Notes under the pieces: model-generated
The model's database searches: none
What the model was told of the DNA's origin: nothing
The model's input: the letters and a program-made list of their open reading frames with translations, nothing else
Translations under genes and position numbers: made by a program
Source: a virus
Length of the DNA: 64,000 nt
IMG/VR virus record: IMGVR_UViG_3300036859_000232
Coordinates: 1-64,000 of that record
Reading direction: 5' to 3' (one strand)
In this document: positions 1 to 64,000 of the stretch, piece after piece
How positions within the stretch are numbered: the stretch's first letter is position 1
How the letters are laid out: the number at the start of each line of letters is the position of its first letter

Positions 1-363
1 CGAGTCCATCGCAGCGTCGGCGTAGAAGTCCGGTGCAGTGCCCTTCCAGTCACGGAAGGGAACTCCGGACTGATGGGGCTCGCCCTCAAGTTCGGCGCCG
101 GACGCAAGGATCCGCTCACCCGTTGCCTCGTCGATCAGGACCCGCGCGGCCTTCAGCTCGCGGCCCTCCGCGTTCATGAAGATGTTAAGGTCGTCGGCCT
201 CACGCAACAGTGCGAGCGCATCGTCGTCCTTCTTCGCCTCCACGTCCAGGTTCCAGACCGTGTGCCCCTCGTCATCCTTGATCTCGAACCGGAAGCCCTC
301 AAAGACGACGACCTGCTCCTGCGTCAAGTGATCGAGCGCGCTGCGCGTGTGGATGTATTCCAT
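1..363 (-). CDS. Hypothetical virion-module protein (partial, runs off left edge)
   Basis: An open frame of 121 codons with no stop runs off the left edge. The ATG at 363 has a strong AGGAGG eight bases upstream, and the previous gene ends nine bases before it. The N-terminus reads MEYIHTRSALDHL and the visible part is acidic. It follows the capsid gene in the same direction, so a head-tail connector or minor virion role is likely from position only. I do not recognise the family. Confidence 0.7.
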   Translation of the reverse strand, partial: MEYIHTRSALDHLTQEQVVVFEGFRFEIKDDEGHTVWNLDVEAKKDDDALALLREADDLNIFMNAEGRELKAARVLIDEATGERILASGAELEGEPHQSGVPFRDWKGTAPDFYADAAMDS

Positions 364-372
364 CTACTCCTC

Positions 373-987
373 CTAAGAAGCCGTGATCGTGACGGTGAGC
401 TGCCAGACCTGGCCTGAGACCTTTGTGCCCTGGTTGGAGACGAAGCGATCGAGCATCGTGTCGCCCGACGCGGCGTTGAAGATCGCGAACTCCTGCCATG
501 AATAGTTCGCGTCGGAAGATGCATACGTCGACCTCACGATGAACTGCCGGTCGGTCGCGGACTGTTCACCCTGGATTGCGGGATAGGACGTATCCATCGC
601 CTTGCGGAGCTTATTCGTCGCCGCCTGGAGATCGGTCTGCCCAACGGCCGCAGCAGTCGACGAATCGCCAACACCGAGTTTTGTGTTCGCATTATTGAAG
701 AGAACCGTGGTGTCAGAATTGCCACCAGATGCAGCCGACGATTCACGAATGCGCTTCCAGATATAGTTGCCACCGATGTTGACGAGTAACCCCTCGGCCA
801 ACGTCGCATAACCGAACCGCGAGACATCAAACGGCCGTCCTGTGCGCATTGCCTCTTCGTCGTCGAAGCGACAAATTTCAGCAGCGACAGCAGCCTTGAA
901 CCAGTCGTGTGACCCCTTGAACTTCGGATCGTAACGTGCTACTACGATCCCTTCTTTCGCTTTGGTGGGTTCGTGGAGTTGCCTCAT
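373..987 (-). CDS. Virion structural protein with fibre-like C-terminus
   Basis: 204 residues, ATG at 987. The C-terminal part (WQEFAIFNAASGDTML, then an alternating hydrophobic stretch ending LTVTITAS) resembles a beta-rich module I have seen in phage virion and fibre proteins. The middle is Ser/Thr/Ala-rich. It lies in the head operon downstream of the capsid gene, between two unidentified virion-module genes. A decoration or minor capsid protein is the best guess; the exact function is unknown. Confidence 0.7.
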   Translation of the reverse strand: MRQLHEPTKAKEGIVVARYDPKFKGSHDWFKAAVAAEICRFDDEEAMRTGRPFDVSRFGYATLAEGLLVNIGGNYIWKRIRESSAASGGNSDTTVLFNNANTKLGVGDSSTAAAVGQTDLQAATNKLRKAMDTSYPAIQGEQSATDRQFIVRSTYASSDANYSWQEFAIFNAASGDTMLDRFVSNQGTKVSGQVWQLTVTITAS

Positions 988-1009
988 CGGAGAACCACCT
1001 TGGTCACAT

Positions 1010-1519
1010 TCATGCGATCTCCCTCACTGCGACATTGTAGTAGATGCGACGAGTATTCACATCAAGCTCAATGCTTAACGCCCCTTCGCCGCTACCAAGT
1101 TCTGTGGGTCCGAGTTTGGCAATCGAGTCTACATAGGGCTGAGATTTGATGAGGTCGTCATACGCGACAATGGTCGAACCGAGACGAACGATGAACTGAA
1201 CTCCAAGATCATCAGGGAGATCGTATGCAGCCTTCATCCAGATACGACGAACGAAGAATTGGTTGTTGTTCGCGGGCGTGTCGATGACGGTTGGACCGAC
1301 GACGTCAACGTACCCAGGTTCGATACGGGAGTAGATGCCAAGACCAGAGTCGAGAGTGGTCTCAGTAGCGAAATCAAGCAGGAGGATTTCTTCGAGACGT
1401 GCGATCTCGATCTGCTGATTAGCGGCCGAAGCGTCTCCGCTACCGCCACTGCCGCCACCGTCAAAGGGTACTTGCTCTTTGACGCCACGGTCAGGAGTTC
1501 CCTCGAACCGTTTCACCAT
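1010..1519 (-). CDS. Hypothetical virion-module protein, Gly-rich N-terminus
   Basis: 169 residues, ATG at 1519, four bases after the stop of the preceding gene. The N-terminus has a flexible GGGSGGSGDAS stretch. The rest looks beta-rich (IDTPANNNQFFVRRIWMKAA, RIYYNVAVREIA). It probably belongs to the virion because it sits in the uninterrupted head operon. No family is recognised. Confidence 0.65.
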   Translation of the reverse strand: MVKRFEGTPDRGVKEQVPFDGGGSGGSGDASAANQQIEIARLEEILLLDFATETTLDSGLGIYSRIEPGYVDVVGPTVIDTPANNNQFFVRRIWMKAAYDLPDDLGVQFIVRLGSTIVAYDDLIKSQPYVDSIAKLGPTELGSGEGALSIELDVNTRRIYYNVAVREIA

Positions 1520-1522
1520 GAA

Positions 1523-2383
1523 TTAGTAATAGTCGTCTCCGCAGAGTTCGACCGCGAGTTGGATACCGGCGTGACGGCACCGCTGCCACTCGGCCATCGC
1601 GGGACGTTCGGCGATCGCGTACATGTCGTTATTTAGCCGATCGATCGTGTCTTTGAGGTCGTATGCCTTAATCTCGCCGAGTCGAACGGTGACCATGTCG
1701 GTCGCATAGGCCCAGACGTTCTGTGAGGCACGGAGACCCTCTGGTGAATTACCCGAGTAACCGGGTGACGCGACGACGAGATGGCCGTTAGGGGACAGGA
1801 CGCGATTGCCAATCCATCGAAGCATCCGGAACGACGCCCAATGGACGAAAGTCTGCGGAGTGGCGTGAATCATGCCCTGCTGCCCACCGTTATTGGTCGT
1901 AAGGTACGCGTCGAGGCAGGCGAGACCATGAACGAGTCCAACAGCAGCAACCGATAAACGAGAGACGGACTCAGGATCCGCGAGCCATGTGTTAACGCGT
2001 TCGGATTCTGGAGTGAGTTTCGCAAGATCGCCATCCCAGAGTTCTGCTCCGAGTTGGCGTTCCTGGTCGTTGAGGAGATTGCGACGAGCCCGACCTTGCC
2101 GCTCCTCGAACTCATTGGATGAAATGGAGGAACACTTCGTCATAAGCGTAAGGTTGATCGGGTCCCAGAGGACGTTCGGGGGTTGATCGGTCAGAAGGTA
2201 CTCGTCAACGGTACAAGGATCAGTTGGTTCGCCGGTAACGCAACCTTCCGGCTCGTAGTCAATCCCGTTCAACCAACGCGTGCCCTCACCGTTCGGCGGT
2301 GACGCCGCTGAAATGATGAGTCCCGATTCTGCAACCTGTGCTTCAGGTGCCTTGGTCGGGAATCGCGGTCCTGGGATTGTCAT
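1523..2383 (-). CDS. Hypothetical virion protein downstream of major capsid
   Basis: 286 residues, ATG at 2383 with GGAGA upstream. Proteins of this size directly after the capsid gene in actinobacteriophages are often connector or minor capsid proteins. Visible traits are a Cys-containing N-terminal third (CVTGEPTDPC), an Arg-rich turn (EERQGRARRNLLNDQERQL) and an alpha/beta C-terminus. No catalytic motif is seen. Only the structural role is inferred, from operon position and size. Confidence 0.65.
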   Translation of the reverse strand: MTIPGPRFPTKAPEAQVAESGLIISAASPPNGEGTRWLNGIDYEPEGCVTGEPTDPCTVDEYLLTDQPPNVLWDPINLTLMTKCSSISSNEFEERQGRARRNLLNDQERQLGAELWDGDLAKLTPESERVNTWLADPESVSRLSVAAVGLVHGLACLDAYLTTNNGGQQGMIHATPQTFVHWASFRMLRWIGNRVLSPNGHLVVASPGYSGNSPEGLRASQNVWAYATDMVTVRLGEIKAYDLKDTIDRLNNDMYAIAERPAMAEWQRCRHAGIQLAVELCGDDYY

Positions 2384-2400
2384 CTAGGTCTCCTGTGAGA

Positions 2401-2454
2401 GCGTTCCTCCTCCTCCCTGATCTCCCGTAAGCGACCAGGGAGGAGTGAGAACGC
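2401..2454 (-). terminator. Inverted repeat between capsid gene and downstream genes
   Basis: Two 19-base arms (2401-2419 and 2436-2454) pair at 16 of 19 positions around a 16-base loop. They lie in the only sizeable gap downstream of the capsid gene. No U-run follows, so it may attenuate transcription or stabilise the 3' end of the capsid message rather than fully terminate. Confidence 0.45.
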
Positions 2455-2463
2455 GCTACCGGA

Positions 2464-4371
2464 CTAGTAGTCGTTCGCGCAGATCGCGTCGATGTCGTCG
2501 GACACACCGCTCGTCAGACCGCTGGAGCAGAGACCGGTCAACCGCAGACGCCCTGCCTGAGGACCGACACGCGCAACGTTCTCGAAGGTCTCGAAGAACG
2601 CACCCGAGTCGTTCTGACGGATCTGCGTGAAGTCGCGGATCTCCGTACCGAAGTCCAGTGTCCCCATGTCCAGATGGATGAACGTCCCGTCGACGGTGAA
2701 GATGATGTCGACGGTCTCCGGCCACGGGTTGAGCGGTGCATCGTCCTCCTGGTCGTATCCGTCCGGCGATGAGGCTTGGCCGTCGAGGACGTAGGTGGTG
2801 GCTACGCCGAAGTTCGCGAAGTACCGCGAGATCGCCGCACGCGCCGTGTTCAGCGCGTTGTCGCCCGGTGCCTGACGCAGGAAGTCCACCTGCATCATGA
2901 CGACGAGCCACGAAGGGATGTACGCACGGATGACCGCTTCGTCACCAAGACGGAACCGGTCGCGGTACTGCTGTGCCCCGCGCGCGATCGCTGCGAGGAC
3001 TTGGCGTGCAGTGCCGAGACCATCCGTCGCGGAAGACAGCGCCAGCGACAGCGCGACCATGCCGTTCCAGATGTAGGTCTCGGCAAGTCGAGAGTGCGCG
3101 ACCTTGCCGAGTTTCCACCACGCGCGGAAGTTCTCCGGGAACGAGAGCCGCTGGAAGTTTCCGACCTCCATGCACAGCGGGATGGCCGAGACCTTGACCT
3201 CGACCTCGTCTCCGCAGTCGACACGAATGCAATCCTTCGGGTAATCGGTACCCGCGGCGTCCTGCGCTTCCGTGTAGACGTTCGCGGCCCCGTCGACATC
3301 GGCGAGGACGGGCGGTTCGTTGAACCGGATACCTCCACGTGTTGCCCCGAAACGAAGCAGCGCATCACGGAGCGGACGCCGGTCGGTACCCAGCTCGAAG
3401 ATCTCGTACCGGACGTTGACTGGCGCGCAAAGACCACCGGCTGCGGTGAGGGACATGAGTTCCTTCATGTCCCCTGCTGCGAGGATGGCATCGAGGTTCT
3501 TGCGCGACTCTTCCTGCGCCGACGCGACGAGCTTGGCGATCTTCGCGTCGTTGTTGACCGGATCGCGATCGAGGGAACGATCGTCCGGGAACTTCACGTG
3601 CAACGTAGCGACATCGAGCCGTCCGGGCTTGCGGCCCTTCGTGAGCGCCTCAGCCTTGCGGATGTACGGATCGATGATGTCCTCGGGTTGCATCTCGCTA
3701 CCGGAATCGACGCCCTTGAGGTCCGCTGCCGCCGTGATGGTGACGAGCGGGCGCTTGGGCTTGATCGAGGTCTTGGCTGAGGACGGCTTAGGGACGGCAC
3801 GTGTGATCTTCGGCGTCACCGGAGTCGCGGCCGTTACTGTGCCGGTCTCGCTGTTGGCCGCATTCGTGGTGGACGCCGCGACATTCACCGGCTCGGGCGT
3901 GGTCGTGGCGACCTCTTCCGTCTCCGTCTCCGCGACGACAGCGACGTTGACACCCTCGCCATCACCCTCGGATCCGTCGCCGGAACCGGTGCCATCGCCC
4001 TCACCTTCGTCCTTGTTCTCGCCCTCGCCATCACCGCTCCCGTCGCCCTCGCCGTCATCCCCGTCACCATCGGTCGAGTCTGTGACGGCAATCTCCGACT
4101 CCAGGGACGCGAACTTCTCGTCGAGGTCGGCTTCAGCTTTGGCGCGCGCAGCCTGTTCGGTCGCGATCGCCGTGACCGTATTGGCATACGCCTCTCCGGC
4201 CACGATGTCGCGATCGTTGCGAGCCGCGGTGAAGTTCTCACGCGCGAGCTTGGCCGCTTCGGTGAGCTGCTCGACAGTGAATCCTTCGAGCGGTGCATCC
4301 TTCACAGCCTTGGGCATCTCCTCGTCGGAGAGTCCCAAGAGCTGCTGGATCATCTTGCGGATCGGGTCCAT
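2464..4371 (-). CDS. Major capsid protein with fused scaffold-like N-terminus
   Basis: 635 residues from the ATG at 4371, chosen because AGGAGG lies just upstream; a longer reading using TTG at 4392 is less likely. Residues 1-100 are helical and charged. Residues 100-145 are a low-complexity Asp/Glu/Gly run, followed by a Thr/Ala linker. From about residue 230 the sequence looks like an HK97-fold capsid protein of actinobacteriophage type, with a C-terminal region (FIHLDMGTLDFGTEIRDF) typical of that group. The N-terminal part probably acts as an internal scaffold removed by the protease encoded directly upstream at 4508-6178. The cleavage site cannot be fixed from sequence alone. Confidence 0.85.
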   Translation of the reverse strand: MDPIRKMIQQLLGLSDEEMPKAVKDAPLEGFTVEQLTEAAKLARENFTAARNDRDIVAGEAYANTVTAIATEQAARAKAEADLDEKFASLESEIAVTDSTDGDGDDGEGDGSGDGEGENKDEGEGDGTGSGDGSEGDGEGVNVAVVAETETEEVATTTPEPVNVAASTTNAANSETGTVTAATPVTPKITRAVPKPSSAKTSIKPKRPLVTITAAADLKGVDSGSEMQPEDIIDPYIRKAEALTKGRKPGRLDVATLHVKFPDDRSLDRDPVNNDAKIAKLVASAQEESRKNLDAILAAGDMKELMSLTAAGGLCAPVNVRYEIFELGTDRRPLRDALLRFGATRGGIRFNEPPVLADVDGAANVYTEAQDAAGTDYPKDCIRVDCGDEVEVKVSAIPLCMEVGNFQRLSFPENFRAWWKLGKVAHSRLAETYIWNGMVALSLALSSATDGLGTARQVLAAIARGAQQYRDRFRLGDEAVIRAYIPSWLVVMMQVDFLRQAPGDNALNTARAAISRYFANFGVATTYVLDGQASSPDGYDQEDDAPLNPWPETVDIIFTVDGTFIHLDMGTLDFGTEIRDFTQIRQNDSGAFFETFENVARVGPQAGRLRLTGLCSSGLTSGVSDDIDAICANDY

Positions 4372-4441
4372 TTGATTGCCTCCTGGTCGCAAAACGAGTT
4401 GCTGGCTTTGCGAGGAGACCGATGGACTTCGTCCGTTGGTC

Positions 4442-4482
4442 TGTACGGGCTGCGCCCGGTACCTCTTGGGCAGGACCGTACA
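4442..4482. other. Inverted repeat between protease and capsid genes
   Basis: Arms 4442-4457 and 4468-4482 share a perfect outer TGTACGG/CCGTACA and an inner GCCC/GGGC with a small asymmetry. They lie in the 136-base gap between the protease stop and the capsid start, so the RNA hairpin would be in the capsid leader. Tuning of capsid expression or mRNA processing is possible. No T-run is present. Confidence 0.35.
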
Positions 4483-4507
4483 CGAGATTCGGGGATCGCG
4501 CGAGGAA

Positions 4508-6178
4508 CTACGTCAAGGAACTTGGCGCAATAGATGCTTCTAGCGTGTCAAACATCTGGTCGACGAGGTTGTCGAACGCATCGGATTCCAGACCAGAAAT
4601 GGCGATGATGGTGGTGAGTTTCGCGACCTTCTCGTGGAGGATACGGTCGGATTCTTCGCGGTGTCCAGCGGTGAAAGCGAAGGTCTGCGTGCAGCACGGA
4701 CAGTCGTCGGAGACCACTTCGACAGGTGCGCCAAGGGATCCAATGAGTGCAAGGATCTCGGTCTTGTCGCCTTCCGCCGATGCGGCCAAGCGCATCTTGA
4801 CCTTCGGGAAACCGGGAGTATTGACGGCACAGGTCGCAAGATAGCGGAGGCGACCATCGATCCCACGGGCATCGAGAGAAACTCCGCGAGCACGAGCGAT
4901 GCGGAGCTGGTCATCGGTGGCATTAGGGCTAACAGCTCCCGAGAATGCGATGCCGACGCCAGGGAGCTTGAAGTAAGCGACGTCAGCAAATCCCGTGTCC
5001 GGATCGTCGTAGTGTGCGAGGGCTTCCTTCCACGAGGCGGTATTCGGAGCGTGTCCACCCTTGATGGCGAGAGGACCGGTTGGAACACGGGTGCCCTCGG
5101 CGGTGACCGTGTACCCCGGCATGGCGTACTCAAAGTTGCAGTCGTCGTCGGTGTAGTCGGCGATCTCGTCGATGGTGATGCAGCGTCCGTCATATCCAAT
5201 GTGACACTCACCCTCGGCAGCAGCGAGTCCGAAGATGCGGCCACTCGGCTCGATCTCAACCCAGCGTCCAAGACGCTCCAACGGCGGGAGCGTGAAGAAC
5301 TCCGCGGGCGGATCACCCTTGCGCGCACAGGCCGAGATGGATGTGACGGTTGCAATGGTCGTGGGGGAACCGACAGGTGTGTGGATAGTGGCGTCATCGG
5401 GTGCGTAATCACGACCCTGACGTGTGGGGGCGGGAGAGATGACGTTCCCGGCGTCGTCGTACATCTCGAAGACGGCAGACGACATGGCGGGCAGGGCAAC
5501 GATCGTGAATCCGATGAGTGTTCCTTCGACGACGTGGACGACGATATCGCGCGGGGATGTATCGTCCTCGTCGATGGCGTTGGTCTCTTCGTCCATAAGG
5601 GTCGAGCCAAGATCCGGCGACCAGGTCTGAAGGATGGGAGGTTCACCAGCCGGACCGGGAAGTGCCATCTGAACGCAATTGGCTCCGGCCGGGATACGCG
5701 TGTCGATGACGCCGTCTGCGACGATAACGGTTCCATCACGAGCGACCTTAGTGACGACGCCGCAGACCTCTGAGAGTGCGTGTCCTCCACTCTCGGGCTG
5801 AATGGTCTGGATACGAATGGGAAGTGGGGGTTGACGGTTGAAGTTGATCGCGTGCGGATCGATGACGCGGGTGTAACCGTTGTCTTCGGTGAGTTCGCCC
5901 TCGCGGAAGTACAGACGGACGGGAACGGCGTAGGAGGACGGAGTGGAGGGCGTGTCGGTAGCGGCATGTGCGGCCATAGCCTCGATGATGCGACGGGCGG
6001 TGTCTTCGGGATCAGGGAGTGGATCGTTGATGGTGATGACCGATGCGTCCTTGACGTTCTTGTACAACGCCCGTAGATGGGCTTTCGCGTCATCAGCGGA
6101 ATCGTGACACTTCACGACTGTCCCGTCATCCTTCAACACGCACGTCTTGCCGTCTCTTTTACCGATCTTGTACGGCAT
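4508..6178 (-). CDS. Capsid maturation (prohead) protease
   Basis: 556 residues, ATG at 6178 with GGAGG seven bases upstream. The N-terminus (MPYKIGKRDGKTCVL) is a short basic module. The central segment LIGFTIVALPAMSSAVFEMY matches the conserved strand-loop in S78/U35-type prohead proteases (consensus like VSLVTFPANPAA), and HALSEVCGVVTKV lies about 100 residues before it. The position between portal and capsid genes is the standard place for this enzyme. It would cleave the N-terminal part of the capsid protein during head maturation. The long C-terminal half, including a CPCC motif, is not accounted for by the protease domain and may have a separate role. Confidence 0.65.
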   Translation of the reverse strand: MPYKIGKRDGKTCVLKDDGTVVKCHDSADDAKAHLRALYKNVKDASVITINDPLPDPEDTARRIIEAMAAHAATDTPSTPSSYAVPVRLYFREGELTEDNGYTRVIDPHAINFNRQPPLPIRIQTIQPESGGHALSEVCGVVTKVARDGTVIVADGVIDTRIPAGANCVQMALPGPAGEPPILQTWSPDLGSTLMDEETNAIDEDDTSPRDIVVHVVEGTLIGFTIVALPAMSSAVFEMYDDAGNVISPAPTRQGRDYAPDDATIHTPVGSPTTIATVTSISACARKGDPPAEFFTLPPLERLGRWVEIEPSGRIFGLAAAEGECHIGYDGRCITIDEIADYTDDDCNFEYAMPGYTVTAEGTRVPTGPLAIKGGHAPNTASWKEALAHYDDPDTGFADVAYFKLPGVGIAFSGAVSPNATDDQLRIARARGVSLDARGIDGRLRYLATCAVNTPGFPKVKMRLAASAEGDKTEILALIGSLGAPVEVVSDDCPCCTQTFAFTAGHREESDRILHEKVAKLTTIIAISGLESDAFDNLVDQMFDTLEASIAPSSLT

Positions 6179-6186
6179 AAGACCTC

Positions 6187-8457
6187 CTACGCGAACTCAG
6201 GGACAACGAGGCACTTGCAGTCACGAGTATCACCCGGCGATGCGGTGAGTGGTTTCGTCAGGTCAATGATCGTACCGTCGAGTCGTTGGTGAGCTTGGTG
6301 CGGGGCTCGCGGTGCAGGGCCTTTCCACCATGTCCAACCCGAGGCATATAGACCGACCTCGTTGAGTGAACGCAGGACAGCGGGACCCGTTGCGAGGAGG
6401 GTGATACCGGCTTCTTTCTTCGGTGAACCACCAGCAATGGACAACGCACGCCGCACGATCGAAGCAGGAACGATGAGATCATCAGCTTCAGGCTGGGGGA
6501 TGTCGGATGACGCGCAATCGAACAGAAGGGTCGCAGCGTGTTCGCGGAGTTCGCGGATAAGGGACTGTGCGGCTTCATCGGTTCCACACGCGAGTTGGAA
6601 CGCTGCATCCTTCCTCTTATCACCTTCGAGGCCAGACACGACAAACGCGGCCTCAACGGCGCGGTCGCACCAACTCGCGAACAAGAACGGAACGGTCTCG
6701 AAGGAATCATCGAAGAGATCATTCATCCCGAGTTGAACGACAGCTTCGCGACCAAGGGTTGATGCAACTTCTTCGGCGGCAACACCACGGAGCGATTGCT
6801 TGAGTCGTTGGTTACGTCCAGCACGGTTTTTGAGTTTGTTACCAGCCTTTTCGAGTGCGCGGCGCATGGAAGAGTCAGCCATGACGTGTACGCGCGCAAA
6901 GAGGTCGGCATCGATCTCAGCCAATCGTCGACCAAGGTCAGGGGAAGGGGGGTGACCATTGGCCGACGACAAGACTGGCTGACCCTTGCCCCGAACGGTT
7001 GCTGCGGGCTGTTCCTTCGGAGCGTTGCCTTGATGGGAAACCTGTTTGGTTGGTTCGTCGGGTGAGCCTTCGTTCTCTTGGCCGGGAAGCGAGAGGTCAC
7101 GACCCTTGAGATTACGAAGCCATGCGAGCTGTTCGGCACGTTCCTTCTCGTCGGGAGCATCGGACTCGCGGATCCCGCGGATGCGACGCCATCCCTTACC
7201 GCTGACGAATCCGTATTCGACGCCCTTATCTGCGGCTTGGGTGATGTCGGGGTGAACGATGACGCCTGATGCATCGAACCACAGAACTCGGTCGTACCAG
7301 TCGTCCACGCCTTCGGCACGGAGGATGGGCTGATACCAGTGAGTCGTGAGTGCGGCGAAGACGAATCGTGCGAAGGGCTCGACGTTCTCGCGGAACTTGG
7401 TCTCGGAGATTTCGCGCGAGCCCCACTGCGATGCTGACCCGATCCCGAAGAACGATTCGACGGGGAGCGGGAAGCCTTGCGCGATGCGGCGGAGTGAACG
7501 TTCGGTGCGTTTTTCCAGAAGTTCGTCAGCCGGACGCTCGAAGGTGATGGCCTCGACGCCCGACTTGCCCTTGTCGTTCCACGGATAGGTGAAGATGATC
7601 GGGATCGCCGCTGACGCAGCACTCGGATTCTGGAGCGTCTTGATGGCGATGTTCTTCATGCGGCGAGCGAATCGAGTCGAGTCCTTGGAGCGCGGGTCCT
7701 CTCCGGCTTCGGCAGGGAGTTCGATGTTCGATGGGAGGCCAACGAGTCCGGCCGTGGCAAGGCGGGCCTTGGCGACGGCTGCTGCCGCCCAGTCCCACCA
7801 CAGGAGTTCGTCGGTGACGCCGATGAGTGAACGGACGTGCGAGTTGGCCTTGGACTTGAGGATGGGGTGTGGACGCCAGATACGGATCCACGTGTCGCCC
7901 TTTGACGGGTCGAGGACGAGTGCCTGACCCTCGAAGAAGTCCGGGATGGCGACAGAGTCGATGACCTCTTCGTTGCCGTCCTCGTCGGTCTTGCGAACAG
8001 AGGCTTTCTCCAGTTCGAGATGTGAGTAGGCCATCCAGGTCTCGCGGTAGATGCCCATCTCGGGGCGAGCCTGAACGCCGAGAAGTTGGGTTTCACCGAC
8101 GAGGAGGATCTGCATCGACATGTCGTAGAGGAGTTGTTGGACCTCGACGATCGAACCGAGCCGGTCGGCGGTTTCCTTCGCGACAGAATCGGTGTCGCGT
8201 TCGGGTTGCGCGTCGGTGTTCGAGGGTTTCTTGGCAGCAAAGGCGAGTAGGCCGGACATGAGGTCAGCAACCTGCGTGCAGCCGTTCTGGATCTCCCCGA
8301 CCATGTCGAACTGTTTGACCGCGGTCTCCTGCCAGTCCTCACGGCGCTTGAGGGCGGCGTTGATGGCCTTCTCGTCGGAAAGATCGACTTCCTCGGCAGA
8401 CGCGGTGAGGGAGACTTCGCGACGGCGGAATGGATTCAGGACTGCAAGTATCGCCAT
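6187..8457 (-). CDS. Portal protein with C-terminal MuF-like domain
   Basis: 756 residues. The first 450 residues look like a siphovirus portal (LGSIVEVQQLLYDMSMQILL, SFFGIGSASQWGSREISETK), which forms the dodecameric DNA-entry ring and docks the terminase. After a low-complexity linker the C-terminus resembles MuF/SPP1-gp7 head-morphogenesis proteins, ending with HQRLDGTIIDLTKPL, GDTRDCKCLV; the CxC near the end is characteristic. Fused portal-MuF proteins are known in actinobacteriophages. It lies nine bases upstream of the protease gene in the same operon. The portal call is strong, the MuF part moderate. Confidence 0.8.
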   Translation of the reverse strand: MAILAVLNPFRRREVSLTASAEEVDLSDEKAINAALKRREDWQETAVKQFDMVGEIQNGCTQVADLMSGLLAFAAKKPSNTDAQPERDTDSVAKETADRLGSIVEVQQLLYDMSMQILLVGETQLLGVQARPEMGIYRETWMAYSHLELEKASVRKTDEDGNEEVIDSVAIPDFFEGQALVLDPSKGDTWIRIWRPHPILKSKANSHVRSLIGVTDELLWWDWAAAAVAKARLATAGLVGLPSNIELPAEAGEDPRSKDSTRFARRMKNIAIKTLQNPSAASAAIPIIFTYPWNDKGKSGVEAITFERPADELLEKRTERSLRRIAQGFPLPVESFFGIGSASQWGSREISETKFRENVEPFARFVFAALTTHWYQPILRAEGVDDWYDRVLWFDASGVIVHPDITQAADKGVEYGFVSGKGWRRIRGIRESDAPDEKERAEQLAWLRNLKGRDLSLPGQENEGSPDEPTKQVSHQGNAPKEQPAATVRGKGQPVLSSANGHPPSPDLGRRLAEIDADLFARVHVMADSSMRRALEKAGNKLKNRAGRNQRLKQSLRGVAAEEVASTLGREAVVQLGMNDLFDDSFETVPFLFASWCDRAVEAAFVVSGLEGDKRKDAAFQLACGTDEAAQSLIRELREHAATLLFDCASSDIPQPEADDLIVPASIVRRALSIAGGSPKKEAGITLLATGPAVLRSLNEVGLYASGWTWWKGPAPRAPHQAHQRLDGTIIDLTKPLTASPGDTRDCKCLVVPEFA

Positions 8458-8462
8458 CTAAG

Positions 8463-8780
8463 TCAGTCTCCGGAATAAGTGATAAGGAACGCGGCCGCAA
8501 ACATTGTCGCTCCAGCCTGGAGCACGGGAAGGGGGATGTCGACCATCCTGCCGGTGAGCCAGTAACCGAGCCCGATAATGTAGAAGCCGACGCACCACGG
8601 ACAGATGAACAGAACTTCCCATCCATTGTCGGCGTGGCGGTCATACCAGTTACGGAACTTGATGATAGGCGGGAAATCGTCCTTGGTGATGAAGCGTACG
8701 ACTCGTGCGAAGAAAAATGTCAACAGGATCCAGGTGAACTCGGGTGAGAGAGGGTTATGGAACTCAGGCAACGAAATCAT
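8463..8780 (-). CDS. Small membrane protein, DUF1360-like
   Basis: 105 residues from the ATG at 8780; the longer upstream reading is rejected because it lies inside the preceding gene. Three hydrophobic segments are visible (FTWILLTFFFARVV, VGFYIIGLGYWLTG, GATMFAAAFLITYS). The signature WEVLFICPWCVGFYIIGLGY resembles DUF1360 membrane proteins found near portal genes in actinobacteriophages. It overlaps the preceding gene by 17 bases and ends six bases before the portal start. Inner-membrane location is predicted; function is unknown. Confidence 0.65.
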   Translation of the reverse strand: MISLPEFHNPLSPEFTWILLTFFFARVVRFITKDDFPPIIKFRNWYDRHADNGWEVLFICPWCVGFYIIGLGYWLTGRMVDIPLPVLQAGATMFAAAFLITYSGD

Positions 8781-9081
8781 CCGCGAGAAGATCGCGATAG
8801 GACTTGCCGGTGAGTGGATCAGAGCTACACCCACATCCTCCCTGCTGTATCGGCCAAAGTTCCCATTGTTCACCGGTTGAGAGGGTGACGCGATGAGGAT
8901 TACGAGCCAGATGGCGCTTCTGGAACTGTGAATCAATTTCCAGGAGAAGACGTTCTGCGGAATGCTCGTCTACTCGGAATAAGGCAAGTCGGCCTTGACG
9001 CCAAACGAATCGGACAGGCTCGAAGGTCTGGTACGGGGTCACCACTCTCGCGCGCCGGAAGTCCACTATCACGAGTAGCAC
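8764..9081 (-). CDS. Hypothetical protein with CGCSSDPL motif
   Basis: 105 residues, ATG at 9081 inside the end of the preceding gene (13-base overlap). A beta-rich basic N-terminus is followed by GGCGCSSDPLTGKSYRDLLADDF. Small proteins at this place between terminase and portal are common and mostly uncharacterised. No function is assigned. Confidence 0.6.
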   Translation of the reverse strand: MLLVIVDFRRARVVTPYQTFEPVRFVWRQGRLALFRVDEHSAERLLLEIDSQFQKRHLARNPHRVTLSTGEQWELWPIQQGGCGCSSDPLTGKSYRDLLADDFVA

Positions 9082-9212
9082 TTTCCTTTCTCGTGAACGT
9101 GCTCGACGTATGCTTTCTCACACACCTTGATGTGAGCGAGCAAATCGCCTAACGGATCGGAGTTCGGGTCACTCCAGTCCGATGCTGGAGAGAGGTCGAT
9201 GTCCTCGTACAC
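9069..9212 (-). CDS. Small acidic hypothetical protein
   Basis: 47 residues from a GTG at 9212. No ATG is available in the frame, and an in-frame stop lies ten codons further upstream. The composition is convincing: acidic first half (YEDIDLSPASDWSDPNSDP), then a helix with Cys and His ending GKCYS. It overlaps the next gene by 13 bases, as in the rest of this operon. It lacks a clear Shine-Dalgarno, so the start is uncertain. Function unknown. Confidence 0.5.
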   Translation of the reverse strand: MYEDIDLSPASDWSDPNSDPLGDLLAHIKVCEKAYVEHVHEKGKCYS

Positions 9213-9266
9213 GACATGAGGGTAACGGATGACGGCAAGGGGTCAGCCAATCTTCGGACAGGCAGA

Positions 9267-9287
9267 AGCCGCGGGGGTGACGCGGCT
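9267..9287 (-). terminator. Short GC hairpin downstream of terminase
   Basis: AGCCGCG and CGCGGCT form a perfect 7-bp stem around a 7-base loop in the 146-base gap after the terminase stop. There is no run of T, so an intrinsic terminator is doubtful. Confidence 0.35.
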
Positions 9288-9358
9288 CCCACCTACATCC
9301 AGCCGACGAGCTGGAAGTACGGGCGGAACAGGGAATGGTGCGTTAGGAGAGTACCACG

Positions 9359-10897
9359 TCAGCGGCCAGTGGCATGGAGATTCGAGAGATCGATGTCCGA
9401 ACAGTCCTCCATGACCGATTCCTCGAAGGTGTACTTCGTCATGTGGAGGATGGCTTGAGTGGTCATGTCGACTTGATCGTCGGTCTCGTTGGCGGTACCG
9501 CGGAAGTCGGCGAGTTCCTTACGGTAACGCGGCACCCACAGACGCTCAGACTCAGACGGGATGTAGATGTTGCCGCCGATCTGGTACGGCTGGACGGCGT
9601 GGGCGCGCGAGAGTTTCGAGCCGTACTCACCGGGGTCGAACTCCATGAGACCTCCGACACGTGAGCGGAGTTGGTCGATGACGGCGGTCCCGTTGGCCTT
9701 GTCCTCGACAAGGATGCCGGTGGCCTTAGGATAGCGACCGCGCGCAATCGTGACGAAGGTCTTGAGTTCGATGCAGGTGTTTGTGAACGAGAACTTCCCG
9801 CGGAGAAGATCGATAAGGAAGAAGTCCATGTCGATGCGACCCCATAGTCCCATGACAACCCAGTCAGAGGATTTCAGGTCTTTGAACGCACAGTCGAGCG
9901 ACGTGAGCATCTGGTCGAAGTTGCGCGGAAGCGGCATGTCGGAATCGCCGCCCCAATACCTCCACTTCGACTCAGCGAAGATGCAACCTTCGGCTTCTCG
10001 CGGATCTTGGTTCCAGAGGCAGTTCCAACTATAGGTCGAGACGGTTCGCTCGATCTGTTCGGCCTCGGCGTATGCGTCCTTGAGTGTGAAGTCGGCTTGC
10101 GGGCGGAGAAGTGGTTCACCGGGCGAGCGACCAAGCGGATCCGGGATGGGGTTGTCGTCATCATCACGGATCTCTTGTGCGACGTAGGGGATGCGGATGA
10201 ACTTCCAGTCGGCAGGATCACCCTCGTAGTCGTCGGATTCGAGACGACCGATGAAATCTTCCGGATGCCAGCGCACCATCGTGACGACAACGACGGTCCA
10301 CGGCTGGAGACGACCGTAGATGACGGATGTCCAGTTGTTCCAAATAGCGTTCTGGTGGGTGGGGGACATGGCCTGATCGAAGTTTTTGGTCGGGTCATCA
10401 ATGCCGAGAAACGAGAGTGGACGGCCTTGGACGGAGCCCGCCATACCGACTGCATAGACACCGCCGCCTTGTCCGCTCTCGCCAGGTTCGGTCTGCCAAT
10501 AGGTCTTGGAGCGGGAGTCTTTGCGTAGACGCGTGAACCACTTGGATTGGTCGGCAGCGATAGTGCGACGGACCTTGTCGGAGAAGTCCATTGCGAGCCC
10601 GTCTTCATACGACATGATGCCGACGAGCCCACCGGGAACGATGCCGAGGGCATGGAGTTCGAGCCACCAGAGCGGTGTGCCGATGGAGGTTACGAAGGAC
10701 TTGCCGAACTGTTGCGGGATGGAGATAGCTATCCATCGGGGTCCGTCACCGTTGACAGCATCAACGATCGCGTCGGAGATGATCTTCTGGTGAGCACGAG
10801 GCCGGAAGTTGGGAGTGATACGCGTACAAGTCGCGAGTGGAGATGAGAGGTAAACGACGTCTTCGGATTCGAGGAGGATGTCTGTGTCGAGAGGCAC
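9359..10897 (-). CDS. terL: Terminase large subunit
   Basis: 512 residues, normal for the family. The packaging motor has an N-terminal ATPase: deviant Walker A SIPQQFGKS at about 59-67 and Walker B LSFLGIDDP at about 161-168. The C-terminal RNase-H-fold nuclease has acidic residues in SLDCAFKD (about 335), ILVEDKANG (about 397) and ETDDQVD (about 471-477). It cuts concatemers and pumps DNA through the portal encoded two kilobases downstream. The best small-subunit candidate is not adjacent but at 21024-21728 on the same strand. Confidence 0.92.
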   Translation of the reverse strand: MPLDTDILLESEDVVYLSSPLATCTRITPNFRPRAHQKIISDAIVDAVNGDGPRWIAISIPQQFGKSFVTSIGTPLWWLELHALGIVPGGLVGIMSYEDGLAMDFSDKVRRTIAADQSKWFTRLRKDSRSKTYWQTEPGESGQGGGVYAVGMAGSVQGRPLSFLGIDDPTKNFDQAMSPTHQNAIWNNWTSVIYGRLQPWTVVVVTMVRWHPEDFIGRLESDDYEGDPADWKFIRIPYVAQEIRDDDDNPIPDPLGRSPGEPLLRPQADFTLKDAYAEAEQIERTVSTYSWNCLWNQDPREAEGCIFAESKWRYWGGDSDMPLPRNFDQMLTSLDCAFKDLKSSDWVVMGLWGRIDMDFFLIDLLRGKFSFTNTCIELKTFVTIARGRYPKATGILVEDKANGTAVIDQLRSRVGGLMEFDPGEYGSKLSRAHAVQPYQIGGNIYIPSESERLWVPRYRKELADFRGTANETDDQVDMTTQAILHMTKYTFEESVMEDCSDIDLSNLHATGR

Positions 10898-10950
10898 AGA
10901 TGGATATTACTCGGGTGGTTTAGTAAGAAGCGTGATGATCTCCGAAGTCG

Positions 10951-11163
10951 TTACTGCTCATGGCAACCGTGATAACACCAATCATCGGCACGTTCCGTCT
11001 TCTTCGGATCGTCGGTCATCTGCTCGTTGCGGAAGTGTCCGCATGGTAGGCGAACGTAACGCAGACCATCGGGAGTCTGGAAGTAGGCTCCGATCTCGAT
11101 GGTCGACCAATCCGCGAGGTTGAAAACAACGGGTGGAGAGTGAAGTTGCGTTTTCTTCGTCAT
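10951..11163 (-). CDS. Hypothetical small Cys/His protein
   Basis: 70 residues, ATG at 11163 overlapping the upstream stop as ATGA. C-terminal Cys and His residues (LPCGHF, then DDWCYHGCHEQ) could bind zinc. It is the last gene of the small-gene array before the terminase. Function unknown. Confidence 0.65.
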   Translation of the reverse strand: MTKKTQLHSPPVVFNLADWSTIEIGAYFQTPDGLRYVRLPCGHFRNEQMTDDPKKTERADDWCYHGCHEQ

Positions 11164-11462
11164 TCGGGAGTTGATCCCTGCTCCACTGCCGGAACTTCGA
11201 TTCCAGCCTGCATCATCCAGCGTCGGACCTCGTCGGGCTTCATCTGTAGCGCCAACTCGAACCCGAGGAGCAGCCGTGCGAACTTCTGCTTGAGCGCGAA
11301 GACATAGAACTCGTCGCGCTTCTCGTCGGGCAGCTCGATGTTGAGCCGGTACTGGTGGATCTCGTCATAGTCGCGCTCGATGACCGCATCGGGGAACCCC
11401 TCTCGGACCAGCGCCTCGTACGTGTCGGGCTCGTCCTCGGCGTACAGCAGGTCGATGAACAT
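11160..11462 (-). CDS. Hypothetical acidic protein
   Basis: 100 residues, ATG at 11462 overlapping the previous stop as TGATG; a TTG one codon upstream is rejected. The N-terminus MFIDLLYAEDEPDTYEAL is acidic, followed by a helical Leu-rich segment (KQKFARLLLGFELALQM). It is part of the tightly overlapped leftward array. No family recognised. Confidence 0.65.
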   Translation of the reverse strand: MFIDLLYAEDEPDTYEALVREGFPDAVIERDYDEIHQYRLNIELPDEKRDEFYVFALKQKFARLLLGFELALQMKPDEVRRWMMQAGIEVPAVEQGSTPE

Positions 11463-11674
11463 CAATCGCTCCTGTCCGTTGGTCCTTGGTGAACGGACGC
11501 TTCGTGGAGCCGCAGGTGCATCTCGATGCAGGCCCGCTTGTCGTTGATGTGAGGCAGGTCCGGGATCGCAACACCGTGAACTTCATGCAGGTGTCCTCGC
11601 GTGCCGGTGGTGAACGCCGTCACGACCAGGTGGAAGGCGTGAGGCCGTCGCATGTCCTCTCTCGTCAGGCTCAT
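11462..11674 (-). CDS. Hypothetical small protein
   Basis: 70 residues, ATG at 11674 in a TGATG overlap with the preceding gene. It is His-rich (LHEVHGVAIPDLPHIND, EMHLRLHEASVHQ), which could reflect metal binding, though no clear motif is present. Translation is probably coupled to its neighbours. Confidence 0.6.
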   Translation of the reverse strand: MSLTREDMRRPHAFHLVVTAFTTGTRGHLHEVHGVAIPDLPHINDKRACIEMHLRLHEASVHQGPTDRSD

Positions 11675-11985
11675 CAGCCCTCCTCGCTCGCGGAGGAATG
11701 CTGAACTGACGCCCTCATCGTGGCACCGTAGCTGAGTGTCCAGCGCTCTACGGCCCGCTCAGCGACAAGCAAAGGTTCCATCACGAACGCGTCCGATTGC
11801 GTTGGGCGCGCATCGCAGTCGCAGTCGGCGTCATCCGAACACATCGACGCGCAGCCGAGATCGTGCCAGAGCGTCTTACGAAGCGTCCTGGTGAGATCGG
11901 CGACGATAGCTCGCGCTTCGTCCCGCTCATTCCGATAGACCTCCACTAACGTCTCCGCCGCTTGGAGGTCGAGTGGTTTGCTCAT
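11674..11985 (-). CDS. Hypothetical protein with Cys cluster
   Basis: 103 residues from the ATG at 11985, which overlaps the previous stop as ATGA; the longer frame upstream is rejected. A helical N-terminus (DLQAAETLVEVYRNERDEAR) is followed by a cluster of four Cys (GCASMCSDDADCDCDAR). The C-terminus SVQHSSASEEG belongs to the repeated junction family described at 13576-13611. Confidence 0.6.
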   Translation of the reverse strand: MSKPLDLQAAETLVEVYRNERDEARAIVADLTRTLRKTLWHDLGCASMCSDDADCDCDARPTQSDAFVMEPLLVAERAVERWTLSYGATMRASVQHSSASEEG

Positions 11986-12248
11986 GACTCGCTGTCCTGA
12001 CGGGATGAATGATGAACTGCCGTCGTTGGTCGGTCGTAGCCGACTCGCATCAGCCAGTCCATCGTGTAGCCGTACGACTTGCTCGCCCACTCACGCTCTT
12101 GGCGTGCTTCACGCCGGAGATCGCGACGAGGACGAGACAGGAGCCGGTGTGTTTTCGCTTCAGCGTCCAACGCGTCCGCACGGCGGTGACGGTACTTGAA
12201 CCGCTCACCAGCCGCGTGCTCGTGAGCCTCCCACTCGTCCCTCGTCAT
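11982..12248 (-). CDS. Hypothetical basic protein
   Basis: 88 residues, ATG at 12248 (ATGA overlap). Strongly basic and helical (LSRPRRDLRREARQEREW), so nucleic-acid binding is conceivable. The C-terminus (VHHSSRQDSES) comes from the repeated junction sequence shared with other genes. Function unknown. Confidence 0.6.
   Translation of the reverse strand: MTRDEWEAHEHAAGERFKYRHRRADALDAEAKTHRLLSRPRRDLRREARQEREWASKSYGYTMDWLMRVGYDRPTTAVHHSSRQDSES
11983..12018 (-). repeat. Repeated gene-junction sequence, copy A
   Basis: On the minus strand this reads TTCATCATTCATCC, then CAGGACAGCGAGTC, then the ATG of the 103-residue gene. It is a diverged relative of the junction at 13576-13611: same C-terminal Ser-Ser coding, same GAGTC just before ATG. 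Confidence 0.55.
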
Positions 12249-12844
12249 GCATCCCCCTCGCTGGCTCCTGAACGGTGAGCGGGTGACGGTTGGTCAGTCC
12301 GCTTGATGCCGAAGTCCTTCGCCTTGATCTTCACCATGCGCCCGTCGTCGTGCCACCAGACGATTCCCTCGATGTTGTGGGTGGCGAGGTAGTCGCGGAT
12401 CGCATCGAACGTCCTGAATGGCATGACCAGTTTCACGTCTCCGTGAGGACGCAGGACGTGGCCGTAGCAGCCCTCAGGGTTCCCCTGCACCTTCGGGCCA
12501 ATGAGTTCATAGGTGCCGTCTACTAACGACTGGCGACATGCGTCATACGCCTCGCGGTGGTACTGATGCTCAGGGCCGTCACCGACCGGAACCCAGCCCT
12601 GTTGCTTGCCCGTGTTCTCATCCACGTCGTTCGCCGGGACGAAGTCGGTAGGTGGCGTCTTGCCCTTCTTAACCTCGTACCGGGCGAACATTTTGCCGTC
12701 CTCGATGAGAACGCAGGTGCCGTCCCACTTCTGCGTAGGCACACCTTCACCAGCCAGAACCCATTCCGCGCCTGGAACGACCTCGTCACGAACGAGATGG
12801 TCCCCGTCGTAGTTGCGTTGGTAGAGGCTGATGATCTTCTTCAC
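12245..12844 (-). CDS. RNA ligase-like nucleotidyltransferase
   Basis: 199 residues from the GTG at 12844, set by a GTGA overlap with the upstream stop; a longer frame exists but lies inside that gene. All signature motifs of the ATP-dependent ligase superfamily are visible: motif I KWDGT with the likely adenylated Lys at 39, motif III-like ELIGPK at about 113-118, motif IV EGIVWW at about 159-164 and motif V KIKAKD at about 172-177. Size and motif spacing fit the single-domain RNA ligase family DUF5565. It would seal RNA ends in the cytoplasm, perhaps repairing tRNA or other RNA cut by host anti-phage nucleases. The biological substrate is inference. Confidence 0.8.
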   Translation of the reverse strand: MKKIISLYQRNYDGDHLVRDEVVPGAEWVLAGEGVPTQKWDGTCVLIEDGKMFARYEVKKGKTPPTDFVPANDVDENTGKQQGWVPVGDGPEHQYHREAYDACRQSLVDGTYELIGPKVQGNPEGCYGHVLRPHGDVKLVMPFRTFDAIRDYLATHNIEGIVWWHDDGRMVKIKAKDFGIKRTDQPSPAHRSGASEGDA

Positions 12845-13116
12845 TCTGACTCCGTGGTTAGAGCGGAGGACTCGTGAACTGCCTTCAGGTCGGGTCGTCG
12901 CCACCCATGGACAGGGCAGACGTTGACGGTTACGAGACGAGGACAACAGCACGGCTCGTTGGGCGCCGCGTCGAAGAAACTCTCGAGAACAGCACGGGCG
13001 ATATGGTCAGCATTAGTCGCCATCGCCGTCGTACACCACGGGATAGCCCGAATCCGCTCGGCGGCCGACTCGACCTCAGCTTCGACTTGCTCACGAAGCC
13101 AGACGTCATCGGTCAC
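12841..13116 (-). CDS. Hypothetical protein with Cys-rich C-terminus
   Basis: 91 residues, GTG at 13116 (GTGA overlap with the upstream stop). A helical acidic N-terminus is followed by NEPCCCPRLVTVNVCPVHGW, a candidate zinc site (CCxP...CPVH). Its tail, VHESSALTTESE, is encoded by a copy of the repeated junction sequence; the same VHESS ending recurs at 42712-42804. Confidence 0.65.
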   Translation of the reverse strand: MTDDVWLREQVEAEVESAAERIRAIPWCTTAMATNADHIARAVLESFFDAAPNEPCCCPRLVTVNVCPVHGWRRPDLKAVHESSALTTESE

Positions 13117-13217
13117 TTCGGTGTCACCTCCTTCGGCTTATCGCGCTTCTCCCCGCAGCGCGTACACCGGCTGAGTGCCGGGTGGTTCATCCCGTCGCAC
13201 TTGCTGCACTTCCACAT
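13113..13217 (-). CDS. Zinc-ribbon micro-protein
   Basis: 34 residues, below usual ORF cut-offs. ATG at 13217 overlaps the previous stop as TGATG, and its TGA overlaps the next GTG as GTGA. Two CxxC pairs (WKCSKC, then RCTRC) form a minimal zinc ribbon followed by a Lys-rich tail. It may bind a protein or nucleic acid. It belongs to a set of at least a dozen tiny zinc-ribbon genes in this window. Confidence 0.65.
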   Translation of the reverse strand: MWKCSKCDGMNHPALSRCTRCGEKRDKPKEVTPK

Positions 13218-13243
13218 CAGGCGTCCGTTCTCTCGTTGTGCGC
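13215..13243 (-). repeat. Junction repeat encoding HNERTDA, copy 1
   Basis: On the minus strand CACAACGAGAGAACGGACGC precedes the next ATG by three bases. The same 20-base string occurs at 42558-42577 on the plus strand directly before another ATG, and a shorter form near 38328. It encodes the C-terminus HNERTDA of the upstream gene and serves as leader of the downstream gene. Confidence 0.7.
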
Positions 13244-13426
13244 TGCCCAGTCGCACTTCCAGATGGAGTCCGGTGAGCAGCCCACGCAGTTGTGACCATC
13301 ACCATCAGGGTCGTTCCACGGGTGGTCCGGGCGAGGGTCTTCCTCCGTTGCGCGAAGCGCCGCCAGCGCGTCGTCGCGGGAGTCGAACTGGTTGAGCCAG
13401 TTGGTCAGCCACTTCGGCACTTCCAC
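13217..13426 (-). CDS. Hypothetical small protein
   Basis: 69 residues from a GTG at 13426 (a second GTG two codons on is possible); the 130-residue frame upstream is rejected because it overlaps a convincing gene. An amphipathic N-terminus (PKWLTNWLNQFDSRDDAL) is followed by CVGCSPDSIWKCDW, a possible zinc site. It ends in the repeated HNERTDA tail. Confidence 0.55.
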   Translation of the reverse strand: MEVPKWLTNWLNQFDSRDDALAALRATEEDPRPDHPWNDPDGDGHNCVGCSPDSIWKCDWAAHNERTDA

Positions 13427-13431
13427 GCTGC

Positions 13432-13578
13432 TCAATCCGTCACCGCGGACTTGTGCTGAACCGGTTCTTTCCGACGGTAGACCCAGATGCCGAACCCGGC
13501 GTGGTAGCACTCGAACGGGGACGCTTCCTCCATCTGCTTCCAGGCCGTGCAGACGGCGTCGGGGTGCGGTCGCTTCAT
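13432..13578 (-). CDS. Hypothetical micro-protein
   Basis: 48 residues. ATG at 13578 overlaps the previous stop as ATGA and follows directly the repeated junction at 13576-13611. Cys at 10 and 30 and an aromatic patch (YHAGFGIWVYRR) are visible. No function assigned. Confidence 0.6.
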   Translation of the reverse strand: MKRPHPDAVCTAWKQMEEASPFECYHAGFGIWVYRRKEPVQHKSAVTD

Positions 13579-13763
13579 GACTCACCGTCCCGTGTGGATG
13601 ACTGCTCAAGCGCCGCGACCATCAGCTTCGAGTCCATGTGCTGCGCCAAGTAGCTCCGAACCGCCTTCTCGCAGAGTTCCCCGATCTCTGAGTCCTCGAT
13701 GCAGGCTTGTACCCGGACGAGACGATGCAGGTTGTCGTCCACCCTCACGTAAAGCACCTTCAC
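13575..13763 (-). CDS. Ribbon-helix-helix-like small protein
   Basis: 62 residues, GTG at 13763 (GTGA overlap). The pattern of a short strand (VLYVRVDD) followed by two helices (NLHRLVRVQACIED, IGELCEKAVRSYLAQHM) fits the Arc/CopG ribbon-helix-helix fold, which binds operator DNA as a dimer. The C-terminus LEQSSTRDGES comes from the repeated junction sequence. Confidence 0.55.
   Translation of the reverse strand: MKVLYVRVDDNLHRLVRVQACIEDSEIGELCEKAVRSYLAQHMDSKLMVAALEQSSTRDGES
13576..13611 (-). repeat. Repeated gene-junction sequence, copy B
   Basis: Minus-strand order is GAGCAGTCATCCACACGGGA, CGGTGAGTC, ATG. It codes for the tail EQSSTRDGES of one gene and forms the leader, with a weak GGGACGG Shine-Dalgarno, of the next. 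It is almost identical to the copy at 38015-38051 on the opposite strand. Confidence 0.75.
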
Positions 13764-14236
13764 TCGGTCCCCTCTGTCCGTTCCGTCACTCTGGAGTTGC
13801 CATCCGCCAGCCCCGCTGGTGAATCAGGAACGTCAGCACTCGTAGCACTCTTCATGACCTCGAATAGTTCCTTGAGCCAGTCACCCGAGCACGTGAGCCC
13901 GTAGATCGCAGCAGCAACTAACAACTCGGCGTCATCGTCGGCTTCCAGGGCATTGATGAGCTTGTCCACGTTCTCTCGAACCTGGTGCGCCTGCTTGATG
14001 TACCGCTGCCGCTCCCGAGCATTCATGTCCGTGACGAGCTTCGCCATCTCACTTGCCTCCTGACTCGGTGTCTCTCGACTGGATGACTGCTCATCGGATA
14101 CGGTGTAGCGCCCAGACTCGTAGGCGTCACCGTGCTTGTTCTGGATCGCGATTGCATCGAGCACGGTGCCTCCCTTAACGAGGATTCCCTCGACCTTCGA
14201 CTGAGCCGTCTGCTTCCACCACACAATCCATCTCAT
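13760..14236 (-). CDS. Hypothetical protein, apparent two-gene in-frame fusion
   Basis: 158 residues. The first half (MRWIVWWKQTAQSKVEGILV...) and second half (MAKLVTDMNARERQRYIKQ...) look like separate small proteins. The join, [16 protein letters not shown], is encoded by a repeated junction that normally holds a stop, a Shine-Dalgarno (AGGAGG) and a start. Relative to the copy at 41889-41938, two extra bases keep the frame open here. Translation may also restart at the internal ATG at 14047 to give a 95-residue protein. The second half has a helical charged N-terminus and a hydrophobic core (AELLVAAAIYGL). Functions unknown. Confidence 0.6.
   Translation of the reverse strand: MRWIVWWKQTAQSKVEGILVKGGTVLDAIAIQNKHGDAYESGRYTVSDEQSSSRETPSQEASEMAKLVTDMNARERQRYIKQAHQVRENVDKLINALEADDDAELLVAAAIYGLTCSGDWLKELFEVMKSATSADVPDSPAGLADGNSRVTERTEGTE
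14045..14095 (-). repeat. Repeated gene-junction sequence with internal Shine-Dalgarno, copy D
   Basis: Minus strand: GAGCAGTCATCCAGTCGAGA, GACACCGAGTCAGGAGGCAA, GTGAG, ATG. The copy at 41889-41938 lacks two bases in the GAGAGAC run and has a stop before its ATG. Confidence 0.75.
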
Positions 14237-14262
14237 GACTCACCGTCCTGTTTGGATGGCCA
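14234..14262 (-). repeat. Repeated gene-junction sequence, copy C
   Basis: Minus strand: GTGGCCATCCAAACAGGACG, GTGAGTC, ATG. This copy lies wholly between a TAG stop and the next ATG, so its conservation cannot be explained by protein coding. Confidence 0.65.
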
Positions 14263-14520
14263 CTAGACTGCCGACCGCATACCCTCGGGGGCGAGGGGAT
14301 CGAGGGTAGCGGTAGCGGCAGTCTTCCCAGCGTTGACGATGGTCCAACGAGAAGCGACCGGACAGTCCATGTAGTCGATCACGCGGCTATGACCTATCTT
14401 GCAGACCTCTTCGACGAGAACGGAGTCCCATGACTCACCCGGAGCGAAGTTGAGGAGGACATGAACGTGGATGGTCGGTCCACCGTCGTACGAGAGTGTC
14501 GCGTTGTGAACCTTCCTCAT
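14263..14520 (-). CDS. Hypothetical protein
   Basis: 85 residues from the ATG at 14520 (ATGA overlap). Strand-rich N-terminus (HNATLSYDGGPTIHVHVLLN) and a hydrophobic core. No recognised family and no catalytic motif. Part of the leftward array. Confidence 0.6.
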   Translation of the reverse strand: MRKVHNATLSYDGGPTIHVHVLLNFAPGESWDSVLVEEVCKIGHSRVIDYMDCPVASRWTIVNAGKTAATATLDPLAPEGMRSAV

Positions 14521-14792
14521 CGCGTCCATCTCTCATCGATCGGCGCACACAACCCACCCGCCGCCTGGAGGTTCTTCGACTGGTCGAACGGTCCGCGTCT
14601 CTTCCCGTAGCGGTGGAACTCGACGACTTCTCTGCGCGCGCTGAACGTCGGCAGCAGGTCACGGATTCGCGGTGGTGATTCGTTACGCGTGAACCAGTTC
14701 GCGAGTCGGCCCGTGTGATTGGAGAGTCGACGGAGCGCACGGGTGACGATGACAAGGAAGCGGAACATGCGGATGTTCCATCGGCTGCTCAT
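14517..14792 (-). CDS. Hypothetical basic protein
   Basis: 91 residues, ATG at 14792 (ATGA overlap with the ribbon-helix-helix gene upstream). Very basic N-terminus with a short hydrophobic stretch (MFRFLVIVTRALRRLSN). Probably co-translated with the regulator gene. Function unknown. Confidence 0.55.
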   Translation of the reverse strand: MSSRWNIRMFRFLVIVTRALRRLSNHTGRLANWFTRNESPPRIRDLLPTFSARREVVEFHRYGKRRGPFDQSKNLQAAGGLCAPIDERWTR

Positions 14793-14953
14793 CGCTTCGT
14801 CTGTTTCGCGTACGCCTTCATCGCACGACGGACGATCGCTCCTATCGAACGGTCCTCCAGTTCAGCGATGCGACGGATCTCGTTGTAGATGTCCTTCTCT
14901 ACGCGGATGGACTGGTACTCCTTCAGCGGCTGATTCGAGGGTGGTCTTGGCAT
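14789..14953 (-). CDS. CopG/Arc-type ribbon-helix-helix regulator
   Basis: 54 residues from the ATG at 14953. The strand SIRVEKDIYNEI, the helix RRIAELEDRSIGA and the helix IVRRAMKAYAKQ match the ribbon-helix-helix DNA-binding fold, which acts as a dimer on short inverted repeats. Its own promoter places the predicted transcription start on the A of the ATG, so the message would be leaderless, and an inverted repeat GACAA-N11-TTGTC overlaps the promoter. Autoregulation is likely. It leads the leftward genes from 14.9 kb. Confidence 0.75.
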   Translation of the reverse strand: MPRPPSNQPLKEYQSIRVEKDIYNEIRRIAELEDRSIGAIVRRAMKAYAKQTKR

Positions 14954-14989
14954 GGGACAAGTATGCCACATTTGTCACATTACGTCCAA
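14954..14989 (-). promoter_or_regulatory. Promoter and putative operator of the ribbon-helix-helix gene
   Basis: Minus strand: -35 TTGGAC (14989-14984), 18-base spacer, -10 CATACT (14965-14960), then six bases to the ATG. No Shine-Dalgarno lies between, consistent with leaderless translation. The inverted repeat GACAA/TTGTC (14956-14960 and 14972-14976) flanks the -10. Confidence 0.6.
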
Positions 14990-15166
14990 CCGAAATACTC
15001 GACAACCCGGTATCCTGGGCATCGGGCCGGGAGCCCGAGGGAGCCGCAGGATCGCGAGCGGCGAACTCTCTCGCCACCGGGCGAACAGGCGAAGAGGTCG
15101 TCACACCCACACCCTCACCCTCAAGGGCAGCCACTATGGGTGTGGAAAAAAATGGAATAGGAGTCG
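14990..15166. other. Intergenic region, no gene recognised
   Basis: 177 bases between a leftward promoter and a small rightward ORF. Frames that stay open here have poor composition. A small hairpin TCGGGC/GCCCGA with a 5-base loop (15022-15038) is visible; nothing else is recognised. Confidence 0.4.
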
Positions 15167-15286
15167 ATGAGCCGAGAAACATTTACGGTGCCTGTCCATA
15201 GCCCCCCCATCCTGATCCCGCGCGTGGCGGACCGGGACGAGGACGAGGACGGTGCGCGCTACGCGTGTGTCATCCGACTGACGTGA
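15167..15286 (+). CDS. Possible small plus-strand protein
   Basis: 39 residues (MSRETFTVPVHSPPILIP...), ATG at 15167 with AGGAG six bases upstream. It ends in a convergent 17-base overlap with the leftward gene at 15270-15509. It would be the only plus-strand gene in the leftward array. No promoter is evident. Real-gene status rests on the Shine-Dalgarno and reasonable composition. Confidence 0.35.
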   Translation: MSRETFTVPVHSPPILIPRVADRDEDEDGARYACVIRLT

Positions 15287-15509
15287 TTAGCTCCACGTCC
15301 CACGTCTTGCCGACGTACTCGCGCACGCGCCGCTCCAGCGCCTCCAGCGTGTCTGTGATTGTCTCGTCCAGCCAGTCTCCCATCTGCTTAAGCTGGTCCT
15401 CCGTGAGCGGACGAGAGAACGTGCGCTGAGGCTTGCGCGCGAGCCATGTGTGTATCGCGTGCTCCGTGATCTTGAGTCCGCGTGTCGTGTCGTCGTCCTT
15501 GCGCGTCAT
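15270..15509 (-). CDS. Hypothetical helical protein
   Basis: 79 residues from the ATG at 15509 (ATGA overlap); the longer upstream frame is rejected. Helical and charged (EDQLKQMGDWLDETITDTLE), with a basic N-terminus (HTWLARKPQRTFSRPL). No family recognised. Confidence 0.65.
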   Translation of the reverse strand: MTRKDDDTTRGLKITEHAIHTWLARKPQRTFSRPLTEDQLKQMGDWLDETITDTLEALERRVREYVGKTWDVELITSVG

Positions 15510-15964
15510 GACGTCACCTGCGAACCGTCGCGGAGAGGACGCGTGGAACATCCCGGGCCGTGAACCTCGCAGCACTCATAGCCCATGTCGTGATTCTTCG
15601 CCCAAGTAGCACCACAGTAAGTTGCGCGTTCGTCCATGATGCGCGGAAGATCGGCCGCTACCGGTAGCGCATCGACATACGCGATCTGCAACGGCCCACC
15701 ATCGAACGTCTCATTCGCCTCCAACGATCCACCGTCCATCGCGTCAGCTTCCCTCGCGTACGGTCCCCAAACATCGAAGTCATCGAACACGTACCAACCC
15801 GCTTCCGTGACGTCGTGCGAACCAGCCTTCACGTGCGAACCTCCTCGTGTTGACGATCTGACAACACCTACGCTACTCCTCCTCGCGGGTAGGTGCAAGA
15901 GGGTGTAGGCCGTCCATGCGAGTGCGAGGACGTCGAGCGCGAGGACGACGTAGAGGACGATCAT
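15506..15964 (-). CDS. Hypothetical membrane-anchored protein with an internal promoter
   Basis: 152 residues from the ATG at 15964 (ATGA overlap). The first 26 residues form a transmembrane segment (IVLYVVLALDVLALAWTAYT); the rest is soluble, with Cys pairs near the end (YECCEVHGPGC). A full promoter, a 17-bp operator-like palindrome and GAGGAGG lie inside the coding region, directly before a GTG at 15832. A second, 108-residue soluble form (15506-15832) is therefore likely to be made. The dual output is inference. Confidence 0.6.
   Translation of the reverse strand: MIVLYVVLALDVLALAWTAYTLLHLPARRSSVGVVRSSTRGGSHVKAGSHDVTEAGWYVFDDFDVWGPYAREADAMDGGSLEANETFDGGPLQIAYVDALPVAADLPRIMDERATYCGATWAKNHDMGYECCEVHGPGCSTRPLRDGSQVTS
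15849..15898 (-). promoter_or_regulatory. Leftward promoter with 17-bp operator (copy 4), inside a gene
   Basis: Minus strand: -35 TTGCAC (15898-15893), 17-base spacer, -10 TAGCGT (15875-15870), then GTTGTCAGATCGTCAAC at 15865-15849, one mismatch from palindromic. ACGAGGAGG and a GTG start follow. The layout is the same as at 16.6 and 17.6 kb. Confidence 0.6.
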
Positions 15965-16593
15965 GCGACGGGTGACTCCACGTCCGATGCGGTTGGGTTA
16001 TAGACGCACCATGTCCCTTGGTAGGAGTCTGTGAGCGGGACGTATCCGGCGTCGGTGAGGATGGCGTCTATGTCGTCCAGGTACTCGGGGGCGTACTCGT
16101 CGCGCTGGTCGTCGGTCAGCTGGTCGTACTCTGCCGAAAGCTTCGAGAGCCGGACATACGCGGAGACGTAATCGGCTCCCGGTTTGTCGCTGACCAGGGC
16201 CGATGCGTCAGAGACGAACGTTCGGACGTTGCCCGTGAGCGTGTCCCGGCCGGTATCCCGTTGGACCAGTGGGTCCCCATGCGCCGATTCTCTGTGCTCG
16301 TCGCCGCAGATGGAGCACTCATACGGCGCAAGTAGCTCATGGCATCGGCCACAGTAGTCGGGGGAGTCTCCAGAGTGAACGTTGATACTCAGGATCACTT
16401 TCGGGAACTCGCCGGAGTCGAAAGAGTGTTCGTCCATGCGGTCGATCCCGTCATGCTGAGCGATCCGGTCTAGGCGTTCTTCGGTCGATTCTCCGATGTT
16501 CCCGCCGTTCCCGTTCGTCAGCTTGTCCACGATGCATCCGGGACAGTACGTGTCTGCCGCGTACGTGTAACCAACGATGCTGTCGAAGCTCAT
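15961..16593 (-). CDS. Hypothetical zinc-ribbon protein
   Basis: 210 residues from the ATG at 16593, chosen because GGGAGG lies seven bases upstream, at the end of the conserved leader CCGACGA...CGGGATG. Several Cys pairs (YCPGC near the N-terminus, then YCGRC and ECSICGDEH) suggest one or two zinc sites. The C-terminal part is helical (AYVRLSKLSAEYDQL). First gene after an operator-controlled promoter. No enzyme motif seen. Confidence 0.65.
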   Translation of the reverse strand: MSFDSIVGYTYAADTYCPGCIVDKLTNGNGGNIGESTEERLDRIAQHDGIDRMDEHSFDSGEFPKVILSINVHSGDSPDYCGRCHELLAPYECSICGDEHRESAHGDPLVQRDTGRDTLTGNVRTFVSDASALVSDKPGADYVSAYVRLSKLSAEYDQLTDDQRDEYAPEYLDDIDAILTDAGYVPLTDSYQGTWCVYNPTASDVESPVA

Positions 16594-16619
16594 CCCGTTA
16601 CCTCCCGCGTTCGTCGGCT

Positions 16620-16663
16620 GTTGTCCATGTGACAACACTACCGCGGATCGGCGTACGCGTCAA
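16620..16663 (-). promoter_or_regulatory. Leftward promoter with 17-bp operator (copy 3)
   Basis: Minus strand: -35 TTGACG (16663-16658), 17-base spacer, -10 TAGTGT (16640-16635), overlapping GTTGTCACATGGACAAC (16636-16620; 6-bp perfect arms). The operator would cover the start region. The leader GCCGACGAACGCGGGAGG follows. Confidence 0.7.
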
Positions 16664-17046
16664 TATCCGGCTTCGCGCAAAGCCTCCCCTATGGCGTCAT
16701 AATCCGGTCCGAGGAGCTGACGGAGTTTCGCGGTTTGCGCGCGCATCTGTGAGAACGTCCGCTCCGTCTCGCGGCTAGGCGTCATGCCTAGTTCGTCGCA
16801 CATGTCGAAGTGGTCGGCGCAAGATTCCACGATCGACGCGTCCGAGAATAGGCAACCGAGAACGTCTTTCGCGGACGGTTCGCCTAGCGCGGATCCGGTC
16901 CAGAACGGGACAGTCATCCGGCGACGTCGATACCAAAGGGTGACCCGCCAACCGTTTGCGCCACTGTCGTCCTTCCATGGTGCGGGCTCGCCGGTAAACT
17001 CGACGTCCGCGCGGATTTGGTCGAGTGTCACGATGTCTGTTTGCAT
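16660..17046 (-). CDS. Hypothetical protein
   Basis: 128 residues, ATG at 17046 (TGATG overlap). Mixed alpha/beta with a Trp/Arg-rich strand region (WRVTLWYRRRRMTVPFW) and a C-terminal helix. Its last codons overlap the -35 of the next promoter. Family not recognised. Confidence 0.65.
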   Translation of the reverse strand: MQTDIVTLDQIRADVEFTGEPAPWKDDSGANGWRVTLWYRRRRMTVPFWTGSALGEPSAKDVLGCLFSDASIVESCADHFDMCDELGMTPSRETERTFSQMRAQTAKLRQLLGPDYDAIGEALREAGY

Positions 17047-17396
17047 CAGTAGTCCTTCTCTTCCGTTATGAGTCGTTCCCGGATGACCATCAGACCGTCG
17101 CCAGCGTTCCGGAGATCGTCATACGTCGCGTCCCCCGCGTCCACCGCCGATAGGATCATGTCGAGGACATAGGAGTCCTCGCGTGCTTGGTCCTCGGCTC
17201 CCATCATCAGACCCGGCCGGTACTCCCACGCGTCAGGGATCGTCTCGTCTCGCCGGTAGAGCGCTTCCGCGATGGCGAACGCGGCTCCCATGACGGTCCC
17301 CCATTCGTCTCCGTCGAATGAGTCGTTCACGATCCCTTCAACTATTGACAGACCGGGTGTTACGTCGTCGGTCGCGACGTCGAATCGCGCGGTCAT
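17046..17396 (-). CDS. Hypothetical acidic protein
   Basis: 116 residues, ATG at 17396 (ATGA overlap). Acidic, helical in the middle (GAAFAIAEALYRRDE). No motif recognised. Co-translated with both neighbours. Confidence 0.65.
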   Translation of the reverse strand: MTARFDVATDDVTPGLSIVEGIVNDSFDGDEWGTVMGAAFAIAEALYRRDETIPDAWEYRPGLMMGAEDQAREDSYVLDMILSAVDAGDATYDDLRNAGDGLMVIRERLITEEKDY

Positions 17397-17572
17397 TTAG
17401 CATCCCTCCCGCAGGAGTCCACCGAATCCCCGCACATGTCGCAAATCACGTCTGACGCGGGTAGAACGTTCCGTGTTCCGTCCACGTCTACGATTGCGAC
17501 TGGTGCGGTCTCGTCCGTCGAAACGCTTAAAAGCGTTCCCGTTCGGCCGTTGTGTCGGATAGTGACTGTCAT
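17393..17572 (-). CDS. Hypothetical small protein with CxxC
   Basis: 59 residues from the ATG at 17572, with GGGAGG upstream at the end of the conserved leader. The N-terminus is a small beta barrel-like pattern (TVTIRHNGRTGTLLSVS) and the C-terminus has ICDMCGDSVDSC, possibly metal binding. First gene after the promoter at 17598-17640. Confidence 0.65.
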   Translation of the reverse strand: MTVTIRHNGRTGTLLSVSTDETAPVAIVDVDGTRNVLPASDVICDMCGDSVDSCGRDAK

Positions 17573-17597
17573 CCCGGAAACCTCCCGTCTCGTCGGT

Positions 17598-17640
17598 GTT
17601 GTCACATTGACAACATACCCTCTCGCGCGTCGTCTGTCAA
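17598..17640 (-). promoter_or_regulatory. Leftward promoter with perfect 17-bp operator (copy 2)
   Basis: Minus strand: consensus -35 TTGACA (17640-17635), exact 17-base spacer, -10 TATGTT (17617-17612), and the palindrome GTTGTCAATGTGACAAC (17614-17598, 7+3+7) overlapping the -10. It lies within the last codons of the upstream gene. Confidence 0.8.
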
Positions 17641-18000
17641 CACGTCAGGGACGACGATTCCACTTGGCGTGAACGTCCACCGATCAGCGCGTGTCCGGTA
17701 CCGCCGCAGCTTCGGATTGCACTCTGGACAAAACCGCGCTGCGTTGCGCTGGCGTTTCATCTGACGCTCCAGCGTCCGCGTTCCATGCCAGATGATCCGT
17801 GTCGTTCGCCAACCGATGCCTCGTGCCGCAACCGCCGCGAGCAGACGTGATCCTCGACCCGCTAGGTGATATTCCTGCCGACTGACGACATGCTCGACAG
17901 ACGACGGTGAGAACACGTCGCAGAAACCGATGTAATGCGCGCAGTCGCCGCGCGCGTCTCTTGGGTAGGGTGCGTGGAAGTGATCGACGTAGACCGCCAT
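17602..18000 (-). CDS. GIY-YIG-like protein
   Basis: 132 residues from the ATG at 18000 (TGATG overlap; a GTG one codon earlier is possible). The order of HYIGFCD, EYHLAGRGSRLLAAVAARGI, ERQMKRQRNAARFCPECNP resembles a GIY-YIG family of actinobacterial proteins whose members end in ERQLKNQGGASRxCPLC. Such domains cut DNA in homing or repair enzymes. The catalytic signature is imperfect (YIG present, the first GIY not evident), so activity is uncertain. Its 3' end contains the next promoter. Confidence 0.55.
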   Translation of the reverse strand: MAVYVDHFHAPYPRDARGDCAHYIGFCDVFSPSSVEHVVSRQEYHLAGRGSRLLAAVAARGIGWRTTRIIWHGTRTLERQMKRQRNAARFCPECNPKLRRYRTRADRWTFTPSGIVVPDVLTDDAREGMLSM

Positions 18001-18470
18001 CACCGGACGATAGACGCGAGTACCGACACGATCTGCGACCCGACGTAGTCGAGTCCTTGCTCCATCGCGTAGTCGTCGTCACCGATGAATCCCCAGCATG
18101 AATCAAGCTCGGTTTCGTGCAGGGTGTCGTGATCGCAGATTGACTCGATGGTGACGGTGTAGCCGTAGACCGCGCCGCGCATCCACTGGTCGTATGTCTC
18201 AACCTCGGACTCGGCACACTTCGCGACCAGGTCGTCAGGAGTGCCTACGTTCGCTTGGTCCTTCCGCGAGACGATGACGAGCCCCGCGACGCCGGAATCC
18301 CAACCGCTGCTGTCCATGCACTCAGCGCGGAATCGTGCTAGCTCCGCGTCATGGTTGGGAGTGTTCGGCGTGAAAGGTGATCCCATGCGGCAGGACATTC
18401 CGGAGTGTTCGTACCAGTACAACGGCGCGACCATCACCGCATCGTGTTCTTCGATGATCGACGCGAGCAT
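18000..18470 (-). CDS. Hypothetical protein
   Basis: 156 residues from the ATG at 18470; a GTG at 18479 inside the upstream stop region is an alternative. Alpha/beta, with WYEHSGMSC, VAGLVIVSRKDQA and a C-terminal hydrophobic segment (DYVGSQIVSVLASIVR). Resembles small phage proteins of unknown role. Second gene of the leftward transcript from 18.6 kb. Confidence 0.65.
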   Translation of the reverse strand: MLASIIEEHDAVMVAPLYWYEHSGMSCRMGSPFTPNTPNHDAELARFRAECMDSSGWDSGVAGLVIVSRKDQANVGTPDDLVAKCAESEVETYDQWMRGAVYGYTVTIESICDHDTLHETELDSCWGFIGDDDYAMEQGLDYVGSQIVSVLASIVR

Positions 18471-18471
18471 G

Positions 18472-18582
18472 TCACTCACTCTCGCAATCGTGACCGTTGA
18501 ACCATTCGTTCGCGTCCGTCTCGTCCGTGAGGTCGAACACGCGCCCACACTCCGGACACTTCGCTTCCGTTCTGACGTTCAT
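18472..18582 (-). CDS. Zinc-finger micro-protein
   Basis: 36 residues, first leftward gene of the divergent control region. ATG at 18582 with GGGAGG six bases upstream in the conserved leader. KCPECGRVF followed by NGHDCE gives a C-x2-C...H-x-C zinc site. As the first gene off this promoter it may act in host take-over or regulation, which is inference. Confidence 0.7.
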   Translation of the reverse strand: MNVRTEAKCPECGRVFDLTDETDANEWFNGHDCESE

Positions 18583-18610
18583 TGCGCCTCCCTGTCTCGT
18601 CGGATACCAC

Positions 18611-18639
18611 AACTTACCACCATGTTGACAAACTGTCAA
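18611..18639 (-). promoter_or_regulatory. Leftward promoter of the divergent control region
   Basis: Minus strand: consensus -35 TTGACA (18639-18634), 17-base spacer, -10 TAAGTT (18616-18611). The leader TCCGACGAGACAGGGAGG leads to the ATG at 18582. It overlaps the rightward promoter, so both cannot easily be occupied together. Confidence 0.8.
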
Positions 18640-18640
18640 C
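18624..18640. promoter_or_regulatory. 17-bp operator (copy 1) shared by divergent promoters
   Basis: GTTGACAAACTGTCAAC, a perfect inverted repeat with 7-base arms and a 3-base spacer. It contains the -35 hexamers of both divergent promoters. Three related sites lie at 17598, 16620 and 15849. Confidence 0.8.
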
Positions 18641-18653
18641 ACCCTGCTACGGT
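18625..18653 (+). promoter_or_regulatory. Rightward promoter of the divergent control region
   Basis: -35 TTGACA (18625-18630), 17-base spacer, -10 TACGGT (18648-18653). The leader CCGACGAGAGAAGGGAG follows, then the ATG at 18685. It starts the rightward operon. Confidence 0.8.
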
Positions 18654-18684
18654 GTGTCTTGTCCGACGAGAGAAGGGAGTAGGG

Positions 18685-18846
18685 ATGCCGGGGATGTTGA
18701 TAACGATCACCGTGGACGAGCTAAGGCCGTTGAAGTGGGACGGCGTGAAGTTCACGGTTCCGTGGTCGCAACGACTGAGCGCGATAGCCGCGTTTCGCGC
18801 GGTTGCCGACGAGCTGGAACAACGCGAAAGGGATGGTGAATGGTGA
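18685..18846 (+). CDS. Hypothetical first rightward gene
   Basis: 53 residues (MPGMLITITVDELRPLKW...), ATG at 18685 with AAGGGAG upstream. Beta strands at the N-terminus, then a helix (AIAAFRAVADELEQRERDG). First gene of the rightward transcript; small size suggests a regulatory or host-interaction role, but no family is recognised. Confidence 0.65.
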   Translation: MPGMLITITVDELRPLKWDGVKFTVPWSQRLSAIAAFRAVADELEQRERDGEW

Positions 18847-19184
18847 TGCCACGCAACACGCGCAACTGGTACATGAACGGACGGATTGACGGTCGATCCT
18901 CGCGCATCGAAGGTGGACCGCAGGCGAAGGACGGCGGATTCGACCTCACCATCAACCAGCGTGAAGGTGGAGACGTCGCAGACGGACTGCGTGTCTATGG
19001 ACTCGCGCAGTCAAGTGGCAACCTCGTCCTTGTTGCGACTGCGACGTCCATCGAGGGAGGACGCGCCACCGTCGAGGTCACCACGCATCGCGACAAACCC
19101 GGACGACATGTCGTCGTTCACGTCGGCAGCGAGACGTACTCGCTCATGAACACGCTCGACGCGGAGACGGAGGCGACACGATGA
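18840..19184 (+). CDS. Hypothetical protein
   Basis: 114 residues from the ATG at 18840; a second ATG at 18846 overlaps the upstream stop as TGATG and is equally likely. Beta-rich (ATVEVTTHRDKPGRHVVVHV) with an Arg-rich N-terminus. Unknown function. Confidence 0.6.
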   Translation: MVMPRNTRNWYMNGRIDGRSSRIEGGPQAKDGGFDLTINQREGGDVADGLRVYGLAQSSGNLVLVATATSIEGGRATVEVTTHRDKPGRHVVVHVGSETYSLMNTLDAETEATR

Positions 19185-19309
19185 GACACAGTCTTTTGCG
19201 CGAACTGATCTGTCGGTTACGTGGGCACAAGCCGAAACCGGACGGCGACGGATACCACTACTGCGGCCGGTGCGGCGACACCGTGCTGTACGGGGAGGTT
19301 GACGCATGA
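19181..19309 (+). CDS. Zinc-ribbon micro-protein
   Basis: 42 residues, ATG at 19181 (ATGA overlap). LRELICRLRGHKPKPDG is followed by YHYCGRCGDTVLY, a Cys/His arrangement typical of a small zinc ribbon. Co-translated with both neighbours. Confidence 0.65.
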   Translation: MRHSLLRELICRLRGHKPKPDGDGYHYCGRCGDTVLYGEVDA

Positions 19310-19737
19310 TGACAACGAGCAACCTTCCCCCCGGCGTCGAGTCCCACATGATCCCCGGCAACCGACCGGAGGACGTCGCATACGAGAAGCTGGCCGAAGA
19401 AGTCTCGGACGCCATCGGCGTCATCCTCGCCAGTCACGGAGTCGAGCTTGCCAACCTGCCGGACGAGGGTTACTCATTGTTCGACATAGCGGTGGACGGC
19501 GTACTGGACGTGATCGTCCGCTACTCGCAGACGGAGGTAACGCCGACGAGCGAGTCCGTCTGTTGCAACTGTCAACGCCGCATCGTCAACGTGGACGGTG
19601 CGTGGATCGACCCGGAAGCGACGGGCGACGACAGTGTGTGGAGAGAGACGTGCGACAGGAGTGAGGCGTTCACCGGGGAGCACGTGCCGACAGAACCGAC
19701 AGACCGACAAGACGACAGAGAGGACATGACGACATGA
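19306..19737 (+). CDS. Hypothetical protein with Cys motif
   Basis: 143 residues, ATG at 19306 or 19309. Helical N-terminal half (AYEKLAEEVSDAIGVILASH), then VCCNCQRRIVNVDGAW and ETCDRSEAFTGEHVP, likely a zinc site. Acidic tail. A partial operator-like sequence (GTTGCAACTGTCAAC, 19563-19577) lies inside the gene. Confidence 0.65.
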   Translation: MMTTSNLPPGVESHMIPGNRPEDVAYEKLAEEVSDAIGVILASHGVELANLPDEGYSLFDIAVDGVLDVIVRYSQTEVTPTSESVCCNCQRRIVNVDGAWIDPEATGDDSVWRETCDRSEAFTGEHVPTEPTDRQDDREDMTT

Positions 19738-20090
19738 CCGACATACAGGCGACGCAGACGCACACGCCCGGACCGTGGACCTACGCCTACGGTCAGGTGT
19801 ACGCGGGTAACCCGGAGGACATCGACGGGGTGAACGGCGGTATCAGCATCGGCCACGCGGACCGCAACGAGGAACGGACACGACCAACCGAGCGGGATGC
19901 CAACGCACGCCTCATGGCAGCGGCACCGGAACTGCTCGATGCTCTCCACGTCGCGCTGGACGCTCTCTGGGAATTGTCTCGTGCAGCCGATGGAGACGAT
20001 GTGTTCTCGGTGGACCCCTGGAACGAGGGAGGTATTGGCTACGACGCCATACGGGAACTGAGGGACGTCATCGGGAAGGTGGCCGGATGA
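19734..20090 (+). CDS. HTPGPW-family phage protein
   Basis: 118 residues, ATG at 19734 (ATGA overlap). The motifs THTPGPWTYAYGQVYAG and RDANARLMAAAPELLDAL mark a very widespread family of small phage and prophage proteins of unknown function. The second motif is a helix usually followed by an acidic tail. Confidence 0.75.
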   Translation: MTDIQATQTHTPGPWTYAYGQVYAGNPEDIDGVNGGISIGHADRNEERTRPTERDANARLMAAAPELLDALHVALDALWELSRAADGDDVFSVDPWNEGGIGYDAIRELRDVIGKVAG

Positions 20091-20356
20091 CCACCCGCCC
20101 CTATTCCTCCATCCCGCTCGATGACCGCCTCTCCAATCTCACGCCCCAACAGGAACGCGCTCTCCGTCGCATCGAGTCCGCACACACGGTCATGCAGCAG
20201 GGCAGAGACGAGTTCGCCGCCGCCGTCATCGAAGCGATCGACGTGCATGGACTGACGTACGGGCTGATCGGTGCGCGGTTGGGGAAGGATCGGAGTGACG
20301 TGTTCAGGAGTGCGAAGAGGTTGCGGAATCGACATAAGAAACGGAGCGAGGGATGA
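20087..20356 (+). CDS. Hypothetical helix-turn-helix-like protein
   Basis: 89 residues, ATG at 20087 (ATGA overlap). The C-terminal half (HGLTYGLIGARLGKDRSDVF) looks like a helix-turn-helix, followed by the basic tail RSAKRLRNRHKKR, suggesting DNA binding. No family named. Confidence 0.6.
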   Translation: MTTRPYSSIPLDDRLSNLTPQQERALRRIESAHTVMQQGRDEFAAAVIEAIDVHGLTYGLIGARLGKDRSDVFRSAKRLRNRHKKRSEG

Positions 20357-20553
20357 CGACAACACGACAGACTTACGAGAAGGCCCGCGAAGAACTTTAC
20401 TGGTCAGGGATCCTGTTCGCGGTGGGAGCGCTCACGAATCACGACAACGTTTACGCGGGGATACTCGGTCACATGTTCGACCGTCCGAAGGTCGTTGTGA
20501 AACACGACATCGAGAAGAACCGCCGACTGATCGCCAGTCTCGATGTCAAGTAA
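20353..20553 (+). CDS. Hypothetical protein
   Basis: 66 residues, ATG at 20353 (ATGA overlap). One hydrophobic stretch (ELYWSGILFAVGALTN) and a basic second half. Function unknown. Confidence 0.6.
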   Translation: MTTTRQTYEKAREELYWSGILFAVGALTNHDNVYAGILGHMFDRPKVVVKHDIEKNRRLIASLDVK

Positions 20554-21055
20554 GCCGCTCGTCGGTCACCATCGTCCGGTAAAAGGGCTGACGAACGACT
20601 GGCTCACTCCACCGTCGATCATCGAAGCGCTCGGACCGTTCGACTTGGACCCCTGCGCGAGCGTCGATCAACCGTGGGAGACAGCTCGCACGCAATGGAC
20701 ACACGGTGGGTTAGAAGTTCCGTGGACTGGATTCACGTGGATGAATCCTCCGTTCGGACGCGATATTCCCGCGTGGCTGAAACGCATGACCGAACACGAC
20801 AACGGGATCGCCCTTTGCGCGGTGAGGACTGAGACGACGTGGTTCCGCGATTACGTGTGGAACGAGGCTGACGCGATCCTGTTCCTCCATCGTCGTCCAC
20901 ACTTCCACTATCCGGTGACAGGAGTACGCGCTAAGTCGAACAGCGGCGTTCCGATCTGTCTCGCAGGATACGGACTACTCGCGATGGAGCGATTGAAGAA
21001 CAGCAGGATCAACGGAACCTACGTCAGTCAGTGGGAGCCGATTCATCCTCAATAA
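20543..21055 (+). CDS. Phage DNA N6-adenine methyltransferase (Dam-like, PF05869 type)
   Basis: 170 residues, the usual length. TNDWLTPPSIIEALGPFDLD followed by PCAS, and WMNPPFG (NPPF catalytic motif), are the hallmarks of the phage adenine methylase family that transfers a methyl group from SAM to adenine N6. A stand-alone methylase in phage usually protects virion DNA from host restriction. ATG at 20543 overlaps the preceding stop by 11 bases. The convergent gene on the other strand overlaps its 3' end by 32 bases. Confidence 0.85.
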   Translation: MSSKPLVGHHRPVKGLTNDWLTPPSIIEALGPFDLDPCASVDQPWETARTQWTHGGLEVPWTGFTWMNPPFGRDIPAWLKRMTEHDNGIALCAVRTETTWFRDYVWNEADAILFLHRRPHFHYPVTGVRAKSNSGVPICLAGYGLLAMERLKNSRINGTYVSQWEPIHPQ

Positions 21056-21728
21056 CGACGCCTTCAACCTCCAACACCTGCGTCGTCTCGATCGCCATCG
21101 CTTCCGTCAGTCCTCGCAATGTCTTGTTCTGCAAGATCCGCTTGACCATCGCGCCCTTCACCTGCAACTGACCTGACGGTGGAGTCACATCCCCCGTTGA
21201 CGACAACGCCTCTCTCTCCGCTCGCTGATGTGCGGGAAGGTCGCTGCCGAACAGCTTCGCCAGTCGCATGAGTCCAACGTCGTCAAGGTCCGCAATGACC
21301 GCCAGCGTCCCGCCCTGTTCGCGGATCCGCTTCCGCAGCTCAGTCACAGGCTGCATCAGTACCTCTTGGATCTCTGCGGCCTGATCCGCGTGCTTCGTCG
21401 CCGCCGCCACTCTCCGCCGTTTGTGTACGGCAACTTCCTTCGCGGTCATGAAGTTGTCGTATGCCTCGGCGCGTTCCTTCCACCGATGCTTACGACTCCA
21501 CTGAGCGCACTGGTTCGTCGCTGGCTTGAGTCCGTACTTCTCCGCGTATCGACGACCGGCCTCCGCAATGGTGCGCTGTCCGTGGTCGAGGTTGAGGTAA
21601 ATCGTGAATGCCTCGTATGCCTTACCGGATTCCTCCGGCTGACGTAGCCACGGATCACCCTTGTACTCGCGGTCGGCGTTCTTCGCGTAGTTCGGCATGG
21701 AGATGGGGGAACGCGCGAGTTCGGACAT
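21024..21728 (-). CDS. Probable terminase small subunit / DNA-recognition protein
   Basis: 234 residues from the ATG at 21728; a GTG at 21764 would add 12 residues, and no clear Shine-Dalgarno decides. AYEAFTIYLNLDHGQRTIAE and QCAQWSRKHRWKERAEAYD match the helix-turn-helix region of many terminase small subunits. A coiled helical middle and an acidic tail follow. It is leftward inside a rightward region and ten kilobases from terL, which is unusual. Other DNA-binding roles are possible. Confidence 0.5.
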   Translation of the reverse strand: MSELARSPISMPNYAKNADREYKGDPWLRQPEESGKAYEAFTIYLNLDHGQRTIAEAGRRYAEKYGLKPATNQCAQWSRKHRWKERAEAYDNFMTAKEVAVHKRRRVAAATKHADQAAEIQEVLMQPVTELRKRIREQGGTLAVIADLDDVGLMRLAKLFGSDLPAHQRAEREALSSTGDVTPPSGQLQVKGAMVKRILQNKTLRGLTEAMAIETTQVLEVEGVVIEDESAPTD

Positions 21729-21782
21729 GCCACGAACGGTACTCCGAGTTGTTGTGGTCGTCACGGTAGCCCAAAGGAGTGA

Positions 21783-21811
21783 TGGACAATTGTGGAATGA
21801 TGTGGTATACT
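21783..21811 (+). promoter_or_regulatory. Rightward promoter
   Basis: -35 TGGACA (21783-21788), 17-base spacer, near-consensus -10 TATACT (21806-21811). A 56-base leader with GAGGGGGTG leads to the ATG at 21868. No copy of the 17-bp palindrome is seen. Confidence 0.75.
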
Positions 21812-21867
21812 AGTTCAGCGGTGAGCTACGGGTCACTGACAACTGAATAGAGAGGGGGTGAACACGA

Positions 21868-22160
21868 ATGGGTGAGATCATCTCAGCAGTCGAGGGAACC
21901 ACGTACTCGATGCGCTACGCCGATCGCGTGGACGAGCACGTCGTCGGACCGAAGTGCACCGAGAACAAACTCGTTACGAGTTGCAGGCACTCGACGGCAC
22001 GGTTCTCGCGAAGACAAGCAACGAGAACTACGTCGGACGTGCGATCAACGCGCAGCGACGCAAGGGCAACAACGCTGCACTGGTGGTCGTGCAGTACCAC
22101 AACGGGAAGGTGCGTGACCGGATGGACATCCCGGAAGGGATGACGGTTACGCTTCGATAG
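21868..22160 (+). pseudogene. Small gene with apparent -1 frameshift
   Basis: The first frame (MGEIISAVEGTTYSMRYADR, then VDEHVVGPKC) has good composition to about 21960. After that the coding signal moves to the -1 frame (RYELQALDGTVLAKTSNENY ... MDIPEGMTVTLR, stop at 22160), while the first frame becomes Ser/Thr/Arg-rich noise. A hairpin AACTCG-TTA-CGAGTT lies at the switch. I see no canonical slippery heptamer, so a real programmed shift, a broken gene or a sequencing error are all possible. The second frame could also start on its own from a GTG at 21954. Confidence 0.5.
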
Positions 22161-22167
22161 TCGAGCG

Positions 22168-22203
22168 GAGGGTCGGGTAGGTCGGGATGACTACCCGACC
22201 CTC
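22168..22203 (+). terminator. Strong hairpin terminator
   Basis: Perfect 13-bp stem GAGGGTCGGGTAG/CTACCCGACCCTC with a 10-base loop, just after the stop at 22160. Only a short TCTT follows, as often seen in GC-rich genomes. Confidence 0.75.
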
Positions 22204-22232
22204 TTGCGTCTCGTGAGTGTCTATGCTACATT
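22204..22232 (+). promoter_or_regulatory. Rightward promoter directly after terminator
   Basis: -35 TTGCGT (22204-22209), 17-base spacer, -10 TACATT (22227-22232). An operator half-site GTCAAC and the conserved CCGACGAGAGAGG...CGGG leader follow up to the ATG at 22265. Confidence 0.65.
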
Positions 22233-22264
22233 TGTGGAAGTCAACCGACGAGAGAGGAAACGGG

Positions 22265-22621
22265 ATGAGCGAGTTCAGGCGCGAACGCATCAACTTCCGA
22301 ATCGAGGTCCACGGCGAGATGGACATCGAGTACGAGGTTGGCGTCGAAACTCCGAAGCAAGCCTTCTGCCGAACGTACGACACGTCGTACACGAGCACCA
22401 TCCAGGACATCGTCAAGAACGCTCACGACTTCTATTTCACCATCGAACCTACCGACATAGGCGATGACGACACCTGCCCCGACTGTGAGGGCACCGGCAT
22501 GGTCATGCACGGACCGAACGAGGTCACGTGCGGCACGTGCGAGGGAGCCAAGACGTACGGCGGTCACACGGAAGTTGACCGAGCAGTCGAGATCGCGACC
22601 GGGGAAGGACCGCCGTTCTGA
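22265..22621 (+). CDS. Hypothetical protein with DnaJ-type zinc finger
   Basis: 118 residues from the ATG at 22265 (GAGGAAACGGG upstream). A beta-rich N-terminal domain is followed by CPDCEGTGMV...CGTCEGAKTY, a pair of CxxCxGxG-like repeats as in the DnaJ cysteine-rich domain. No J-domain is present, so it is not a DnaJ homologue; a protein- or RNA-binding role is possible. Confidence 0.7.
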   Translation: MSEFRRERINFRIEVHGEMDIEYEVGVETPKQAFCRTYDTSYTSTIQDIVKNAHDFYFTIEPTDIGDDDTCPDCEGTGMVMHGPNEVTCGTCEGAKTYGGHTEVDRAVEIATGEGPPF

Positions 22622-22839
22622 TGCCACTCCAACCATTGCTCCGCGTGTACGTCTGCAACGACTTCACTGGTTACTGGCCGGTCGGTACAGCCGCGGTGAT
22701 CGTTGCGAACGGAGAGGTCGCTGCACTGAACTTGCTTCACGGTGAACTAGAGAAGCGTGGATTACCTGTCAGCGGAACGGTTCATGAAATTGAGACATAC
22801 GACCCGTCAGTCACCATCCTCTGCGACGGCAACTACTGA
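22621..22839 (+). CDS. Hypothetical protein
   Basis: 72 residues, ATG at 22621 (TGATG overlap). Alpha/beta, with YWPVGTAAVIVANGEVAALN. This looks like a small family common in phages but I cannot name it. Confidence 0.6.
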   Translation: MPLQPLLRVYVCNDFTGYWPVGTAAVIVANGEVAALNLLHGELEKRGLPVSGTVHEIETYDPSVTILCDGNY

Positions 22840-23108
22840 TGAGCGAACTACCGATCCTCATCCCCGACCACACATCTGACTCCGACGTCCGTGACGCCGT
22901 CGTCACATGGAAGCGGTTCGCCAAGGCGCAGAAGCTCGCCGACATCCTCGACGGGGAAGGGATTACGGTCGAAGACTCCAAGCTCCTCGACACCGAGATG
23001 TGGCTGATGGTCCTGGCGCTGGCACAGGTGAAGAGAGCGAGCGTCGTGACGAGGTTACTGGCACTGGAGTTGTTGAGGGATCGAGAGGAGAGGAAACACC
23101 GTGGGTAG
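22839..23108 (+). CDS. Hypothetical helical protein
   Basis: 89 residues, ATG at 22839 (TGATG overlap). Mostly helical (KRFAKAQKLADILDGEG, LLALELLRDREERKHRG). Unknown function. Confidence 0.6.
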   Translation: MSELPILIPDHTSDSDVRDAVVTWKRFAKAQKLADILDGEGITVEDSKLLDTEMWLMVLALAQVKRASVVTRLLALELLRDREERKHRG

Positions 23109-23322
23109 GGAACTCATCAAGCTTCCGGGAAGAGGCGATTACGTCAGCGGACATGAGGCACTGTTGCGCGCGGCCGAGATGGCCGAACGTTCTGACTCGT
23201 TGCTCGGATTGCCCCAGAACATACAGACACCTGATGACGTCCTCATGGGCAGCGCACTTGCTGGACTCGCGAACGCATACGCCGTCATCGCATTGACGGT
23301 AGTAACGGGAGAGCGCCAGTGA
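23101..23322 (+). CDS. Hypothetical protein
   Basis: 73 residues, GTG at 23101 overlapping the previous gene by eight bases. Ala/Leu-rich helices (HEALLRAAEMAERSDSL, ALAGLANAYAVIALTVV), the last possibly membrane-associated. Precedes an ATPase gene. Confidence 0.6.
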   Translation: MGRELIKLPGRGDYVSGHEALLRAAEMAERSDSLLGLPQNIQTPDDVLMGSALAGLANAYAVIALTVVTGERQ

Positions 23323-23948
23323 AAACCTATCCGTTCCTGTCCTCGACCGCCATCGCCATCGTCGGCGAACGCGGATCCGGCAAGACCGCACTCGCCTGTC
23401 ATCTGCTCGACCAAGTCCCGAACCGCCCCATCTACGTCTACCAGCATCAGGACCCGGACCTCATCGCGTCCCGCGGCTGGACGCAGATGTACCGCCTTGA
23501 GCAGATGTACGACATCGACAATGCCGTCGTCTGGATGGACGAGCCACAGATCTCCATCCCAAAGCTCGACAAGCGCGCGAACGAAGGACTCCAACGCCTG
23601 CTTTCCATCGCGAGGCATCGAGACATCACGCTCATCATGTCAACGTGCGACACACGCTGGATCACGCGCGCGTTGGAGGCGTTCATCGACTGCTGGCTCA
23701 TCAAGGACGTCGAGCCTCGGCTCGTCAAACAAGGCGCACTGATGAAAAAGATCATCCAGCGTCATGTGATCGTCGATCCGGATGAGTTCCGCCTCCCGCC
23801 CCATCAATACCTGTTCTACGGACGGCACTTCGACTCGTTGGACGGTCTGCACGAGTTTCGGTTGCCGGAATATTTCGATGAGCGATGGAGCAAGCCATAT
23901 CGCGCGAAAACTGCGCCCGAAAGTGCGACGTTGTGGGAGGCATCATGA
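23319..23948 (+). CDS. P-loop ATPase (Zot/FtsK-like)
   Basis: 209 residues, GTG at 23319 (GTGA overlap). Walker A GERGSGKTAL at about 17-26 and Walker B AVVWMDEPQIS at about 69-79. ITLIMSTCDTRWI may act as the sensor strand. The compact fold and the loop after Walker B resemble Zot-like or DNA-translocating ATPases. It is in tight linkage with a TOPRIM protein, suggesting a joint role in DNA processing. Substrate unknown. Confidence 0.65.
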   Translation: MKTYPFLSSTAIAIVGERGSGKTALACHLLDQVPNRPIYVYQHQDPDLIASRGWTQMYRLEQMYDIDNAVVWMDEPQISIPKLDKRANEGLQRLLSIARHRDITLIMSTCDTRWITRALEAFIDCWLIKDVEPRLVKQGALMKKIIQRHVIVDPDEFRLPPHQYLFYGRHFDSLDGLHEFRLPEYFDERWSKPYRAKTAPESATLWEAS

Positions 23949-24205
23949 CAGACGATCCACTCGAACCGTTCCGCGAGGACGTCGACCAGATGGTCGAGCG
24001 CGGCATCCGTCAGGCCGAGTACGCCAATCTCCTCGCAACCGTCGATTGGGTGCGCGTTAACGCCGTCATCCAGGAACGACTCGACGCGATGTGTGACGTG
24101 TTGCACGACGAGTTCGGGATCCGCGAGCCAGGTGAGCAGACCATCCTCAAGAACTACTTACGCGTGAAGAGTAAGCGTGTGTTCAACAGGAAGGGAGGAT
24201 TGTAG
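23945..24205 (+). CDS. Hypothetical acidic helical protein
   Basis: 86 residues from the ATG at 23945 (ATGA overlap with the ATPase). Acidic N-terminus, helical body (ATVDWVRVNAVIQERLDAM), basic C-terminus. Sandwiched with overlaps between the ATPase and TOPRIM genes, so it may be a third subunit. Confidence 0.65.
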   Translation: MTDDPLEPFREDVDQMVERGIRQAEYANLLATVDWVRVNAVIQERLDAMCDVLHDEFGIREPGEQTILKNYLRVKSKRVFNRKGGL

Positions 24206-25224
24206 TGAGTCCGCAGATTGCGTACGAGGATTGGAAGCCTCAGGGTGAAACTCTCCGTCTTGTCGCTCATGCGCAGGAGATCTGCGAGGAGTACGCCACT
24301 GCCGGGTACGACCTGACCCTCCGGCAGCTCTACTACCAGTTCGTTGCGCGCGACATCATTCGCAACAATCAGAAGGAATACAACCGACTCGGCACGATCA
24401 TCAACAAGGCTCGACTATCGGGGCTCCTCGATTGGGATTACATCGTCGACCGTACGCGCAATCTTATGGCCCTTCCGCACTGGACCAAGCCGTCGTCGAT
24501 CATTGACAGCGCAGCGCGTGGGTACCGGCTCGACAAGTGGAGCACACAACTGTGTCGCGTCGAAGTATGGGTCGAGAAGGAAGCGCTTGCCGGAGTGGTG
24601 AGCCGTGTTGCCGATCGGAACGACTGCGCGTGGTTCTCCTGTCGTGGGTATGTGTCTCAGTCCGAGATGTGGGGAGCCGCACAACGGTTCAGCCGGTATC
24701 TTGCAAGCGGACAGAACGTCATCATCCTTCATCTCGGCGATCACGATCCGTCCGGCATCGATATGACACGCGACATCGAAGAACGGCTGAACAACTTCGT
24801 CACCATCGACAAGGTCAACGACGGCTACGAGAGATGGTCGTCTCTCGAAGAAACGGATGACTCGCAAGACTTCGATGCGTTCAAGGACTGGATGCGCGGC
24901 AAAGACCTCGGTCGTGTCGAGATCCGTCGCATCGCTCTCAATCGAGACCAGATCGACGAATACAACCCTCCGCCCAACCCGGCCAAGATGACCGACTCTC
25001 GGTTCCAGTCCTACGCCGACGAGCACGGTGAAGAATCGTGGGAGCTGGATGCACTGCCGCCCGACGTACTCGACGCGCTGATCGAAGAACACATCCGAGA
25101 CCTCATGGATGAAGAAAAATTTCGGGACGTTGAAGACGACGAAGAGGAACAACGACGCATCTTGACGGCTGTGTCTGAGCGATGGGAAGACGTCGCCGAA
25201 TACCTGAACGGAGGAACGCCATGA
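24205..25224 (+). CDS. Spo11/TopoVI-A-like TOPRIM protein
   Basis: 339 residues, GTG at 24205 sharing a base with the upstream TAG. The N-terminal domain (YDLTLRQLYYQFVARDIIRN, then KARLSGLLDWDYIVDRTR) is a winged-helix-like DNA-binding region with several Tyr. The TOPRIM centre shows VWVEKEAL (Glu about 124-126) and LHLGDHDPSGIDM (Asp about 179 and 181), the E...DxD metal site of topoisomerase VI subunit A and Spo11. If Tyr 43 or 44 is catalytic it could nick or break DNA; otherwise it may be a metal nuclease. A C-terminal acidic extension is present. Function in phage is not established. Confidence 0.6.
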   Translation: MSPQIAYEDWKPQGETLRLVAHAQEICEEYATAGYDLTLRQLYYQFVARDIIRNNQKEYNRLGTIINKARLSGLLDWDYIVDRTRNLMALPHWTKPSSIIDSAARGYRLDKWSTQLCRVEVWVEKEALAGVVSRVADRNDCAWFSCRGYVSQSEMWGAAQRFSRYLASGQNVIILHLGDHDPSGIDMTRDIEERLNNFVTIDKVNDGYERWSSLEETDDSQDFDAFKDWMRGKDLGRVEIRRIALNRDQIDEYNPPPNPAKMTDSRFQSYADEHGEESWELDALPPDVLDALIEEHIRDLMDEEKFRDVEDDEEEQRRILTAVSERWEDVAEYLNGGTP

Positions 25225-25625
25225 AGTGGATTCGACGGTTCCGCACAACCGGACTCTCCGGAGCATCGATCATAGCCGCAGGTATGGGTGTCGGCTCCAT
25301 ACACAAGTACCTCGAAGACGGACTCGCTACTGCCGTCATCCTTGAAGCGCTCCGTGATCTCAAGGCGCGCGCCGACAAAGCCGCTCAAGAGAACGACGAG
25401 TGGTTCACGCCATGGGAGTACACGTCACATCCTGGTGGCGGCGTGTTCGGTAAACGCGGATTCCTTCGTGCGCTCGACGAACAGATCGACATCCACGAGA
25501 AGCGGCAGAGCGACATTTGGTCTGGGTTCATATGGGCGCGGGTGATGATCCGACGTCATCAGGAGGAAGTCGCGGAACTCATCATCAAGCATCACGACAA
25601 ACAACGACAGGGAGTAATAACTTGA
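25221..25625 (+). CDS. Hypothetical basic protein
   Basis: 134 residues from the ATG at 25221 (ATGA overlap). KWIRRFRTTGLSGASIIAAG gives a basic then hydrophobic start, followed by helices and HPGGGVFGKRGFLRALDEQI. Co-translated with the TOPRIM gene. Family unknown. Confidence 0.6.
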   Translation: MKWIRRFRTTGLSGASIIAAGMGVGSIHKYLEDGLATAVILEALRDLKARADKAAQENDEWFTPWEYTSHPGGGVFGKRGFLRALDEQIDIHEKRQSDIWSGFIWARVMIRRHQEEVAELIIKHHDKQRQGVIT

Positions 25626-25653
25626 GCCAACTTGCGAAGATCGAGGCGCTGCT

Positions 25654-25980
25654 GTGGACGAGCTAGAGGAATTGAAGGCCCGAGCGTCAGAACGTTCTCG
25701 AAGTTGTGATGAGGACGGGGATTTCGTTCTCTACAGCGCTTGGCAAGAGGCTGAAGCCGACCTCGACCGTGCCATCGCCATCGCCGCGGCGTACTGGACG
25801 GCATGGGAATCAGACGTAAACGTCGGTAAGGAACTGCTGGCCGAGACAGAGAATGAACTAAACGAGGCCCGAGCCGCTGTGCTGACGGGACGTGACGCTA
25901 TAGGCGACTACACCGAGGATTTCGACGTGAAAGTCGTGTGGTGGATGGACGACACCAAGTCCTACGAGCAGTACCGATGA
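25654..25980 (+). CDS. Hypothetical helical protein
   Basis: 108 residues from a GTG at 25654. A 14-codon frame starting TTG at 25622 (reading LSQLAKIEALLW) overlaps both the upstream stop and this start; it may be a coupling peptide or the original N-terminus lost by a frameshift. The body is acidic and helical (AEADLDRAIAIAAAYW). Unknown role. Confidence 0.55.
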   Translation: MDELEELKARASERSRSCDEDGDFVLYSAWQEAEADLDRAIAIAAAYWTAWESDVNVGKELLAETENELNEARAAVLTGRDAIGDYTEDFDVKVVWWMDDTKSYEQYR

Positions 25981-26120
25981 CCATCCGTGCAGCATTCGAC
26001 GGCAAGTGTCCGGTCTGCGAGAACCCCATCTACAAAGGTGATGACATCGATCGGCTTGGACCCGAAGACGGAAGTGCATGGGCGCACGCTGAATGCGTGG
26101 AAGAAATGATGGTCGAATGA
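25977..26120 (+). CDS. Zinc-binding micro-protein
   Basis: 47 residues from the ATG at 25977 (ATGA overlap). FDGKCPVCENPIYKGDDI, then WAHAECVEE: a CxxC...HxxC zinc site. This small domain is widespread in actinobacteriophages; function unknown. Confidence 0.7.
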   Translation: MTIRAAFDGKCPVCENPIYKGDDIDRLGPEDGSAWAHAECVEEMMVE

Positions 26121-26416
26121 TCCATCTCGACGATCTTCTCTTCTATCGTCTCCCCAATGACGCGATCGCCATCTGTCCGCTCTGCTGGAAGCAACCAGTG
26201 TGCGTCATCGGAGAGATCGATCGTGCCGAATGGAACTCGTTGTCCTCGTACGGCCCCGACCGTCTCGACACCTACGTTCTGTCCTGTTGTGGTTACGAAG
26301 CAGAGTGTGTCGAGTACCTCTTCATCGGCAAAGAGTCGGTCGTTTACTTCTTCCGTCCGTACCTCATCCGACCAAACGATAGTGTCGACAATCGCGCGCG
26401 CGAGGACGTCGAATGA
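26117..26416 (+). CDS. Hypothetical Cys-rich protein
   Basis: 99 residues, ATG at 26117 (ATGA overlap). ICPLCWKQPVC and LSCCGYEAEC could form a zinc site. The rest is beta-rich with aromatic residues (ESVVYFFRPYLIRP). Confidence 0.65.
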   Translation: MIHLDDLLFYRLPNDAIAICPLCWKQPVCVIGEIDRAEWNSLSSYGPDRLDTYVLSCCGYEAECVEYLFIGKESVVYFFRPYLIRPNDSVDNRAREDVE

Positions 26417-26592
26417 CCGACAAGCCACCATCCGCGTGGAAAACGTTCGTCTCTACTCGACCGAAGGTGATTCCGAAGAAGGTCAACGTGAAGTGTCCGT
26501 CGTGTCGAAGCTGGCTCGTCTACGAAACGAAGAGGAACCGATTCAAGTGTCACGACTGCGGTTGCACGTGGACGGTTGCCTACAAGGACTAG
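26413..26592 (+). CDS. Zinc-ribbon micro-protein
   Basis: 59 residues, ATG at 26413 (ATGA overlap). VKCPSCRSWLVYETKRNRFK, then CHDCGCTWTV: two CxxC pairs at typical zinc-ribbon spacing, resembling transcription-factor-type ribbons. Basic; nucleic-acid binding is likely. Confidence 0.7.
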   Translation: MTDKPPSAWKTFVSTRPKVIPKKVNVKCPSCRSWLVYETKRNRFKCHDCGCTWTVAYKD

Positions 26593-26646
26593 ACCGCCCA
26601 CTAAACCATCGCTACCATCCCGTCAAGGAACTCACAGGGAGGTCGT

Positions 26647-26949
26647 ATGGCCCGCAACGGGATCGAATGTGACGAGCATGGCAAGTTCGAGTTCAAGGAC
26701 GCGAAGTGGGAAATCGAGGAACCGAGTGAGTACCGGATCGGCGACCTCACGGTTCTACGTCCGGGCACTTGGACGTGGTTCTGTCCGGTATGTGGAAAGT
26801 TCATCAGTCGGGAGTTGTATCGACCTCCGTCAGATGTTCCAACGAGAGCCCCTGTGGAGCCCGTAGAGCATTTAGGGGGTCCTGGGATACCAGGCCAGGG
26901 GGTTGCGGGGCAGGAAGAAGCGGTCCTGGCTGAGTACGGTGGCTTGTAA
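26647..26949 (+). CDS. Hypothetical zinc-ribbon-like protein
   Basis: 100 residues, ATG at 26647 with GGGAGG upstream. IECDEHG and FCPVCGKF suggest a zinc site; the C-terminal 35 residues are Pro/Gly-rich and disordered. Starts a new translational unit after a 54-base gap in which I see nothing else. Confidence 0.65.
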   Translation: MARNGIECDEHGKFEFKDAKWEIEEPSEYRIGDLTVLRPGTWTWFCPVCGKFISRELYRPPSDVPTRAPVEPVEHLGGPGIPGQGVAGQEEAVLAEYGGL

Positions 26950-26970
26950 TCGACACAGGGAGGTACGGGA

Positions 26971-27096
26971 ACGGGGAAACGGGGACGAGCACAGCAGCGA
27001 GCGCGTGGTGAGCGGAAAGAACCCAATGAGTCGGTGAAGGCGTTTCGAGCCCGCAAAGGGATCGCGACGCCGAAGCGCAAGCCGAGGAAGAAGTGA
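26971..27096 (+). CDS. Basic micro-protein with apparent ACG start
   Basis: The frame ending at 27096 contains no ATG, GTG or TTG; it begins after the upstream TAA, in the same frame. A perfect GGGAGG (26958-26963) lies seven bases before ACG at 26971, giving 41 residues starting (M)GKRGRAQQRARGERK and ending PKRKPRKK. The composition is plainly protein-like, with a TGATG overlap to the next gene. Read-through of the upstream TAA is the alternative. Likely nucleic-acid binding. Confidence 0.5.
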   Translation, partial: TGKRGRAQQRARGERKEPNESVKAFRARKGIATPKRKPRKK

Positions 27097-27242
27097 TGGC
27101 GGCTTGGTGGGATGTGGGCGGAAAGTGGGACGACGAGTCCTACGACCGGGAGCAGGAGGCTGACGACGATCTCGGGTTCTACGGATTCGTGTTACTGCTG
27201 GCGGTGCTGACGATGGTTGTGTCGTTCCTCGCGGTGACGTGA
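27096..27242 (+). CDS. Small membrane protein
   Basis: 48 residues, ATG at 27096 (TGATG overlap). Acidic Trp-rich N-terminus (AAWWDVGGKWDDE) then one transmembrane helix (FYGFVLLLAVLTMVVSFLAV). Overlaps the next start as TGATG. Confidence 0.6.
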   Translation: MAAWWDVGGKWDDESYDREQEADDDLGFYGFVLLLAVLTMVVSFLAVT

Positions 27243-27532
27243 TGGCCGATTACTGCGAGGGGTGCGAGAACCTTGCGGACATCATCGAGCGGTTGGAAGA
27301 CGCATTTGATGACGGAGTCGGTCCACCGGACGAACTCGCTGACGCCTGGTTCACGCAGCACGTTGTGAGCCTCAACTACCCACGGGTGAAACGGGATCTG
27401 GAGCCGATGTCGGGACAGATGCGACTCGGAGAGATGACCCAACAGGCGCTCCGGGAAACCGTCGCTGAAGACCTGGGCCTCACCGTGGACGAGCTGGATG
27501 ATCTCCTCGACCGCATTGCTTTCGAGAAGTGA
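27242..27532 (+). CDS. Hypothetical protein with Cys pair
   Basis: 96 residues from the ATG at 27242 (a GTG one codon earlier is possible). YCEGCENLADIIERLEDAF, then a helical C-terminus (LTVDELDDLLDRIAFEK). Unknown function. Confidence 0.6.
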   Translation: MADYCEGCENLADIIERLEDAFDDGVGPPDELADAWFTQHVVSLNYPRVKRDLEPMSGQMRLGEMTQQALRETVAEDLGLTVDELDDLLDRIAFEK

Positions 27533-27735
27533 TCGACTTCCGCTGCCCCCAATGTGACAACCGCGTTCGGCTCGACCTCCGAGGGATAGACGAGCACCCC
27601 GAGATCGTCGCGTTCATCGAGGCTTGGTGCTGCACGCGCCACCCTCGACCCGTCCGGATGGTTACCGAAGACGTCGAGCCCAAGTCGCTGTGCGCGGTCC
27701 ATCACTCGACGGCCTGTGGGTGCTCTCGGCAATGA
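27529..27735 (+). CDS. Zinc-ribbon protein
   Basis: 68 residues, GTG at 27529 (GTGA overlap). FRCPQCDNRVRL at the N-terminus and WCCTRH, then CGCSRQ, at the C-terminus provide two candidate metal sites. Function unknown. Confidence 0.65.
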   Translation: MIDFRCPQCDNRVRLDLRGIDEHPEIVAFIEAWCCTRHPRPVRMVTEDVEPKSLCAVHHSTACGCSRQ

Positions 27736-27971
27736 TGCGTGAACCGACCCTTCGCCAGTCCCGCGTCCTTGATCTCGGTCGCAAGGGCGTCTCCGTCCAG
27801 GTCATCGCCCGCCGCCTCAACTACAACGGCCCCCAGGCCGTTCGGGACATCCTGTCCCGCTGGGGAGTAGAACCGGTCGAAGAGGTCCGGTTCACGCGGT
27901 CGGCCAAGCCGGACCGGATCAAGCCGAGAGGCGGGTCCGGAGGGGCTCGGAAGGGTCGCGCGCGGTCTTAG
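27732..27971 (+). CDS. Helix-turn-helix-like small protein
   Basis: 79 residues from the ATG at 27732 (ATGA overlap). RVLDLGRKGVSVQVIARRLN, then GPQAVRDILSRWGV, looks like a helix-turn-helix of resolvase/Hin type without a catalytic domain, followed by a basic tail. The stop lies in a run of three GGTCTTA repeats. Confidence 0.6.
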   Translation: MMREPTLRQSRVLDLGRKGVSVQVIARRLNYNGPQAVRDILSRWGVEPVEEVRFTRSAKPDRIKPRGGSGGARKGRARS

Positions 27972-27984
27972 GTCTTAGGTCTTA
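27964..27984. repeat. Tandem 7-base repeat over a stop codon
   Basis: Three perfect copies of GGTCTTA; the stop TAG of the preceding gene is formed inside the first two copies. Immediately followed by the hairpin at 27997. Confidence 0.85.
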
Positions 27985-27996
27985 ATGTTCTACACT

Positions 27997-28025
27997 GTCC
28001 GGTCTATTGCCGCAATAGACCGGAC
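27997..28025. terminator. Perfect 13-bp hairpin
   Basis: GTCCGGTCTATTG, loop CCG, CAATAGACCGGAC. Exactly symmetric, in the 138-base gap upstream of the XRE-type regulator. Likely a terminator (bidirectional in principle) isolating the next operon; a protein-binding site is an alternative. Confidence 0.75.
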
Positions 28026-28109
28026 CACCCGTCAATCTACCGACATATAGGTACCCCCCACCCGTATACCGTATACACCTGACACGAACAGTAGTTCGCA
28101 GGTTGCCTG

Positions 28110-28418
28110 ATGACTAAACTCCCTGGTCAGACCCCGGTTAAAGAAGACTTGACTGGTATTGCCGCAACGGATATGGTCACGTTCTCCATGAGTGAAATGC
28201 GGATCAACGGACGCCACTTACGAGCCCTTCGAGAGCTACGAAAATGGTCTCTAACCGACCTTTCAAGGGTCGCTGGAGTCACTGTTTCGACCCTTTCGAG
28301 GGCAGAAAGGGGCGAAAGAGACCTCGCTGAGGCCACAATCGAGCGCATCGCGGAGACGTTTGGGGTCCCTTTGGTCGTTCTCGTCAATGCGGATCGGGAC
28401 GAGAGCGTCAGTGCCTAG
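28110..28418 (+). CDS. XRE-family helix-turn-helix regulator
   Basis: 102 residues, ATG at 28110; an internal ATG at 28188 would keep the whole DNA-binding domain. LRELRKWSLTDLSRVAGVTV, STLSRAERGERDL and ERIAETFGVPL are the five helices of the XRE/lambda-Cro fold. The N-terminal 28 residues are unusual. Own leader after a strong hairpin. It is one candidate for the protein that binds the 17-bp palindromes, though nothing proves it. Confidence 0.8.
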   Translation: MTKLPGQTPVKEDLTGIAATDMVTFSMSEMRINGRHLRALRELRKWSLTDLSRVAGVTVSTLSRAERGERDLAEATIERIAETFGVPLVVLVNADRDESVSA

Positions 28419-28989
28419 AGGCCGCGATCACTTCCATCAACCGGACCCACCAGAGCCCGGTACAGGGTGGGGCGATGGACTCGATGAAGGCGGCTACTCA
28501 CGCGACAAGTTCTACTGCGGAGGCACCGACGCAAAGGGACACGCAGGCAAGGCTCGCGACCTCAAGGTGCAACCGTGGCTCCTCGACCTCATGTGGCGAG
28601 CCGCCGAGGAGATCCCAGCGTACAAGGGCCAGCTCGGCAACCTCGCTCGCAACGCGTTCACGCATCAGGTCAAGTACGACATTGAGCGCATCGCTGATCC
28701 GAAGAAACGCGAAGCCCTCATGCGCGAGTTTCGGCTGCACGTCGACATGGAAGAACAGGCGCGGCAGATGCAGCGGTACTCGGAGATGCAGCGGTACGTG
28801 TCGTCGTGTGGAGTGGCGCTGCCGGTCTACGCGAACTCGGGCAACTGGATGATGGTGACGCGCGAGATAGAGAAGATGCGGAAGAACCTCGATGAGGGTG
28901 TCATCTGGGAACCGTGCGCGACAGAGGTACTACAACTCATCGACGAATACGAGAAGAAGTTACGCACCGCCAACAAGACGAAGAAGTAG
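28411..28989 (+). CDS. Hypothetical protein
   Basis: 192 residues from the GTG at 28411, overlapping the regulator by eight bases. An N-terminal low-complexity His/Pro/Gly part, then helical segments (LHVDMEEQARQMQRYSEMQR). No catalytic motif. Precedes the helicase operon. Confidence 0.6.
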   Translation: MPRGRDHFHQPDPPEPGTGWGDGLDEGGYSRDKFYCGGTDAKGHAGKARDLKVQPWLLDLMWRAAEEIPAYKGQLGNLARNAFTHQVKYDIERIADPKKREALMREFRLHVDMEEQARQMQRYSEMQRYVSSCGVALPVYANSGNWMMVTREIEKMRKNLDEGVIWEPCATEVLQLIDEYEKKLRTANKTKK

Positions 28990-29006
28990 CGGGAGGAACA
29001 TACGGG

Positions 29007-29249
29007 ATGACGCCAATGACGTATGACGAGGCTGTCACGGTTGTAGCGAAGTACCTCGATCAAGTCACCGACCCAGTGCTGACTTCGCACGATGAAGCTG
29101 CCCACGAGCTACTCGATGGGCTAGGCTACCGCGGACTCGTCGCTGAGCTTGAGTGGTTCCACCGCCTACTCTCGAAGTTCGAGCCCGAGACGGCGAAGTG
29201 GCTCAAGCCTGGGTGCGCATTGCTCGGTTATCGATTTGGCGCTGTGTGA
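29007..29249 (+). CDS. Hypothetical protein
   Basis: 80 residues from the ATG at 29007 with GGGAGGAACATACGGG upstream, the conserved leader type. Helical (YDEAVTVVAKYLDQV, LVAELEWFHRLLSKFEPE). Overlaps the helicase start as TGATG, so it may help its expression. Confidence 0.65.
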   Translation: MTPMTYDEAVTVVAKYLDQVTDPVLTSHDEAAHELLDGLGYRGLVAELEWFHRLLSKFEPETAKWLKPGCALLGYRFGAV

Positions 29250-30898
29250 TGACGCTCACCGATAGTCTTCGCTTCCCCGAATGGGTCGACCCCGAACGCT
29301 GGGAAAACAGCCAACAGTCCGTCTTCGAGGAAGTCGTCGCACGTTTCGATGAAGGGAACCGTATCGTTCTACTCGACAATCCGTGCGGTGGTGGAAAGTC
29401 TCTCCTCGCGTACATGGTGCATCAGGCCGTCAGCGAATCGTCGTACTATCTCGTCGGGACCAAGGGACTCCAGGACCAGATCGAACGCACACTCGGTCTT
29501 CCTGTCATCAAGGGCCGCGCGAACTACATTCCCAACGGTGTCGACAATCCGACCGGTCACTACACCGAGCCGACATGTTCCGACTGCGACTACGACAACC
29601 GTACAGACATGTGCTCGTATTGCACGAAGCCTGCGTTCTGTCCGTACTCATCGGCAAAGGAACTTGCGGCCATGCACCCTCTCCCTTGCGCCAATTACTC
29701 CTACGCTCTCGGCGAGTGGACATCTCCACGTTCGACGTTCCGTGACCGTCAGCTCGTCATCTGCGACGAGTCCGACACGATCATCGACCAACTGAAGTCA
29801 TTCGTCTCCGTCGACATCTCGCCGCGGATGCAGCAACGCCTCCATCTCTCACCACCTGCACGCAAGACCGTTGAGTCCGCATGGGAGGAATGGTTCGACT
29901 ACGCCATCCCGCACATCTCAGCCGAACGCACCAAGATCATCGGCAAGACACTGGAGAACCGACGCCTGCGTGAAAGGTATGCACGTCTCCTCGACAAACT
30001 CACATTCATCTCCGAAAACCTCGAAGGCTGGGTCTACGAGTACGAGCGTGACTACATTTCGTTCAAGCCGGTGACCGTCAATATGCTCGCGAATCAGTAC
30101 CTCTGGAAGCACGGCGAGAAATTCCTGTTGATGACCGGGAGCGGTGGATCCCCAGAACAGGACATGAAAGATCTTGGCTTCGAGGGTGCGTGGGCTCCGG
30201 TGTTTGCTCCATCGACGTTCGATAAGTCCAGACGACCGATCTACCTATGCCCGTCTGCACGCATGACGAAGAAGACGGAAGTGACCGAGATGCCGAAGAT
30301 GGCGCAGGCGTTCCTTGCGACGATCGACATGTATCCGGACTCGAAGATCCTCGTCCACACGCATTCGTATGCGCTGACGAAGACGCTCCTGAACGCGTAC
30401 GAGGACTGGTACGACGACCAGGGGTACGATGTCTCGCTATCAGAAGGACGTCGCGTATTCGCCTACCTCAGCGGTGAAGAGAAGAACATCGCGCTCGCCG
30501 CGTTCGACAAGATAGAAAATGCCGTTCTTTTGGCCCCATCGCTCGACCGTGGTTACGACAATCCCGACATCGACGTCTGCATCATTACGAAGGTTCCGTC
30601 TCCATACCTCGGGTCGAAGCAGGTCAGTAAACGTCTTCGCGAGTACACGGATGGTGAGGCATGGTACGCCAACGAGACCATCAAGTCCCTTGTCCAGATG
30701 TACGGCCGCGTAATGCGAAGTGAAGAGGATCAAGGAATCACGATTATCTTGGATTCGATGTTCCCTATCTTCCACGGTCGTTGGAAGCGGATGTTCCCGA
30801 AGCATGTCAACGAGGCCATCGAGTCGAACTCGGCTATCCGTTTCCAACTCCGTCAGAGGATCCGCAATCAACCATCGTCATTCACTGCAACGTCTTGA
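29249..30898 (+). CDS. XPD/DinG-like SF2 DNA helicase
   Basis: 549 residues from the ATG at 29249. Walker A NPCGGGKSLL (about 44-53), a Cys cluster (C110, C113, C122, C125, C131) placed like the 4Fe-4S domain of XPD/DinG helicases, a DEAH-like box ICDESD (about 171-176), and motif VI SLVQMYGRVMRSEEDQG near the C-terminus. Such enzymes unwind 5'-tailed or R-loop DNA during repair. Here it could act in phage replication or recombination with the nucleases downstream. Five Cys are present where four are needed. Confidence 0.85.
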   Translation: MTLTDSLRFPEWVDPERWENSQQSVFEEVVARFDEGNRIVLLDNPCGGGKSLLAYMVHQAVSESSYYLVGTKGLQDQIERTLGLPVIKGRANYIPNGVDNPTGHYTEPTCSDCDYDNRTDMCSYCTKPAFCPYSSAKELAAMHPLPCANYSYALGEWTSPRSTFRDRQLVICDESDTIIDQLKSFVSVDISPRMQQRLHLSPPARKTVESAWEEWFDYAIPHISAERTKIIGKTLENRRLRERYARLLDKLTFISENLEGWVYEYERDYISFKPVTVNMLANQYLWKHGEKFLLMTGSGGSPEQDMKDLGFEGAWAPVFAPSTFDKSRRPIYLCPSARMTKKTEVTEMPKMAQAFLATIDMYPDSKILVHTHSYALTKTLLNAYEDWYDDQGYDVSLSEGRRVFAYLSGEEKNIALAAFDKIENAVLLAPSLDRGYDNPDIDVCIITKVPSPYLGSKQVSKRLREYTDGEAWYANETIKSLVQMYGRVMRSEEDQGITIILDSMFPIFHGRWKRMFPKHVNEAIESNSAIRFQLRQRIRNQPSSFTATS

Positions 30899-30923
30899 TT
30901 CTGTCGTCACTATCGACTACGAT
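30895..30923 (+). promoter_or_regulatory. Rightward promoter after helicase gene
   Basis: -35 TTGATT (30895-30900, overlapping the helicase stop), 17-base spacer, -10 TACGAT (30918-30923). Followed by GCGGGAGGAACGGGATG, the conserved leader. Confidence 0.65.
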
Positions 30924-30949
30924 TCATTGTCCACTGCGGGAGGAACGGG

Positions 30950-30964
30950 ATGCTCATGAAGTGA
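30950..30964 (+). CDS. Four-codon minigene MLMK
   Basis: ATG CTC ATG AAG TGA at the exact end of the conserved leader. Its stop overlaps the GTG of the next gene as GTGA. It looks like a coupling or attenuating minigene. Confidence 0.4.
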   Translation: MLMK

Positions 30965-31110
30965 CTAACCAGGCAACGACTCGTTTTCCTTGCTCGTCGC
31001 TGCCGGGATGTGTCACCGCCGATGGCGCGTACACGTGCTCGGCTGGCGGGACCTCCCGCAAGAGGTACGGCCATCCCGGCAGCGATCTTTCAGCCGACGA
31101 GAGGAGGTAG
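30961..31110 (+). CDS. Hypothetical small Cys protein
   Basis: 49 residues, GTG at 30961 inside the end of the MLMK minigene. Three Cys (FPCSSLPGCVTADGAYTC) and a basic second half. Resembles small Cys-containing proteins of actinobacteria and their phages; function unknown. Confidence 0.5.
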   Translation: MTNQATTRFPCSSLPGCVTADGAYTCSAGGTSRKRYGHPGSDLSADERR

Positions 31111-31113
31111 CGC

Positions 31114-31278
31114 ATGACCGACGAGCACTGGAGCGAGACACACGACAACATCGTGGCGCTCGCAACACATCTCGTCCACGAGGAGGGATGGGACGCTCAT
31201 CAACTCCTCGAACTCATCGAGAAACCGTGGCACTTCGACGCGGAGTGGACGGCCTATAAGGAAGGGAAGGTGGCGTAG
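31114..31278 (+). CDS. Hypothetical small acidic protein
   Basis: 54 residues, ATG at 31114 with GAGGAGG upstream in CCGACGAGAGGAGG, another instance of the leader motif. Acidic, His/Trp-rich (DEHWSETHDNIVALATHLVH). Unknown role. Confidence 0.65.
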   Translation: MTDEHWSETHDNIVALATHLVHEEGWDAHQLLELIEKPWHFDAEWTAYKEGKVA

Positions 31279-32007
31279 ATGGCTCCCTGGGGAGACGAAG
31301 CAACACTCGGTTCCGGTCTACCGGATCGGTTCCAGTTCACGGTGAGCAACTCGCGCGCGAAGTACCCGTACGAGAAGAACCCGACGCAGGTTGCCATCGT
31401 CATCGAGGGCGAGCAGAACATCGACGGCGAGATCGAGGATAACCACCTGTGGCTGAAGCCGGGAACCGCGTTCGAGACTGGTGACGAAGAGGGTACATTC
31501 CTCGTTCACCAGGAGCAGACACCGGACGTGTACGACGGCGGTGGTCCTAAGCCGAAGAAGATCAACAAGAACTCGGCATACGGGAAGTTCCTCGCATCGG
31601 CCATCAGCGTCATCGGGATCGACGAACTCGCCGCGCATCAGGAAGCGACGCACCCCGAGCAGTCCAAGTACCAGATCTGGGACGTGACGTTCTGGGAAGG
31701 ACTGGTCCTCGACATCGAGGTCGTCGACGAGCCGTTCGACTTCACGGACGACGAGGGCAAGGAAGTCAAGGGTGTCTCGCGTCAGCCATACGTGCGGGCG
31801 CTGTTGGGAAAAGCCGACGTGAGCACTGCGACTGGTGCGGCCACTCCCACGCCGGAGGCCCAGAACACTGCGCCGACGCAGAACGGAAAGCCTGCACCTG
31901 GTGACTACCCGAACGCTCTCGCCTACATCGAGGCCGTGCAGAAGGCCGGTGGCGACGTGAGTGACGTCGCGGCATTGCAAGCCGAGTGGACCGCGGCGCA
32001 AGCCTGA
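31279..32007 (+). CDS. Hypothetical protein, possibly single-strand-binding-like
   Basis: 242 residues, ATG at 31279 directly after the upstream TAG. A beta-rich N-terminal domain (RFQFTVSNSR, TQVAIVIEGEQNIDG, YQIWDVTFWEGLVLDIEVVD) is followed by a Pro/Thr linker and a small helical C-terminal module. Size and position ahead of a recombination nuclease suggest a DNA-binding accessory, but no SSB signature is certain. Confidence 0.55.
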   Translation: MAPWGDEATLGSGLPDRFQFTVSNSRAKYPYEKNPTQVAIVIEGEQNIDGEIEDNHLWLKPGTAFETGDEEGTFLVHQEQTPDVYDGGGPKPKKINKNSAYGKFLASAISVIGIDELAAHQEATHPEQSKYQIWDVTFWEGLVLDIEVVDEPFDFTDDEGKEVKGVSRQPYVRALLGKADVSTATGAATPTPEAQNTAPTQNGKPAPGDYPNALAYIEAVQKAGGDVSDVAALQAEWTAAQA

Positions 32008-32008
32008 C

Positions 32009-32251
32009 GTGCCTGCCATCGATAGCAAGTTCGGGTGGGTCACAACATCCGTCGAGTCGCTCATCGATGACGAACCTGTCTTCATCATCCGAGCGAAGGA
32101 CAAGGCGTCGATTCCGGCGCTGTTGAGTTACGCCGAGCACGCACACTACGCGGGTGCGTCGGCTGAGTTCGTGAACGATGTCATCGCTTCAGTGAAGAGA
32201 TTCGAGTCGTGGCAGTTGAAGAACGGTGACATCGTAAAGGCACCGGACTAG
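32009..32251 (+). CDS. Hypothetical protein
   Basis: 80 residues from the GTG at 32009. Alpha/beta with EPVFIIRAKDKASIPALLSY, similar in look to small phage proteins found near recombination genes. Overlaps the next GTG by one base. Confidence 0.6.
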   Translation: MPAIDSKFGWVTTSVESLIDDEPVFIIRAKDKASIPALLSYAEHAHYAGASAEFVNDVIASVKRFESWQLKNGDIVKAPD

Positions 32252-32439
32252 TGACCGATCACACACTGACCCTTGGGCGATGCGAATACTGCGACAAGCC
32301 GTTGCAGCAGTCGCCCAAGGGTCGCGACAAGAAGTTCTGCGACAAGACGTGTCAATCGAAGAAACGAGCCGAGGACAAGCGGTATGGGCAAGGACATCGC
32401 ATCGATCGAAGTGTGGGCTCGTCTGAACACGCTCGATAA
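32251..32439 (+). CDS. Zinc-finger protein
   Basis: 62 residues, GTG at 32251. GRCEYCDKPLQQSPKGRDKK, then FCDKTCQSKKR: C-x2-C...C-x3-C zinc finger with a basic tail, like many phage and transposon DNA-binding fingers. Overlaps the next gene by 56 bases. Confidence 0.7.
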   Translation: MTDHTLTLGRCEYCDKPLQQSPKGRDKKFCDKTCQSKKRAEDKRYGQGHRIDRSVGSSEHAR

Positions 32440-32542
32440 GGGCGAGCAGTACACACACGACAGCAAGCGTTGGGCTGAATTGGTCAATCGCCTCTACGCA
32501 TTGACCGAAGAGTTCACAGATATCGAGGCGAGTGTCCGATGA
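32384..32542 (+). CDS. Hypothetical protein
   Basis: 52 residues from the ATG at 32384, inside the end of the zinc-finger gene. Helical (WAELVNRLYALTEEFTDIE). ATGA overlap with the nuclease gene. Confidence 0.55.
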   Translation: MGKDIASIEVWARLNTLDKGEQYTHDSKRWAELVNRLYALTEEFTDIEASVR

Positions 32543-33648
32543 CGCCGAAGTGGCAGGTCGGTAAGGAACCGTGGGTTTACTACGATCAGAACGCGGGCTT
32601 CCAAGTCTATCGGGCATCAGTTATTGGCGGGTGTATTCGGTCGCTCGTCGCTGCTCGGTTAGGTGAGAGTCCGTTTCCTCTACACGCGAACCTTCGGAAG
32701 TCCTTGGATGCGAGTGGTGGGCTGGAGGACGAGACCATCCGCAGGTTCACTATCGAGATGGCGAGCAGCGACGTCATCTGGCGACAAAAGATGGTCGAGT
32801 TAGTCGTTCCAACACCTAACTGCGAGTACGAGCAGGTCATCGTTCGCGGTCGCATCGACGGCATGTACCAGCTCGACGACTCCATCCTTGAAGTGAAGAA
32901 CTTCGGCGACAACTACTTCGAGAAGTGGCACGACGGTTACAACCGCGGCGGCGTACTCGAAGGACTGGACGTGTTGCCGGGGTTCCTCGGTCAGAAATAC
33001 CGCGTGCAGGGAGGGATCTACGGGCACGCGGCGGAACGGAAGGTGCGGTACGTCATCGGGCACAAGGTGAAGAAGCTTGGTGACGAAGACCTCGTAACCG
33101 GCGTGACGGATGAAACGTGGGTCATTGAGGAAATCGACATCTCCCCGCCCATCGTCCCCAACGACCTCTACCCACTCGCCGACCTGCACGCGCGTATCCA
33201 ATTCATCGAGGAGTGTGCCGCCAACGACGAACTCCCCGAGTGCGATCAGAACTGTCGTGAGGGAGATCCGTACGGTGAGTCGCACTTCTTCGCTGGTCCG
33301 AAGAAAGGCGATGACGACGACCTCAGCAAAATGATCCGGATGGACGAGCTACGCGAACTCCTCGGGTCAAAGGGTGAGGACGACGGAACGAAACGCTGGG
33401 GGCTGCTGGGCGAGTACGAGGACTTGAAGGACTACTTCAAGAACTCATACGGCAATCAGCAGCACACGGAGAAAGTGACGGCGGGTCCGTTCACTGCATC
33501 GGTGGTCCCGTACAAAGGACGCATGACGGTGGACGCGAAGTGGCTGAAGAAATCGCATCCGGATATCTACGACCAGTCGCTCAAGCCGGGTAGGCCGTAC
33601 TTCATGGTGACGGTGAAGAAGGCCAAGTCGGAACAGGGAGAGGAGTAA
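32539..33648 (+). CDS. PD-(D/E)XK exonuclease (Cas4/RecB-like)
   Basis: 369 residues, ATG at 32539. Catalytic core: GRIDGMY (Asp about 107), ILEVKNFG (Glu 118, Lys 120) and KYRVQGGIYGH (Gln about 157), the D...ExK...Q pattern of the RecB/Cas4/YqaJ group. Two further Cys (CDQNC) lie in the C-terminal part. It probably resects DNA ends for phage recombination. The next large gene downstream is a RecA-like ATPase. The C-terminal domain after about 270 is not recognised. Confidence 0.75.
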   Translation: MTPKWQVGKEPWVYYDQNAGFQVYRASVIGGCIRSLVAARLGESPFPLHANLRKSLDASGGLEDETIRRFTIEMASSDVIWRQKMVELVVPTPNCEYEQVIVRGRIDGMYQLDDSILEVKNFGDNYFEKWHDGYNRGGVLEGLDVLPGFLGQKYRVQGGIYGHAAERKVRYVIGHKVKKLGDEDLVTGVTDETWVIEEIDISPPIVPNDLYPLADLHARIQFIEECAANDELPECDQNCREGDPYGESHFFAGPKKGDDDDLSKMIRMDELRELLGSKGEDDGTKRWGLLGEYEDLKDYFKNSYGNQQHTEKVTAGPFTASVVPYKGRMTVDAKWLKKSHPDIYDQSLKPGRPYFMVTVKKAKSEQGEE

Positions 33649-33650
33649 GG

Positions 33651-33845
33651 GTGGAAGACGTCGTCCGCGAACTAGAGAAGGCCGCGGGAGTTCTTCGCGC
33701 AGTCGAGCGATACCTCATCGCCTACAACGAGTCGATGGCCGCGCTCCACATGAGCGAGAAGGTCATGCAGTCGCCTCTCACGTCAGCCGTTCAGAACGCA
33801 GCATTCGACGCCGAACAAGCCGCACTTCGACTCAAGGGAGAGTAA
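33651..33845 (+). CDS. Hypothetical helical protein
   Basis: 64 residues, GTG at 33651. Entirely helical (VVRELEKAAGVLRAVERYLI). Three bases after the nuclease stop. Unknown. Confidence 0.55.
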   Translation: MEDVVRELEKAAGVLRAVERYLIAYNESMAALHMSEKVMQSPLTSAVQNAAFDAEQAALRLKGE

Positions 33846-33849
33846 CGGG

Positions 33850-34218
33850 ATGGCAACCAAGACAGAAGACCCGAAGTACGTCCGCATCACCGACAAGGGT
33901 GTCGCCGACGCGCGCCGCTACCACATGTTCAAGGACTGTTCGACGCTCCGCGGTGCCGAGGACATCGATCTGGAGACGATCTCCGACCGAGAAGCAACAC
34001 TCCTCGGTGTGTCGGTGTGCTCGGTCTGCGAGAAGCGGAAGAGTGGTGGACCGGCGATCGATGCACTGGAGGGATTCTTCGGCGAGGACTTCCCCACGTA
34101 CGGTGGGGAACCACGTGAACTCGCATGGAAACTGGTCGACTACCTGAAGGAACGCAACATCTACCTCGCGCAGCGTGGGGTTCGTGGCGAGAAGACCGAG
34201 GAGCCTGCGTCCGAGTGA
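33850..34218 (+). CDS. Hypothetical protein
   Basis: 122 residues, ATG at 33850, leader GGGAGAGTAACGGG. VSVCSVCEKRK is a CxxC motif; FKDCSTLRGAEDIDLETIS resembles a domain seen in many phage proteins. Function unknown. Confidence 0.6.
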   Translation: MATKTEDPKYVRITDKGVADARRYHMFKDCSTLRGAEDIDLETISDREATLLGVSVCSVCEKRKSGGPAIDALEGFFGEDFPTYGGEPRELAWKLVDYLKERNIYLAQRGVRGEKTEEPASE

Positions 34219-34433
34219 ACATCCAGACGCTTCTCCTCCAAGCCGAAGAGTGCGCTGACGTCGCGCTCGACAAGATCCACGAACAACGCGGCGAACTCAT
34301 GGAAGTCGGGCTGACCGCGTATCAGCTCGGCGTCATCACCGGCAAGCTCGCGGACATTGTCGGTCAGCTACACACGGCGCGACGGATGATGCCGGGTTAT
34401 CAGCGGAACGGAGGCGCATCATCCCACTCGTAG
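34215..34433 (+). CDS. Hypothetical helical protein
   Basis: 72 residues, GTG at 34215 (GTGA overlap). Helical, with VGLTAYQLGVITGKLADIV. It overlaps the start of the ATPase gene. Confidence 0.6.
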   Translation: MNIQTLLLQAEECADVALDKIHEQRGELMEVGLTAYQLGVITGKLADIVGQLHTARRMMPGYQRNGGASSHS

Positions 34434-35257
34434 AACCAGACAACCTCCGCGAGAAGCTTCTCGTCATCGGTGGCGGCGGCGCAGGAAAGACAACCATGTG
34501 GCTCTCTATCGCGTGGTGGGCATTCCTCTCCGGTGACACCCGCAAGTTCTACGTCCTCGACACCGACGACGAAGCCGTCCTTCACGTGATGAATGAGCCC
34601 AAGTACGACGGGATGCTTCACTCGTTCAACGGCGAGATCCACAACGAGGGCGGCAACATCATCCTGTGGTCGGCCTACGAGTGGGACGAATACGAACGCT
34701 TCTCCACCTACGACAACTGGGAGAAATCAATCGCCGCCAAGGCGAAGAAGGGTGACTGGATAATCATCGACTTTGTCACGCACGTATGGACCGCAGCACA
34801 GGAAGGGTTCCTCCACGATGCGGTGAACAAGACCCGTGGCAAGGTGCTCTCGGATGCAGGGAAAGCCGGTCTCGAAGGCTGGGACATGTTCAAGACCGAC
34901 TTCAACTGGAACGCAATCAACGGGGCCTACTACGACTTCATCAAACCCATCCTCATCAAGTCTCGCGCGCATGTGTTCCTGGCCGCGGAAGAGGAACCGA
35001 TCAACCTCGACGCGAAGAAACTTGCCGATGAGTTGAAGGAACACGGCGCGCAGTTCGGAAAGTGGAAGGCTGTCGGTCAGAAGAAGTTGGCATACCAGTG
35101 CCGATCGTATCTACGTGTGCAGAGATTAGCGAGAGGAAGGGTCCTGCACACGAACGGTAAGGACCGGGCGCGGAAAGAGTTGAGTGGCGCGGACATGAAG
35201 CCGGACTTCTTCTCGGCCTACCTTCGTGACATAGCGGGCTGGAAGGTCGAACAATGA
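34421..35257 (+). CDS. RecA-like P-loop ATPase with apparent ATC start
   Basis: The Walker A (LLVIGGGGAGKTT) lies upstream of the first ATG in this frame (34496), so translation must begin earlier. The frame is open back to a stop at 34256 without any ATG, GTG or TTG. CGGAGG at 34409-34414 points to ATC at 34421 (or 34418), giving 278 residues with Walker A at about 17-25 and Walker B GDWIIIDFVTHVW. The fold resembles RecA-like ATPases of actinobacteriophages. Probable recombinase or DNA-transaction motor near the PD-(D/E)XK nuclease. Confidence 0.7.
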   Translation: MPLVEPDNLREKLLVIGGGGAGKTTMWLSIAWWAFLSGDTRKFYVLDTDDEAVLHVMNEPKYDGMLHSFNGEIHNEGGNIILWSAYEWDEYERFSTYDNWEKSIAAKAKKGDWIIIDFVTHVWTAAQEGFLHDAVNKTRGKVLSDAGKAGLEGWDMFKTDFNWNAINGAYYDFIKPILIKSRAHVFLAAEEEPINLDAKKLADELKEHGAQFGKWKAVGQKKLAYQCRSYLRVQRLARGRVLHTNGKDRARKELSGADMKPDFFSAYLRDIAGWKVEQ

Positions 35258-35484
35258 TGCAGCGTCCGGGCCTTTTCCGCGATGCCATTGGTGCGTTCGT
35301 CAGTGTCCAGCTCGCCACCATCCTCAACATCGCCATGCGTGCATTCGTCATCATGTTCGTTGCGGCGGTTGTGGCGAAGAGGTTCGATGTGTTCGCGGCT
35401 GTTGGGTACGTCGAGAGTCTCGCGTGGTCGGCGGGATACGACCTCGTACGCGAACTCATTCCTGGAAGAAAGGACGAGTCATAA
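35254..35484 (+). CDS. Small membrane protein
   Basis: 76 residues, ATG at 35254 (ATGA overlap). One or two transmembrane segments (LNIAMRAFVIMFVAAVVA). Its stop overlaps the ATA start of the HerA-like gene as ATAA, so the two are probably coupled. It may anchor the translocase at the membrane. Confidence 0.6.
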   Translation: MMQRPGLFRDAIGAFVSVQLATILNIAMRAFVIMFVAAVVAKRFDVFAAVGYVESLAWSAGYDLVRELIPGRKDES

Positions 35485-37094
35485 CACTTCCAATCGCTGT
35501 TCGATTCTCACTTCCGAACGAAGCAGTCTCGCAGTCCTTCGGGCTACTTGCTATGCGTGGAGCCGGGAAATCGAATGCTGCCGTTGTCGTGGCAGAGACG
35601 ATGTTCGACGAAGGTATCCCATGGGTTGCCATTGATCCGAAAGGTGACTGGTACGGGATACGTTCATCGTCAACTGGGAAGAAGCCCGGACTGTCCATTC
35701 CCGTGTTCGGCGGTATCCACGGAGACATTCCTCTTCATGCTGATGGGGGAGTTTTACTCGCTGATCTCATCATCGACGAGCGACTGACCTGTGTAGTAGA
35801 CGTATCCGAGTTTACGAAGGGTGAGCAGACACGGTTTCTCGTCGACATGGCCGACAGACTCTTTCGTCGTCAACGACGTAGTCCGGAGCCCATGCATCTG
35901 TTCCTCGAAGAAGCACACGAGTACCTTCCGCAGCGCGTGATGCGCGATCAAGCCGTACTCGTCGGGCTGTGGTCTCGCATCGTCAAGCAAGGACGGGCAT
36001 TCGGTCTCGGATGTACGGTCATCTCACAGCGTTCGGCATCGCTGAACAAAGACGTTCTCACGCAAATCGGGACGCTCATCGTTATGCGGACCCTTTCACC
36101 CCAGGATCGCAAGGCCATCAAGGACTGGGTCGACGAGTACGACGTCGACTCTACGATGCTGAAGTCGCTTCCCGAACTCGAAGATGGTGAGGCATGGGTG
36201 TGGTCGCCACAGTTCCTCAAGGTCTTCAAGCGCGTGAAGTTCCACCAGCGTCGGACGTTCGATAGTGGCGCGACTCCGAAACTCGGGAAGATCCGTGCGC
36301 CTAAGACACTTGCTCATATCGATATCAAGGCGATTGAGGCAAAGTGGGCTGAGTCGATCGAGCGCGCAAAGGAAGAGGATCCGCGAGAACTTCGTCGGAG
36401 GATTGCTGAATTGGAGCACAAGCTCATTCAGTCGAACGGGAAAGTCGAGCGAGTGGAGGTCGAAGTATCCATACCTACCCCGTACGTTCCAGAGATCATT
36501 GTCTCTCGCGTCAAAGAGGCTGAAGACATTCTTGGACAGTTACGGTTCTTCATAGCGAAACTGCCAACTAAGGTCGAAGAGAAGAAGGTCGTCCGTGAGG
36601 TTTCCTCCATCCGTAAGGACGAGGTCTCGCCCGTTCGACCGTCCGGGCGATCCGCAACGCCTCCGGACGACCTCTCTCTCGGTAAGGCTGAACGATCCGT
36701 TCTATCGATTCTCGCGCAGTTTCCGAAAGGCCGAACGTTCAATCAGCTCGCACTTCTCACGGGTTACTCACCACGCGCTTCGACGGTAAAGGTGGCCGTA
36801 AGCAAACTTCGCCGCATGGGTTACGTTGCGAACGGTCAGCCCATCAAGCCGACAGACGAAGGATTAACTGCGATCGAGGGGCACTACGAACCTCTTCCTC
36901 AGGGTGGGGCATTGCTCGACTACTGGCGCAATGAACTCGGTAAGGCTGAACGTTCGATACTCGACATCCTGGTGAAGAGGTATCCGGACGGAACGGACAT
37001 CGATGCGGTTGCGCGCATTACTGGTTACAGTCCGGACGCTTCGACCATCAAGGTTGCGATGAGCAAGTTGCGCCGATTGGAATTAGCGTCTTGA
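35481..37094 (+). CDS. HerA-like DNA translocase with two C-terminal winged helices; apparent ATA start
   Basis: 537 residues. Walker A AMRGAGKSN (about 24-32), IDPKGDWYGI, Walker B PMHLFLEEAHEYLP, and KQGRAFGLGCTVISQRSASL are the HerA/FtsK hallmarks of a hexameric DNA pump. After a coiled coil come two similar modules of about 70 residues (LGKAERSVLSIL ... YSPRASTVKVAVSKLRRM and LGKAERSILDIL ... YSPDASTIKVAMSKLRRL), a duplicated winged helix. No ATG is near; ATA at 35481 has AAGGA six bases upstream and overlaps the previous stop as ATAA. A GTG at 35424 is a poorer alternative. Confidence 0.75.
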   Translation: MTLPIAVRFSLPNEAVSQSFGLLAMRGAGKSNAAVVVAETMFDEGIPWVAIDPKGDWYGIRSSSTGKKPGLSIPVFGGIHGDIPLHADGGVLLADLIIDERLTCVVDVSEFTKGEQTRFLVDMADRLFRRQRRSPEPMHLFLEEAHEYLPQRVMRDQAVLVGLWSRIVKQGRAFGLGCTVISQRSASLNKDVLTQIGTLIVMRTLSPQDRKAIKDWVDEYDVDSTMLKSLPELEDGEAWVWSPQFLKVFKRVKFHQRRTFDSGATPKLGKIRAPKTLAHIDIKAIEAKWAESIERAKEEDPRELRRRIAELEHKLIQSNGKVERVEVEVSIPTPYVPEIIVSRVKEAEDILGQLRFFIAKLPTKVEEKKVVREVSSIRKDEVSPVRPSGRSATPPDDLSLGKAERSVLSILAQFPKGRTFNQLALLTGYSPRASTVKVAVSKLRRMGYVANGQPIKPTDEGLTAIEGHYEPLPQGGALLDYWRNELGKAERSILDILVKRYPDGTDIDAVARITGYSPDASTIKVAMSKLRRLELAS

Positions 37095-37360
37095 TGGGCT
37101 GCGAGTCAAGAATTTATGGACGCAATCCGATGAACTCACCTGCCGACTTCGACGCGCTCACCTGCTCGCGGAAGAAGAAGGGCGAAATCGCGATGATGTT
37201 GCAAGTCTGGAACGAGAGCATCTATCGCGGTGGATTCAGTGAGTCTCATCATCAGGGTGGCGGCATCCTCGGGATCAACTACTACGCAAAGGTTCGTACC
37301 GCCGCGAAGAAGGTCGGTCTGATGGTTGGGACTATCCCTTGGAACCCGAGGAAGATATGA
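37094..37360 (+). CDS. Hypothetical basic protein
   Basis: 88 residues, ATG at 37094 (TGATG overlap with the HerA-like gene). KKKGEIAMMLQVWNESIYRG, then HHQGGGILGINYYAKVRT: basic, possibly DNA-binding. Its stop overlaps the next ATG. Confidence 0.6.
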   Translation: MGCESRIYGRNPMNSPADFDALTCSRKKKGEIAMMLQVWNESIYRGGFSESHHQGGGILGINYYAKVRTAAKKVGLMVGTIPWNPRKI

Positions 37361-38052
37361 CGAAGTTCCTTGTCTCCCCTGCCGAACGCCCACCAATCAC
37401 CACGCTTGGTACGAACTCGCCACTCCCCGAACGTGTCGGCTCAGACATCATCTGGCAGGGCGCGGAGGGGCTCGCGGGCTGTCAGCGCAAAGCCATCCCC
37501 GACCTCATCTCGTCTGTTCACGACAACCGACTCGGACGCGAGGTCGGACAGATGTCCAAAGCCGACCTGCGTTACCGATTCCTCGTCATCGAGGGTCAAC
37601 CGTCCTGGGACCGTGAAGGCAATCTTGCAGGGTCGAGGTCACGTTGGTCGATACGTCAGCACAACGGCGTACTCTTGTCCGTCCAACAGCAAGGGATCCA
37701 GGTCGTCTCGTCACGTACGTCACTGGAGACATGCGCGGTCATCCAACACCTGTACGATTGGACGCAAAAGAAGGACCACGTGTCGAGTCTGCTGGCGCGA
37801 GAGAAGACGCCGAAGAACGGATGGGGGCAGGTCGACGACAAGACAACGTTCGTTCACTTCTTTAGCGCGGTCGACGACATCAAGGACAAGATGGCCGCGA
37901 GGATCTATGACATGTACGGAAATATCCTGACGCTAACGGTCGGTGAGGAGGAGTTGTTCAAGGTACCGGGACTAGGACCCAAGAGAGTCGCAAGCATCCT
38001 GAAAACGTTCGGGGTTGTTCAGCAGTCATCCACACGGGACGGTGGGTCATGA
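37357..38052 (+). CDS. ERCC4/XPF-like nuclease with helix-hairpin-helix
   Basis: 231 residues from the ATG at 37357 (ATGA overlap). GSDIIWQGAEGLAGCQRKAI, then PDLISSV, corresponds to the ERCC4 nuclease core (usually ERKxxxDL; here Gln replaces the Glu), followed by YRFLVIEG. The C-terminus ELFKVPGLGPKRVASILKTF is a helix-hairpin-helix that grips DNA. Such enzymes cut flap or branched DNA. The Glu-to-Gln change may lower activity. It ends with the repeated junction tail QQSSTRDGGS. Confidence 0.7.
   Translation: MTKFLVSPAERPPITTLGTNSPLPERVGSDIIWQGAEGLAGCQRKAIPDLISSVHDNRLGREVGQMSKADLRYRFLVIEGQPSWDREGNLAGSRSRWSIRQHNGVLLSVQQQGIQVVSSRTSLETCAVIQHLYDWTQKKDHVSSLLAREKTPKNGWGQVDDKTTFVHFFSAVDDIKDKMAARIYDMYGNILTLTVGEEELFKVPGLGPKRVASILKTFGVVQQSSTRDGGS
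38015..38051 (+). repeat. Repeated gene-junction sequence, copy E
   Basis: CAGCAGTCATCCACACGGGA, CGGTGGGTC, ATG. Nearly identical to copy B on the opposite strand at 13576-13611, 24 kb away; only the base before GTC and one in the upstream part differ. Confidence 0.75.
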
Positions 38053-38354
38053 GCGACGGTGTTCTGAACCGCAACTGGCGGGCCGAGATCGGCTCCCGCA
38101 TCCTCACGGTCGAGCAGCGCGAAGGCTCCTGGACCGACTGGAGTACGGAGCCCGAGACGAAGCGAGAGGGACCGTACTGGACCGTCATCGACAAGGACAC
38201 GCAGCAGCAGATCGGATCGTTCGGCATGGCTGTCGAGATGGCGACGAAGGAAGCGGCGATGAAGGAAGGCGAGCGGTTCGGGTCGAAGTGGGACTGGCCG
38301 ATGGTCGACCCCGACGAACTCGCGGAGCACAAGAGAACGGACGCCGATGGCTGA
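38049..38354 (+). CDS. Hypothetical protein
   Basis: 101 residues, ATG at 38049 (ATGA overlap) at the end of repeat copy E. Trp/Glu-rich (WTDWSTEPETKREGPYWTVI). C-terminus EHKRTDADG is a variant of the HNERTDA tail. Function unknown. Confidence 0.6.
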   Translation: MSDGVLNRNWRAEIGSRILTVEQREGSWTDWSTEPETKREGPYWTVIDKDTQQQIGSFGMAVEMATKEAAMKEGERFGSKWDWPMVDPDELAEHKRTDADG

Positions 38355-38556
38355 GGGCAAGCTCGTCTGCGAAATCGAGGCGCTCTGCGAGAAATGCGGC
38401 ACCTGGCATTCGGTCGTCCTGACCGACACGAACACACCGGGCCGGGAGGAATGGACGATCCGTATGCGCTGTCTCGCCTGCGGGTTCGCTCCGCTCGCGA
38501 CCGCGGGCAAGCAGGTCCGACGACTGGCTCACAACGAGTCCGGCGGTGACGAGTGA
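38347..38556 (+). CDS. Zinc-ribbon protein
   Basis: 69 residues, ATG at 38347. EALCEKCGTWHSV and MRCLACGFAPL form a two-pair zinc ribbon. C-terminus HNESGGDE again resembles the repeated tail. Confidence 0.65.
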   Translation: MAEGKLVCEIEALCEKCGTWHSVVLTDTNTPGREEWTIRMRCLACGFAPLATAGKQVRRLAHNESGGDE

Positions 38557-38900
38557 GACTCCGTGACCACCTGCGCGGCACGAAGGAGATTCCGTGGCAT
38601 GGCAAGGCTATCCGGCTCGTTGAGGAAGGACGCCGCGTCCACGGCACCCACCTGATGCATGACGTGATGGTCTGTGTGGCGACGACGGACCCGGTGTTCG
38701 CGTTCCGGCGCTACATCAGCGACATCGGCACGTCATGGGGGGACAACGAGTCCAGTCGGAGACGGTGGGTCATGACCTGTCCGCGCTGCACGTCCTCGCA
38801 GGTCGTCACGAAGAACCGGCCCTACCTGTCGGCGTACCTCTCATGCCTCAGGTGCGACTACAAGTGGCGACTGGTCCGTGGCCGGGTGGTGCCCGCATGA
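38553..38900 (+). CDS. Zinc-ribbon protein
   Basis: 115 residues, GTG at 38553 (GTGA overlap). Basic N-terminus, then MTCPRCTSSQVVTKNRP and LSCLRCDYKWRL, a zinc ribbon at the C-terminus. Possible nucleic-acid binding. Confidence 0.65.
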   Translation: MRLRDHLRGTKEIPWHGKAIRLVEEGRRVHGTHLMHDVMVCVATTDPVFAFRRYISDIGTSWGDNESSRRRWVMTCPRCTSSQVVTKNRPYLSAYLSCLRCDYKWRLVRGRVVPA

Positions 38901-39148
38901 ACTTCGACCAGGCCATCATCCTGCTCACCGGGTTGGTCGTCGTCGGGAGCATCGCGTTCATGGTCTGGTACGAGAACCGGCCAACCCACCGCTGCGCTAC
39001 TCCGCTGGCTGCTCGATACGGCGCTGAGTGGTCGTGCGCGTGCGGACGCACCTACGTCTTTGGCTCGTATCCAGGTGCGCTGCCCGGTGGAATGTGGAGA
39101 CAGCGACTCGTGGACGAGTCCTCCAGTGAAGACGATCGGTCAACATGA
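38897..39148 (+). CDS. Small membrane protein with CxC
   Basis: 83 residues from the ATG at 38897 (ATGA overlap). One transmembrane helix (AIILLTGLVVVGSIAFMVWY), then HRCATP...WSCACGRTY and the tail DESSSEDDRST of the repeated type. Probably membrane-bound. Confidence 0.6.
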   Translation: MNFDQAIILLTGLVVVGSIAFMVWYENRPTHRCATPLAARYGAEWSCACGRTYVFGSYPGALPGGMWRQRLVDESSSEDDRST

Positions 39149-39225
39149 CTCACCTTGCGCGCTACGCGCGCTGCGTTCCCGGTAAGACCCGAGAGGCAGA
39201 GGGAGGACAGGGCGGCTTTGCCTCT

Positions 39226-39254
39226 GTCCCCCTTTGCTTCGAGGGAAGGGGGAC
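39226..39254 (+). promoter_or_regulatory. Hairpin sequestering a ribosome-binding site
   Basis: GTCCCCCTT (39226-39234) pairs perfectly with AAGGGGGAC (39246-39254), and the right arm holds the Shine-Dalgarno of the gene at 39257. Alternative upstream pairings exist (GGACAG/CTGTCC), so the 108-base leader could switch. A small GCGCGC-TAC-GCGCGC hairpin lies further upstream. Confidence 0.6.
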
Positions 39255-39256
39255 AA

Positions 39257-39427
39257 ATGGCGACTGAGCGGTTAGTTGTACCTGAAGAACATCTCGCCGA
39301 AGTCATTCGCGTTATTCGAACCGGAGTTCACCACACTCGTCCGCTGAAACGGGAAGTTCGTCTGGAATTACTGCGGTGGTGTGATGACGAGGAACAGTAT
39401 CTTCGGGACCTCGAAGAAGATGACTGA
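39257..39427 (+). CDS. Hypothetical small protein
   Basis: 56 residues from the ATG at 39257. Helical and acidic (VPEEHLAEVIRVIRTG, DDEEQYLRDLEEDD). Translation should be controlled by the leader hairpin. Overlaps the glycosylase gene by eight bases. Confidence 0.6.
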   Translation: MATERLVVPEEHLAEVIRVIRTGVHHTRPLKREVRLELLRWCDDEEQYLRDLEEDD

Positions 39428-41057
39428 TCTCTCGGCTGTTCTCACCTTCCGCCAGCACCTTCGCGAATGCACGGCCTGTCCACTTCACGCACAATGCAAG
39501 GGTCCTGTCCCGTGGCGCGGTGACCTCAACCCCGAGTTCGCCGTCATGGGTGAGGCTCCCGGCAGGACTGAGGACGCGCGAAACGAACCGTTTGTCGGCG
39601 ACACAGGCAACATCCTCAACCACTGGCTGAAAATCAAGGGATTCGATCCGAAGGTGATGACCTACTTCAACGCGGTGCAGTGTTACCCGAAGCGTCTACA
39701 ACCGAAGCCCACCGCTGCGGAGATGAAGGCGTGTCGCGGATGGATGAACGGCCAACTGGAATTCATCCGGCCGAAGATCCTCATCACGCTGGGAGTGACA
39801 GCGTTCGAGTCGCTGATCGGCGGACGATGGCCGGAACTCAAACTCGTTCATGGGAAGCCTCTCATGCACCCGACATACGGCTGCTGGGTGTGGCCGTGTG
39901 TGGACGAGAAGACGAAGGCTCTTACCCCGCAAGGATGGAGAGGGTTCGAGGAACTTTCGGATGGAGATCTCATTGCAGTTGTGAACCCTCAGACGTTAAC
40001 GTCTTCTTGGGAGCCTGCATCCTTCCATGGATACGACTACCACGATGAGATGGTCGTGATCGACGCGCGGTCATCCTCGCAATGGCTCTCCCCGAACCAC
40101 CGTTGTCTCGTCCGTGATAGAGGGCAGAGACAATCAGTGATCGAGGCTTGGCAGCTAGATCCCCAACAAGCAAGACATGAGCTACCGATCCGTCATCAAC
40201 TCCTAGCCGAACCAAGTCGTTCAATCGGTCAGGACTGGGCTGCGCTCGTTGCCTGGTACATCACCGAGGGCAGCATCCCTCACCACACTGGGAGTTCGAT
40301 TCGTATCTACCAATCGTTGCGGACGGGACATGTTGAGACGATCAGGAAACTTCTCTACACAGTCGGGGCCACGTTCAAGGAACGTAATCCCCGCAGCGAC
40401 GAATACGTCTTCTCGGTAACCGGACGAGTGGCCGAGAGGCTTCGTGCGCTAGCCCCTGGTCGAACAATGACTTCCGCGATGGCGCATCTGCCATATTCCG
40501 AAGCTGACGCATTTCTCCAAGCTTTCATCGATGGTGATGGACATCGTTCTACTCGACGTAATCGTGAGGAACTTTCCATCATTCAGAAACCAGGACCAAC
40601 GGTTGACCAGCTTCAGATCCTCTTAGCGAGATTGGGCTGGAGGTCTATCGTTCGACCTCACGGCGACTGTGTGCGGATCGACATCAATGCGAAGTCCTGG
40701 TTCCAGCCTTACCCGCAGTCATTGGGAACAACGTCCTATCAAGGAACTATCTGGTGTCCTTCTACAAGCTCGGGATTCTGGGTGGCTCAACGCGACGGGT
40801 TCCCATTCATCACTGGTAATACCTACCACCCGTCCGCGTACTTGCGTGGGAGGAATAAGACCTACGAGACGAAGATCCTGAACGACCTCGAACGGTTGCG
40901 GATCTGGTGGACGAATCAAGAGGGTGGACTGGACATCTGTTACATCGCGAGTTGCGACCGACCGTTCTATCGGTATGACGACTGGGCGATCGGACTGTGT
41001 CAGCATCATGCACAACGACAGGGGAGCCTCTTCCCGGAAGACGTAGGAGCCAGATGA
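39420..41057 (+). CDS. Family-4-like uracil-DNA glycosylase interrupted by an intein
   Basis: 545-residue precursor, ATG at 39420. The exteins form a glycosylase of about 237 residues: Cys 17, 20, 87 and 104 have the spacing of the 4Fe-4S ligands, MGEAPGRTED (about 43-52) is the catalytic loop, and WP|TYHPSAYLR after splicing restores the conserved HPS motif. Residues 160-467 are an intein with a LAGLIDADG-like endonuclease. The enzyme would remove uracil from DNA. The insertion splits the active-site motif, so splicing is needed for activity. Confidence 0.85.
   Translation: MTDLSAVLTFRQHLRECTACPLHAQCKGPVPWRGDLNPEFAVMGEAPGRTEDARNEPFVGDTGNILNHWLKIKGFDPKVMTYFNAVQCYPKRLQPKPTAAEMKACRGWMNGQLEFIRPKILITLGVTAFESLIGGRWPELKLVHGKPLMHPTYGCWVWPCVDEKTKALTPQGWRGFEELSDGDLIAVVNPQTLTSSWEPASFHGYDYHDEMVVIDARSSSQWLSPNHRCLVRDRGQRQSVIEAWQLDPQQARHELPIRHQLLAEPSRSIGQDWAALVAWYITEGSIPHHTGSSIRIYQSLRTGHVETIRKLLYTVGATFKERNPRSDEYVFSVTGRVAERLRALAPGRTMTSAMAHLPYSEADAFLQAFIDGDGHRSTRRNREELSIIQKPGPTVDQLQILLARLGWRSIVRPHGDCVRIDINAKSWFQPYPQSLGTTSYQGTIWCPSTSSGFWVAQRDGFPFITGNTYHPSAYLRGRNKTYETKILNDLERLRIWWTNQEGGLDICYIASCDRPFYRYDDWAIGLCQHHAQRQGSLFPEDVGAR
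39897..40820 (+). mobile_element. Intein with LAGLIDADG homing endonuclease
   Basis: 308 residues in frame within the glycosylase. It starts at Cys1 (CVDEKTKALTPQGW), has block B WLSPNHRCLV and two LAGLIDADG-like helices (ALVAWYITEGS and AFLQAFIDGDG), then block F GFWVAQRDGFPFITGN, with Thr as +1 residue. The penultimate residue is Gly rather than the usual His. Codon use looks less GC-rich than the flanks, as expected for a recent arrival. Confidence 0.85.
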
Positions 41058-41266
41058 CCAACGAGTCGAAGAAGTCACCACGCATCTCTGCCGGTGTCGC
41101 CATCGAGGAGATGCGTGCGGCATTGAACGTCGAGAGTGGCGAGCCCACGTTCGACGACGTCCAGTACGCCGCATACTGGGCGATGATCTATCTCGCCGAG
41201 AACAAGGCCGGTGAGTTCGGGCACGAGATGAAGAAGAGACGTGCCCTCGCGGAGCTGGACACATGA
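41054..41266 (+). CDS. Hypothetical protein
   Basis: 70 residues from the ATG at 41054 (ATGA overlap). Helical ([18 protein letters not shown]), with an acidic core. Next start overlaps as ATGA. Unknown. Confidence 0.6.
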
Positions 41267-41652
41267 GCCTTACTGAACGTCGAGCAATATTCGTCTACGA
41301 GGGAGCACGACTCGCGGCCGTTGCTGCCAAGGCTCCAATCATCCCTGAACTATGGAAAGAACGCGAGCCGCATTTCCAGGAACAGTTCCTCGAAGTCATC
41401 GAACGACAGATGGGGCCGATGCGTTCGGAGTCACCCGAGGAACTTCATGGCTCTTGGGTGCAGGCGTACGTCGACATGGGATGGACGTATGGATCCGAAC
41501 GCGATACCGAGAAGAAGACGCACCCGGACATGGTCCCGTACGCCAAACTCGGGCAGTTGGAGCAGGACAAGGATGCTGTGTTCGTAGCGCTGTGCGAGAT
41601 CGCGCGTCAGTGGATTTACGACCTTCCGGATGAATCGGAGTTGGACACATGA
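41263..41652 (+). CDS. RyR-domain-like protein
   Basis: 129 residues, ATG at 41263. [20 protein letters not shown], then [20 protein letters not shown], matches the conserved pattern of RyR-type domains (PF02026-like), which in phages occur as small stand-alone proteins and may bind nucleotides. An N-terminal helical extension is present. Role unknown. Confidence 0.6.
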
Positions 41653-41936
41653 GCGACCAGAACGGACTCAAGGGTGGAGTGCTTCTCGGTGGTCGACAGT
41701 TCACCATCACTCTCTCCCGCGAGCAGGACGCCACGCTGAAAGTTCTCGCGCAGATCAACAAGACCTCGGCTGGAGTGGTGCTCGACTACATCGTTGCCAA
41801 GGGGATAGACATGGCGTGGGAGGAATTCATGGTCAGTAAGTTGATGTGGTCGCTGGCGAATTGGGTGACGTGGGCGCGATGGGGGACGGCAGTTGAGCAG
41901 TCATCCAGTCGAGACACCGAGTCAGGAGGCAAGTGA
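41649..41936 (+). CDS. Ribbon-helix-helix-like protein
   Basis: 95 residues, ATG at 41649 (ATGA overlap). [20 protein letters not shown], then [20 protein letters not shown], fits a strand-helix-helix ribbon fold. A Trp-rich extension and the repeated tail [13 protein letters not shown] follow. Confidence 0.55.
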
Positions 41937-41938
41937 TG
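41889..41938 (+). repeat. Repeated gene-junction sequence, copy F
   Basis: GCAGTTGAGCAGTCATCCAG, TCGAGACACCGAGTCAGGAG, GCAAGTG, ATG. It carries stop, Shine-Dalgarno and start. Same as 14045-14095 on the minus strand apart from two missing bases in the GA run and two before the ATG. Confidence 0.75.
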
Positions 41939-42355
41939 GGAACAAGGGCCGACTTCTACGTCGGACGCGGCAAAGACGCTGAGTGGCTGGGCTCGATCTC
42001 GTGCGACGGCTACCCCGAGGGCATCGACATCGACGTCCTGATGACGACGACGCGGGAGACCTACGAGGCCGCGCTGATGCGGTTCTTCGCCCAGCGTGAC
42101 GACGTGTCCGGGCCTGACCACGGCTGGCCTTGGCCCTGGAACGACTCGAACATCACCGACTACGCCTACGCCTTCGATGAGGGCAAGGTCTGGGCGCATG
42201 GGTACGGCTGGTTCGATCCGATGCAACCCGAGCCTGAGGAACACGACGACTTCGGGAAGCCGACAACCGAGTTCCCGGATATGAGCGAGCGCAAGAACGT
42301 CGCCGTTCCGGGCTCGATTCGCTCAGGAATGATCGCGTTCGGAGTGACCGAGTGA
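41936..42355 (+). CDS. Hypothetical protein of a common phage family
   Basis: 139 residues, ATG at 41936 (TGATG overlap, AGGAGG upstream). GTRADFYVGRGKDAEWLGSI, then DGYPEGI, is typical of a small family widespread in actinobacteriophages; function unknown. Acidic, Trp/Pro-rich middle. Confidence 0.65.
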   Translation: MGTRADFYVGRGKDAEWLGSISCDGYPEGIDIDVLMTTTRETYEAALMRFFAQRDDVSGPDHGWPWPWNDSNITDYAYAFDEGKVWAHGYGWFDPMQPEPEEHDDFGKPTTEFPDMSERKNVAVPGSIRSGMIAFGVTE

Positions 42356-42393
42356 CCACTCGTCAGCACAAGTCCGCTGGCGGTGCGGAGTGA
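42352..42393 (+). CDS. 13-codon mini-ORF
   Basis: GTG at 42352 to TGA at 42393 (VTTRQHKSAGGAE), overlapping both neighbours as GTGA. It may be a coupling peptide or a gene remnant. Confidence 0.35.
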   Translation: MTTRQHKSAGGAE

Positions 42394-42581
42394 GCGACTA
42401 CCCCGATAACTGGCCCGGGTTCACGGACGCCGAGGACATGCTGTGTGAGCACCATGCTTGCCGGTGCGCACGGGCGAACGAACTTGCATCTATGGGGCTG
42501 GTGCCGGATGCGATTCGCGCGCACGAGGAGCGGGTCAGGTGTCGGCAGCGACCGGCCCACAACGAGAGAACGGACGCATGA
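42390..42581 (+). CDS. Hypothetical small Cys/His protein
   Basis: 63 residues, GTG at 42390. EDMLCEHHACRCARANELAS suggests metal binding. Ends in the repeated tail HNERTDA. Confidence 0.6.
   Translation: MSDYPDNWPGFTDAEDMLCEHHACRCARANELASMGLVPDAIRAHEERVRCRQRPAHNERTDA
42556..42580 (+). repeat. Junction repeat encoding HNERTDA, copy 2
   Basis: CACAACGAGAGAACGGACGC then ATG. Identical over 20 bases to the minus-strand copy at 13215-13243. Confidence 0.7.
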
Positions 42582-42715
42582 AGGCCGGGAAGCGTCCACC
42601 GTGCTCGAAGTCGGATTGCAAGAACAAGGCCATCGTCCGCACAACCGAAGGCTGGTTCTGCGGCAAGCACTCGCCGCGCAAGGACGGCAAGAAGAAGAGT
42701 TGGAGAGGCTCGTGA
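42578..42715 (+). CDS. Zinc-binding micro-protein
   Basis: 45 residues, ATG at 42578 (ATGA overlap). PPCSKSDCKNKAIVRTTEGW, then FCGKHSPRKDGKKK: C-x4-C...C-x2-H with a Lys-rich tail. Likely nucleic-acid or protein binding. Confidence 0.65.
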   Translation: MKAGKRPPCSKSDCKNKAIVRTTEGWFCGKHSPRKDGKKKSWRGS

Positions 42716-42804
42716 CTTTCGGACGCCCGACGTGCGCTGGGGAAGCCCCATCCTGGGGTCCTGGCGCGGCGTCCGTTCACGAGTCCTCACCCGACGAGAC
42801 TTGA
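42712..42804 (+). CDS. Possible 30-residue protein
   Basis: GTG at 42712 (GTGA overlap) to TGA at 42804. Tail SVHESSPDET matches the repeated C-terminal family (compare VHESSALTTESE at 12841-13116). Last gene of the rightward operon before the lysis promoter. Confidence 0.4.
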   Translation: MTFGRPTCAGEAPSWGPGAASVHESSPDET

Positions 42805-42844
42805 CAACCTCTAAGAAATGTGGTCCACGGATCCCTGTCGAAGA

Positions 42845-42873
42845 TTGACCTGACGCAGAGAGCCTCCTAGCGT
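42845..42873 (+). promoter_or_regulatory. Promoter of the Rpf-like gene
   Basis: -35 TTGACC (42845-42850), 17-base spacer, -10 TAGCGT (42868-42873). A short leader with ACGGGAGG follows, up to the ATG at 42915. Confidence 0.7.
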
Positions 42874-42914
42874 GAACGGGTCCGACCAAAGACCCCAACA
42901 CGGGAGGCTCTCGC

Positions 42915-43400
42915 ATGGCTACTGTACCCATCCAAGTCAAGCGTCATCCTGTCCTCACCGCCGTCCTCGCGTGGATCCTCGTCATGACTCCGGTGGGCAT
43001 GACCGCTGAGGCCGCGTTCCATCTCGACCACACCTACGAGCCCAGTCATGGGATGGACCTCTTCCCTGACGTACAGGGGCTCCATACACAGCCGCCACAG
43101 GCCCTCCCTGCTCCTGTACGGGCTTCCGGCCACTCAGTTGTCGTCCAAGTCCATTTCAAGCCCGGAGGCGACTTCTGGCGGGCGCTGGCGAACTGTGAGA
43201 GCCCAGACGGACGGTCAGGCCGATACCTCGGCTACTTCCAGTTCCACCCGAACACGTGGCAGGCCACGGGTGGCGGGGACCTCGGGTCCTACGAACACCA
43301 GAAGACTCGCGCGCAACAGTGGGCCGCGAAGGTGGATCCGGGGTCAACCGCGGGCTGGCCGGTGTGTTGGTGGCGGGCGAAGCGAGCCACGGGTGGCTGA
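42915..43400 (+). CDS. Secreted Rpf-like transglycosylase
   Basis: 161 residues, ATG at 42915. The N-terminal basic then hydrophobic segment (LTAVLAWILVMTPVGMTAEA) is a signal peptide or anchor. The C-terminal half, FWRALANCESPDGRSGRYLG, then YFQFHPNTWQATGGG and WPVCW, matches the resuscitation-promoting-factor transglycosylase domain, with Glu in ANCES as the likely catalytic acid and a Cys pair. Such domains cleave peptidoglycan glycan chains in actinobacteria. It has its own promoter and faces the lysis genes on the other strand; it could help lysis or weaken walls of dormant cells. Confidence 0.8.
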   Translation: MATVPIQVKRHPVLTAVLAWILVMTPVGMTAEAAFHLDHTYEPSHGMDLFPDVQGLHTQPPQALPAPVRASGHSVVVQVHFKPGGDFWRALANCESPDGRSGRYLGYFQFHPNTWQATGGGDLGSYEHQKTRAQQWAAKVDPGSTAGWPVCWWRAKRATGG

Positions 43401-43563
43401 AGTCCATCTGTTCACCCTTGTCTGTCCGGTCATTCTCGACAGCGATGGCAATCACATCGCCGGGTGCGGCAAGGGCTGGGAGTCCACCAACCGGACGGAA
43501 GCGTGTACCGGGTGCGGGATGGTCGGCAAAGTGATCGACGTCACCTTTGTTCAGCCGGTCTAA
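43393..43563 (+). CDS. Zinc-ribbon micro-protein
   Basis: 56 residues, GTG at 43393 overlapping the Rpf-like gene. FTLVCPVILDSDGNHIAGCG, then EACTGCGMV, gives a four-Cys zinc ribbon. Last plus-strand gene before the convergent lysis genes. Confidence 0.6.
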   Translation: MAEVHLFTLVCPVILDSDGNHIAGCGKGWESTNRTEACTGCGMVGKVIDVTFVQPV

Positions 43564-43573
43564 CCCTTCGTCG

Positions 43574-43900
43574 TCATGTTGGTGGGAACAACTTTGGTTC
43601 AACCGCGGATTCGTTGTTGTCCACGGCCTTCTTCGCCTCGTAGGCCACTCTCGCGAAAGATGACAATCCGTATCCGAACAACACTGTGCTCGCGACGTTT
43701 AACTTTCCGAGTGCGATGCTGCCGACATCGATTCCTGCCGAGAAGTCACTGGCTCGAAGCAGGAACGCCACGCCGACGCCCACGAGTACGACTACCACGA
43801 GTGTCGCCAAGTCGTTCCATTTCTTGTTGCTGACCAACTTCAACGCCGACACTGCCGTCCAGATCATTGCTCCTGCGACTACGAGTGGTGCGAACTCCAT
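43574..43900 (-). CDS. Probable holin
   Basis: 108 residues, ATG at 43900. Two or three hydrophobic helices (LVVAGAMIWTAVSAL, LATLVVVVLVGVGVAFLL, GKLNVASTVLFGYGLSSF) and a charged C-terminus. Located with a coiled-coil membrane protein and a peptidase, it is the best holin candidate, making the pore or triggering lysis. Confidence 0.6.
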   Translation of the reverse strand: MEFAPLVVAGAMIWTAVSALKLVSNKKWNDLATLVVVVLVGVGVAFLLRASDFSAGIDVGSIALGKLNVASTVLFGYGLSSFARVAYEAKKAVDNNESAVEPKLFPPT

Positions 43901-43940
43901 GACACCCTCCTCTATCGGGTACGACGGACGATATTAGCCC

Positions 43941-44483
43941 TTATGGTCCCGAGTTTGCCATCACGCCTGCGATGATTCCGGCGATGGTCAGCAGCACGAG
44001 GATGAACCCGGCTGCTGCGTAGATTCCTTGCCGACTCTCAACCGATCCAACCTTCTTCTGCTCGACAGCCGAGACCCGACTATCAACTTCACTCACGCGA
44101 GCTGCGACGAGATTCACTTTCTCGTCAACACGTGAGGCGAGGAGATTCACCTTCTCGTCCAGCGACACGTGTTGAACTGTGTACTCACCACGCGGCATGA
44201 ACTGGTTGGACTGATCCGCAAGTTGAGCACGGAACTCGTTCACACTCTCGAACCGCTTCTCAGTCGCGGTCTCGGCCTTCAGGACCGCCTTATCCTGCGC
44301 CTCGAAGCGGTCGTAATACCGTTTATCCCGCTCGTCCATAACTTCTCTGTAGCGCCGGTCCCTCTCGTCCATCAGTTCACGTAGTTGAGCGATCTCTCGG
44401 TGGAGGGCGTCAGTTGTGAGGGCGGTTGGATCGGACTTGAACTTCCCCTCTTCCTCCCCAACACGCTGCGCTTGTTCGCTCAT
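43941..44483 (-). CDS. Coiled-coil membrane protein (second holin or lysis accessory)
   Basis: 180 residues. An N-terminal coiled coil with RDRRYREVMDERDKRYYDRF, a repeated DEKVNLLASRV/DEKVNLVAARV, and one C-terminal transmembrane helix (GIYAAAGFILVLLTIAGIIA). This plan is like the XhlA/DUF7201 group next to lysis genes. Start ATG at 44483, one base after the peptidase stop. Confidence 0.6.
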   Translation of the reverse strand: MSEQAQRVGEEEGKFKSDPTALTTDALHREIAQLRELMDERDRRYREVMDERDKRYYDRFEAQDKAVLKAETATEKRFESVNEFRAQLADQSNQFMPRGEYTVQHVSLDEKVNLLASRVDEKVNLVAARVSEVDSRVSAVEQKKVGSVESRQGIYAAAGFILVLLTIAGIIAGVMANSGP

Positions 44484-45092
44484 CTACGGCTTGGTCACCA
44501 CGTCGTAGATGGCGTCAACTCCCTGCATGTATCCGCCATCCGGATTCGGTACCGTCAGATGCAGGTAGAGCGGCTTGAGGATCCCCCACTTGTCCTTCGC
44601 GAGTTCCTCAGTGAGAACCTCGCGCATCGCGTCCTTCAACTCTTGTTTCGTCGCCATATCGAACCAATCCTCCTCTGCTCCGGTGATCTTTCCCCGAACC
44701 TTCTCGCGGGTGAGCGTACGTCGTGCGTTGCGCTTGAGTCCGATATGGACGTGATCGGTGTGGGGCGAGGGGCCGGTGTAGCTACGCTCGTTGGGGTTCC
44801 CGAAGCCCACGACGCGACGGTTGAAGATAACGGATTGGATTCCGAGGTCGTTGGCGTTCTTGACGCACCAGTCGAACAACTTCCGGCCCTTGACGACGTC
44901 GGTCGTGAAGAAGTCGCACGCTCCGCACTCGCAATGTTCTGATCGCGTCCGAGCACAGCGAGAACGATCGCGGATGACCTCTGTACGCGAATAGCCGAAA
45001 ACTTCGGCGACAACCTTCCTGAACGCTGCCATGCCGGGTGGAATGGATGACGAGTAGACCCCAGACGGTTCGTCGTATTGACTTAGCGACAT
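44484..45092 (-). CDS. Endolysin-like peptidase (VldE / M15-type fold)
   Basis: 202 residues, ATG at 45092. HCECGACDFF (metal-binding His/Asp) and SPHTDHVHIGL (HxxHxH) are typical of the D-Ala-D-Ala peptidase-like lysins and the VldE/ARB-07466-like domain in actinobacteria. The C-terminal 70 residues are helical (KQELKDAMREVLTEEL). It would cut the peptide part of peptidoglycan. Adjacent to holin-like genes. Confidence 0.7.
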   Translation of the reverse strand: MSLSQYDEPSGVYSSSIPPGMAAFRKVVAEVFGYSRTEVIRDRSRCARTRSEHCECGACDFFTTDVVKGRKLFDWCVKNANDLGIQSVIFNRRVVGFGNPNERSYTGPSPHTDHVHIGLKRNARRTLTREKVRGKITGAEEDWFDMATKQELKDAMREVLTEELAKDKWGILKPLYLHLTVPNPDGGYMQGVDAIYDVVTKP

Positions 45093-45119
45093 GTCACCAC
45101 CCTTATTCGCTCCGCTGAA

Positions 45120-45767
45120 TTATAGGCTCACCAACGTTACGACCATGGACGCCCGCAGAATCGTCACTGGCCCTCCAACCTCTGTCCCTACTGCTGATCC
45201 ACCGCGGTCCTTCGCGTCCTCGCCGATGGTGATACGAACTTTGTCGCCCGTTCTCATTGCGAACTCATCCGTTAACGAGATGAACGACTCATGAACAACA
45301 TCTCGGTCCCGTGACTCCCTGTTCGCTGAGATAACCCCGTATGCGACCCCCTTGTGGAACTCCAGTCGGATCGTGTTGAAGCTTCCATCATTGTTGTCGA
45401 AGTTCGCGTATGCCGAAACGCGCCATTTAGCGTCGAAGGGGATGACCGCTACTTCCGCAACCGACGAGATTCCGTATGGATCGTACTCCACAGTTGAAAA
45501 TGGAATCGGGTCATTGGCGTTGAGAGGGACCGGGATATCGCGGACCTTCCGCATCGTTGGCCAAATGAACCGGTCCTGCATCTCCGCGAACATCCCATCG
45601 CCGTACGTGTCGCATTCGAGTATCTGGTCGGGGTCCTCGCTGAAGTTGAACAACAAACGGAAAGGATTGGTCGGTGTGCCCTTCCCTCGGACATTGATGC
45701 ACGCGTGCTTGTCGAATCGACAACCGCATTCGGTGAAGTCGATCTCTTCGTCGACGCACTCGACCAT
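45120..45767 (-). CDS. Tail fibre/baseplate protein, paralogue 1
   Basis: 215 residues, ATG at 45767. Shares with the next gene a domain marked by FxxMRKVR, a Phe-Asn/Ala-Asn-Asp strand, YANFDNNDGSFNTIRLE, ESRDRDVVHESF and a closing hydrophobic strand (ASMVVTLVSL). The pattern suggests a compact beta-sandwich such as the TNF/C1q-like jelly roll often used in receptor-binding tips; this is inference. N-terminal Cys may bind metal. Confidence 0.65.
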   Translation of the reverse strand: MVECVDEEIDFTECGCRFDKHACINVRGKGTPTNPFRLLFNFSEDPDQILECDTYGDGMFAEMQDRFIWPTMRKVRDIPVPLNANDPIPFSTVEYDPYGISSVAEVAVIPFDAKWRVSAYANFDNNDGSFNTIRLEFHKGVAYGVISANRESRDRDVVHESFISLTDEFAMRTGDKVRITIGEDAKDRGGSAVGTEVGGPVTILRASMVVTLVSL

Positions 45768-45769
45768 CG

Positions 45770-46378
45770 CTAACTCTCCAGCGATACGAAGGACACGACC
45801 ATCGACGCCTGGAGGATGGACACTCCGGCTGTTGCGTCCTCCCCGACCGTGAACTTCACAAGGTCACCTTCGTTGAACAGGAACTCATTGGAGTAGTTGA
45901 GGAAAGACTCGTGGACGACATCAACATCACGGGACTCACGCGACGCCTCGATGATCGAGTATCCCCCACCCGAGTTGATCTCTAACCGGATGGTGTTGTA
46001 GGAGCCGTCGTTGTTGTCGAAGTTCGCATATCCGGTGACTCGGAACATACCGTCGAAGGGAATCTCGACCTCTGCCGACGAGAACGACATGGGCGTGAGG
46101 GCGTAGTCGTACTCCAGCGTGTCGTAGGTGAGATTGTCGTTGGCGTTGAACGAGGCAGAGGCGTTACGGACCTTCCGCACCGTCGCCACCGTGAACCGGT
46201 CCCGCATCTTGGCGAACAGTCCAGACGGCGTACATTCGATGATGTTGTCGGGGTCCGCAGAGATGATGGGGACGGGGGTGACGACTCCATCGACGACCGC
46301 CAGTTCGATGCAGTCCGAGTCCTCGAAGCTACATTGGCACCCAGCCGCGAGAACAGTCCCGCATCGTGGACAGTTCAC
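45770..46378 (-). CDS. Tail fibre/baseplate protein, paralogue 2
   Basis: 202 residues, GTG at 46378. The N-terminus NCPRCGTVLAAGCQC is a zinc ribbon; then the same domain as paralogue 1 (YANFDNNDGSYNTIRLE, ESRDVDVVHESF, ASMVVSFVSLES). Tandem duplication. Remains of a third N-terminus lie beyond the neighbouring HNH gene (46909-46965). Confidence 0.65.
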   Translation of the reverse strand: MNCPRCGTVLAAGCQCSFEDSDCIELAVVDGVVTPVPIISADPDNIIECTPSGLFAKMRDRFTVATVRKVRNASASFNANDNLTYDTLEYDYALTPMSFSSAEVEIPFDGMFRVTGYANFDNNDGSYNTIRLEINSGGGYSIIEASRESRDVDVVHESFLNYSNEFLFNEGDLVKFTVGEDATAGVSILQASMVVSFVSLES

Positions 46379-46406
46379 TGAAAGGTCCGTAGCAGGAGGC
46401 TGTGAA

Positions 46407-46421
46407 TGATACTATTCTCCT
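46407..46421 (+). promoter_or_regulatory. Extended -10 promoter giving a leaderless HNH message
   Basis: TG-A-TACTAT (46407-46415) then six bases before the ATG at 46422. No Shine-Dalgarno is present, so transcription should start on the start codon, as at 14953. Confidence 0.5.
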
Positions 46422-46919
46422 ATGACTCGTTCAGGACGACCAACTTTAACCATCACCGACATCATGTCACTTGGTCAACGAACATCTGAGGGATGTCTTC
46501 TGTGGCCGCGCGGGACAAACGGACTCGGGTATGGACGCGTCAGGATCCATGGACGTCTCTGGGTCGTACATCGATTCGTTTGGACTGAGTTACGTGGCGA
46601 GATTCCAGAGGGGATAACGCTCGATCATGAATGTCATAATCGCGCGGCACGCAAGGAAAAGTGTCAAGTCCCCGAAGGGGAATGTCCACATCGAAGATGC
46701 TACGAACTCGGCCATCTTGTTCCACGGGAGCAGTGCGACAATTGGTCACGAGGTAACCAAGGTGGCGCTGCCATTCATCGGGCGAAAACGCATTGCCCTC
46801 AAGGCCATCCGTACTCAGGAGAGAATCTCTACGTACGACCGAACGGTGAGAGATGTTGTCGTCAATGTCGCCGCGAGGATGATCGTCATCGGAAGGAAAT
46901 GAAACGTCTCAGTCGTTAA
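46422..46919 (+). CDS. HNH homing endonuclease
   Basis: 165 residues, ATG at 46422, the only plus-strand gene in the tail module. WVVHRFVWTELRGEIPEGIT, LDHECHNRAC-type core and CYELGHLVPREQCDNW match the HNH_3 family, followed by the zinc finger HCPQGHPYSGENLYVRPNGE...CCRQCRR. Such genes spread by cutting uninserted alleles. Less GC-rich than its neighbours. It seems to have landed in a tandem array of tail genes, leaving a truncated copy at its 3' side. Confidence 0.8.
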   Translation: MTRSGRPTLTITDIMSLGQRTSEGCLLWPRGTNGLGYGRVRIHGRLWVVHRFVWTELRGEIPEGITLDHECHNRAARKEKCQVPEGECPHRRCYELGHLVPREQCDNWSRGNQGGAAIHRAKTHCPQGHPYSGENLYVRPNGERCCRQCRREDDRHRKEMKRLSR

Positions 46920-46965
46920 GACATCCACCAGCGATAACCGCTTGACAACGTGGACAGTTCGCCAT
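46909..46965 (-). pseudogene. Truncated N-terminus of a third tail paralogue
   Basis: ATG at 46965 with AGGA upstream encodes MANCPRCQAVIAGGCLND, then stop. It matches the N-terminus of paralogue 2 (NCPRCGTVLAAGC) in protein and DNA. The rest of the gene is missing where the HNH gene lies. Confidence 0.6.
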
Positions 46966-47011
46966 GTGGTCCTAGTGTAGAGAGGTCTGTGCCACGAGCA
47001 AGGGTTTCAGG

Positions 47012-48181
47012 TCAGTAGATGCCGTGGAAGGGACAAATGCGGATGTCTTGGATCTCCTGCTGGCTGGTGCCGTCAGACAAAAAAGTGACTGGTTGGAGGA
47101 TGAAATACACTCCGCCGTATGGATCACGGCCACCATCCGTCGCAACGAGAACCTGCCCCACTTGGTCCCATTCGCCGGTCATACCGCCATATCCACCAGT
47201 GAGTCGAGGTCCGACTTGATTGCCATCCCAATCAAGTATCTGACTCATCGTGTTGCTGCCACCCAGACCCAAGCTGATCGCGCCACTGCGATACCAGTAG
47301 CGATGTGTTGGGTCAGGTGTAACGAAGGTGATGCCGTATGTTTGTTCTCCGAATAACCCTTGACCAACGACATTCATCGGGTACGACCACTGCTGCCCGT
47401 ACGCGCCGAATGCGTCATGCACGACATGGTGACTTCCGTCCCAGGCGAACATGTAATGCGAATTATCGGTGAACCCGAAACTCGACACGTTGAAGCCAAA
47501 AACATCATCGGGTGAGAGTTGCGCGATGACGTCCCCGTCTCCATCTCGCGAGAACACGCGTACGACGGGCTCGTCACCGAATGGTGCGTTTATCGCGAGC
47601 TGATTGCCGTCATACGACCAGCAATAGCTATAGATGGGTTTCGTCGATGTGAGTCCCGTTGCGGAAACGTCAACCACATCCACCGTCATCGTGGTGGTGT
47701 TCAGTCGGAAGATTCGTGGTTGCGGATGAGTTAGATCGGTGGCGAGGAATGAACAGTTGTTCGTGCGAGGGATGAACCGTAATTGCGTGCGTACCTCTAG
47801 CGTTGACGGGATGTCGTACTTATCGCTCAGGTCCGGTTCCCAGTCCGCGATGACATCACTTGTCGTATCCATCTTTGCGAACCACGGCTCGTGGCTTTGT
47901 GGGTCCGTGTCTATCCCGCCGAAGGTCGAGTCGTAGGTCAGACCTACCACCACCATCGACTTGTCGAGGTTCCAGCCTGACCACACGTTATAGTCAAGAA
48001 AGATTCCCGCTGACTCCAGGAACTCCGGTACATCCGGATCGAACCGTTGGAAGGTCACTCCGGGATGTTGTTGCTGTGGTGGGAAACGTCGTCGGCCGCG
48101 GAGGTAACCGAGGATCGGGCGGATGACGACATCGCCGAGATCTGGCTCGACCCATCCCCAATAATCATTGTCCACCGTCAC
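47012..48181 (-). CDS. Minor tail protein, beta-propeller-like
   Basis: 389 residues from the GTG at 48181 (GTGA overlap); a TTG further upstream is rejected. Repeating strand patterns with Trp and Asp (IYSYCWSYDGNQLAINAPFG, DNSHYMFAWDGSHHVVHDAF) suggest a six- or seven-bladed propeller. Probably a receptor-binding or appendage protein at the tail tip. No enzyme motif. Confidence 0.6.
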   Translation of the reverse strand: MTVDNDYWGWVEPDLGDVVIRPILGYLRGRRRFPPQQQHPGVTFQRFDPDVPEFLESAGIFLDYNVWSGWNLDKSMVVVGLTYDSTFGGIDTDPQSHEPWFAKMDTTSDVIADWEPDLSDKYDIPSTLEVRTQLRFIPRTNNCSFLATDLTHPQPRIFRLNTTTMTVDVVDVSATGLTSTKPIYSYCWSYDGNQLAINAPFGDEPVVRVFSRDGDGDVIAQLSPDDVFGFNVSSFGFTDNSHYMFAWDGSHHVVHDAFGAYGQQWSYPMNVVGQGLFGEQTYGITFVTPDPTHRYWYRSGAISLGLGGSNTMSQILDWDGNQVGPRLTGGYGGMTGEWDQVGQVLVATDGGRDPYGGVYFILQPVTFLSDGTSQQEIQDIRICPFHGIY

Positions 48182-48942
48182 CCAAGAACCGTCCAAACGT
48201 CTTGATCGAAAGAAAGGTCTTCCGGATCAGTCGGATCTTCACCGGGAGGCCATGTAGCAGGCACGTCGTCGATCGTCTTGCGGATTGCTCCATAGAATTG
48301 CCCGCGGCCGTGGATGAGATCGATCATCGTCCAGTCGCCCGTCAGATCGGTGGACGAGGCGATGCCACCATGACCCGTCAGTGGTGCATCCATCGTGAAG
48401 TCGCCCGCAAGGTCCGGAATGGTGAGAGTTCCGATGCCCTTGAGGATGGCGATCATCGTCTGTTCGAGAACGGTCATGGTGGGCGACATTGTCCCGACAC
48501 CGTGAACGATTAGTTCCATGCCGAAGGCCTCCTGCGCGGTGGGCGAACAGGATCCGACGCCGGTCATTTGGCACGCGATAGCGAACGATTCCTCTAGGGA
48601 AAACGTGCCTGCACCTACGCCGAGGATGACGAGTGCCATGGCGTAGGTTTCGTTCAGTTCAACGGAAAGGGAGCCTTGCCCGAGTGCCGCCATTTGCATG
48701 GCGAATACTTCCTGAAGTTCTGCTGCGAGAGTTCCGACACCGGTTGTCGTGAGTTGGATGACTATGTCGTTTTGAAGGTCGGGGGTGAGGGTCCCGACTC
48801 CGGTCATGGTCGAGAGGAGACCAAGGTCCACAATGGCGTCTGCGGTAAGGGAGCCGACTCCGATCATGCGGGCTTCCATTGTGAGCCGACATTCATCGGA
48901 CGTGTTGACCGGTGGACTACTGAAGTTAAGAAGGGTCGCCAT
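48178..48942 (-). CDS. Tail protein made of GVGxL repeats
   Basis: 254 residues, ATG at 48942. About eight imperfect repeats of 22-24 residues of the form GVGTL-x5-L-x12 (MTGVGTLTPDLQNDIVIQLT, TGVGTLAAELQEVFAMQMAA) occupy most of the chain, then a Pro/Asp-rich tail. Starts MATLLNF, as the next protein starts MATLLDF. Repeat fibres of this type occur in phage tail tips. Confidence 0.65.
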   Translation of the reverse strand: MATLLNFSSPPVNTSDECRLTMEARMIGVGSLTADAIVDLGLLSTMTGVGTLTPDLQNDIVIQLTTTGVGTLAAELQEVFAMQMAALGQGSLSVELNETYAMALVILGVGAGTFSLEESFAIACQMTGVGSCSPTAQEAFGMELIVHGVGTMSPTMTVLEQTMIAILKGIGTLTIPDLAGDFTMDAPLTGHGGIASSTDLTGDWTMIDLIHGRGQFYGAIRKTIDDVPATWPPGEDPTDPEDLSFDQDVWTVLG

Positions 48943-48951
48943 GGGTCGCCA

Positions 48952-49308
48952 TCAGCCGAAGGTCCCACGGGCCAGGCACATCCCGTTCTTGAACTCGATT
49001 CCGAGCACGAAGTTTGCCCACGCAACAAAGTTGAACGGGACCACAAAGTCCTTGTCGGTAATGGACGTCATGAAGTCGATGTAGTCATCGGTGAAGTTGA
49101 TGATGAGCGAGAAGTTAGCCCATGGGAGGAAAGTGAAGGGGACCGTGAAGTCCTTGTCGGTGATATCGGTGGCGTAGTCGATCCAGTCATCGGTAAAACC
49201 GATACCGAGTGCAAAGTTGTCCCAGTCATTGAACGTCAGCGGAACATCGAATGTGCGGGGTGGGGTGTCGTCAAGGTTCGGGTAGTTGAAGTCGAGTAAC
49301 GTCGCCAA
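48952..49308 (-). CDS. Repeat-containing tail protein
   Basis: 118 residues, ATG at 49308. Three imperfect repeats of about 35 residues (F-x-VP-F-TF-x2-W-x-NF-x-L-x-I-x-FTDDxID-x2-T-x-ITDKDF). Aromatic and Asp-rich. The N-terminus MATLLDF is shared with the neighbour. Probable structural role. Confidence 0.65.
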   Translation of the reverse strand: MATLLDFNYPNLDDTPPRTFDVPLTFNDWDNFALGIGFTDDWIDYATDITDKDFTVPFTFLPWANFSLIINFTDDYIDFMTSITDKDFVVPFNFVAWANFVLGIEFKNGMCLARGTFG

Positions 49309-49312
49309 GGCG

Positions 49313-50275
49313 CTAGACCGGGCGAGTGATGATGTGTGAGGTTAAATTAACCGCACCAAACGAATCCTTACCTATAACGGTCCAGGTGTTCCCGTCAATG
49401 ACGGTAGTGTCCCCCAATTCAACGGTTCCCCCGGTAGGGATGGCTAAGAAGTCGGCCTTGATAAGTCCTCTCATTCCTCCCGCAAGTCTCATGTTTGTCG
49501 CACCGGAAACGTGTGTGAGCCGGATGCGTGCTGCAACCCCCTTGCCTCCCTGCCAGTAATCGTTTTCGTTTACTGCGTTGGAGCCCTCTTGGAGAGTCCA
49601 TGCTCCGGAGGTAGCGCTTACCCACTTGGACACTGTCGCGTCAGTGACGCCCGGGAGCCGCGAGAAGGCCGCAGAACTGGTCGAGGTGTCCACTATGCAG
49701 AGTGGACACCCGTCAGAGTATGCAGAAATGAGCGAGTCCATCAGGTGCGCACCCCAGTTACTAGACGTGCTCCCGACACGCGTGGCGTAGTGAACGGCGT
49801 TCTTCGTGAGCTTGAGCCAGTACGAGAAGCCGGTCGTGTTCAGGACAGCGGTTGCCCCTCTTCGTGCCCCAGTCACGCTGGCGTAGCTGGCGAGAGTGTC
49901 GGTACGCCAGAAGCCTGTCCCAACCGGTGCGGATGTTGATGCACTTGCGCAAGGTCGTCTGAACCGTTTGTTCGTGCTTCCTTCATAGTCCTCGAACGCA
50001 CCAAAAGAGGATGTCGACGCACCGTCAGGAACCGGAATCTCCAGCGCGAAGTACCAGTCCGTTCCTGAGTCGTTGGCGTCGGTGCCTGATCCCGCGCACT
50101 TGAAAACATCGAGAGAGTACGAACTGCTACCAGATTGTCCTGTTCCCGTTCCCGCTGACACGTTCTCCACGAATGACCAGTTCGCAACACCCGATCCGCC
50201 GACGAGATCCTTCAACTTCTGAGACATCTGCGACCAAGGTGAGGCGTGTGTGATGGTTCCAGCGGACCAGGCCAC
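49313..50275 (-). CDS. Minor tail protein
   Basis: 320 residues. MAWSAGTITHASPWSQMSQK is typical for the start of phage tail-tip proteins; the rest is Ser/Thr/Gly-rich and beta-rich (WYFALEIPVPDGAS, AARIRLTHVSGATNMRL). Part of the tail fibre cluster. Exact place in the tip unknown. Confidence 0.65.
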   Translation of the reverse strand: MAWSAGTITHASPWSQMSQKLKDLVGGSGVANWSFVENVSAGTGTGQSGSSSYSLDVFKCAGSGTDANDSGTDWYFALEIPVPDGASTSSFGAFEDYEGSTNKRFRRPCASASTSAPVGTGFWRTDTLASYASVTGARRGATAVLNTTGFSYWLKLTKNAVHYATRVGSTSSNWGAHLMDSLISAYSDGCPLCIVDTSTSSAAFSRLPGVTDATVSKWVSATSGAWTLQEGSNAVNENDYWQGGKGVAARIRLTHVSGATNMRLAGGMRGLIKADFLAIPTGGTVELGDTTVIDGNTWTVIGKDSFGAVNLTSHIITRPV

Positions 50276-50278
50276 GAC

Positions 50279-50686
50279 TTAACTTTCCTGGACGACGACG
50301 CCGCCCACCGCGAACCTGACCGAATCTCCGGTGTTGACGACACGGTTGGTCGTCAAATTCCCCCAGTAATGGATGTTCTCGGTTGTTGCTGCCTTGAGAC
50401 TCGCGGCTACCACGGTTCCCCAGTTCGCTGTTGCGGTCGCCCAGGAGATGATGTTCGTGTTGGATGTTTGTTGTGACGCCACAGCCGCCCAGTTGCTTGT
50501 GTCCAGCGGGTAGGTCTGTCGCGCGTATCCAGTCCCAATCGTTGAGACCTCCGTGCCACCACCAGAGCTGGTCGGTGCGGTCGTGTATAACTCGACATCA
50601 AGGTTGGCAGGTGGCGTGAACGTCGCCTCGCTCGTCCAATGCTTAAGGATCAGGTTCGAGAGGAAGTTACCCTTGCCGGAAGCCAT
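50279..50686 (-). CDS. Small tail fibre-type virion protein
   Basis: 135 residues, ATG at 50686. GKGNFLSNLILKHWTSEATF, LYTTAPTSSGGGTEV and GYARQTYPL are hallmarks of a small structural family common in phage tails. Beta-sandwich predicted. Overlaps the previous stop. Confidence 0.7.
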   Translation of the reverse strand: MASGKGNFLSNLILKHWTSEATFTPPANLDVELYTTAPTSSGGGTEVSTIGTGYARQTYPLDTSNWAAVASQQTSNTNIISWATATANWGTVVAASLKAATTENIHYWGNLTTNRVVNTGDSVRFAVGGVVVQES

Positions 50687-50928
50687 CAGTTACCCCCCGT
50701 CAAGAGTTCGGTGATGAGGTCATGAGCAGCGATCGAGAGCGTCCCTTTCGTTACTTCTCGCGCACCATGCAACTGCGCGTTGATAATGAGCATGATCTTC
50801 TTCGGCAATTCCTTTCCGTCGTCATCTTCCTCGTGATCCGTTATCGCCAACGAGAGGTCAGCCGTTGGGAACATCTTTCGTAGCACCGCCAGTTCGTCCT
50901 CAAAGTCACTCAACTTCGGAGTCGCCAT
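50686..50928 (-). CDS. Hypothetical protein
   Basis: 80 residues, ATG at 50928. Acidic middle (ITDHEEDDDGKELPKKIML). Stop and start overlap with both neighbours. No function assigned. Confidence 0.6.
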   Translation of the reverse strand: MATPKLSDFEDELAVLRKMFPTADLSLAITDHEEDDDGKELPKKIMLIINAQLHGAREVTKGTLSIAAHDLITELLTGGN

Positions 50929-51341
50929 CAGTTCGCCCTCGCGTCAACCGAGAAGTCCGCGACCGCGTGCATCTCGACCTCGATGGTGTGCATGAGGCCG
51001 GTGAAGAACTTCGGCCGCTCGTTCGCGAATGCCTCGAAGTGCTCAGGCCCGAGTTCTCCCATGTCCCGCCAGTTGAACTCGATGCCCATCTTCTCGAAGA
51101 ACTTCGCGAGAACACATGCCTCCCAGTGGATGAGGGAGATGGACTTCCCCATGAAGTCGAGGACGACTTGTGTCGAGGCGTCGAGGAATTCAACCTTGCC
51201 TTCGAGAAGGTTGGTCTGCTGTTCGACCCGAGTGGTTGCAGCGTCGAGAAGGTCCCGTGATACCGCAAGAGTGTTCTGGAAGCGATACGCGATGACCGTG
51301 AAGACCACGGTCAGGATTCCAATGACGATGTATGGTCCCAT
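50928..51341 (-). CDS. Membrane-anchored coiled-coil protein
   Basis: 137 residues, ATG at 51341. N-terminal transmembrane helix (YIVIGILTVVFTVIAY) then an amphipathic helical region. Unusual in the middle of tail genes. Unknown role. Confidence 0.6.
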   Translation of the reverse strand: MGPYIVIGILTVVFTVIAYRFQNTLAVSRDLLDAATTRVEQQTNLLEGKVEFLDASTQVVLDFMGKSISLIHWEACVLAKFFEKMGIEFNWRDMGELGPEHFEAFANERPKFFTGLMHTIEVEMHAVADFSVDARAN

Positions 51342-51391
51342 GACTCCTCCTCTGAACGAAAGTACCAGTCACGCCTCCGGATAGGAACGCA

Positions 51392-51871
51392 TTACGCAGA
51401 TTCGTCTTCTCGCAGCTCAACCGTCTCGACGAAATGGATAGTGACGCGAAGGGGTCCGGTCCCGCCTCCTGTCTCCAGAACGTCGACCGTGAAGATGTCA
51501 CCTTTCTCGAACGTGGTTCGCAAAGGGAGCCGTTCAGGACCGACAACCTCACCAATCGGAACCGTGGGCAGACGCCCATTGAAGATGCTGATCCCGTTCT
51601 TGTAGACCTCGAACTCAGCTTCAGTGGTTCCATCGCCAGATGACCGCTCGGCTCGTACGAACCTGATGACGCCATTCCTATCCGCGGCGAGGGAGTGCCC
51701 CGCAGCTATCCGTAGGTTCTTCCAGGACTGCCAGCTATATGCACGGGTGGCGAGCGCGGCCAACAGCCGCAGGAGGTCGCCGTGGTCATGCCTCTCCAAT
51801 GAACGAAGGCGTTCCTCGGCCGTAGCTATCTTGTCTGGAAGTCCACCGATACCTCCTCGCGGATCAGGCAT
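51392..51871 (-). CDS. Minor tail protein
   Basis: 159 residues from the ATG at 51871, overlapping the previous gene by eight bases. Helical N-terminus (TAEERLRSLERHDHGDLLRL) and a beta C-terminus with FEKGDIFTVDVLETGGGTGP. Probably a tip or fibre attachment protein. Confidence 0.6.
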   Translation of the reverse strand: MPDPRGGIGGLPDKIATAEERLRSLERHDHGDLLRLLAALATRAYSWQSWKNLRIAAGHSLAADRNGVIRFVRAERSSGDGTTEAEFEVYKNGISIFNGRLPTVPIGEVVGPERLPLRTTFEKGDIFTVDVLETGGGTGPLRVTIHFVETVELREDESA

Positions 51872-52952
51872 CTGATGTTCTCCCAAGCGGCGTTAGGGTC
51901 GTCTCGATGATCGACTTCTTCCCTTGGACCTGACCGCTCACCCGTTGCAGTCGCATGAGTTCCTTTACATCGCGGCACCCGAGCAATTGACCGGACAATC
52001 GCGTGTCGCATCGTGTCCCTGGGATGAGTTGGCGCAGGTGTGGACCATCCTGATTCACTTGAGCGCTCACGTAGTTCGGTGGTGTTTTGAGGAACTCCCA
52101 ACGCGATAATGCAGCGGCATGTGCGGATTCGGCGTCCTTGATGTTCAAGTCTGTCTCGTGTTGCTCAACGAGTCCAAACACAGAATCCACTCCACCAGCC
52201 GACTCGTTGACCCGTTGTTCCCTCAACTCGCCAGTGAACCGGTATCTCGTTGCTAGATCCCCGCCGCGTTCCTCAAGGTCGGCCATTTCACACACCGGGT
52301 CCCAGAGCTTCAACACCTGGGGGAAGAGGATCTCCACACCGCCGATATAGATGGTCCGGGCGATCGCGGTGAAGTCCAACCCCGCGCTGAATACCGTCCT
52401 CATAAGGTCGGCGGCGCGTGGAGAGTCCTTCTTCTTCATGGTCATTTCCATGCTGATACCAGTGGGCTTGGCGGTCACACGGATGTTCGGCGACGGGTCT
52501 TCCTCTAACGCGTCTTCCACTAACACATTGAAAATGTTCGCGAGGTCGGTCGAGAGATTCCGGTCGTGCAATGACAGGTACCGCCGCTCAAAGACCATGA
52601 AAATATCGCGCGCCGTGAATTCAATCAGTTTGCGGTTGAACTTGAGGGTCTGAAGCGGACCGGACCATGCAAGGTAGTTATCGGCATAGATGTTCATGTC
52701 GTGTGACCACGTACGAATGGGATTAACGCGAACCTCGCTGATGCGACTGGCTCGTGCGTTCATGAGGTCGCAGCAGAACGATCGTGCCTCACCGGTTGTC
52801 GGCAGGCTCGCCCGTGCGCCCGAGAAGTTGTTCAGGATAGCGTCCCAACTCATCGCCTGGAACGGGAACTCGAACCGCGGGCCGGTTCCGCCCTTCTCCG
52901 TGATGACTAGACGGTACTCAGGACATCCGAGTGTCGCGAGTGACTGTGCCAC
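51864..52952 (-). CDS. Baseplate/hub protein (ReqiPepy6 Gp37-like)
   Basis: 362 residues, ATG at 52952. EYRLVITEKGG at the start, IRTWSHDMNIYADNYLAWSG, then TLKFNRKLIEFTARDIFMVF, and a C-terminal region with Gly/Arg strands fit the siphovirus Gp37-like hub family, which forms the ring below the distal tail protein. Directly next to the presumed distal tail gene. Confidence 0.65.
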   Translation of the reverse strand: MAQSLATLGCPEYRLVITEKGGTGPRFEFPFQAMSWDAILNNFSGARASLPTTGEARSFCCDLMNARASRISEVRVNPIRTWSHDMNIYADNYLAWSGPLQTLKFNRKLIEFTARDIFMVFERRYLSLHDRNLSTDLANIFNVLVEDALEEDPSPNIRVTAKPTGISMEMTMKKKDSPRAADLMRTVFSAGLDFTAIARTIYIGGVEILFPQVLKLWDPVCEMADLEERGGDLATRYRFTGELREQRVNESAGGVDSVFGLVEQHETDLNIKDAESAHAAALSRWEFLKTPPNYVSAQVNQDGPHLRQLIPGTRCDTRLSGQLLGCRDVKELMRLQRVSGQVQGKKSIIETTLTPLGRTSDA

Positions 52953-54050
52953 CTACAAACTCCGGTCGAAACGCTCGACCGTGACCAGAACGTCTTCATC
53001 ACCGTTGTTCTCCACGCAGACGCAAAGGGACGTACACGCGGCCATGTCCGGTGGTGCGAACAGGTCACCTTCGACACGGTTGGAGACATACGGATCGAGA
53101 ATCGCAAACCCTGAACGGTAGTCCTTCAATGAAGGATCCCAATACTGCACCTTGCGGGTACGACCATCGATGACGAGCTTGGCGTCCTGCTCGATTTCAG
53201 TCACGCGGTACGACCAACACGGTGACCCCTCGTGTCCGGGTGGACAATTGTCATCGAAGGTCGGGCGTGCCGTGATGTCGATGTCGGTCGCATCTCCACC
53301 CGTGGCCTCGACAGTGATACGAAGAGTAGCGTCTCCTGGCCACTTATTGGTTGTCGTGATACCACACACTTGATCGGTTGGTTCTGCGACCTCCTCGATA
53401 ACTGTTTCTGCTGGCGCGTAAAGGAATGGCATCTGTGCGCCGAGTTGGAAGGATACCTGCTGGATACGGTGCTCGTTGAGTCCTTCGCGGATCTGCGATG
53501 GAGGGATGTAGTCGACAAGTCCAACACCAACCATGTGACGGAAGTACGGCTCAGAGTCGGAACCTGCGGCTGTATCGGGACAGGACTTCAACATCGTCAA
53601 TTCGTCATTAACACATGCCGAACAACATCCGCGAAGAACCTCGTACAGCCATGACTCTCCGTAATCCATACCGCGTTCAGAGGTAGAGATGAGCTGTCCG
53701 TTCACCGAGATTATTCGCTGGTGAAGCTCAAGTGGAGACAGCCAGCCACCGACATCTGAGCGTGCCGTCATCTCACGATCGAATGGGCTCCCAAGAGAGA
53801 TGTACCCAGGGAATAGACCGAGGAACTCCTCCGACTCCGGTCGGTTGGAGTCATACCAGGGCGCATCGTCATCGGCGGGATTCGTGTATTCCAGAACGAC
53901 GTCGTAGTCATCCGTCTGGTCGAGAGCATCACAATGACACCCGGTCGCAACGTTGAAACTCGCTCCACCGAGTTCCTTCATATAGGCGCGCGTGCGATTG
54001 CCGTTGGCGATCTCACGACCGCTGAGGCAAAGATACTTTTGCCACCGCAT
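52953..54050 (-). CDS. Probable distal tail protein
   Basis: 365 residues, ATG at 54050 sharing a base with the tape-measure stop. Position right after the tape measure is that of the distal tail protein. Many Cys (GCHCDALDQT, RGCCSACVND, ACTSLCVCVEN) are notable and suggest disulphides or metal sites. Beta-rich. Confidence 0.6.
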   Translation of the reverse strand: MRWQKYLCLSGREIANGNRTRAYMKELGGASFNVATGCHCDALDQTDDYDVVLEYTNPADDDAPWYDSNRPESEEFLGLFPGYISLGSPFDREMTARSDVGGWLSPLELHQRIISVNGQLISTSERGMDYGESWLYEVLRGCCSACVNDELTMLKSCPDTAAGSDSEPYFRHMVGVGLVDYIPPSQIREGLNEHRIQQVSFQLGAQMPFLYAPAETVIEEVAEPTDQVCGITTTNKWPGDATLRITVEATGGDATDIDITARPTFDDNCPPGHEGSPCWSYRVTEIEQDAKLVIDGRTRKVQYWDPSLKDYRSGFAILDPYVSNRVEGDLFAPPDMAACTSLCVCVENNGDEDVLVTVERFDRSL

Positions 54051-57000
54051 CAGCGTGTGGACTCCTGCGCCAACCTCGCGGAGATAGCGAACCAGAGGTC
54101 TTCCTCGTCGCGATCGGCATGGTGGATGTTAAGCACGGGCGCGATGATTCTTGGTTCGCCCTGCTGCACCATCCGACGTGAATCCGGATGAGAGAAGACA
54201 TCTGAACCCTTCGGCAGATTGACCAATTCCGGTCCTTTCTCACCCACGACGGTCCACCCACCAAGGGAGTTTCGCATTCCGTGTTGCGCGACCGGTATGG
54301 TTCCCGGCAGAAGAGGAATACGGAAAGGATCCCCCTTGACGATGTTGTTGATGTCGATGATCGCGTTCTTCATCCGTTCTAATTTGTCGAGGATCTCTCC
54401 CAGCGTCAGATCCTCGGTATCGAATTTATCGTTCAACCTGTCAAGAGCTTGAGCCGCATCATCGATCGATCGTTTCGCTCGGATGTGAGCATCCTCAAGT
54501 CTCTGTTGGGCGTCAAAGAGATGACGTGAGTTCTCTCTCTCCAAGTCGTCCAACCTCTCTATCGCATCCTCGAATGCGCGCTGCCTGTCCTCGAACGCCT
54601 CCTGAAGCGCCTTGTTCGCATCGAATATCTGACGGTTGGATTCGATCTCCAGGTCATTGAGATCACGGATACGATCGGCATGTTCTCTCGCTGCATTTCT
54701 CCGGAAATCCTCAAGCTCACGTTCCCGTTCGAGATTGAAGTCCTTGAGATCACCCCCACCACGAGCCTCGTTTAGTTTCTGACGAGCGGCACGTTCAGTA
54801 ACAACATCGTCCTCGCGCTGTGCATCCTCAATGGCTCGGAACGCTGAGACGATATCGAACGCAGCTTGGTCGCGAATCTTCTTTTCTTCACGCGCGAAAT
54901 CCTGAAGCTTGCGGTTGTGGTCGCGATTGAGATCCTCAGTTTTACGGTTGTGTTCGAGGAGAGTCTCTTCCAATTTGCGCTGACGGTCCTCACGCGCACG
55001 CTGGAGTTTGATGTTCGCGTCTTCGATCTTCTCGTTTGCGTCTTGGAGGGAACGCTGGTTCTGTTGATTAACGTCACGTGTACGTTCAAGTGCATCTTCA
55101 CGAGCACGTGCCAGGTTGAGTTCAGCGTCAGTGATGGATTTGTCTGCGTCCTCGACTGCTCGCTGGTAACGGACGTGAGCATCGGCTAACTGCTGAAGAT
55201 TCTCGGCAGTGAGTTCAGTCTCATCATTCAGCCCGCGGAGAGAATCGATAACCGTGTCTGAGATGCCGTCGAGATTAGAGAGTTCATCCGCGAACGCCTT
55301 GGCTTCCTTGCGCGCTGCTGCCCCGTTGTCGGTGAATAACTTCATGATTTTTGCTGCCACGTACAGGATGGGGAACATCACTTTGAGACCCTCGACGAGG
55401 TCATGGAAGATACGCAGGAGTACGGGAGAGTCCTTGATGAACGCTCTAATCCCGTCGATGAACTTCAACCAGAACACAACTCCGCGCGCCATGACGATGA
55501 CGAAACCGAGCATGAGATCAGCGATTTTCGTCAGTATGGGTGCAAGTTGTGTTCCGAGATCCTTGATGACGTCGTCAATGACCGCACGAGTTACCTCGAA
55601 GATTTCGTTCAGGGTACGGGGAGCCTCAGGAATACGTTCCAGCCGAGCACGCGCTTCCTCAACGAGACCGAGTAGAGACAACAATGCACGTTCTCCGGAC
55701 GTGAAGCTCCCTTCGATGGAGATACCAACGTCCTTTAACCCTTCGGCGATCCGCTTGAGGTCTTCCTCGTTCTGCGTGAAGTTAAGTCGCGTACGAGTAG
55801 CTTCGAGGTTCCCGGCGATAACGTCCTGAACGTCTTTGAGGGCTTGCTCGAATGTGACGCTGGCCTCGTGTCCTCGCCGCAGTCCTTCGGCGACCTTGAA
55901 CAACGCGATCGACATCCGGGACGCCGCGCCTTCGGAGATGTCGAAGCTCTGGAGGAGTTGTCCGACGCTGTTGAGGTAATCGAGAGCAGCGGTCTGCGAG
56001 ACACCAAACGCGAGTGTCGTGACTTCCGAGAACCGACGAACGATATCCGCGCTATCCCCGAACGTCGCTTCGATGTTGGCCTGGAGCGCGATGAACTGAC
56101 TGCCGATCTTTGCAGCCTCGATACCGAACTTGACGACAGCCTCGATCATCTCGCCGATCTTTTTGATGAACTCAGCGGCGATGAGGATGACTCCAGCCAC
56201 GCCACCAGCGAAACCAGTACCGAGGAGAATGGAGACGTCGCTGATCGAGAAGCCGAACGAGGCGAGCGCACCTTCAGCCTTCCCGAAGATGCCGCCGAGT
56301 TTCCCTGCTACTCCACCGAGGAATCCACCGCGTTGTGCCAGATGGTCGAATGCACCACTAAGTTTGCCACTGGCCTCAGTGACGCCACTGGCCTTAGCTG
56401 CGAGGATGTCGAACTCGCGCTGACGATCCTTCGCAAGTGCGGGATTGACACGATTGATGGCAGCGTTAAGTTCGGCACCGACCTTCTCCTGCGCCTTCAA
56501 CTCCCGATCGGCAGCTTCTTCCGCGGCTTTGGCCGATGCCTCCCATGCCTTCCGCCGTTCGATCGCGAGTTGGTGAGCCTCCTCGGTCTCCTGAAGGAAC
56601 AACTCTTGACGGATATTACGGATCTCTTCTGTCTGTTGCTTCTCTACCTGAAACGATTGTTCCTTTGCAGCCGCGACTTCATGTGCTGCCTGAGTCTCTA
56701 ACTCGAAGAGGGAGCGCTGTACGGCCTCGCGTTCTCTTAGCGTCCCGATCGGTTCACCAAGTCCCTCACGAAGTTTCTGTTGCACTGCTTCGAGTTGGGG
56801 GATGACATCCGCAAATTGCGGGAAAAGTTCGATGCCCTTACTTGTCGCTGAGAGTTGACGGATCTTGCCTTCCAGGTCTCCTATTACTGTCGAGATGACC
56901 GCGAAGCCTTCCTTTGCACCCGAAACATCGAAGCTCTTGAGGATCCCGTTGATATCGAATTCGTCTCCGATTCCTTCGAGTTCTTGCCGGACACCCTCTG

Positions 57001-57097
57001 CGAACTTTTTGAACGCCCCACGCATGGACTCGAGAGACGCGATAGCTTCCGTCGCATTGACGGAAACTTCGAGTTCCGCGCTTCCAATGATGGGCAT
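54050..57097 (-). CDS. Tape measure protein
   Basis: 1015 residues, ATG at 57097. N-terminal AELEVSVNATEAIASLESM, a hydrophobic centre (GTGFAGGVAGVILIAAEFIK, IADLMLGFVIVMARGVVFWL), then a very long charged coiled coil (about 630-940), and the C-terminus GMRNSLGGWTVVGEKGPELV typical of the family. It sets tail length, roughly 150 nm by the usual rule, and passes into the host envelope during injection. Confidence 0.9.
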   Translation of the reverse strand: MPIIGSAELEVSVNATEAIASLESMRGAFKKFAEGVRQELEGIGDEFDINGILKSFDVSGAKEGFAVISTVIGDLEGKIRQLSATSKGIELFPQFADVIPQLEAVQQKLREGLGEPIGTLREREAVQRSLFELETQAAHEVAAAKEQSFQVEKQQTEEIRNIRQELFLQETEEAHQLAIERRKAWEASAKAAEEAADRELKAQEKVGAELNAAINRVNPALAKDRQREFDILAAKASGVTEASGKLSGAFDHLAQRGGFLGGVAGKLGGIFGKAEGALASFGFSISDVSILLGTGFAGGVAGVILIAAEFIKKIGEMIEAVVKFGIEAAKIGSQFIALQANIEATFGDSADIVRRFSEVTTLAFGVSQTAALDYLNSVGQLLQSFDISEGAASRMSIALFKVAEGLRRGHEASVTFEQALKDVQDVIAGNLEATRTRLNFTQNEEDLKRIAEGLKDVGISIEGSFTSGERALLSLLGLVEEARARLERIPEAPRTLNEIFEVTRAVIDDVIKDLGTQLAPILTKIADLMLGFVIVMARGVVFWLKFIDGIRAFIKDSPVLLRIFHDLVEGLKVMFPILYVAAKIMKLFTDNGAAARKEAKAFADELSNLDGISDTVIDSLRGLNDETELTAENLQQLADAHVRYQRAVEDADKSITDAELNLARAREDALERTRDVNQQNQRSLQDANEKIEDANIKLQRAREDRQRKLEETLLEHNRKTEDLNRDHNRKLQDFAREEKKIRDQAAFDIVSAFRAIEDAQREDDVVTERAARQKLNEARGGGDLKDFNLERERELEDFRRNAAREHADRIRDLNDLEIESNRQIFDANKALQEAFEDRQRAFEDAIERLDDLERENSRHLFDAQQRLEDAHIRAKRSIDDAAQALDRLNDKFDTEDLTLGEILDKLERMKNAIIDINNIVKGDPFRIPLLPGTIPVAQHGMRNSLGGWTVVGEKGPELVNLPKGSDVFSHPDSRRMVQQGEPRIIAPVLNIHHADRDEEDLWFAISARLAQESTR

Positions 57098-57105
57098 GTC
57101 GCTAC

Positions 57106-57516
57106 CTAGGCGTCCTTACCGAGCGCCTTGACTTTGGGCTTCTGAATCGCCTTCGTGGCCTTGGACTTCTTCGTCGCGGTTCCGTTCGTCAAAGCCTTGA
57201 CAGCCTCGCTGCGCTCGTCCATTCGTTCCCTGATGAGATCGGACAACCACTTCGAGATGTCGAGGAGATCTTCGGCGTCGATGTATGCCTCTGGATCGGT
57301 CATCAACTTGTCCCACGACGGCCTGTCTTCCTTTACGATCATCTGACGGATGAACGCAGTGACCTGATCGACGGAAGATTCACCTTCGAGTTGTTCTGGC
57401 GGCTTGCGGACGGTTGCGATGGGAACGCCCGGATACGTACGGAAGGTCTTCCCACCCAACTTGAACTTGTGACCAGGCCGCTTCTTACGTTCTGCGTCAA
57501 AATCGCGTTCTGCCAT
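57106..57516 (-). CDS. Tail assembly chaperone-like protein
   Basis: 136 residues, ATG at 57516, just upstream of the tape measure, where tail assembly chaperones lie. FKLGGKTFRTYPGVPIATV, then LLDISKWLSDLIRERMDE and a Lys-rich tail. I do not see the usual programmed frameshift extension. Related to the protein at 58054-58584. Confidence 0.65.
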   Translation of the reverse strand: MAERDFDAERKKRPGHKFKLGGKTFRTYPGVPIATVRKPPEQLEGESSVDQVTAFIRQMIVKEDRPSWDKLMTDPEAYIDAEDLLDISKWLSDLIRERMDERSEAVKALTNGTATKKSKATKAIQKPKVKALGKDA

Positions 57517-57526
57517 GTGCTACCTC

Positions 57527-58054
57527 CTAGCTCGACGGGAGACGGAACAGTGACGCTGGACGACGGCCGCGTAGGAGTTGGCCGGATGAGCGCAGCCCAA
57601 CTTCGTCGGCGGCGTCGATAAGGAACGGGTTGCCTGATGTATCTCCTCTCCAGACGACCGGTCCAGTGGTCTTGAACTGATCCCCATTACTGCGTGTGCC
57701 GGGGTACGGGTTGGTCAGACGATACCGTCCACCGGACTGTGGGATGGTGTAACCAGTCGACTTGCCATCGTGGTGCAGGAACGCAATGGGATGATCGAAT
57801 ACAACCGAGTACGCCGCACCACCAATCGGCACTACGGATCCGGAATCACGAATATGACCTGACCGTCCGTCCGTCACTTTCCCCGTGGTCCCCGAGTAAC
57901 GCGTGCCGATCTTCGGGATAGCGGCTTGCAGGACAGCGTCAGCAGCCGTTTTGACGAGCTGTCCAACTGGTCCTTCGGGCGTATCGATGAGTGCATTGAC
58001 GCGATTGGGAAAGACCTCAATGGTCGTCTTGACATGGACCTCGATGTCGCCCAT
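57527..58054 (-). CDS. Tail completion / connector protein
   Basis: 175 residues from the ATG at 58054 (TGATG overlap). Helical start (VGQLVKTAADAVLQAAIPKI), then strands with YSVVFDHPIAFLHHDGKSTG, as in HK97 gp10-like connectors. Moderate confidence. Confidence 0.55.
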   Translation of the reverse strand: MGDIEVHVKTTIEVFPNRVNALIDTPEGPVGQLVKTAADAVLQAAIPKIGTRYSGTTGKVTDGRSGHIRDSGSVVPIGGAAYSVVFDHPIAFLHHDGKSTGYTIPQSGGRYRLTNPYPGTRSNGDQFKTTGPVVWRGDTSGNPFLIDAADEVGLRSSGQLLRGRRPASLFRLPSS

Positions 58055-58584
58055 CACACCCCCGCCAACAGTTCCATCGCCATCCGGTCTGCCTCGTCCC
58101 ACTTCGGGTTCATGCGCTCAGTCCCTTGTTTGGCCTGAGCTAGCATCTTCGCGTTCGCAACCCACTCGTCCAACTGCTTCTCCAGGTTCGCACGTGATCC
58201 GGCTTCGTCCATCATCAGGGTATACGTCAGCGCATAGAACTCTCGCGCGGTCAGAGAGTCGAAGGTCCGGGTGCCATTGAGCAAGCGTCCCTCGACGAGG
58301 AGAAGATTCGATCTTCCCCATTCCCAGACGTAAACCGCGTGTTCGATATCCCTTTCACAGATGACCTCGATGAGCCAGTTCGACAGGTCGGTGAGTTGCT
58401 CGACGGTGATGTAGACATTCCCGTCCTCCAACATCGGCCGCATGACGTCAGGCTCGGTCACGCACGAACAGACGAGGTCGATGAAGTCCGGAATGGTCGA
58501 AGCGAACAGAAACGGGCCGAGGGGCGCATCGAGCCTAACTTCCCACCAGCGTCTTCCGAGCTTGAAGGTATGTGTCTGATTCAC
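58054..58584 (-). CDS. Second tail-chaperone-like protein
   Basis: 176 residues, GTG at 58584 (GTGA overlap). TFKLGRRWWEVRLDAPLGPF, then QLTDLSNWLIEVICERDIEH, parallels the protein at 57106 (same order of motifs). Likely an old duplication. Confidence 0.55.
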   Translation of the reverse strand: MNQTHTFKLGRRWWEVRLDAPLGPFLFASTIPDFIDLVCSCVTEPDVMRPMLEDGNVYITVEQLTDLSNWLIEVICERDIEHAVYVWEWGRSNLLLVEGRLLNGTRTFDSLTAREFYALTYTLMMDEAGSRANLEKQLDEWVANAKMLAQAKQGTERMNPKWDEADRMAMELLAGV

Positions 58585-59093
58585 ACCACGGTAACCGCAA
58601 GCTGTACGACCACTCCTCCGACCCCGCCCTGAGGTCCGATGGGAGTCGTGGAGATGATGGCGACGGCATTGCGATCCTTATAGGCGGGGAGGAGTTTGTC
58701 AGCATTGGCGAGATCGACGATGGCCGCGCAGATAGTCATAGCCTCATCGAGGATCGACTCTCCCTTCGCCTGGAGTTCATTCGCGCTCGGAGGGGAACCA
58801 CCCGTCTTGATGGTCGGCACGCATCTCAGCAACGCGATAGCAAAGGTGTGATTGAGGGGCATGGAACATCGGATGGGGATGGGTTGTCCTTGGAAACTGG
58901 AGCCAAGGTCCCCTTGTGACGATCCGGTCCACGACACGATGAACGTATCGACGCATTTCTGCCCAACGAAATCGTGAGCAATGAGTCCGGCATGGATGTA
59001 CTGGCGCAATGGGATGTCGACGCCATCCGTTGCGAGACGAGTGGTGAGATTGTCGAGGATCGTTTGCGCGATATCGACGAGGCGTCCATCCAT
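58581..59093 (-). CDS. Tail terminator / connector-like protein
   Basis: 170 residues, ATG at 59093 (TGATG overlap). VDIAQTILDNLTTRLATDG at the start and a strand-rich C-terminus are like small tail-terminator proteins that cap the tail tube. Function by position and size only. Confidence 0.5.
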   Translation of the reverse strand: MDGRLVDIAQTILDNLTTRLATDGVDIPLRQYIHAGLIAHDFVGQKCVDTFIVSWTGSSQGDLGSSFQGQPIPIRCSMPLNHTFAIALLRCVPTIKTGGSPPSANELQAKGESILDEAMTICAAIVDLANADKLLPAYKDRNAVAIISTTPIGPQGGVGGVVVQLAVTVV

Positions 59094-60091
59094 CAGCGGC
59101 TCTCCATGAAGTCAACCACCGCGTTCACCGCACGTTCAGTTGCTTTGCCGTCACACAAGTCACCATAGGCGTAGTCGACGGCTTCAGCACGCAACTCCCT
59201 CGCGCGCGGAAGGTCTTCGAGGGCTTCGAGGATACCGTCATAGAGGAACTCGGGCTCATCGACCGTGATGCCAGGGATGTGTGACCAGAACCTCATCCCG
59301 TGTTCGACGTTCCTGCGATACCACGGTGCATTCAAAACAAGGACGGGCCGACCGGTGGAGGCGAACTCATACAACGTCGAGGAGTTGTCACAGACGTACA
59401 GATCAGTTTCTTCCATGACGTCCCACCACGACTCCACGAACGGCACCTTCCTCCGCGCCCAGAACGTCCGAAAGTGCGAGTACATCCGCGGGTGACAATG
59501 ACCGATGATGTCGAATGGACGATCCTCGCGACGGATGATGTTCGTAAGTTCAGTCTCATAATGGGGAAATGCCCACTGGGTCTCAGCAACGACCTGGATG
59601 TCCGCGTGGAACGAAAAGGCGACGGTGTTTACCGGTTCAGATAAGGCAAGTGGTGGAGGGCCGACATGAAACCCATCGAGATATGGAACACCGATCGCAA
59701 CAGCCTGTTGTCCCGATGCTCTACACAGATCCGCATCACGTTCTGACGGACATAGGTTGAGAACGACCCGCTCACGCCCCGCACCACCTGAGTAACCAGA
59801 GTGATGTAGTCCACGACCATCAGAGTATGTCTGTCCGACCCCGTGGTTGACGAGGATGACCTTCGCCGGATTGACCGATCGATAGTCCGGTTGTGACGCC
59901 ACGCACACGAGTGACCGTTCATCCTGTGGCACGGAGCGTTTGATGACATCGATACCCAGCTCTTGCGCTCGATCGGCGGCTCGGCCTCTTGCGTAGAAGA
60001 TACCGCGGTACTTGGTCGGGAGGTTGTCATACAAGTGGAAGAGATGCTCGACGAGATGCTTGCCAGTGGCGTAAAAGGCGATGGTGGTCAT
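59093..60091 (-). CDS. GT-B glycosyltransferase (CDP-glycerol transferase-like)
   Basis: 332 residues from the ATG at 60091 (ATGA overlap). DNSSTLYEFASTGRPVLVLN fits the donor-binding region of CDP-glycerol glycerophosphotransferases (TagF/TagB) and related GT-B enzymes; GHCHPRMYSHF and LVNHGVGQTYSDGRG fit substrate loops. It could add glycerol-phosphate or a sugar to a virion protein or the host wall. Last of five glycosyltransferase genes. Confidence 0.65.
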   Translation of the reverse strand: MTTIAFYATGKHLVEHLFHLYDNLPTKYRGIFYARGRAADRAQELGIDVIKRSVPQDERSLVCVASQPDYRSVNPAKVILVNHGVGQTYSDGRGLHHSGYSGGAGRERVVLNLCPSERDADLCRASGQQAVAIGVPYLDGFHVGPPPLALSEPVNTVAFSFHADIQVVAETQWAFPHYETELTNIIRREDRPFDIIGHCHPRMYSHFRTFWARRKVPFVESWWDVMEETDLYVCDNSSTLYEFASTGRPVLVLNAPWYRRNVEHGMRFWSHIPGITVDEPEFLYDGILEALEDLPRARELRAEAVDYAYGDLCDGKATERAVNAVVDFMESR

Positions 60092-60903
60092 AGCGACACC
60101 AGGCACGGGTCGTCTATGAGAAGCGGATCGGTGGAGGGATCAGGTGAGTAGAACCACGTGTGGAAGATCTCGTCGATGGCGTCGATACCCTTGTCCTCCA
60201 GGAACCGTCCGTAGTCGCGCCAGTGCTGCCCCGCACCGGCAGGAACGCGATCACCGGCTGCGGCGTAGGCGGCAGCACCGTTACGGGCTTTGCGGGCCAT
60301 CTGATCGACGGAACGGTATGGGTAGTGGTGGATCTCGATGGGTGAGTCGGTTTGTGTGCCGACCATGCCGGGATAGCGAACGCCGTGATTGCCCATCTCA
60401 ATCTGGAAGCCGGGGAGTGGACGGAACGCGACCTTCGGCAAGGGAGCAGCGAGTGTACGTTTCCAGCGGATGCGTTTGATGGGATCGTCGATGGTCTCGT
60501 CGTCTTCGGATGTGACGACATGGTCGTAAAGAATCGCGAACTCGACGTGCCAGTCAATACCCTCACCGAGGTACTCCCTGAACGGTGCGCCGTAGTCCTC
60601 CATCCACACCCAGACCTCGTCGGCATCGAAAGGAACGATCCAGTCTGCGTCGTAATCGTCACGCGCCATCTCGGCGAGGGCGGTCATCTTCTGTGATTGG
60701 AGGTACGCCGGTTCATAGTCCGGAACGAGCGTCAGCCACGGTGCGTTGATGGACTCTTGTTCGAGGAGGTATCCGAGCGTTCCGTCAGTCGAGCAATTGT
60801 CCGCGATGATGACGTGGTCGAGTTGACGCAACATCCGCGGCAGAGTGTACGGCAGGATGTCCATCTCGTCCTTGCACATGCACACGCCGACAACTCGCGT
60901 CAT
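60088..60903 (-). CDS. Glycosyltransferase family 2-like
   Basis: 271 residues from the ATG at 60903 (TGATG overlap). VCMCKDEMDILPYTLPRMLR, then HVIIADNCSTDGT, and the metal motif VPFDADEVW are clear GT-A features (DxD at DADE). His-rich C-terminal half (EIHHYPYRSVDQMARK). Donor and acceptor unknown. Confidence 0.75.
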   Translation of the reverse strand: MTRVVGVCMCKDEMDILPYTLPRMLRQLDHVIIADNCSTDGTLGYLLEQESINAPWLTLVPDYEPAYLQSQKMTALAEMARDDYDADWIVPFDADEVWVWMEDYGAPFREYLGEGIDWHVEFAILYDHVVTSEDDETIDDPIKRIRWKRTLAAPLPKVAFRPLPGFQIEMGNHGVRYPGMVGTQTDSPIEIHHYPYRSVDQMARKARNGAAAYAAAGDRVPAGAGQHWRDYGRFLEDKGIDAIDEIFHTWFYSPDPSTDPLLIDDPCLVSL

Positions 60904-61562
60904 CAGTAACCACTCCCGATGCGTTGCGCGCCGATGTGGTGAACCCATTCGGCTGAGTCTCGTGGTCCCCAATACGCAGCCCGGAGTAGCGGGTCAGAGA
61001 ACAACGCGTCACTGAACACGTGCTCGGAACGTGGTCCTGTCGGCCAGCCGGTACGAGTCAGGACTCGCCGATACAGCGACGGATTGGTAGTGAAATGTAG
61101 CCGGTGTTCAAGCCACTGATAACCGTTCCACTCACAGTCCTTGTATTCGTCCGGCCACATCTCGACGATCCCGCCAGCCTTCTCCTCGGCTTCATTCCAG
61201 GACTGACGGCGTAACGCGAGTTGAACGACATGAGGGCGATGTTCGAGGACTTCGATCATCGGTCGGAGGTTCAGTGGCCAGTTGAAGACGAAGTCGTCCT
61301 CCAAGTGGAAGACGTAGTCCTCATCGGCGTGTTTGACGATGCCCCATGCGCGGTTGATGGCGCTGCCGAACCCTCCGCGCGATCCTCCACAGACCTCGAA
61401 GTCGGGGTAGCGACGAATGAGTTCCGATACATGCTGCGAGTCGCGGTCGGTGTGGATGATGGCTCGCGTGATGTTGCCGATGAGGTTGTCTTCCGCGGAC
61501 GAGATAGTGCGTTCGAGGAGTTCATCGCGACCGTCCGTCATCACGAGTAGCAGCACACTCAT
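60903..61562 (-). CDS. Glycosyltransferase, GT-A fold
   Basis: 219 residues from the ATG at 61562 (ATGA overlap). LLLVMTDGRDELLERTISSA at the N-terminus and VFHLEDDFVF (EDD metal site) are typical; later GTGWPTGPRSEH-like loop. Works in the cytoplasm on a nucleotide sugar; target unknown. Confidence 0.7.
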   Translation of the reverse strand: MSVLLLVMTDGRDELLERTISSAEDNLIGNITRAIIHTDRDSQHVSELIRRYPDFEVCGGSRGGFGSAINRAWGIVKHADEDYVFHLEDDFVFNWPLNLRPMIEVLEHRPHVVQLALRRQSWNEAEEKAGGIVEMWPDEYKDCEWNGYQWLEHRLHFTTNPSLYRRVLTRTGWPTGPRSEHVFSDALFSDPLLRAAYWGPRDSAEWVHHIGAQRIGSGY

Positions 61563-62188
61563 GTCGTCACCCCCGCTACCTGTTGACTCTTCCACTTCTC
61601 GAAGTCCTTGAGGATACGTTCGCGAAGACCTTCCTTGTCCGCGATCGTGTTGTTGCGACCATCCGCTCGCCAGTGCGCGCGATAGATGGCCTTCGGGACA
61701 CGGATGACGCGGTTGCGGAGATGAAGGATACGGAGGAACAACGCCCAGTCCTCGTATGCCTCCCATTGCTCCTGAAATCCACCGACCTGATCGAAGAGTT
61801 CACTGCGGATAGGCGATCCGATGACGAGGTAGTTCCCGCGTTCAAGCGGTCTGATCGTGAACAGTTTCGGTCGAGGTTCGGGATCCTCGGGCGTGATGAA
61901 CTGAACAGCAGGATTGAGAACAGCGGCAGACGTGATGGACGAGCGGGCCATATAACGGAGGAAGTCCGGCGCGAGTTCATCGTCGGCATCGAGGAACATG
62001 AGCCACTTGGCCTTCTTCGCCTGATTGGCAGCGGTGTTGCGAGCCTCGGCTAGGGTGCGTCCGTGGTAGTGAACGATGTCGAGTGGCTGGACGGATTGAC
62101 GTTCGACGGATGGGATGGCACGTGACTTCGCCAGGTTGACCCATGACTTGTCACCGTATGTCGCGACGATGATGGACATGTCTACCAT
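61559..62188 (-). CDS. Glycosyltransferase family 2
   Basis: 209 residues from the ATG at 62188 with AAAGGG upstream; an ATG at 62179 is possible. MSIIVATYGDKSWVNLAKSR, then AEARNTAANQAKKAKWLMFL and DADDEL, is a standard GT2 start, with DxD in LDADDE. GGFQEQWEAYEDWALFLRIL marks the acceptor side. Strong call. Confidence 0.85.
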   Translation of the reverse strand: MVDMSIIVATYGDKSWVNLAKSRAIPSVERQSVQPLDIVHYHGRTLAEARNTAANQAKKAKWLMFLDADDELAPDFLRYMARSSITSAAVLNPAVQFITPEDPEPRPKLFTIRPLERGNYLVIGSPIRSELFDQVGGFQEQWEAYEDWALFLRILHLRNRVIRVPKAIYRAHWRADGRNNTIADKEGLRERILKDFEKWKSQQVAGVTT

Positions 62189-62682
62189 CGCGCACCCTTT
62201 GAAGAATTGCATCGCATGTGGGCTGTTTGCAAGTTCGCGGCATCATCAGTTCCACCAAGGATTACAGGAATGATGTGATCTACAGTTGGAGCAAGCGGGT
62301 GTGGATACGTCTTGATTCGCTGGCTCACCGGTTTCTTACATATCTGGCACATCCATTCATCACGTTGAAAAATCTCACGACGTCGAATCCTGTAACGACG
62401 TGCGCGACGTTTGTCCCTTGCTCGATTGCGACATAAGGGCGAACAATAACGACTCTTGTATCCCCAGGGTCGGAAACGTGTCGAGCAAACCTCACAAATC
62501 ATCTCATCGGGAATAGCGTGACGCCCCTCATACAAGCGAAGTCCCGCTCGCCGCTTGATGGTTTCTCGTTCCTTCGCGGCAACACGAGTGCATCTAATAG
62601 AGCATCGCTTTTGCCCATTAGCCCAAGGCGTGAACCACTTACGACATTGAGGACAACGAAGTTTCTTCGTCTTCACGCCCAT
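62182..62682 (-). CDS. HNH endonuclease with zinc ribbons
   Basis: 166 residues, ATG at 62682. RCPQCRKWFTPWANGQKRCS and CEVCSTRFRPWGYKSRYCSP are two zinc ribbons; the core FQRDEWMCQICKKPV, TVDHIIPVILGGTDDAANLQ, MRCNSSKG is a full HNH site (DHI...N...H). A mobile endonuclease inserted in the glycosyltransferase cassette, overlapping both neighbours. Less GC-rich than the flanks. Confidence 0.85.
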   Translation of the reverse strand: MGVKTKKLRCPQCRKWFTPWANGQKRCSIRCTRVAAKERETIKRRAGLRLYEGRHAIPDEMICEVCSTRFRPWGYKSRYCSPLCRNRARDKRRARRYRIRRREIFQRDEWMCQICKKPVSQRIKTYPHPLAPTVDHIIPVILGGTDDAANLQTAHMRCNSSKGARW

Positions 62683-63359
62683 AGTCGTCTCCGCTGTGCG
62701 AACAATGCTCGATCCTGACGCACTCGTTTGAACCCTTGAAGATACGTACTGTCAATCTTCCCCTTCGGTTTTCCCTTCGAGTCGTACAGGTGAGGATGGA
62801 AGTGTTCTACGTGGGAATCCTCAGCAAAGGCCCAAGCGTTGCGTGCCTTAGCTGTAGCAACCAATTCGTCGTCGACGTAGAGATGGTGGTACCTCTCGCA
62901 GAGAATCGCATCCAGCCGGTCAATGGTTCCCAACTCACGCGCGTACGTTCGACGCACTAACGAATGTGTGGCATGGATCCCTTTGAGTGTCCTCGGGTTA
63001 CCGAGGTCGTTCGTACCCACAACGCCGATGGACTCGTCTGCCATCTTGTCGAGTGCCGCGACATCCCATTCGTGATGGAAGTTGAGGTCGTCGGCTCCGG
63101 TGAAGACGAAGGGCTCGGTGGTCTTGCGATAGCCCTCATTGGTCTTGGCCGCGTAGTCCCCTGGACCAGCCGGTTTCATACGGACGATGTAGTCGGCATC
63201 CGCGGCATCGAGAGCCTCTAGTTCGTCTCGCTGGTTCTCCGTCGCGATGAACAGAAGGCGATACGGGACCTGCGTGTTCTCGCGGATGTTCTCGATGAGC
63301 GGACGAACGCGGTGCGGACGATTCAGCACCGGCACGAGGATGACGATCGAAGTCGTCAT
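62673..63359 (-). CDS. Glycosyltransferase, GT-A fold
   Basis: 228 residues, ATG at 63359. SIVILVPVLNRPHRVRPLIE, FVFTGADDLNFH (ADD metal site) and VDDELVATAKARNAWAFAED fit a GT-A sugar transferase. First of the glycosyltransferase genes, after a strong hairpin. Confidence 0.75.
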   Translation of the reverse strand: MTTSIVILVPVLNRPHRVRPLIENIRENTQVPYRLLFIATENQRDELEALDAADADYIVRMKPAGPGDYAAKTNEGYRKTTEPFVFTGADDLNFHHEWDVAALDKMADESIGVVGTNDLGNPRTLKGIHATHSLVRRTYARELGTIDRLDAILCERYHHLYVDDELVATAKARNAWAFAEDSHVEHFHPHLYDSKGKPKGKIDSTYLQGFKRVRQDRALFAQRRRLWA

Positions 63360-63371
63360 CTACTCACCAAA

Positions 63372-63427
63372 GAAGACGGGCACTCCCCGTTCGGTCGCGC
63401 GACCATGCACGGAGAGTACCCGTCTTC
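63372..63427 (-). terminator. Long hairpin after the major tail gene
   Basis: Arms GAAGACGGGCACTCCCC and GGAGAGTACCCGTCTTC pair over about 16 positions with one mismatch and a bulge. Downstream of the tail tube stop on the minus strand. It would limit read-through from the abundant tail message into the glycosyltransferases. Confidence 0.65.
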
Positions 63428-63453
63428 GATGAAGAACGCTAGTGACTCGTGAC

Positions 63454-64000
63454 CTACGAGGCGATGAGTTCCTGAGCCCCACACTGCGGCTCCGGTAGGT
63501 CCGTGTCTCCCGCCCATGCGTAGAGGGACCCACACTCGTCCTCGGCAGGCCAATTCCAGTCATTTGCTGGTCCGTCGAGGAAGTTCTCGTTCTCGTACCC
63601 GACGCCCGTGAAAGCGTTGGTGATCGGGTTGTTCTCCAAGGACTTGTCCGAGGGCGTCCACCGCGTCTTGCCGAAGACGTGACGAACATACGGATAGGTC
63701 ATCGAGATTCCGGACCCCTCACCATTGAGGGTCCAGCCCTCCATTGCGACCCCCAGTTCATTTCCTGCTGTGCCGACCCGCGGCAAAGCGACACCAAGCG
63801 TCTCCCCGTCGAGGGTGAGCAGGGTCCCGCCAACGAGGAGTTTCTGTGCCTCGGGATCATGGTCGCAGAAGACCAATCCAAACGTGAGGTTCTTGTACTT
63901 GTCCGGATCGAGGAACGCGAAGCACACGTCTCCCGAGCCGTCCTTCTGCGTGAAGTCGTCGCCCGCCTCGATGTTGTATCCGATCGCAAGCGAGACGTTC
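63454..64000 (-). CDS. Major tail (tube) protein, partial
   Basis: The frame is open to the right edge (182 codons visible, no start). YKNLTFGLVFCDHDPEAQKL, GWTLNGEGSGISMTYPYVRH and FTGVGYENENFLDGPANDWN match the actinobacteriophage major tail protein, especially the FxGxGxxN...NDW region. It builds the tail tube. The strong hairpin after its stop fits a highly expressed gene. Confidence 0.75.
   Translation of the reverse strand, partial: NVSLAIGYNIEAGDDFTQKDGSGDVCFAFLDPDKYKNLTFGLVFCDHDPEAQKLLVGGTLLTLDGETLGVALPRVGTAGNELGVAMEGWTLNGEGSGISMTYPYVRHVFGKTRWTPSDKSLENNPITNAFTGVGYENENFLDGPANDWNWPAEDECGSLYAWAGDTDLPEPQCGAQELIAS

Follow-up and report, generated by a model that had tools for sequence, protein, structure and literature searches.

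Divergent promoters predicted from interleaved -35 hexamers share one palindromic putative operator in an uncultured phage

The only divergence of gene arrays in this part of an uncultured phage genome is a gap that holds two predicted promoters, reading outward on opposite strands, with both -35 hexamers inside a single palindrome. It is probable (roughly 0.6) that one dimeric repressor, acting through one operator family, co-represses both arms, and that the central palindrome doubles as both -35 elements for which polymerases compete. The type of control is broadly familiar in phages, and the layout is a recurrent one, not unique to this phage.

The virus record (IMGVR_UViG_3300036859_000232) is 67,407 bases long, and the analysed window comprises its bases 1-64000. 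The large terminase, portal and head genes of the record gave tailed-phage family matches, and the large terminase has 37% identity to Microbacterium phages. The record probably represents an uncultured orphan phage of actinobacteria. No close relatives were found by megablast, a terminase scan, a gene-30 scan or a pattern search with operator plus leader; INPHARED phages gave no megablast match to 17.5-20.5 kb, and none of 80 loci around the topoisomerase-like gene was syntenic with the window. The product of this last gene (24205-25224, +; PHROG 6247) has an invariant DHDPSG motif and relatives in phages of Microbacterium, Curtobacterium, Pseudomonas, Listeria and cyanobacteria.

Leftward genes occupy 373-18582, with the small ones at 10.9-18.6 kb and the terminase, portal and head genes further on. 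Genes run rightward from 18685 on, with the exception of a small-terminase-like gene (21024-21728, -; PHROG 6299), which lies alone on the minus strand within the rightward operon and a long way from the large terminase (9359-10897). The arrays are separated by ≈104 bp (bases 18583-18684), and the double promoter, as the earlier note had proposed, stands at the exact boundary between the leftward small-gene array and the rightward operon. Elsewhere in the window, the leftward array encodes a protein similar to RNA ligase 1 (12245-12844, -), and a single frame (39384-41057, +) joins a uracil-DNA glycosylase domain to a LAGLIDADG domain downstream of it, perhaps an intein or a fused homing endonuclease.

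Both promoters read in the earlier note are present exactly, and their coordinates were confirmed (Table 1). To the right, TTGACA (18625-18630) is followed after 17 nt by TACGGT (18648-18653); on the minus strand, TTGACA (18639-18634) is followed after 17 nt by TAAGTT (18616-18611). Both -35 hexamers are perfect and do lie within one palindrome, an exact copy of which occurs only once in the window. The word "perfect" that had been given to this operator holds for its arms, which match at 7/7 positions, and not for the 3-bp centre, AAC, which is not symmetric. The description of the promoters as face-to-face was mistaken: the -35 hexamers, 3 bp apart, are interleaved and the predicted directions of transcription are outward, which makes this, by layout, a divergent pair with overlapping elements on opposite strands, whose RNAs could not collide. 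The predicted starts are ≈55 bp apart and the -10 boxes 32-37 bp apart. Since these boxes match TATAAT at only 3/6 positions, the pair escaped a strict scan of the E. coli type. Actinobacterial promoters require only TAnnnT as -10, and both central boxes are of the actinobacterial type TGn-TAnnnT.

The symmetry of the central pair reaches outward past the palindrome, a feature that the earlier note did not contain. In both predicted RNAs, (A/G)TCCGACGAGA stands first, and a Shine-Dalgarno sequence and an ATG (18582, -; 18685, +) come after it. With the palindrome left out, the outer arms had a self-complementary alignment score of 11, compared to a mean of 3.4 (sd 1.7), a value attained by 7 of 5000 random centres. 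The sequences, their spacing, the number and placement of the sites and the mirrored leaders can all be read directly from the DNA. A leader CCGACGAGA is also found 20-27 nt ahead of the starts at 17569 (-), 22265 (+) and 31114 (+), and a variant, CCGACGAAC, ahead of the start at 16593 (-).

Another repeat associated with gene starts, CAGTCATCCA...GGGACGGTGAGTCATGA, is found on both arms at several operon-internal genes, with its end at their ATG, and its copies at 13.6 and 38.0 kb are identical in 31/33 bases. Separately, TTGACAAC occurs in two intergenic places (42791-42830 and 46933-46975) with ATGTGGTCC downstream of each, and CCGACGAGA directly precedes the first; these sites are possible promoters of another class.

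Table 1. Positions of predicted promoters, putative operators, leaders, repeats and candidate regulators in the 64,000-base window
Feature	Position	Strand	Remarks
Central palindrome, putative operator GTTGACA-AAC-TGTCAAC	18624..18640		One -35 hexamer per arm
Predicted rightward promoter TTGACA-17-TACGGT	18625..18653	+	TGC before -10; predicted start near 18660
Predicted leftward promoter TTGACA-17-TAAGTT	18611..18639	-	TGG before -10; predicted start near 18605
Leader motif TCCGACGAGA	18662..18671	+	Predicted rightward RNA 5' end; Shine-Dalgarno next
Leader motif TCCGACGAGA	18595..18604	-	Predicted leftward RNA 5' end; Shine-Dalgarno next
First leftward gene	18472..18582	-	36 aa; zinc-ribbon similarity weak, below cut-off
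First rightward gene	18685..18846	+	53 aa; without family match; overlaps the following ATG (18840)
Putative operator copy 2, GTTGTCA-ATG-TGACAAC	17598..17614	-	Perfect arms; begins within -10 of leftward promoter 17612..17640
Predicted leftward promoter TTGACA-17-TATGTT	17612..17640	-	Then leader CCGACGAGA (17596-17588), gene start 17569
Putative operator copy 3, GTTGTCA-CAT-GGACAAC	16620..16636	-	Overlaps end of leftward -10
Predicted leftward promoter TTGACG-17-TAGTGT	16635..16663	-	Variant leader CCGACGAAC, gene start 16593; found by eye
Putative operator copy 4, GTTGTCA-GAT-CGTCAAC	15849..15865	-	Just downstream of weak leftward promoter-like sequence
Weak promoter-like TTGCAC-17-TAGCGT	15898-15870	-	Predicted; before GTG start near 15832
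Promoter-like TTGCGT-17-TGC-TACATT with leader CCGACGAGA	22204..22253	+	Gene start 22265; without operator
Repeat CAGTCATCCA...GGGACGGTGAGTCATGA	11985, 13578, 14236; partly 14090	-	
Repeat CAGTCATCCA...GGGACGGTGAGTCATGA	38049; partly 41936	+	
Candidate regulator, Arc-like ribbon-helix-helix	14789-14953	-	54 aa; own predicted promoter with half-site AATGTGACAA (14981-14972)
Candidate regulator, HTH protein	20087-20356	+	89 aa; within rightward operon
Candidate regulator, XRE (HTH_3)	28110-28418	+	102 aa; 55 bits to HTH_3

The palindrome belongs to a small family. A search of the 64 kb with GTTGWCA-N3-TGWCAAC, allowing at most one mismatch, returned four sites where 0.047 were expected, a count matched in 0/300 simulations, with the consensus derived from those same sites. 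With the central consensus alone and two mismatches allowed, three sites were found against 0.11 expected. The four sites, at 15849, 16620, 17598 and 18624, all lie inside 15.8-18.7 kb, and no member of the family is present in the final 3.4 kb of the record. One palindrome is therefore present at several predicted promoters, well above chance, as in a repeated-operator regulon. The three side copies lie at or just past the -10 of predicted leftward promoters, and none is placed as a -35. They have T as the fifth base on at least one arm (TTGTCA, which is not a -35), whereas the central site has A on both, making both of its arms perfect -35 boxes. Because the side copies cannot be -35 boxes, the palindrome appears to have been kept for a reason besides being one, and the base pattern of central and side sites agrees with expectation for an operator adapted to double use. 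Copy 4 has GATC in its centre; the record also encodes a Dam-like DNA adenine methylase (20543-21055, +) in the rightward operon.

From this layout we infer transcription, protein binding, repression, the identity of the regulator and polymerase competition. GTTGACA-N3-TGTCAAC would provide the -35 of a rightward and a leftward host-type promoter and also serve as operator for a DNA-binding protein of the phage, or possibly of the host. A dimer on the central site would cover both -35 hexamers, as had been claimed, and the three further palindrome copies lend support to the operator reading. On the side sites, of the form GTTGTCA-N3-TGACAAC, a dimer would cover the melting region. One repressor would then silence both the rightward operon and the small genes of the leftward array at once. 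In its absence, polymerases would compete for the central site and could not bind it simultaneously, since each predicted footprint includes the -35 of the other. Such mutual exclusion had also been proposed in the earlier note and is a sound deduction, by analogy with E. coli bidirectional promoters, which share their -10s (PMC12825309). If this mechanism is correct, a 17-bp site is at once the recognition element of two promoters and an operator, so that repression and the choice of polymerase orientation contest the same base pairs, and the operator at other promoters defines an early regulon in an uncultured phage for which no close relatives were found. The mirror symmetry also provides a ready two-way reporter.

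The genes adjoining the central site had no regulator match, and the adjoining repressor gene of a lambda-type switch is thus absent there. The record encodes no fewer than three small proteins that plausibly bind DNA. The Arc-like protein matched PHROG 6506, "Arc-like repressor" (E 1.2e-6), and RHH_1 just over the Pfam cut-off. The half-site AATGTGACAA links its gene to the operator only weakly, because a 12-nt stretch identical to the half-site region recurs at 27.55 kb in apparent coding sequence; that second copy was discarded as a regulatory site. The HTH protein had weak profile matches (17 bits). Its AlphaFold model, made without an alignment, was predicted to be all-helical with a moderate pLDDT of 83, and its PDB fold matches were weak, the first being a ParB/Spo0J HTH domain (Foldseek E 0.8). 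The XRE protein was set aside as a weak candidate, the palindrome upstream of its gene (27997-28025), a perfect 13-3-13 inverted repeat GTCCGGTCTATTG-CCG-CAATAGACCGGAC, being unrelated to the operator. This gene, which has an AT-rich stretch upstream, was overlooked by the codon-usage gene caller, and a promoter-like TTGACT-17-TATGGT 11 nt ahead of an internal ATG at 28188 suggests a shorter, near-leaderless form.

Mirror-image -35 hexamers coupled to both -10s are a recurrent pattern in unrelated viral sequences. The exact pattern, with a 3-bp gap, occurred in 59 IMG/VR contigs, whereas a control with both -10s displaced by 3 bp occurred in 5; a 4-bp gap was found in at least 120 contigs and a 6-bp gap in 50. 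Clustering at 75% core identity gave 14 clusters for the 3-bp gap, 14 among the matches listed for the 4-bp gap, 10 for the 6-bp gap and 2 for the displaced control. Since pattern and cluster counts exceed those of the control, the arrangement is recurrent and not bound to one gap length. The sequence preceding the late sigma gene gp55 in T4-like cyanophages accounts for the largest group (97 of the 120 matches listed with the 4-bp gap, 17 of 60 sites with the 3-bp gap). We discounted it as support for a divergent switch, because the gene upstream of gp55 is co-directional in S-SSM5 and Syn2; judged by gene layout, many recurrent mirror pairs do not serve divergent genes. The other clusters were classed by longest ORF, a crude measure that labels the window's own site "codirectional". 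In the gp55-upstream dyad (L325:1194-1285, L168:7315-7356 and ≈100 more IMG/VR loci), the stronger of the two -10s (TATAAT in L168) is oriented antisense to the upstream gene and directed into it; this dyad was seen in marine T4-like cyanophage loci of IMG/VR. A pair of high-GC contigs (L036:7320-7362 and L027:13740-13782) has a near-perfect mirror promoter with TATACT on both sides, adjoining what reads as the gene of a small XRE protein; by eye, at least two mirror sites besides that of the window, L036 included, have an XRE-like neighbour (L036, L028). We found no report of the exact layout in the literature searched, most subscription journals being outside its reach. We put forward only tentatively, as a possibility, that mirror -35 promoters are a phage control element evolved many times, in which the TTGACA/TGTCAA dyad is both -35s and a repressor site, a compact gate on polymerase orientation, with this phage as a clear high-GC example that reuses the dyad at further start sites. 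Their recurrence across unrelated contigs offers a natural set in which to test how overlapping -35s partition transcription.

Several other explanations were considered. Consensus matches by themselves are never proof, and the promoter-like sequences might have come together by chance. This is hardly credible here, as the promoters are placed correctly ahead of two Shine-Dalgarno/ATG starts on opposite strands and the 43-bp pattern ANNNTA-N8-TTGACA-N3-TGTCAA-N8-TANNNT, which matches the site exactly, was never approached more closely than four mismatches in 300 first-order Markov simulations of the window and has a zero-order expectation of 1.3e-7 per window, both figures being post hoc, from a pattern composed after the site was seen. 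For the looser TTGACA-16..18-TANNNT, 0.31 matches are expected in the window and four were found, three of which lie at 17.6-18.7 kb. The pair could instead be strong constitutive early promoters for the host polymerase, limited by polymerase competition only, in which case the palindrome is a by-product of packing two consensus -35s into 15 bp. TTGACA-N3-TGTCAA is palindromic automatically when both -35s overlap, no repressor gene is adjacent, and the 3-, 4- and 6-bp gaps of the viral layouts suit promoter packing better than a fixed repressor geometry. We nevertheless hold this to be unlikely, since the palindrome exceeds the hexamers by 1 bp at either end and other start regions contain three copies that do not serve as -35s.

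The "main switch" of the earlier note is difficult to sustain: a single site that covers both promoters predicts joint shut-off, not a toggle, no recognised repressor adjoins it, and other predicted promoters or regulators are found at 21.8, 22.2 and 28.1 kb. Nor was a tyrosine or serine integrase found in the 67.4-kb record, which may be incomplete, so that the lysis/lysogeny sense of the word is unsupported. A true toggle, in which the HTH protein from the right and the Arc-like protein from the left compete at the central site for two programmes, as with CI/Cro or CI/MOR, would agree with the presence of both proteins on the expected arms and with the single site common to both promoters. 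It is quite improbable, however, because the Arc-like gene has a separate predicted promoter, the HTH assignment is weak, with no integrase found in the record there is no sign of a lysogenic programme, and a site over both promoters favours neither. Equally poor odds attach to capture by the phage of a host regulator's site to time early expression. Such capture is conceivable, but four copies within one 2.8-kb phage region better suit a phage-borne system.

Co-repression through one operator family has counterparts in several known systems. In the immI region of P22, divergent promoters are under a small ribbon-helix-helix repressor, Arc or Mnt; an Arc-like protein is likewise encoded in the window, although its gene is 3.7 kb off and it is a candidate binder only. 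Actinophages have dispersed operators, such as the L5 stoperators and the conserved inverted repeats of phiC31. The putative repressor site described here is similarly repeated at several promoters, but it has just four copies, all within 2.8 kb, and a different sequence. In lambda OR, divergent promoters have palindromic operators in the gap between them. Divergent switch regions with palindromic operator(s) are also described for the telomere phages PY54 and N15 (PMC4488713), where they lie in the gap, and for CI/MOR of TP901-1 (PMC7250872). All share with our site divergent promoters and palindromic operator(s) of ≈16-18 bp in the gap, but their repressor genes adjoin and their promoters are placed asymmetrically, whereas the present gap has no repressor gene beside it and is arranged mirror-symmetrically. 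The short repeats just upstream of gene starts in cluster K mycobacteriophages (SAS) sometimes follow 17-bp inverted repeats, and the extended form (ESAS) has two inverted copies, each of 17 bp, with a variable spacer (PMC3203893). The present phage also has a short repeated motif close upstream of gene starts, CCGACGAGA as opposed to GGGATAGGAGCCC in cluster K, and its CAGTCATCCA...GGGACGGTGAGTCATGA repeat resembles the SAS idea with another sequence. E. coli bidirectional promoters share a -10, have starts typically 10-23 bp apart, and competition between polymerases has been measured at them once one of the two directions was strengthened (Warman et al. 2026, PMC12825309). They have in common with the central site a pseudo-symmetric DNA that offers two polymerase orientations, one binding event excluding the other; the central site differs from that type in that the -35 region is shared, both -35s are consensus, and the -10s and the predicted starts are further apart.

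Follow-up and report, generated by a model that had tools for sequence, protein, structure and literature searches.

What do five glycosyltransferases act upon when their genes lie in the middle of a phage tail operon? The window analyzed here, a stretch of 64,000 nt that is part of a 67,407-base IMG/VR record, contains such a cassette; the record has no DNA similarity to known phages. The capsid and tail-tube subunits of Mycobacterium phages are reported to bear glycans at their C-termini (PMC12619734 and PMC10955285, both citing Freeman et al. 2023, Cell Host Microbe, PMC10527164). From comparison of gene content, gene order, and protein C-termini, we consider it likely that the cassette is a virion O-glycosylation module, with the serine at the end of the tail-tube protein as its likeliest acceptor.

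Organization of the Locus

The main features of the locus are listed in Table 1. The coordinates of the glycosyltransferase (GT) genes are those of the best start codons.

Table 1. Features of the glycosyltransferase locus and of a candidate second acceptor
Feature	Position in the window	Strand	Family or evidence
Tail-tube (major tail) protein gene	63454..64000 (to 64107 in the full record)	minus	PHROG 792 'major tail protein'
Strong terminator-like hairpin 3' of the tail-tube gene	63370..63432	minus	folding z -5.2
GT1, GT-A glycosyltransferase	62673..63359	minus	PF00535
HNH endonuclease gene, probably inserted between GT1 and GT2	62182..62682	minus	PF01844, E 2.5e-11
GT2, GT-A	61559..62188	minus	PF10111/PF00535
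GT3, GT-A	60903..61562	minus	PF00535; PHROG 3047 galactosyl transferase
GT4, GT-A	60088..60903	minus	PF13704
GT5, GT-B, CDP-glycerol glycerophosphotransferase-like	59093..60091	minus	PF04464
p170, tail gene bordering the GT slot downstream in this lineage	58581..59093	minus	PHROG 810
Head-operon protein, possible second acceptor	373..987	minus	PHROG 23653; C-terminus ...TITAS

On the minus strand, the tail-tube gene is followed by the hairpin, GT1, the HNH endonuclease gene, GT2, GT3, GT4, GT5, and p170, and then by p176, p175, p136, and the gene encoding a 1015-aa tape measure protein. The gene calls and PHROG matches agree with the original prediction that the cassette sits between the tail-tube and tail-assembly genes, and the Pfam families, all matched above their curated cut-offs, bear out the assignment of four enzymes to the GT-A type and one to the GT-B type of CDP-glycerol family. 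The five genes had also been described as overlapping each other, which holds for GT2 to GT5 (overlaps of 4, 1, and 4 nt) but not for GT1 and GT2, which are parted by an HNH gene that had been overlooked. GT5 overlaps the next tail gene by 1 nt, and since overlaps of 1-10 nt run throughout the cassette and on into the tail genes, all these genes probably form one translationally coupled late operon. The cassette is indeed a large investment, as had been remarked, but not an unusual one, since phage GX15bay and other contigs have equal or larger numbers of GTs.

The composition of the GT genes matches that of the genome, whereas the HNH gene deviates from it (GC3 of 0.46 vs 0.64-0.74 in the GT genes). 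It is a probable insertion, as in several relatives the last 4 nt of GT1 are shared with GT2. Elsewhere in the window (39384-41057), a single open reading frame joins uracil-DNA glycosylase (PF03167) and LAGLIDADG (PF14528) domains, and is possibly an intein or a homing insertion.

The strong hairpin reported between the tail-tube gene and the cassette was recovered as a 19-bp stem (-51.7 kcal/mol; none of 200 shuffled sequences was equally stable) with a short T-rich tail directly after it. The gene upstream of GT1 is assigned to the tail tube with moderate confidence. The structure model of its relative from contig L013 has a low pLDDT of 58; the 50 best VIA-aligned entries for it are mostly tube proteins of phages and injection systems (best Z 6.5), and the Foldseek matches of this low-confidence model are weak (best E 0.029). 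In most relatives the tail-tube gene has the capsid genes on one side and the head-tail adaptor on the other, whereas in this phage the adaptor comes first, followed by an HNH gene and then the tail tube. This second HNH endonuclease gene (L002:6175-6801) overlaps the adaptor stop codon and immediately precedes the tail-tube gene. The start of the latter (L002:6106-6108) is devoid of ATG, GTG, or TTG; AAGGAGG is located 5 nt before an ATC codon, which suggests that translation begins at ATC or that the sequence contains an error. Beside the adaptor, there is a gene for a 478-aa protein with 24% Ser/Thr and LTDS-like repeats (L002:7784-9220).

The Individual Glycosyltransferases

The acidic catalytic motifs are conserved across the relatives of GT1-GT4. 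For GT1, whose relatives retain the ADD and VDDE motifs, tblastn searches of the public phage collection (E <= 0.01) yielded no relative, whereas IMG/VR contains many. In GT2, an LDADDEL-type motif and an ED pair are invariant in 11 relatives. Relatives of GT3 were found in GX15bay, Gordonia phage Neville, and Mycobacterium phages. For GT4, the closest solved structure by sequence, at a weak E-value of 8e-4, is GmaR, the flagellin O-GlcNAc transferase of Listeria.

GT5, of about 332 residues, matches PF04464 with 34.7 bits (cut-off 22.1) over residues 183-331 only. Its structure model (pLDDT 85) has a GT-B fold like that of the teichoic acid polymerases TarL and TagF (E 5.5e-10, TMq 0.59), and UDP-GlcNAc 2-epimerases match it equally well. 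With regard to the donor, the sequence favors polyol-phosphate transferases, while the fold does not decide. Single-sequence scans yielded no close relatives of GT5 or of the tape measure protein. None of the five GTs has a hydrophobic segment (no hydrophobic 19-mer above 0.9).

The GT1-GT4 Module in Other Phages

Contigs with the module were collected by profile scans of IMG/VR, which yielded dozens of contigs, and then by tblastn searches for GT1-GT4. Contigs that have at least two of these genes all share the order GT1-GT2-GT3-GT4 and the strand: all four are present in 19 contigs, GT1-GT2 in 13, and GT2-GT3-GT4 in six, with no contig having another order. Wherever flanking structural genes could be recognized (in contigs other than, for instance, L113, L116, and L151), the module is enclosed by them or adjoins them. 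In one arrangement, the portal, VG15-like, scaffold, and coat genes (the coat being of the HK97 type, PF05065, or of the P22 type) are followed by GT1-GT4, a further GT, the PF25681 tail tube, and the tape measure gene. In the other, the terminase gene terL precedes GT1, GT2, further GT and epimerase genes, the portal, and the capsid. A prophage-like contig of Parafrankia soli NRRL B-16219 (L158:5515-13775) carries the portal, a P22-type coat, GT1-GT4, and a further GT in the same order. Relatives of GT5 also occur in structural operons where their neighbors are readable (L004, L093, L095, L097, L100, and L102). Judged by its gene order, GT1-GT2-GT3-GT4 is a conserved module.

The GT Slot within the Lineage

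The distance between the adaptor gene and the p170 homolog is 262-877 bp in 49 of the 51 measurable loci, that is, the slot is empty. The slot of Gordonia phage Phendrix spans 2.7 kb and holds two GTs; those of Gordonia phages GMA2 and Sixama contain GTs as well. In contig L102, the p170-like gene is preceded by several GTs, an FkbM methyltransferase, an HNH gene, and a relative of GT5. Since the slot is empty in most loci and is filled with different GTs in the Gordonia phages and in L102, its GT content is exchangeable.

The idea that the slot is specific for GTs was rejected, since in L014 it is 5.2 kb long and contains collagen-repeat genes instead, and that of L013 also carries an insertion. 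The L014 proteins (L014:15529-19580, on a 206-kb contig) contain PF01391 collagen repeats.

A C-Terminal Ala/Gly-Ser Motif

While inspecting the module-bearing contigs by eye, we observed that nearly all their coat and tail-tube proteins end in Ala-Ser or Gly-Ser, and tested this motif afterwards. Among the PHROG 792 tail tubes, eight of which (alignment A1) had been looked at before the test, the motif is present in five of five proteins with GTs in the slot vs none of 84 without (p 2.4e-8, or 9e-6 if the Gordonia trio is counted once; the rows are related sequences, so these and the following p-values overstate independence). A looser rule, requiring only a terminal Ser or Thr, was rejected, as it is true of 48 of 88 tail-tube relatives. 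In a fresh scan of PF05065 capsids, the motif terminates 11 of 12 proteins from contigs with detected GT1-5 and four of 46 from contigs without (p 6.6e-8; 9/10 and p 9e-7 after removal of the two seed contigs). The twelfth GT-bearing capsid ends in -SS, and among the four exceptions without GT1-5, a PF00534 GT is encoded on the L210 contig, while two others, L185 and L242, are fragments shorter than 7 kb. Thus, in two unrelated protein families, one of tail tubes and one of capsids, the final two residues co-vary with the presence of the cassette. Because of this correlation, the last serine is the likely point of sugar attachment.

In individual phages, the motif is confined to few proteins. 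In Che8, reportedly among the mycobacteriophages tested for virion glycans, it ends the capsid (...NKTGS) and the tail tube (...SDGS) and none of the 11 other proteins among the 13 read. In Rctr41k, which has a relative of GT5, it occurs in the capsid and tail tube only (of ten proteins), and in Neville, which has a relative of GT3, in the tail tube only (of 19 proteins), the capsid ending in ...PDPS. In Phendrix and Sixama, the motif is found on the capsid, the adjacent head protein, the tail tube, and the adaptor, and in GMA2, on the first three of these. The Parafrankia coat ends in ...TAGS, and that of a Dehalococcoidia MAG in ...GGS. The proteins of TM4 and Bxb1, which presumably lack such GTs, are without the motif. 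It is also absent from the Myrna proteins read, although the capsid gene may lie outside the stretch read. In the phage studied here, the motif-bearing late proteins are the tail tube (...QELIAS) and the head-operon protein of Table 1, whereas the capsid lacks it (...NDY).

Alternatively, the module could glycosylate virions at another protein or site, the Ala/Gly-Ser ending reflecting inheritance or composition. This agrees with the kinship of the sequences, which inflates the counts, with several capsids devoid of the strict motif, and with the terL-GT1-GT2 lineage, most of which deviates from the rule: its tail tubes mostly end in -TS (nine of 11 end in Ser, one of 11 has the strict motif) and its capsids lack the motif. 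However, the motif recurs in unrelated families, namely PHROG 792 tail tubes, PF05065 and P22-type coats, PF25681 tail tubes, and the Che8 and Rctr41k proteins, and is absent from most of the remaining structural proteins of these phages. We thus regard inheritance or composition as an unlikely explanation, albeit the one to be taken most seriously among the alternatives.

Comparison with Known Systems

The closest parallel to the proposed virion glycosylation is that of the mycobacteriophages, in which phage GTs likewise occur and both Che8 proteins end in -GS. Here the proposed system, unlike that of the mycobacteriophages, comprises a conserved four-gene GT module and a TarL/TagF-like GT inside the tail operon. 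As the best reading by analogy, the cassette would be a multi-enzyme variant of mycobacteriophage virion glycosylation. The Gordonia phages GMA2, Phendrix, and Sixama share the slot with GTs (immediately upstream of the p170 homolog in GMA2 and Phendrix, as here) and the -GS ends of the tail tube and capsid, but their GTs are not close relatives of GT1-GT5. In the Caudovirales phage GX15bay (MK557849), colinear GT2-GT3-GT4 homologs are 40-44% identical, but the cluster lies upstream of the terminase, together with a methyltransferase and other GTs.

Another possible target is the host surface: by altering cell-wall or capsule glycans during infection, the GTs could, for example, prevent superinfection or keep released particles from readsorbing, the late operon only setting the timing. 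Serotype-changing phage GTs are known from the literature, and GT5 resembles polymerases of teichoic acid and capsule, namely TarL and TagF, in fold and in its C-terminal family match, and Cps3D; it has about 332 residues and no membrane segment. Unlike in the gtr serotype-conversion cassettes, a GtrA flippase (PF04138) is absent from the record and the five GTs are not membrane-bound; a nucleotide-sugar epimerase gene is likewise absent from it, and a host-surface role would leave the co-variation with coat and tail C-termini unexplained. We therefore find such a role improbable.

Glycosylation of phage DNA on modified bases, for which GTs of other phages are known from the literature, is more doubtful still, and we give it very little weight. 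In contrast to T4-type DNA glucosylation, no thymidylate synthase- or hydroxymethylase-like gene (PF00303) was found in the 67-kb and possibly incomplete record, and no base-modification gene was detected among the replication genes scanned; moreover, the cassette is grouped with structural rather than replication genes. On this point the original prediction, which had placed DNA modification behind a virion role, is upheld. The absence of epimerase, GtrA, and thymidylate synthase-type genes from the record, and of membrane segments from the GTs, speaks against serotype conversion and DNA glucosylation.

Proposed Function and Implications

Of the readings, glycosylation of the tail tube or capsid, as initially suggested, has the best support, which comes from synteny and from the correlation with the Ala/Gly-Ser ending. 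Escape from host recognition, the purpose named at the outset, would be a hypothetical benefit. The gene content, the operon layout, the conservation of the module, its usual site in structural operons, and the co-variation with the C-terminal residues are direct observations. The activity of the enzymes, their acceptor and sugar donors, the order in which sugars are added, and any gain for the phage are our inference. In this scheme, the module would be expressed together with the late structural genes, and soluble GT1-GT4, with GT5, would draw on nucleotide sugars of the host to assemble a short, O-linked glycan on a protein of the virion while still in the cytoplasm. The glycan would most likely be attached to the serine that ends the tail-tube protein (...IAS), with the head-operon protein (...TAS) as a possible second acceptor. 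GT5 may add, or cap the glycan with, a polyol-phosphate or another sugar. Because GT5 is similar to TarL and TagF, a wall-like decoration of the virion, also suggested at the outset, may be a product of the cassette.

More tentatively, and at somewhat less than even chances, the C-terminal [Ala/Gly]-Ser could be a portable virion glycosylation tag, which coat and tail-tube proteins of unrelated fold would gain along with exchangeable cassettes of GTs. GT1-GT4 would then be a widespread, largely uncharacterized module, and GT5-type enzymes may add polyol-phosphate to virions. To our knowledge, few examples of virion glycosylation have been described. If the virion-glycosylation reading is right, a GT cassette in a late operon combined with a coat or tail tube ending in Ala/Gly-Ser would predict both the glycosylated phages and the modified residue, and Parafrankia soli would provide a cultured starting point. 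Virion glycosylation would then be widespread among uncultured phages, and dozens of phage GT genes without an assigned function would acquire a candidate one.
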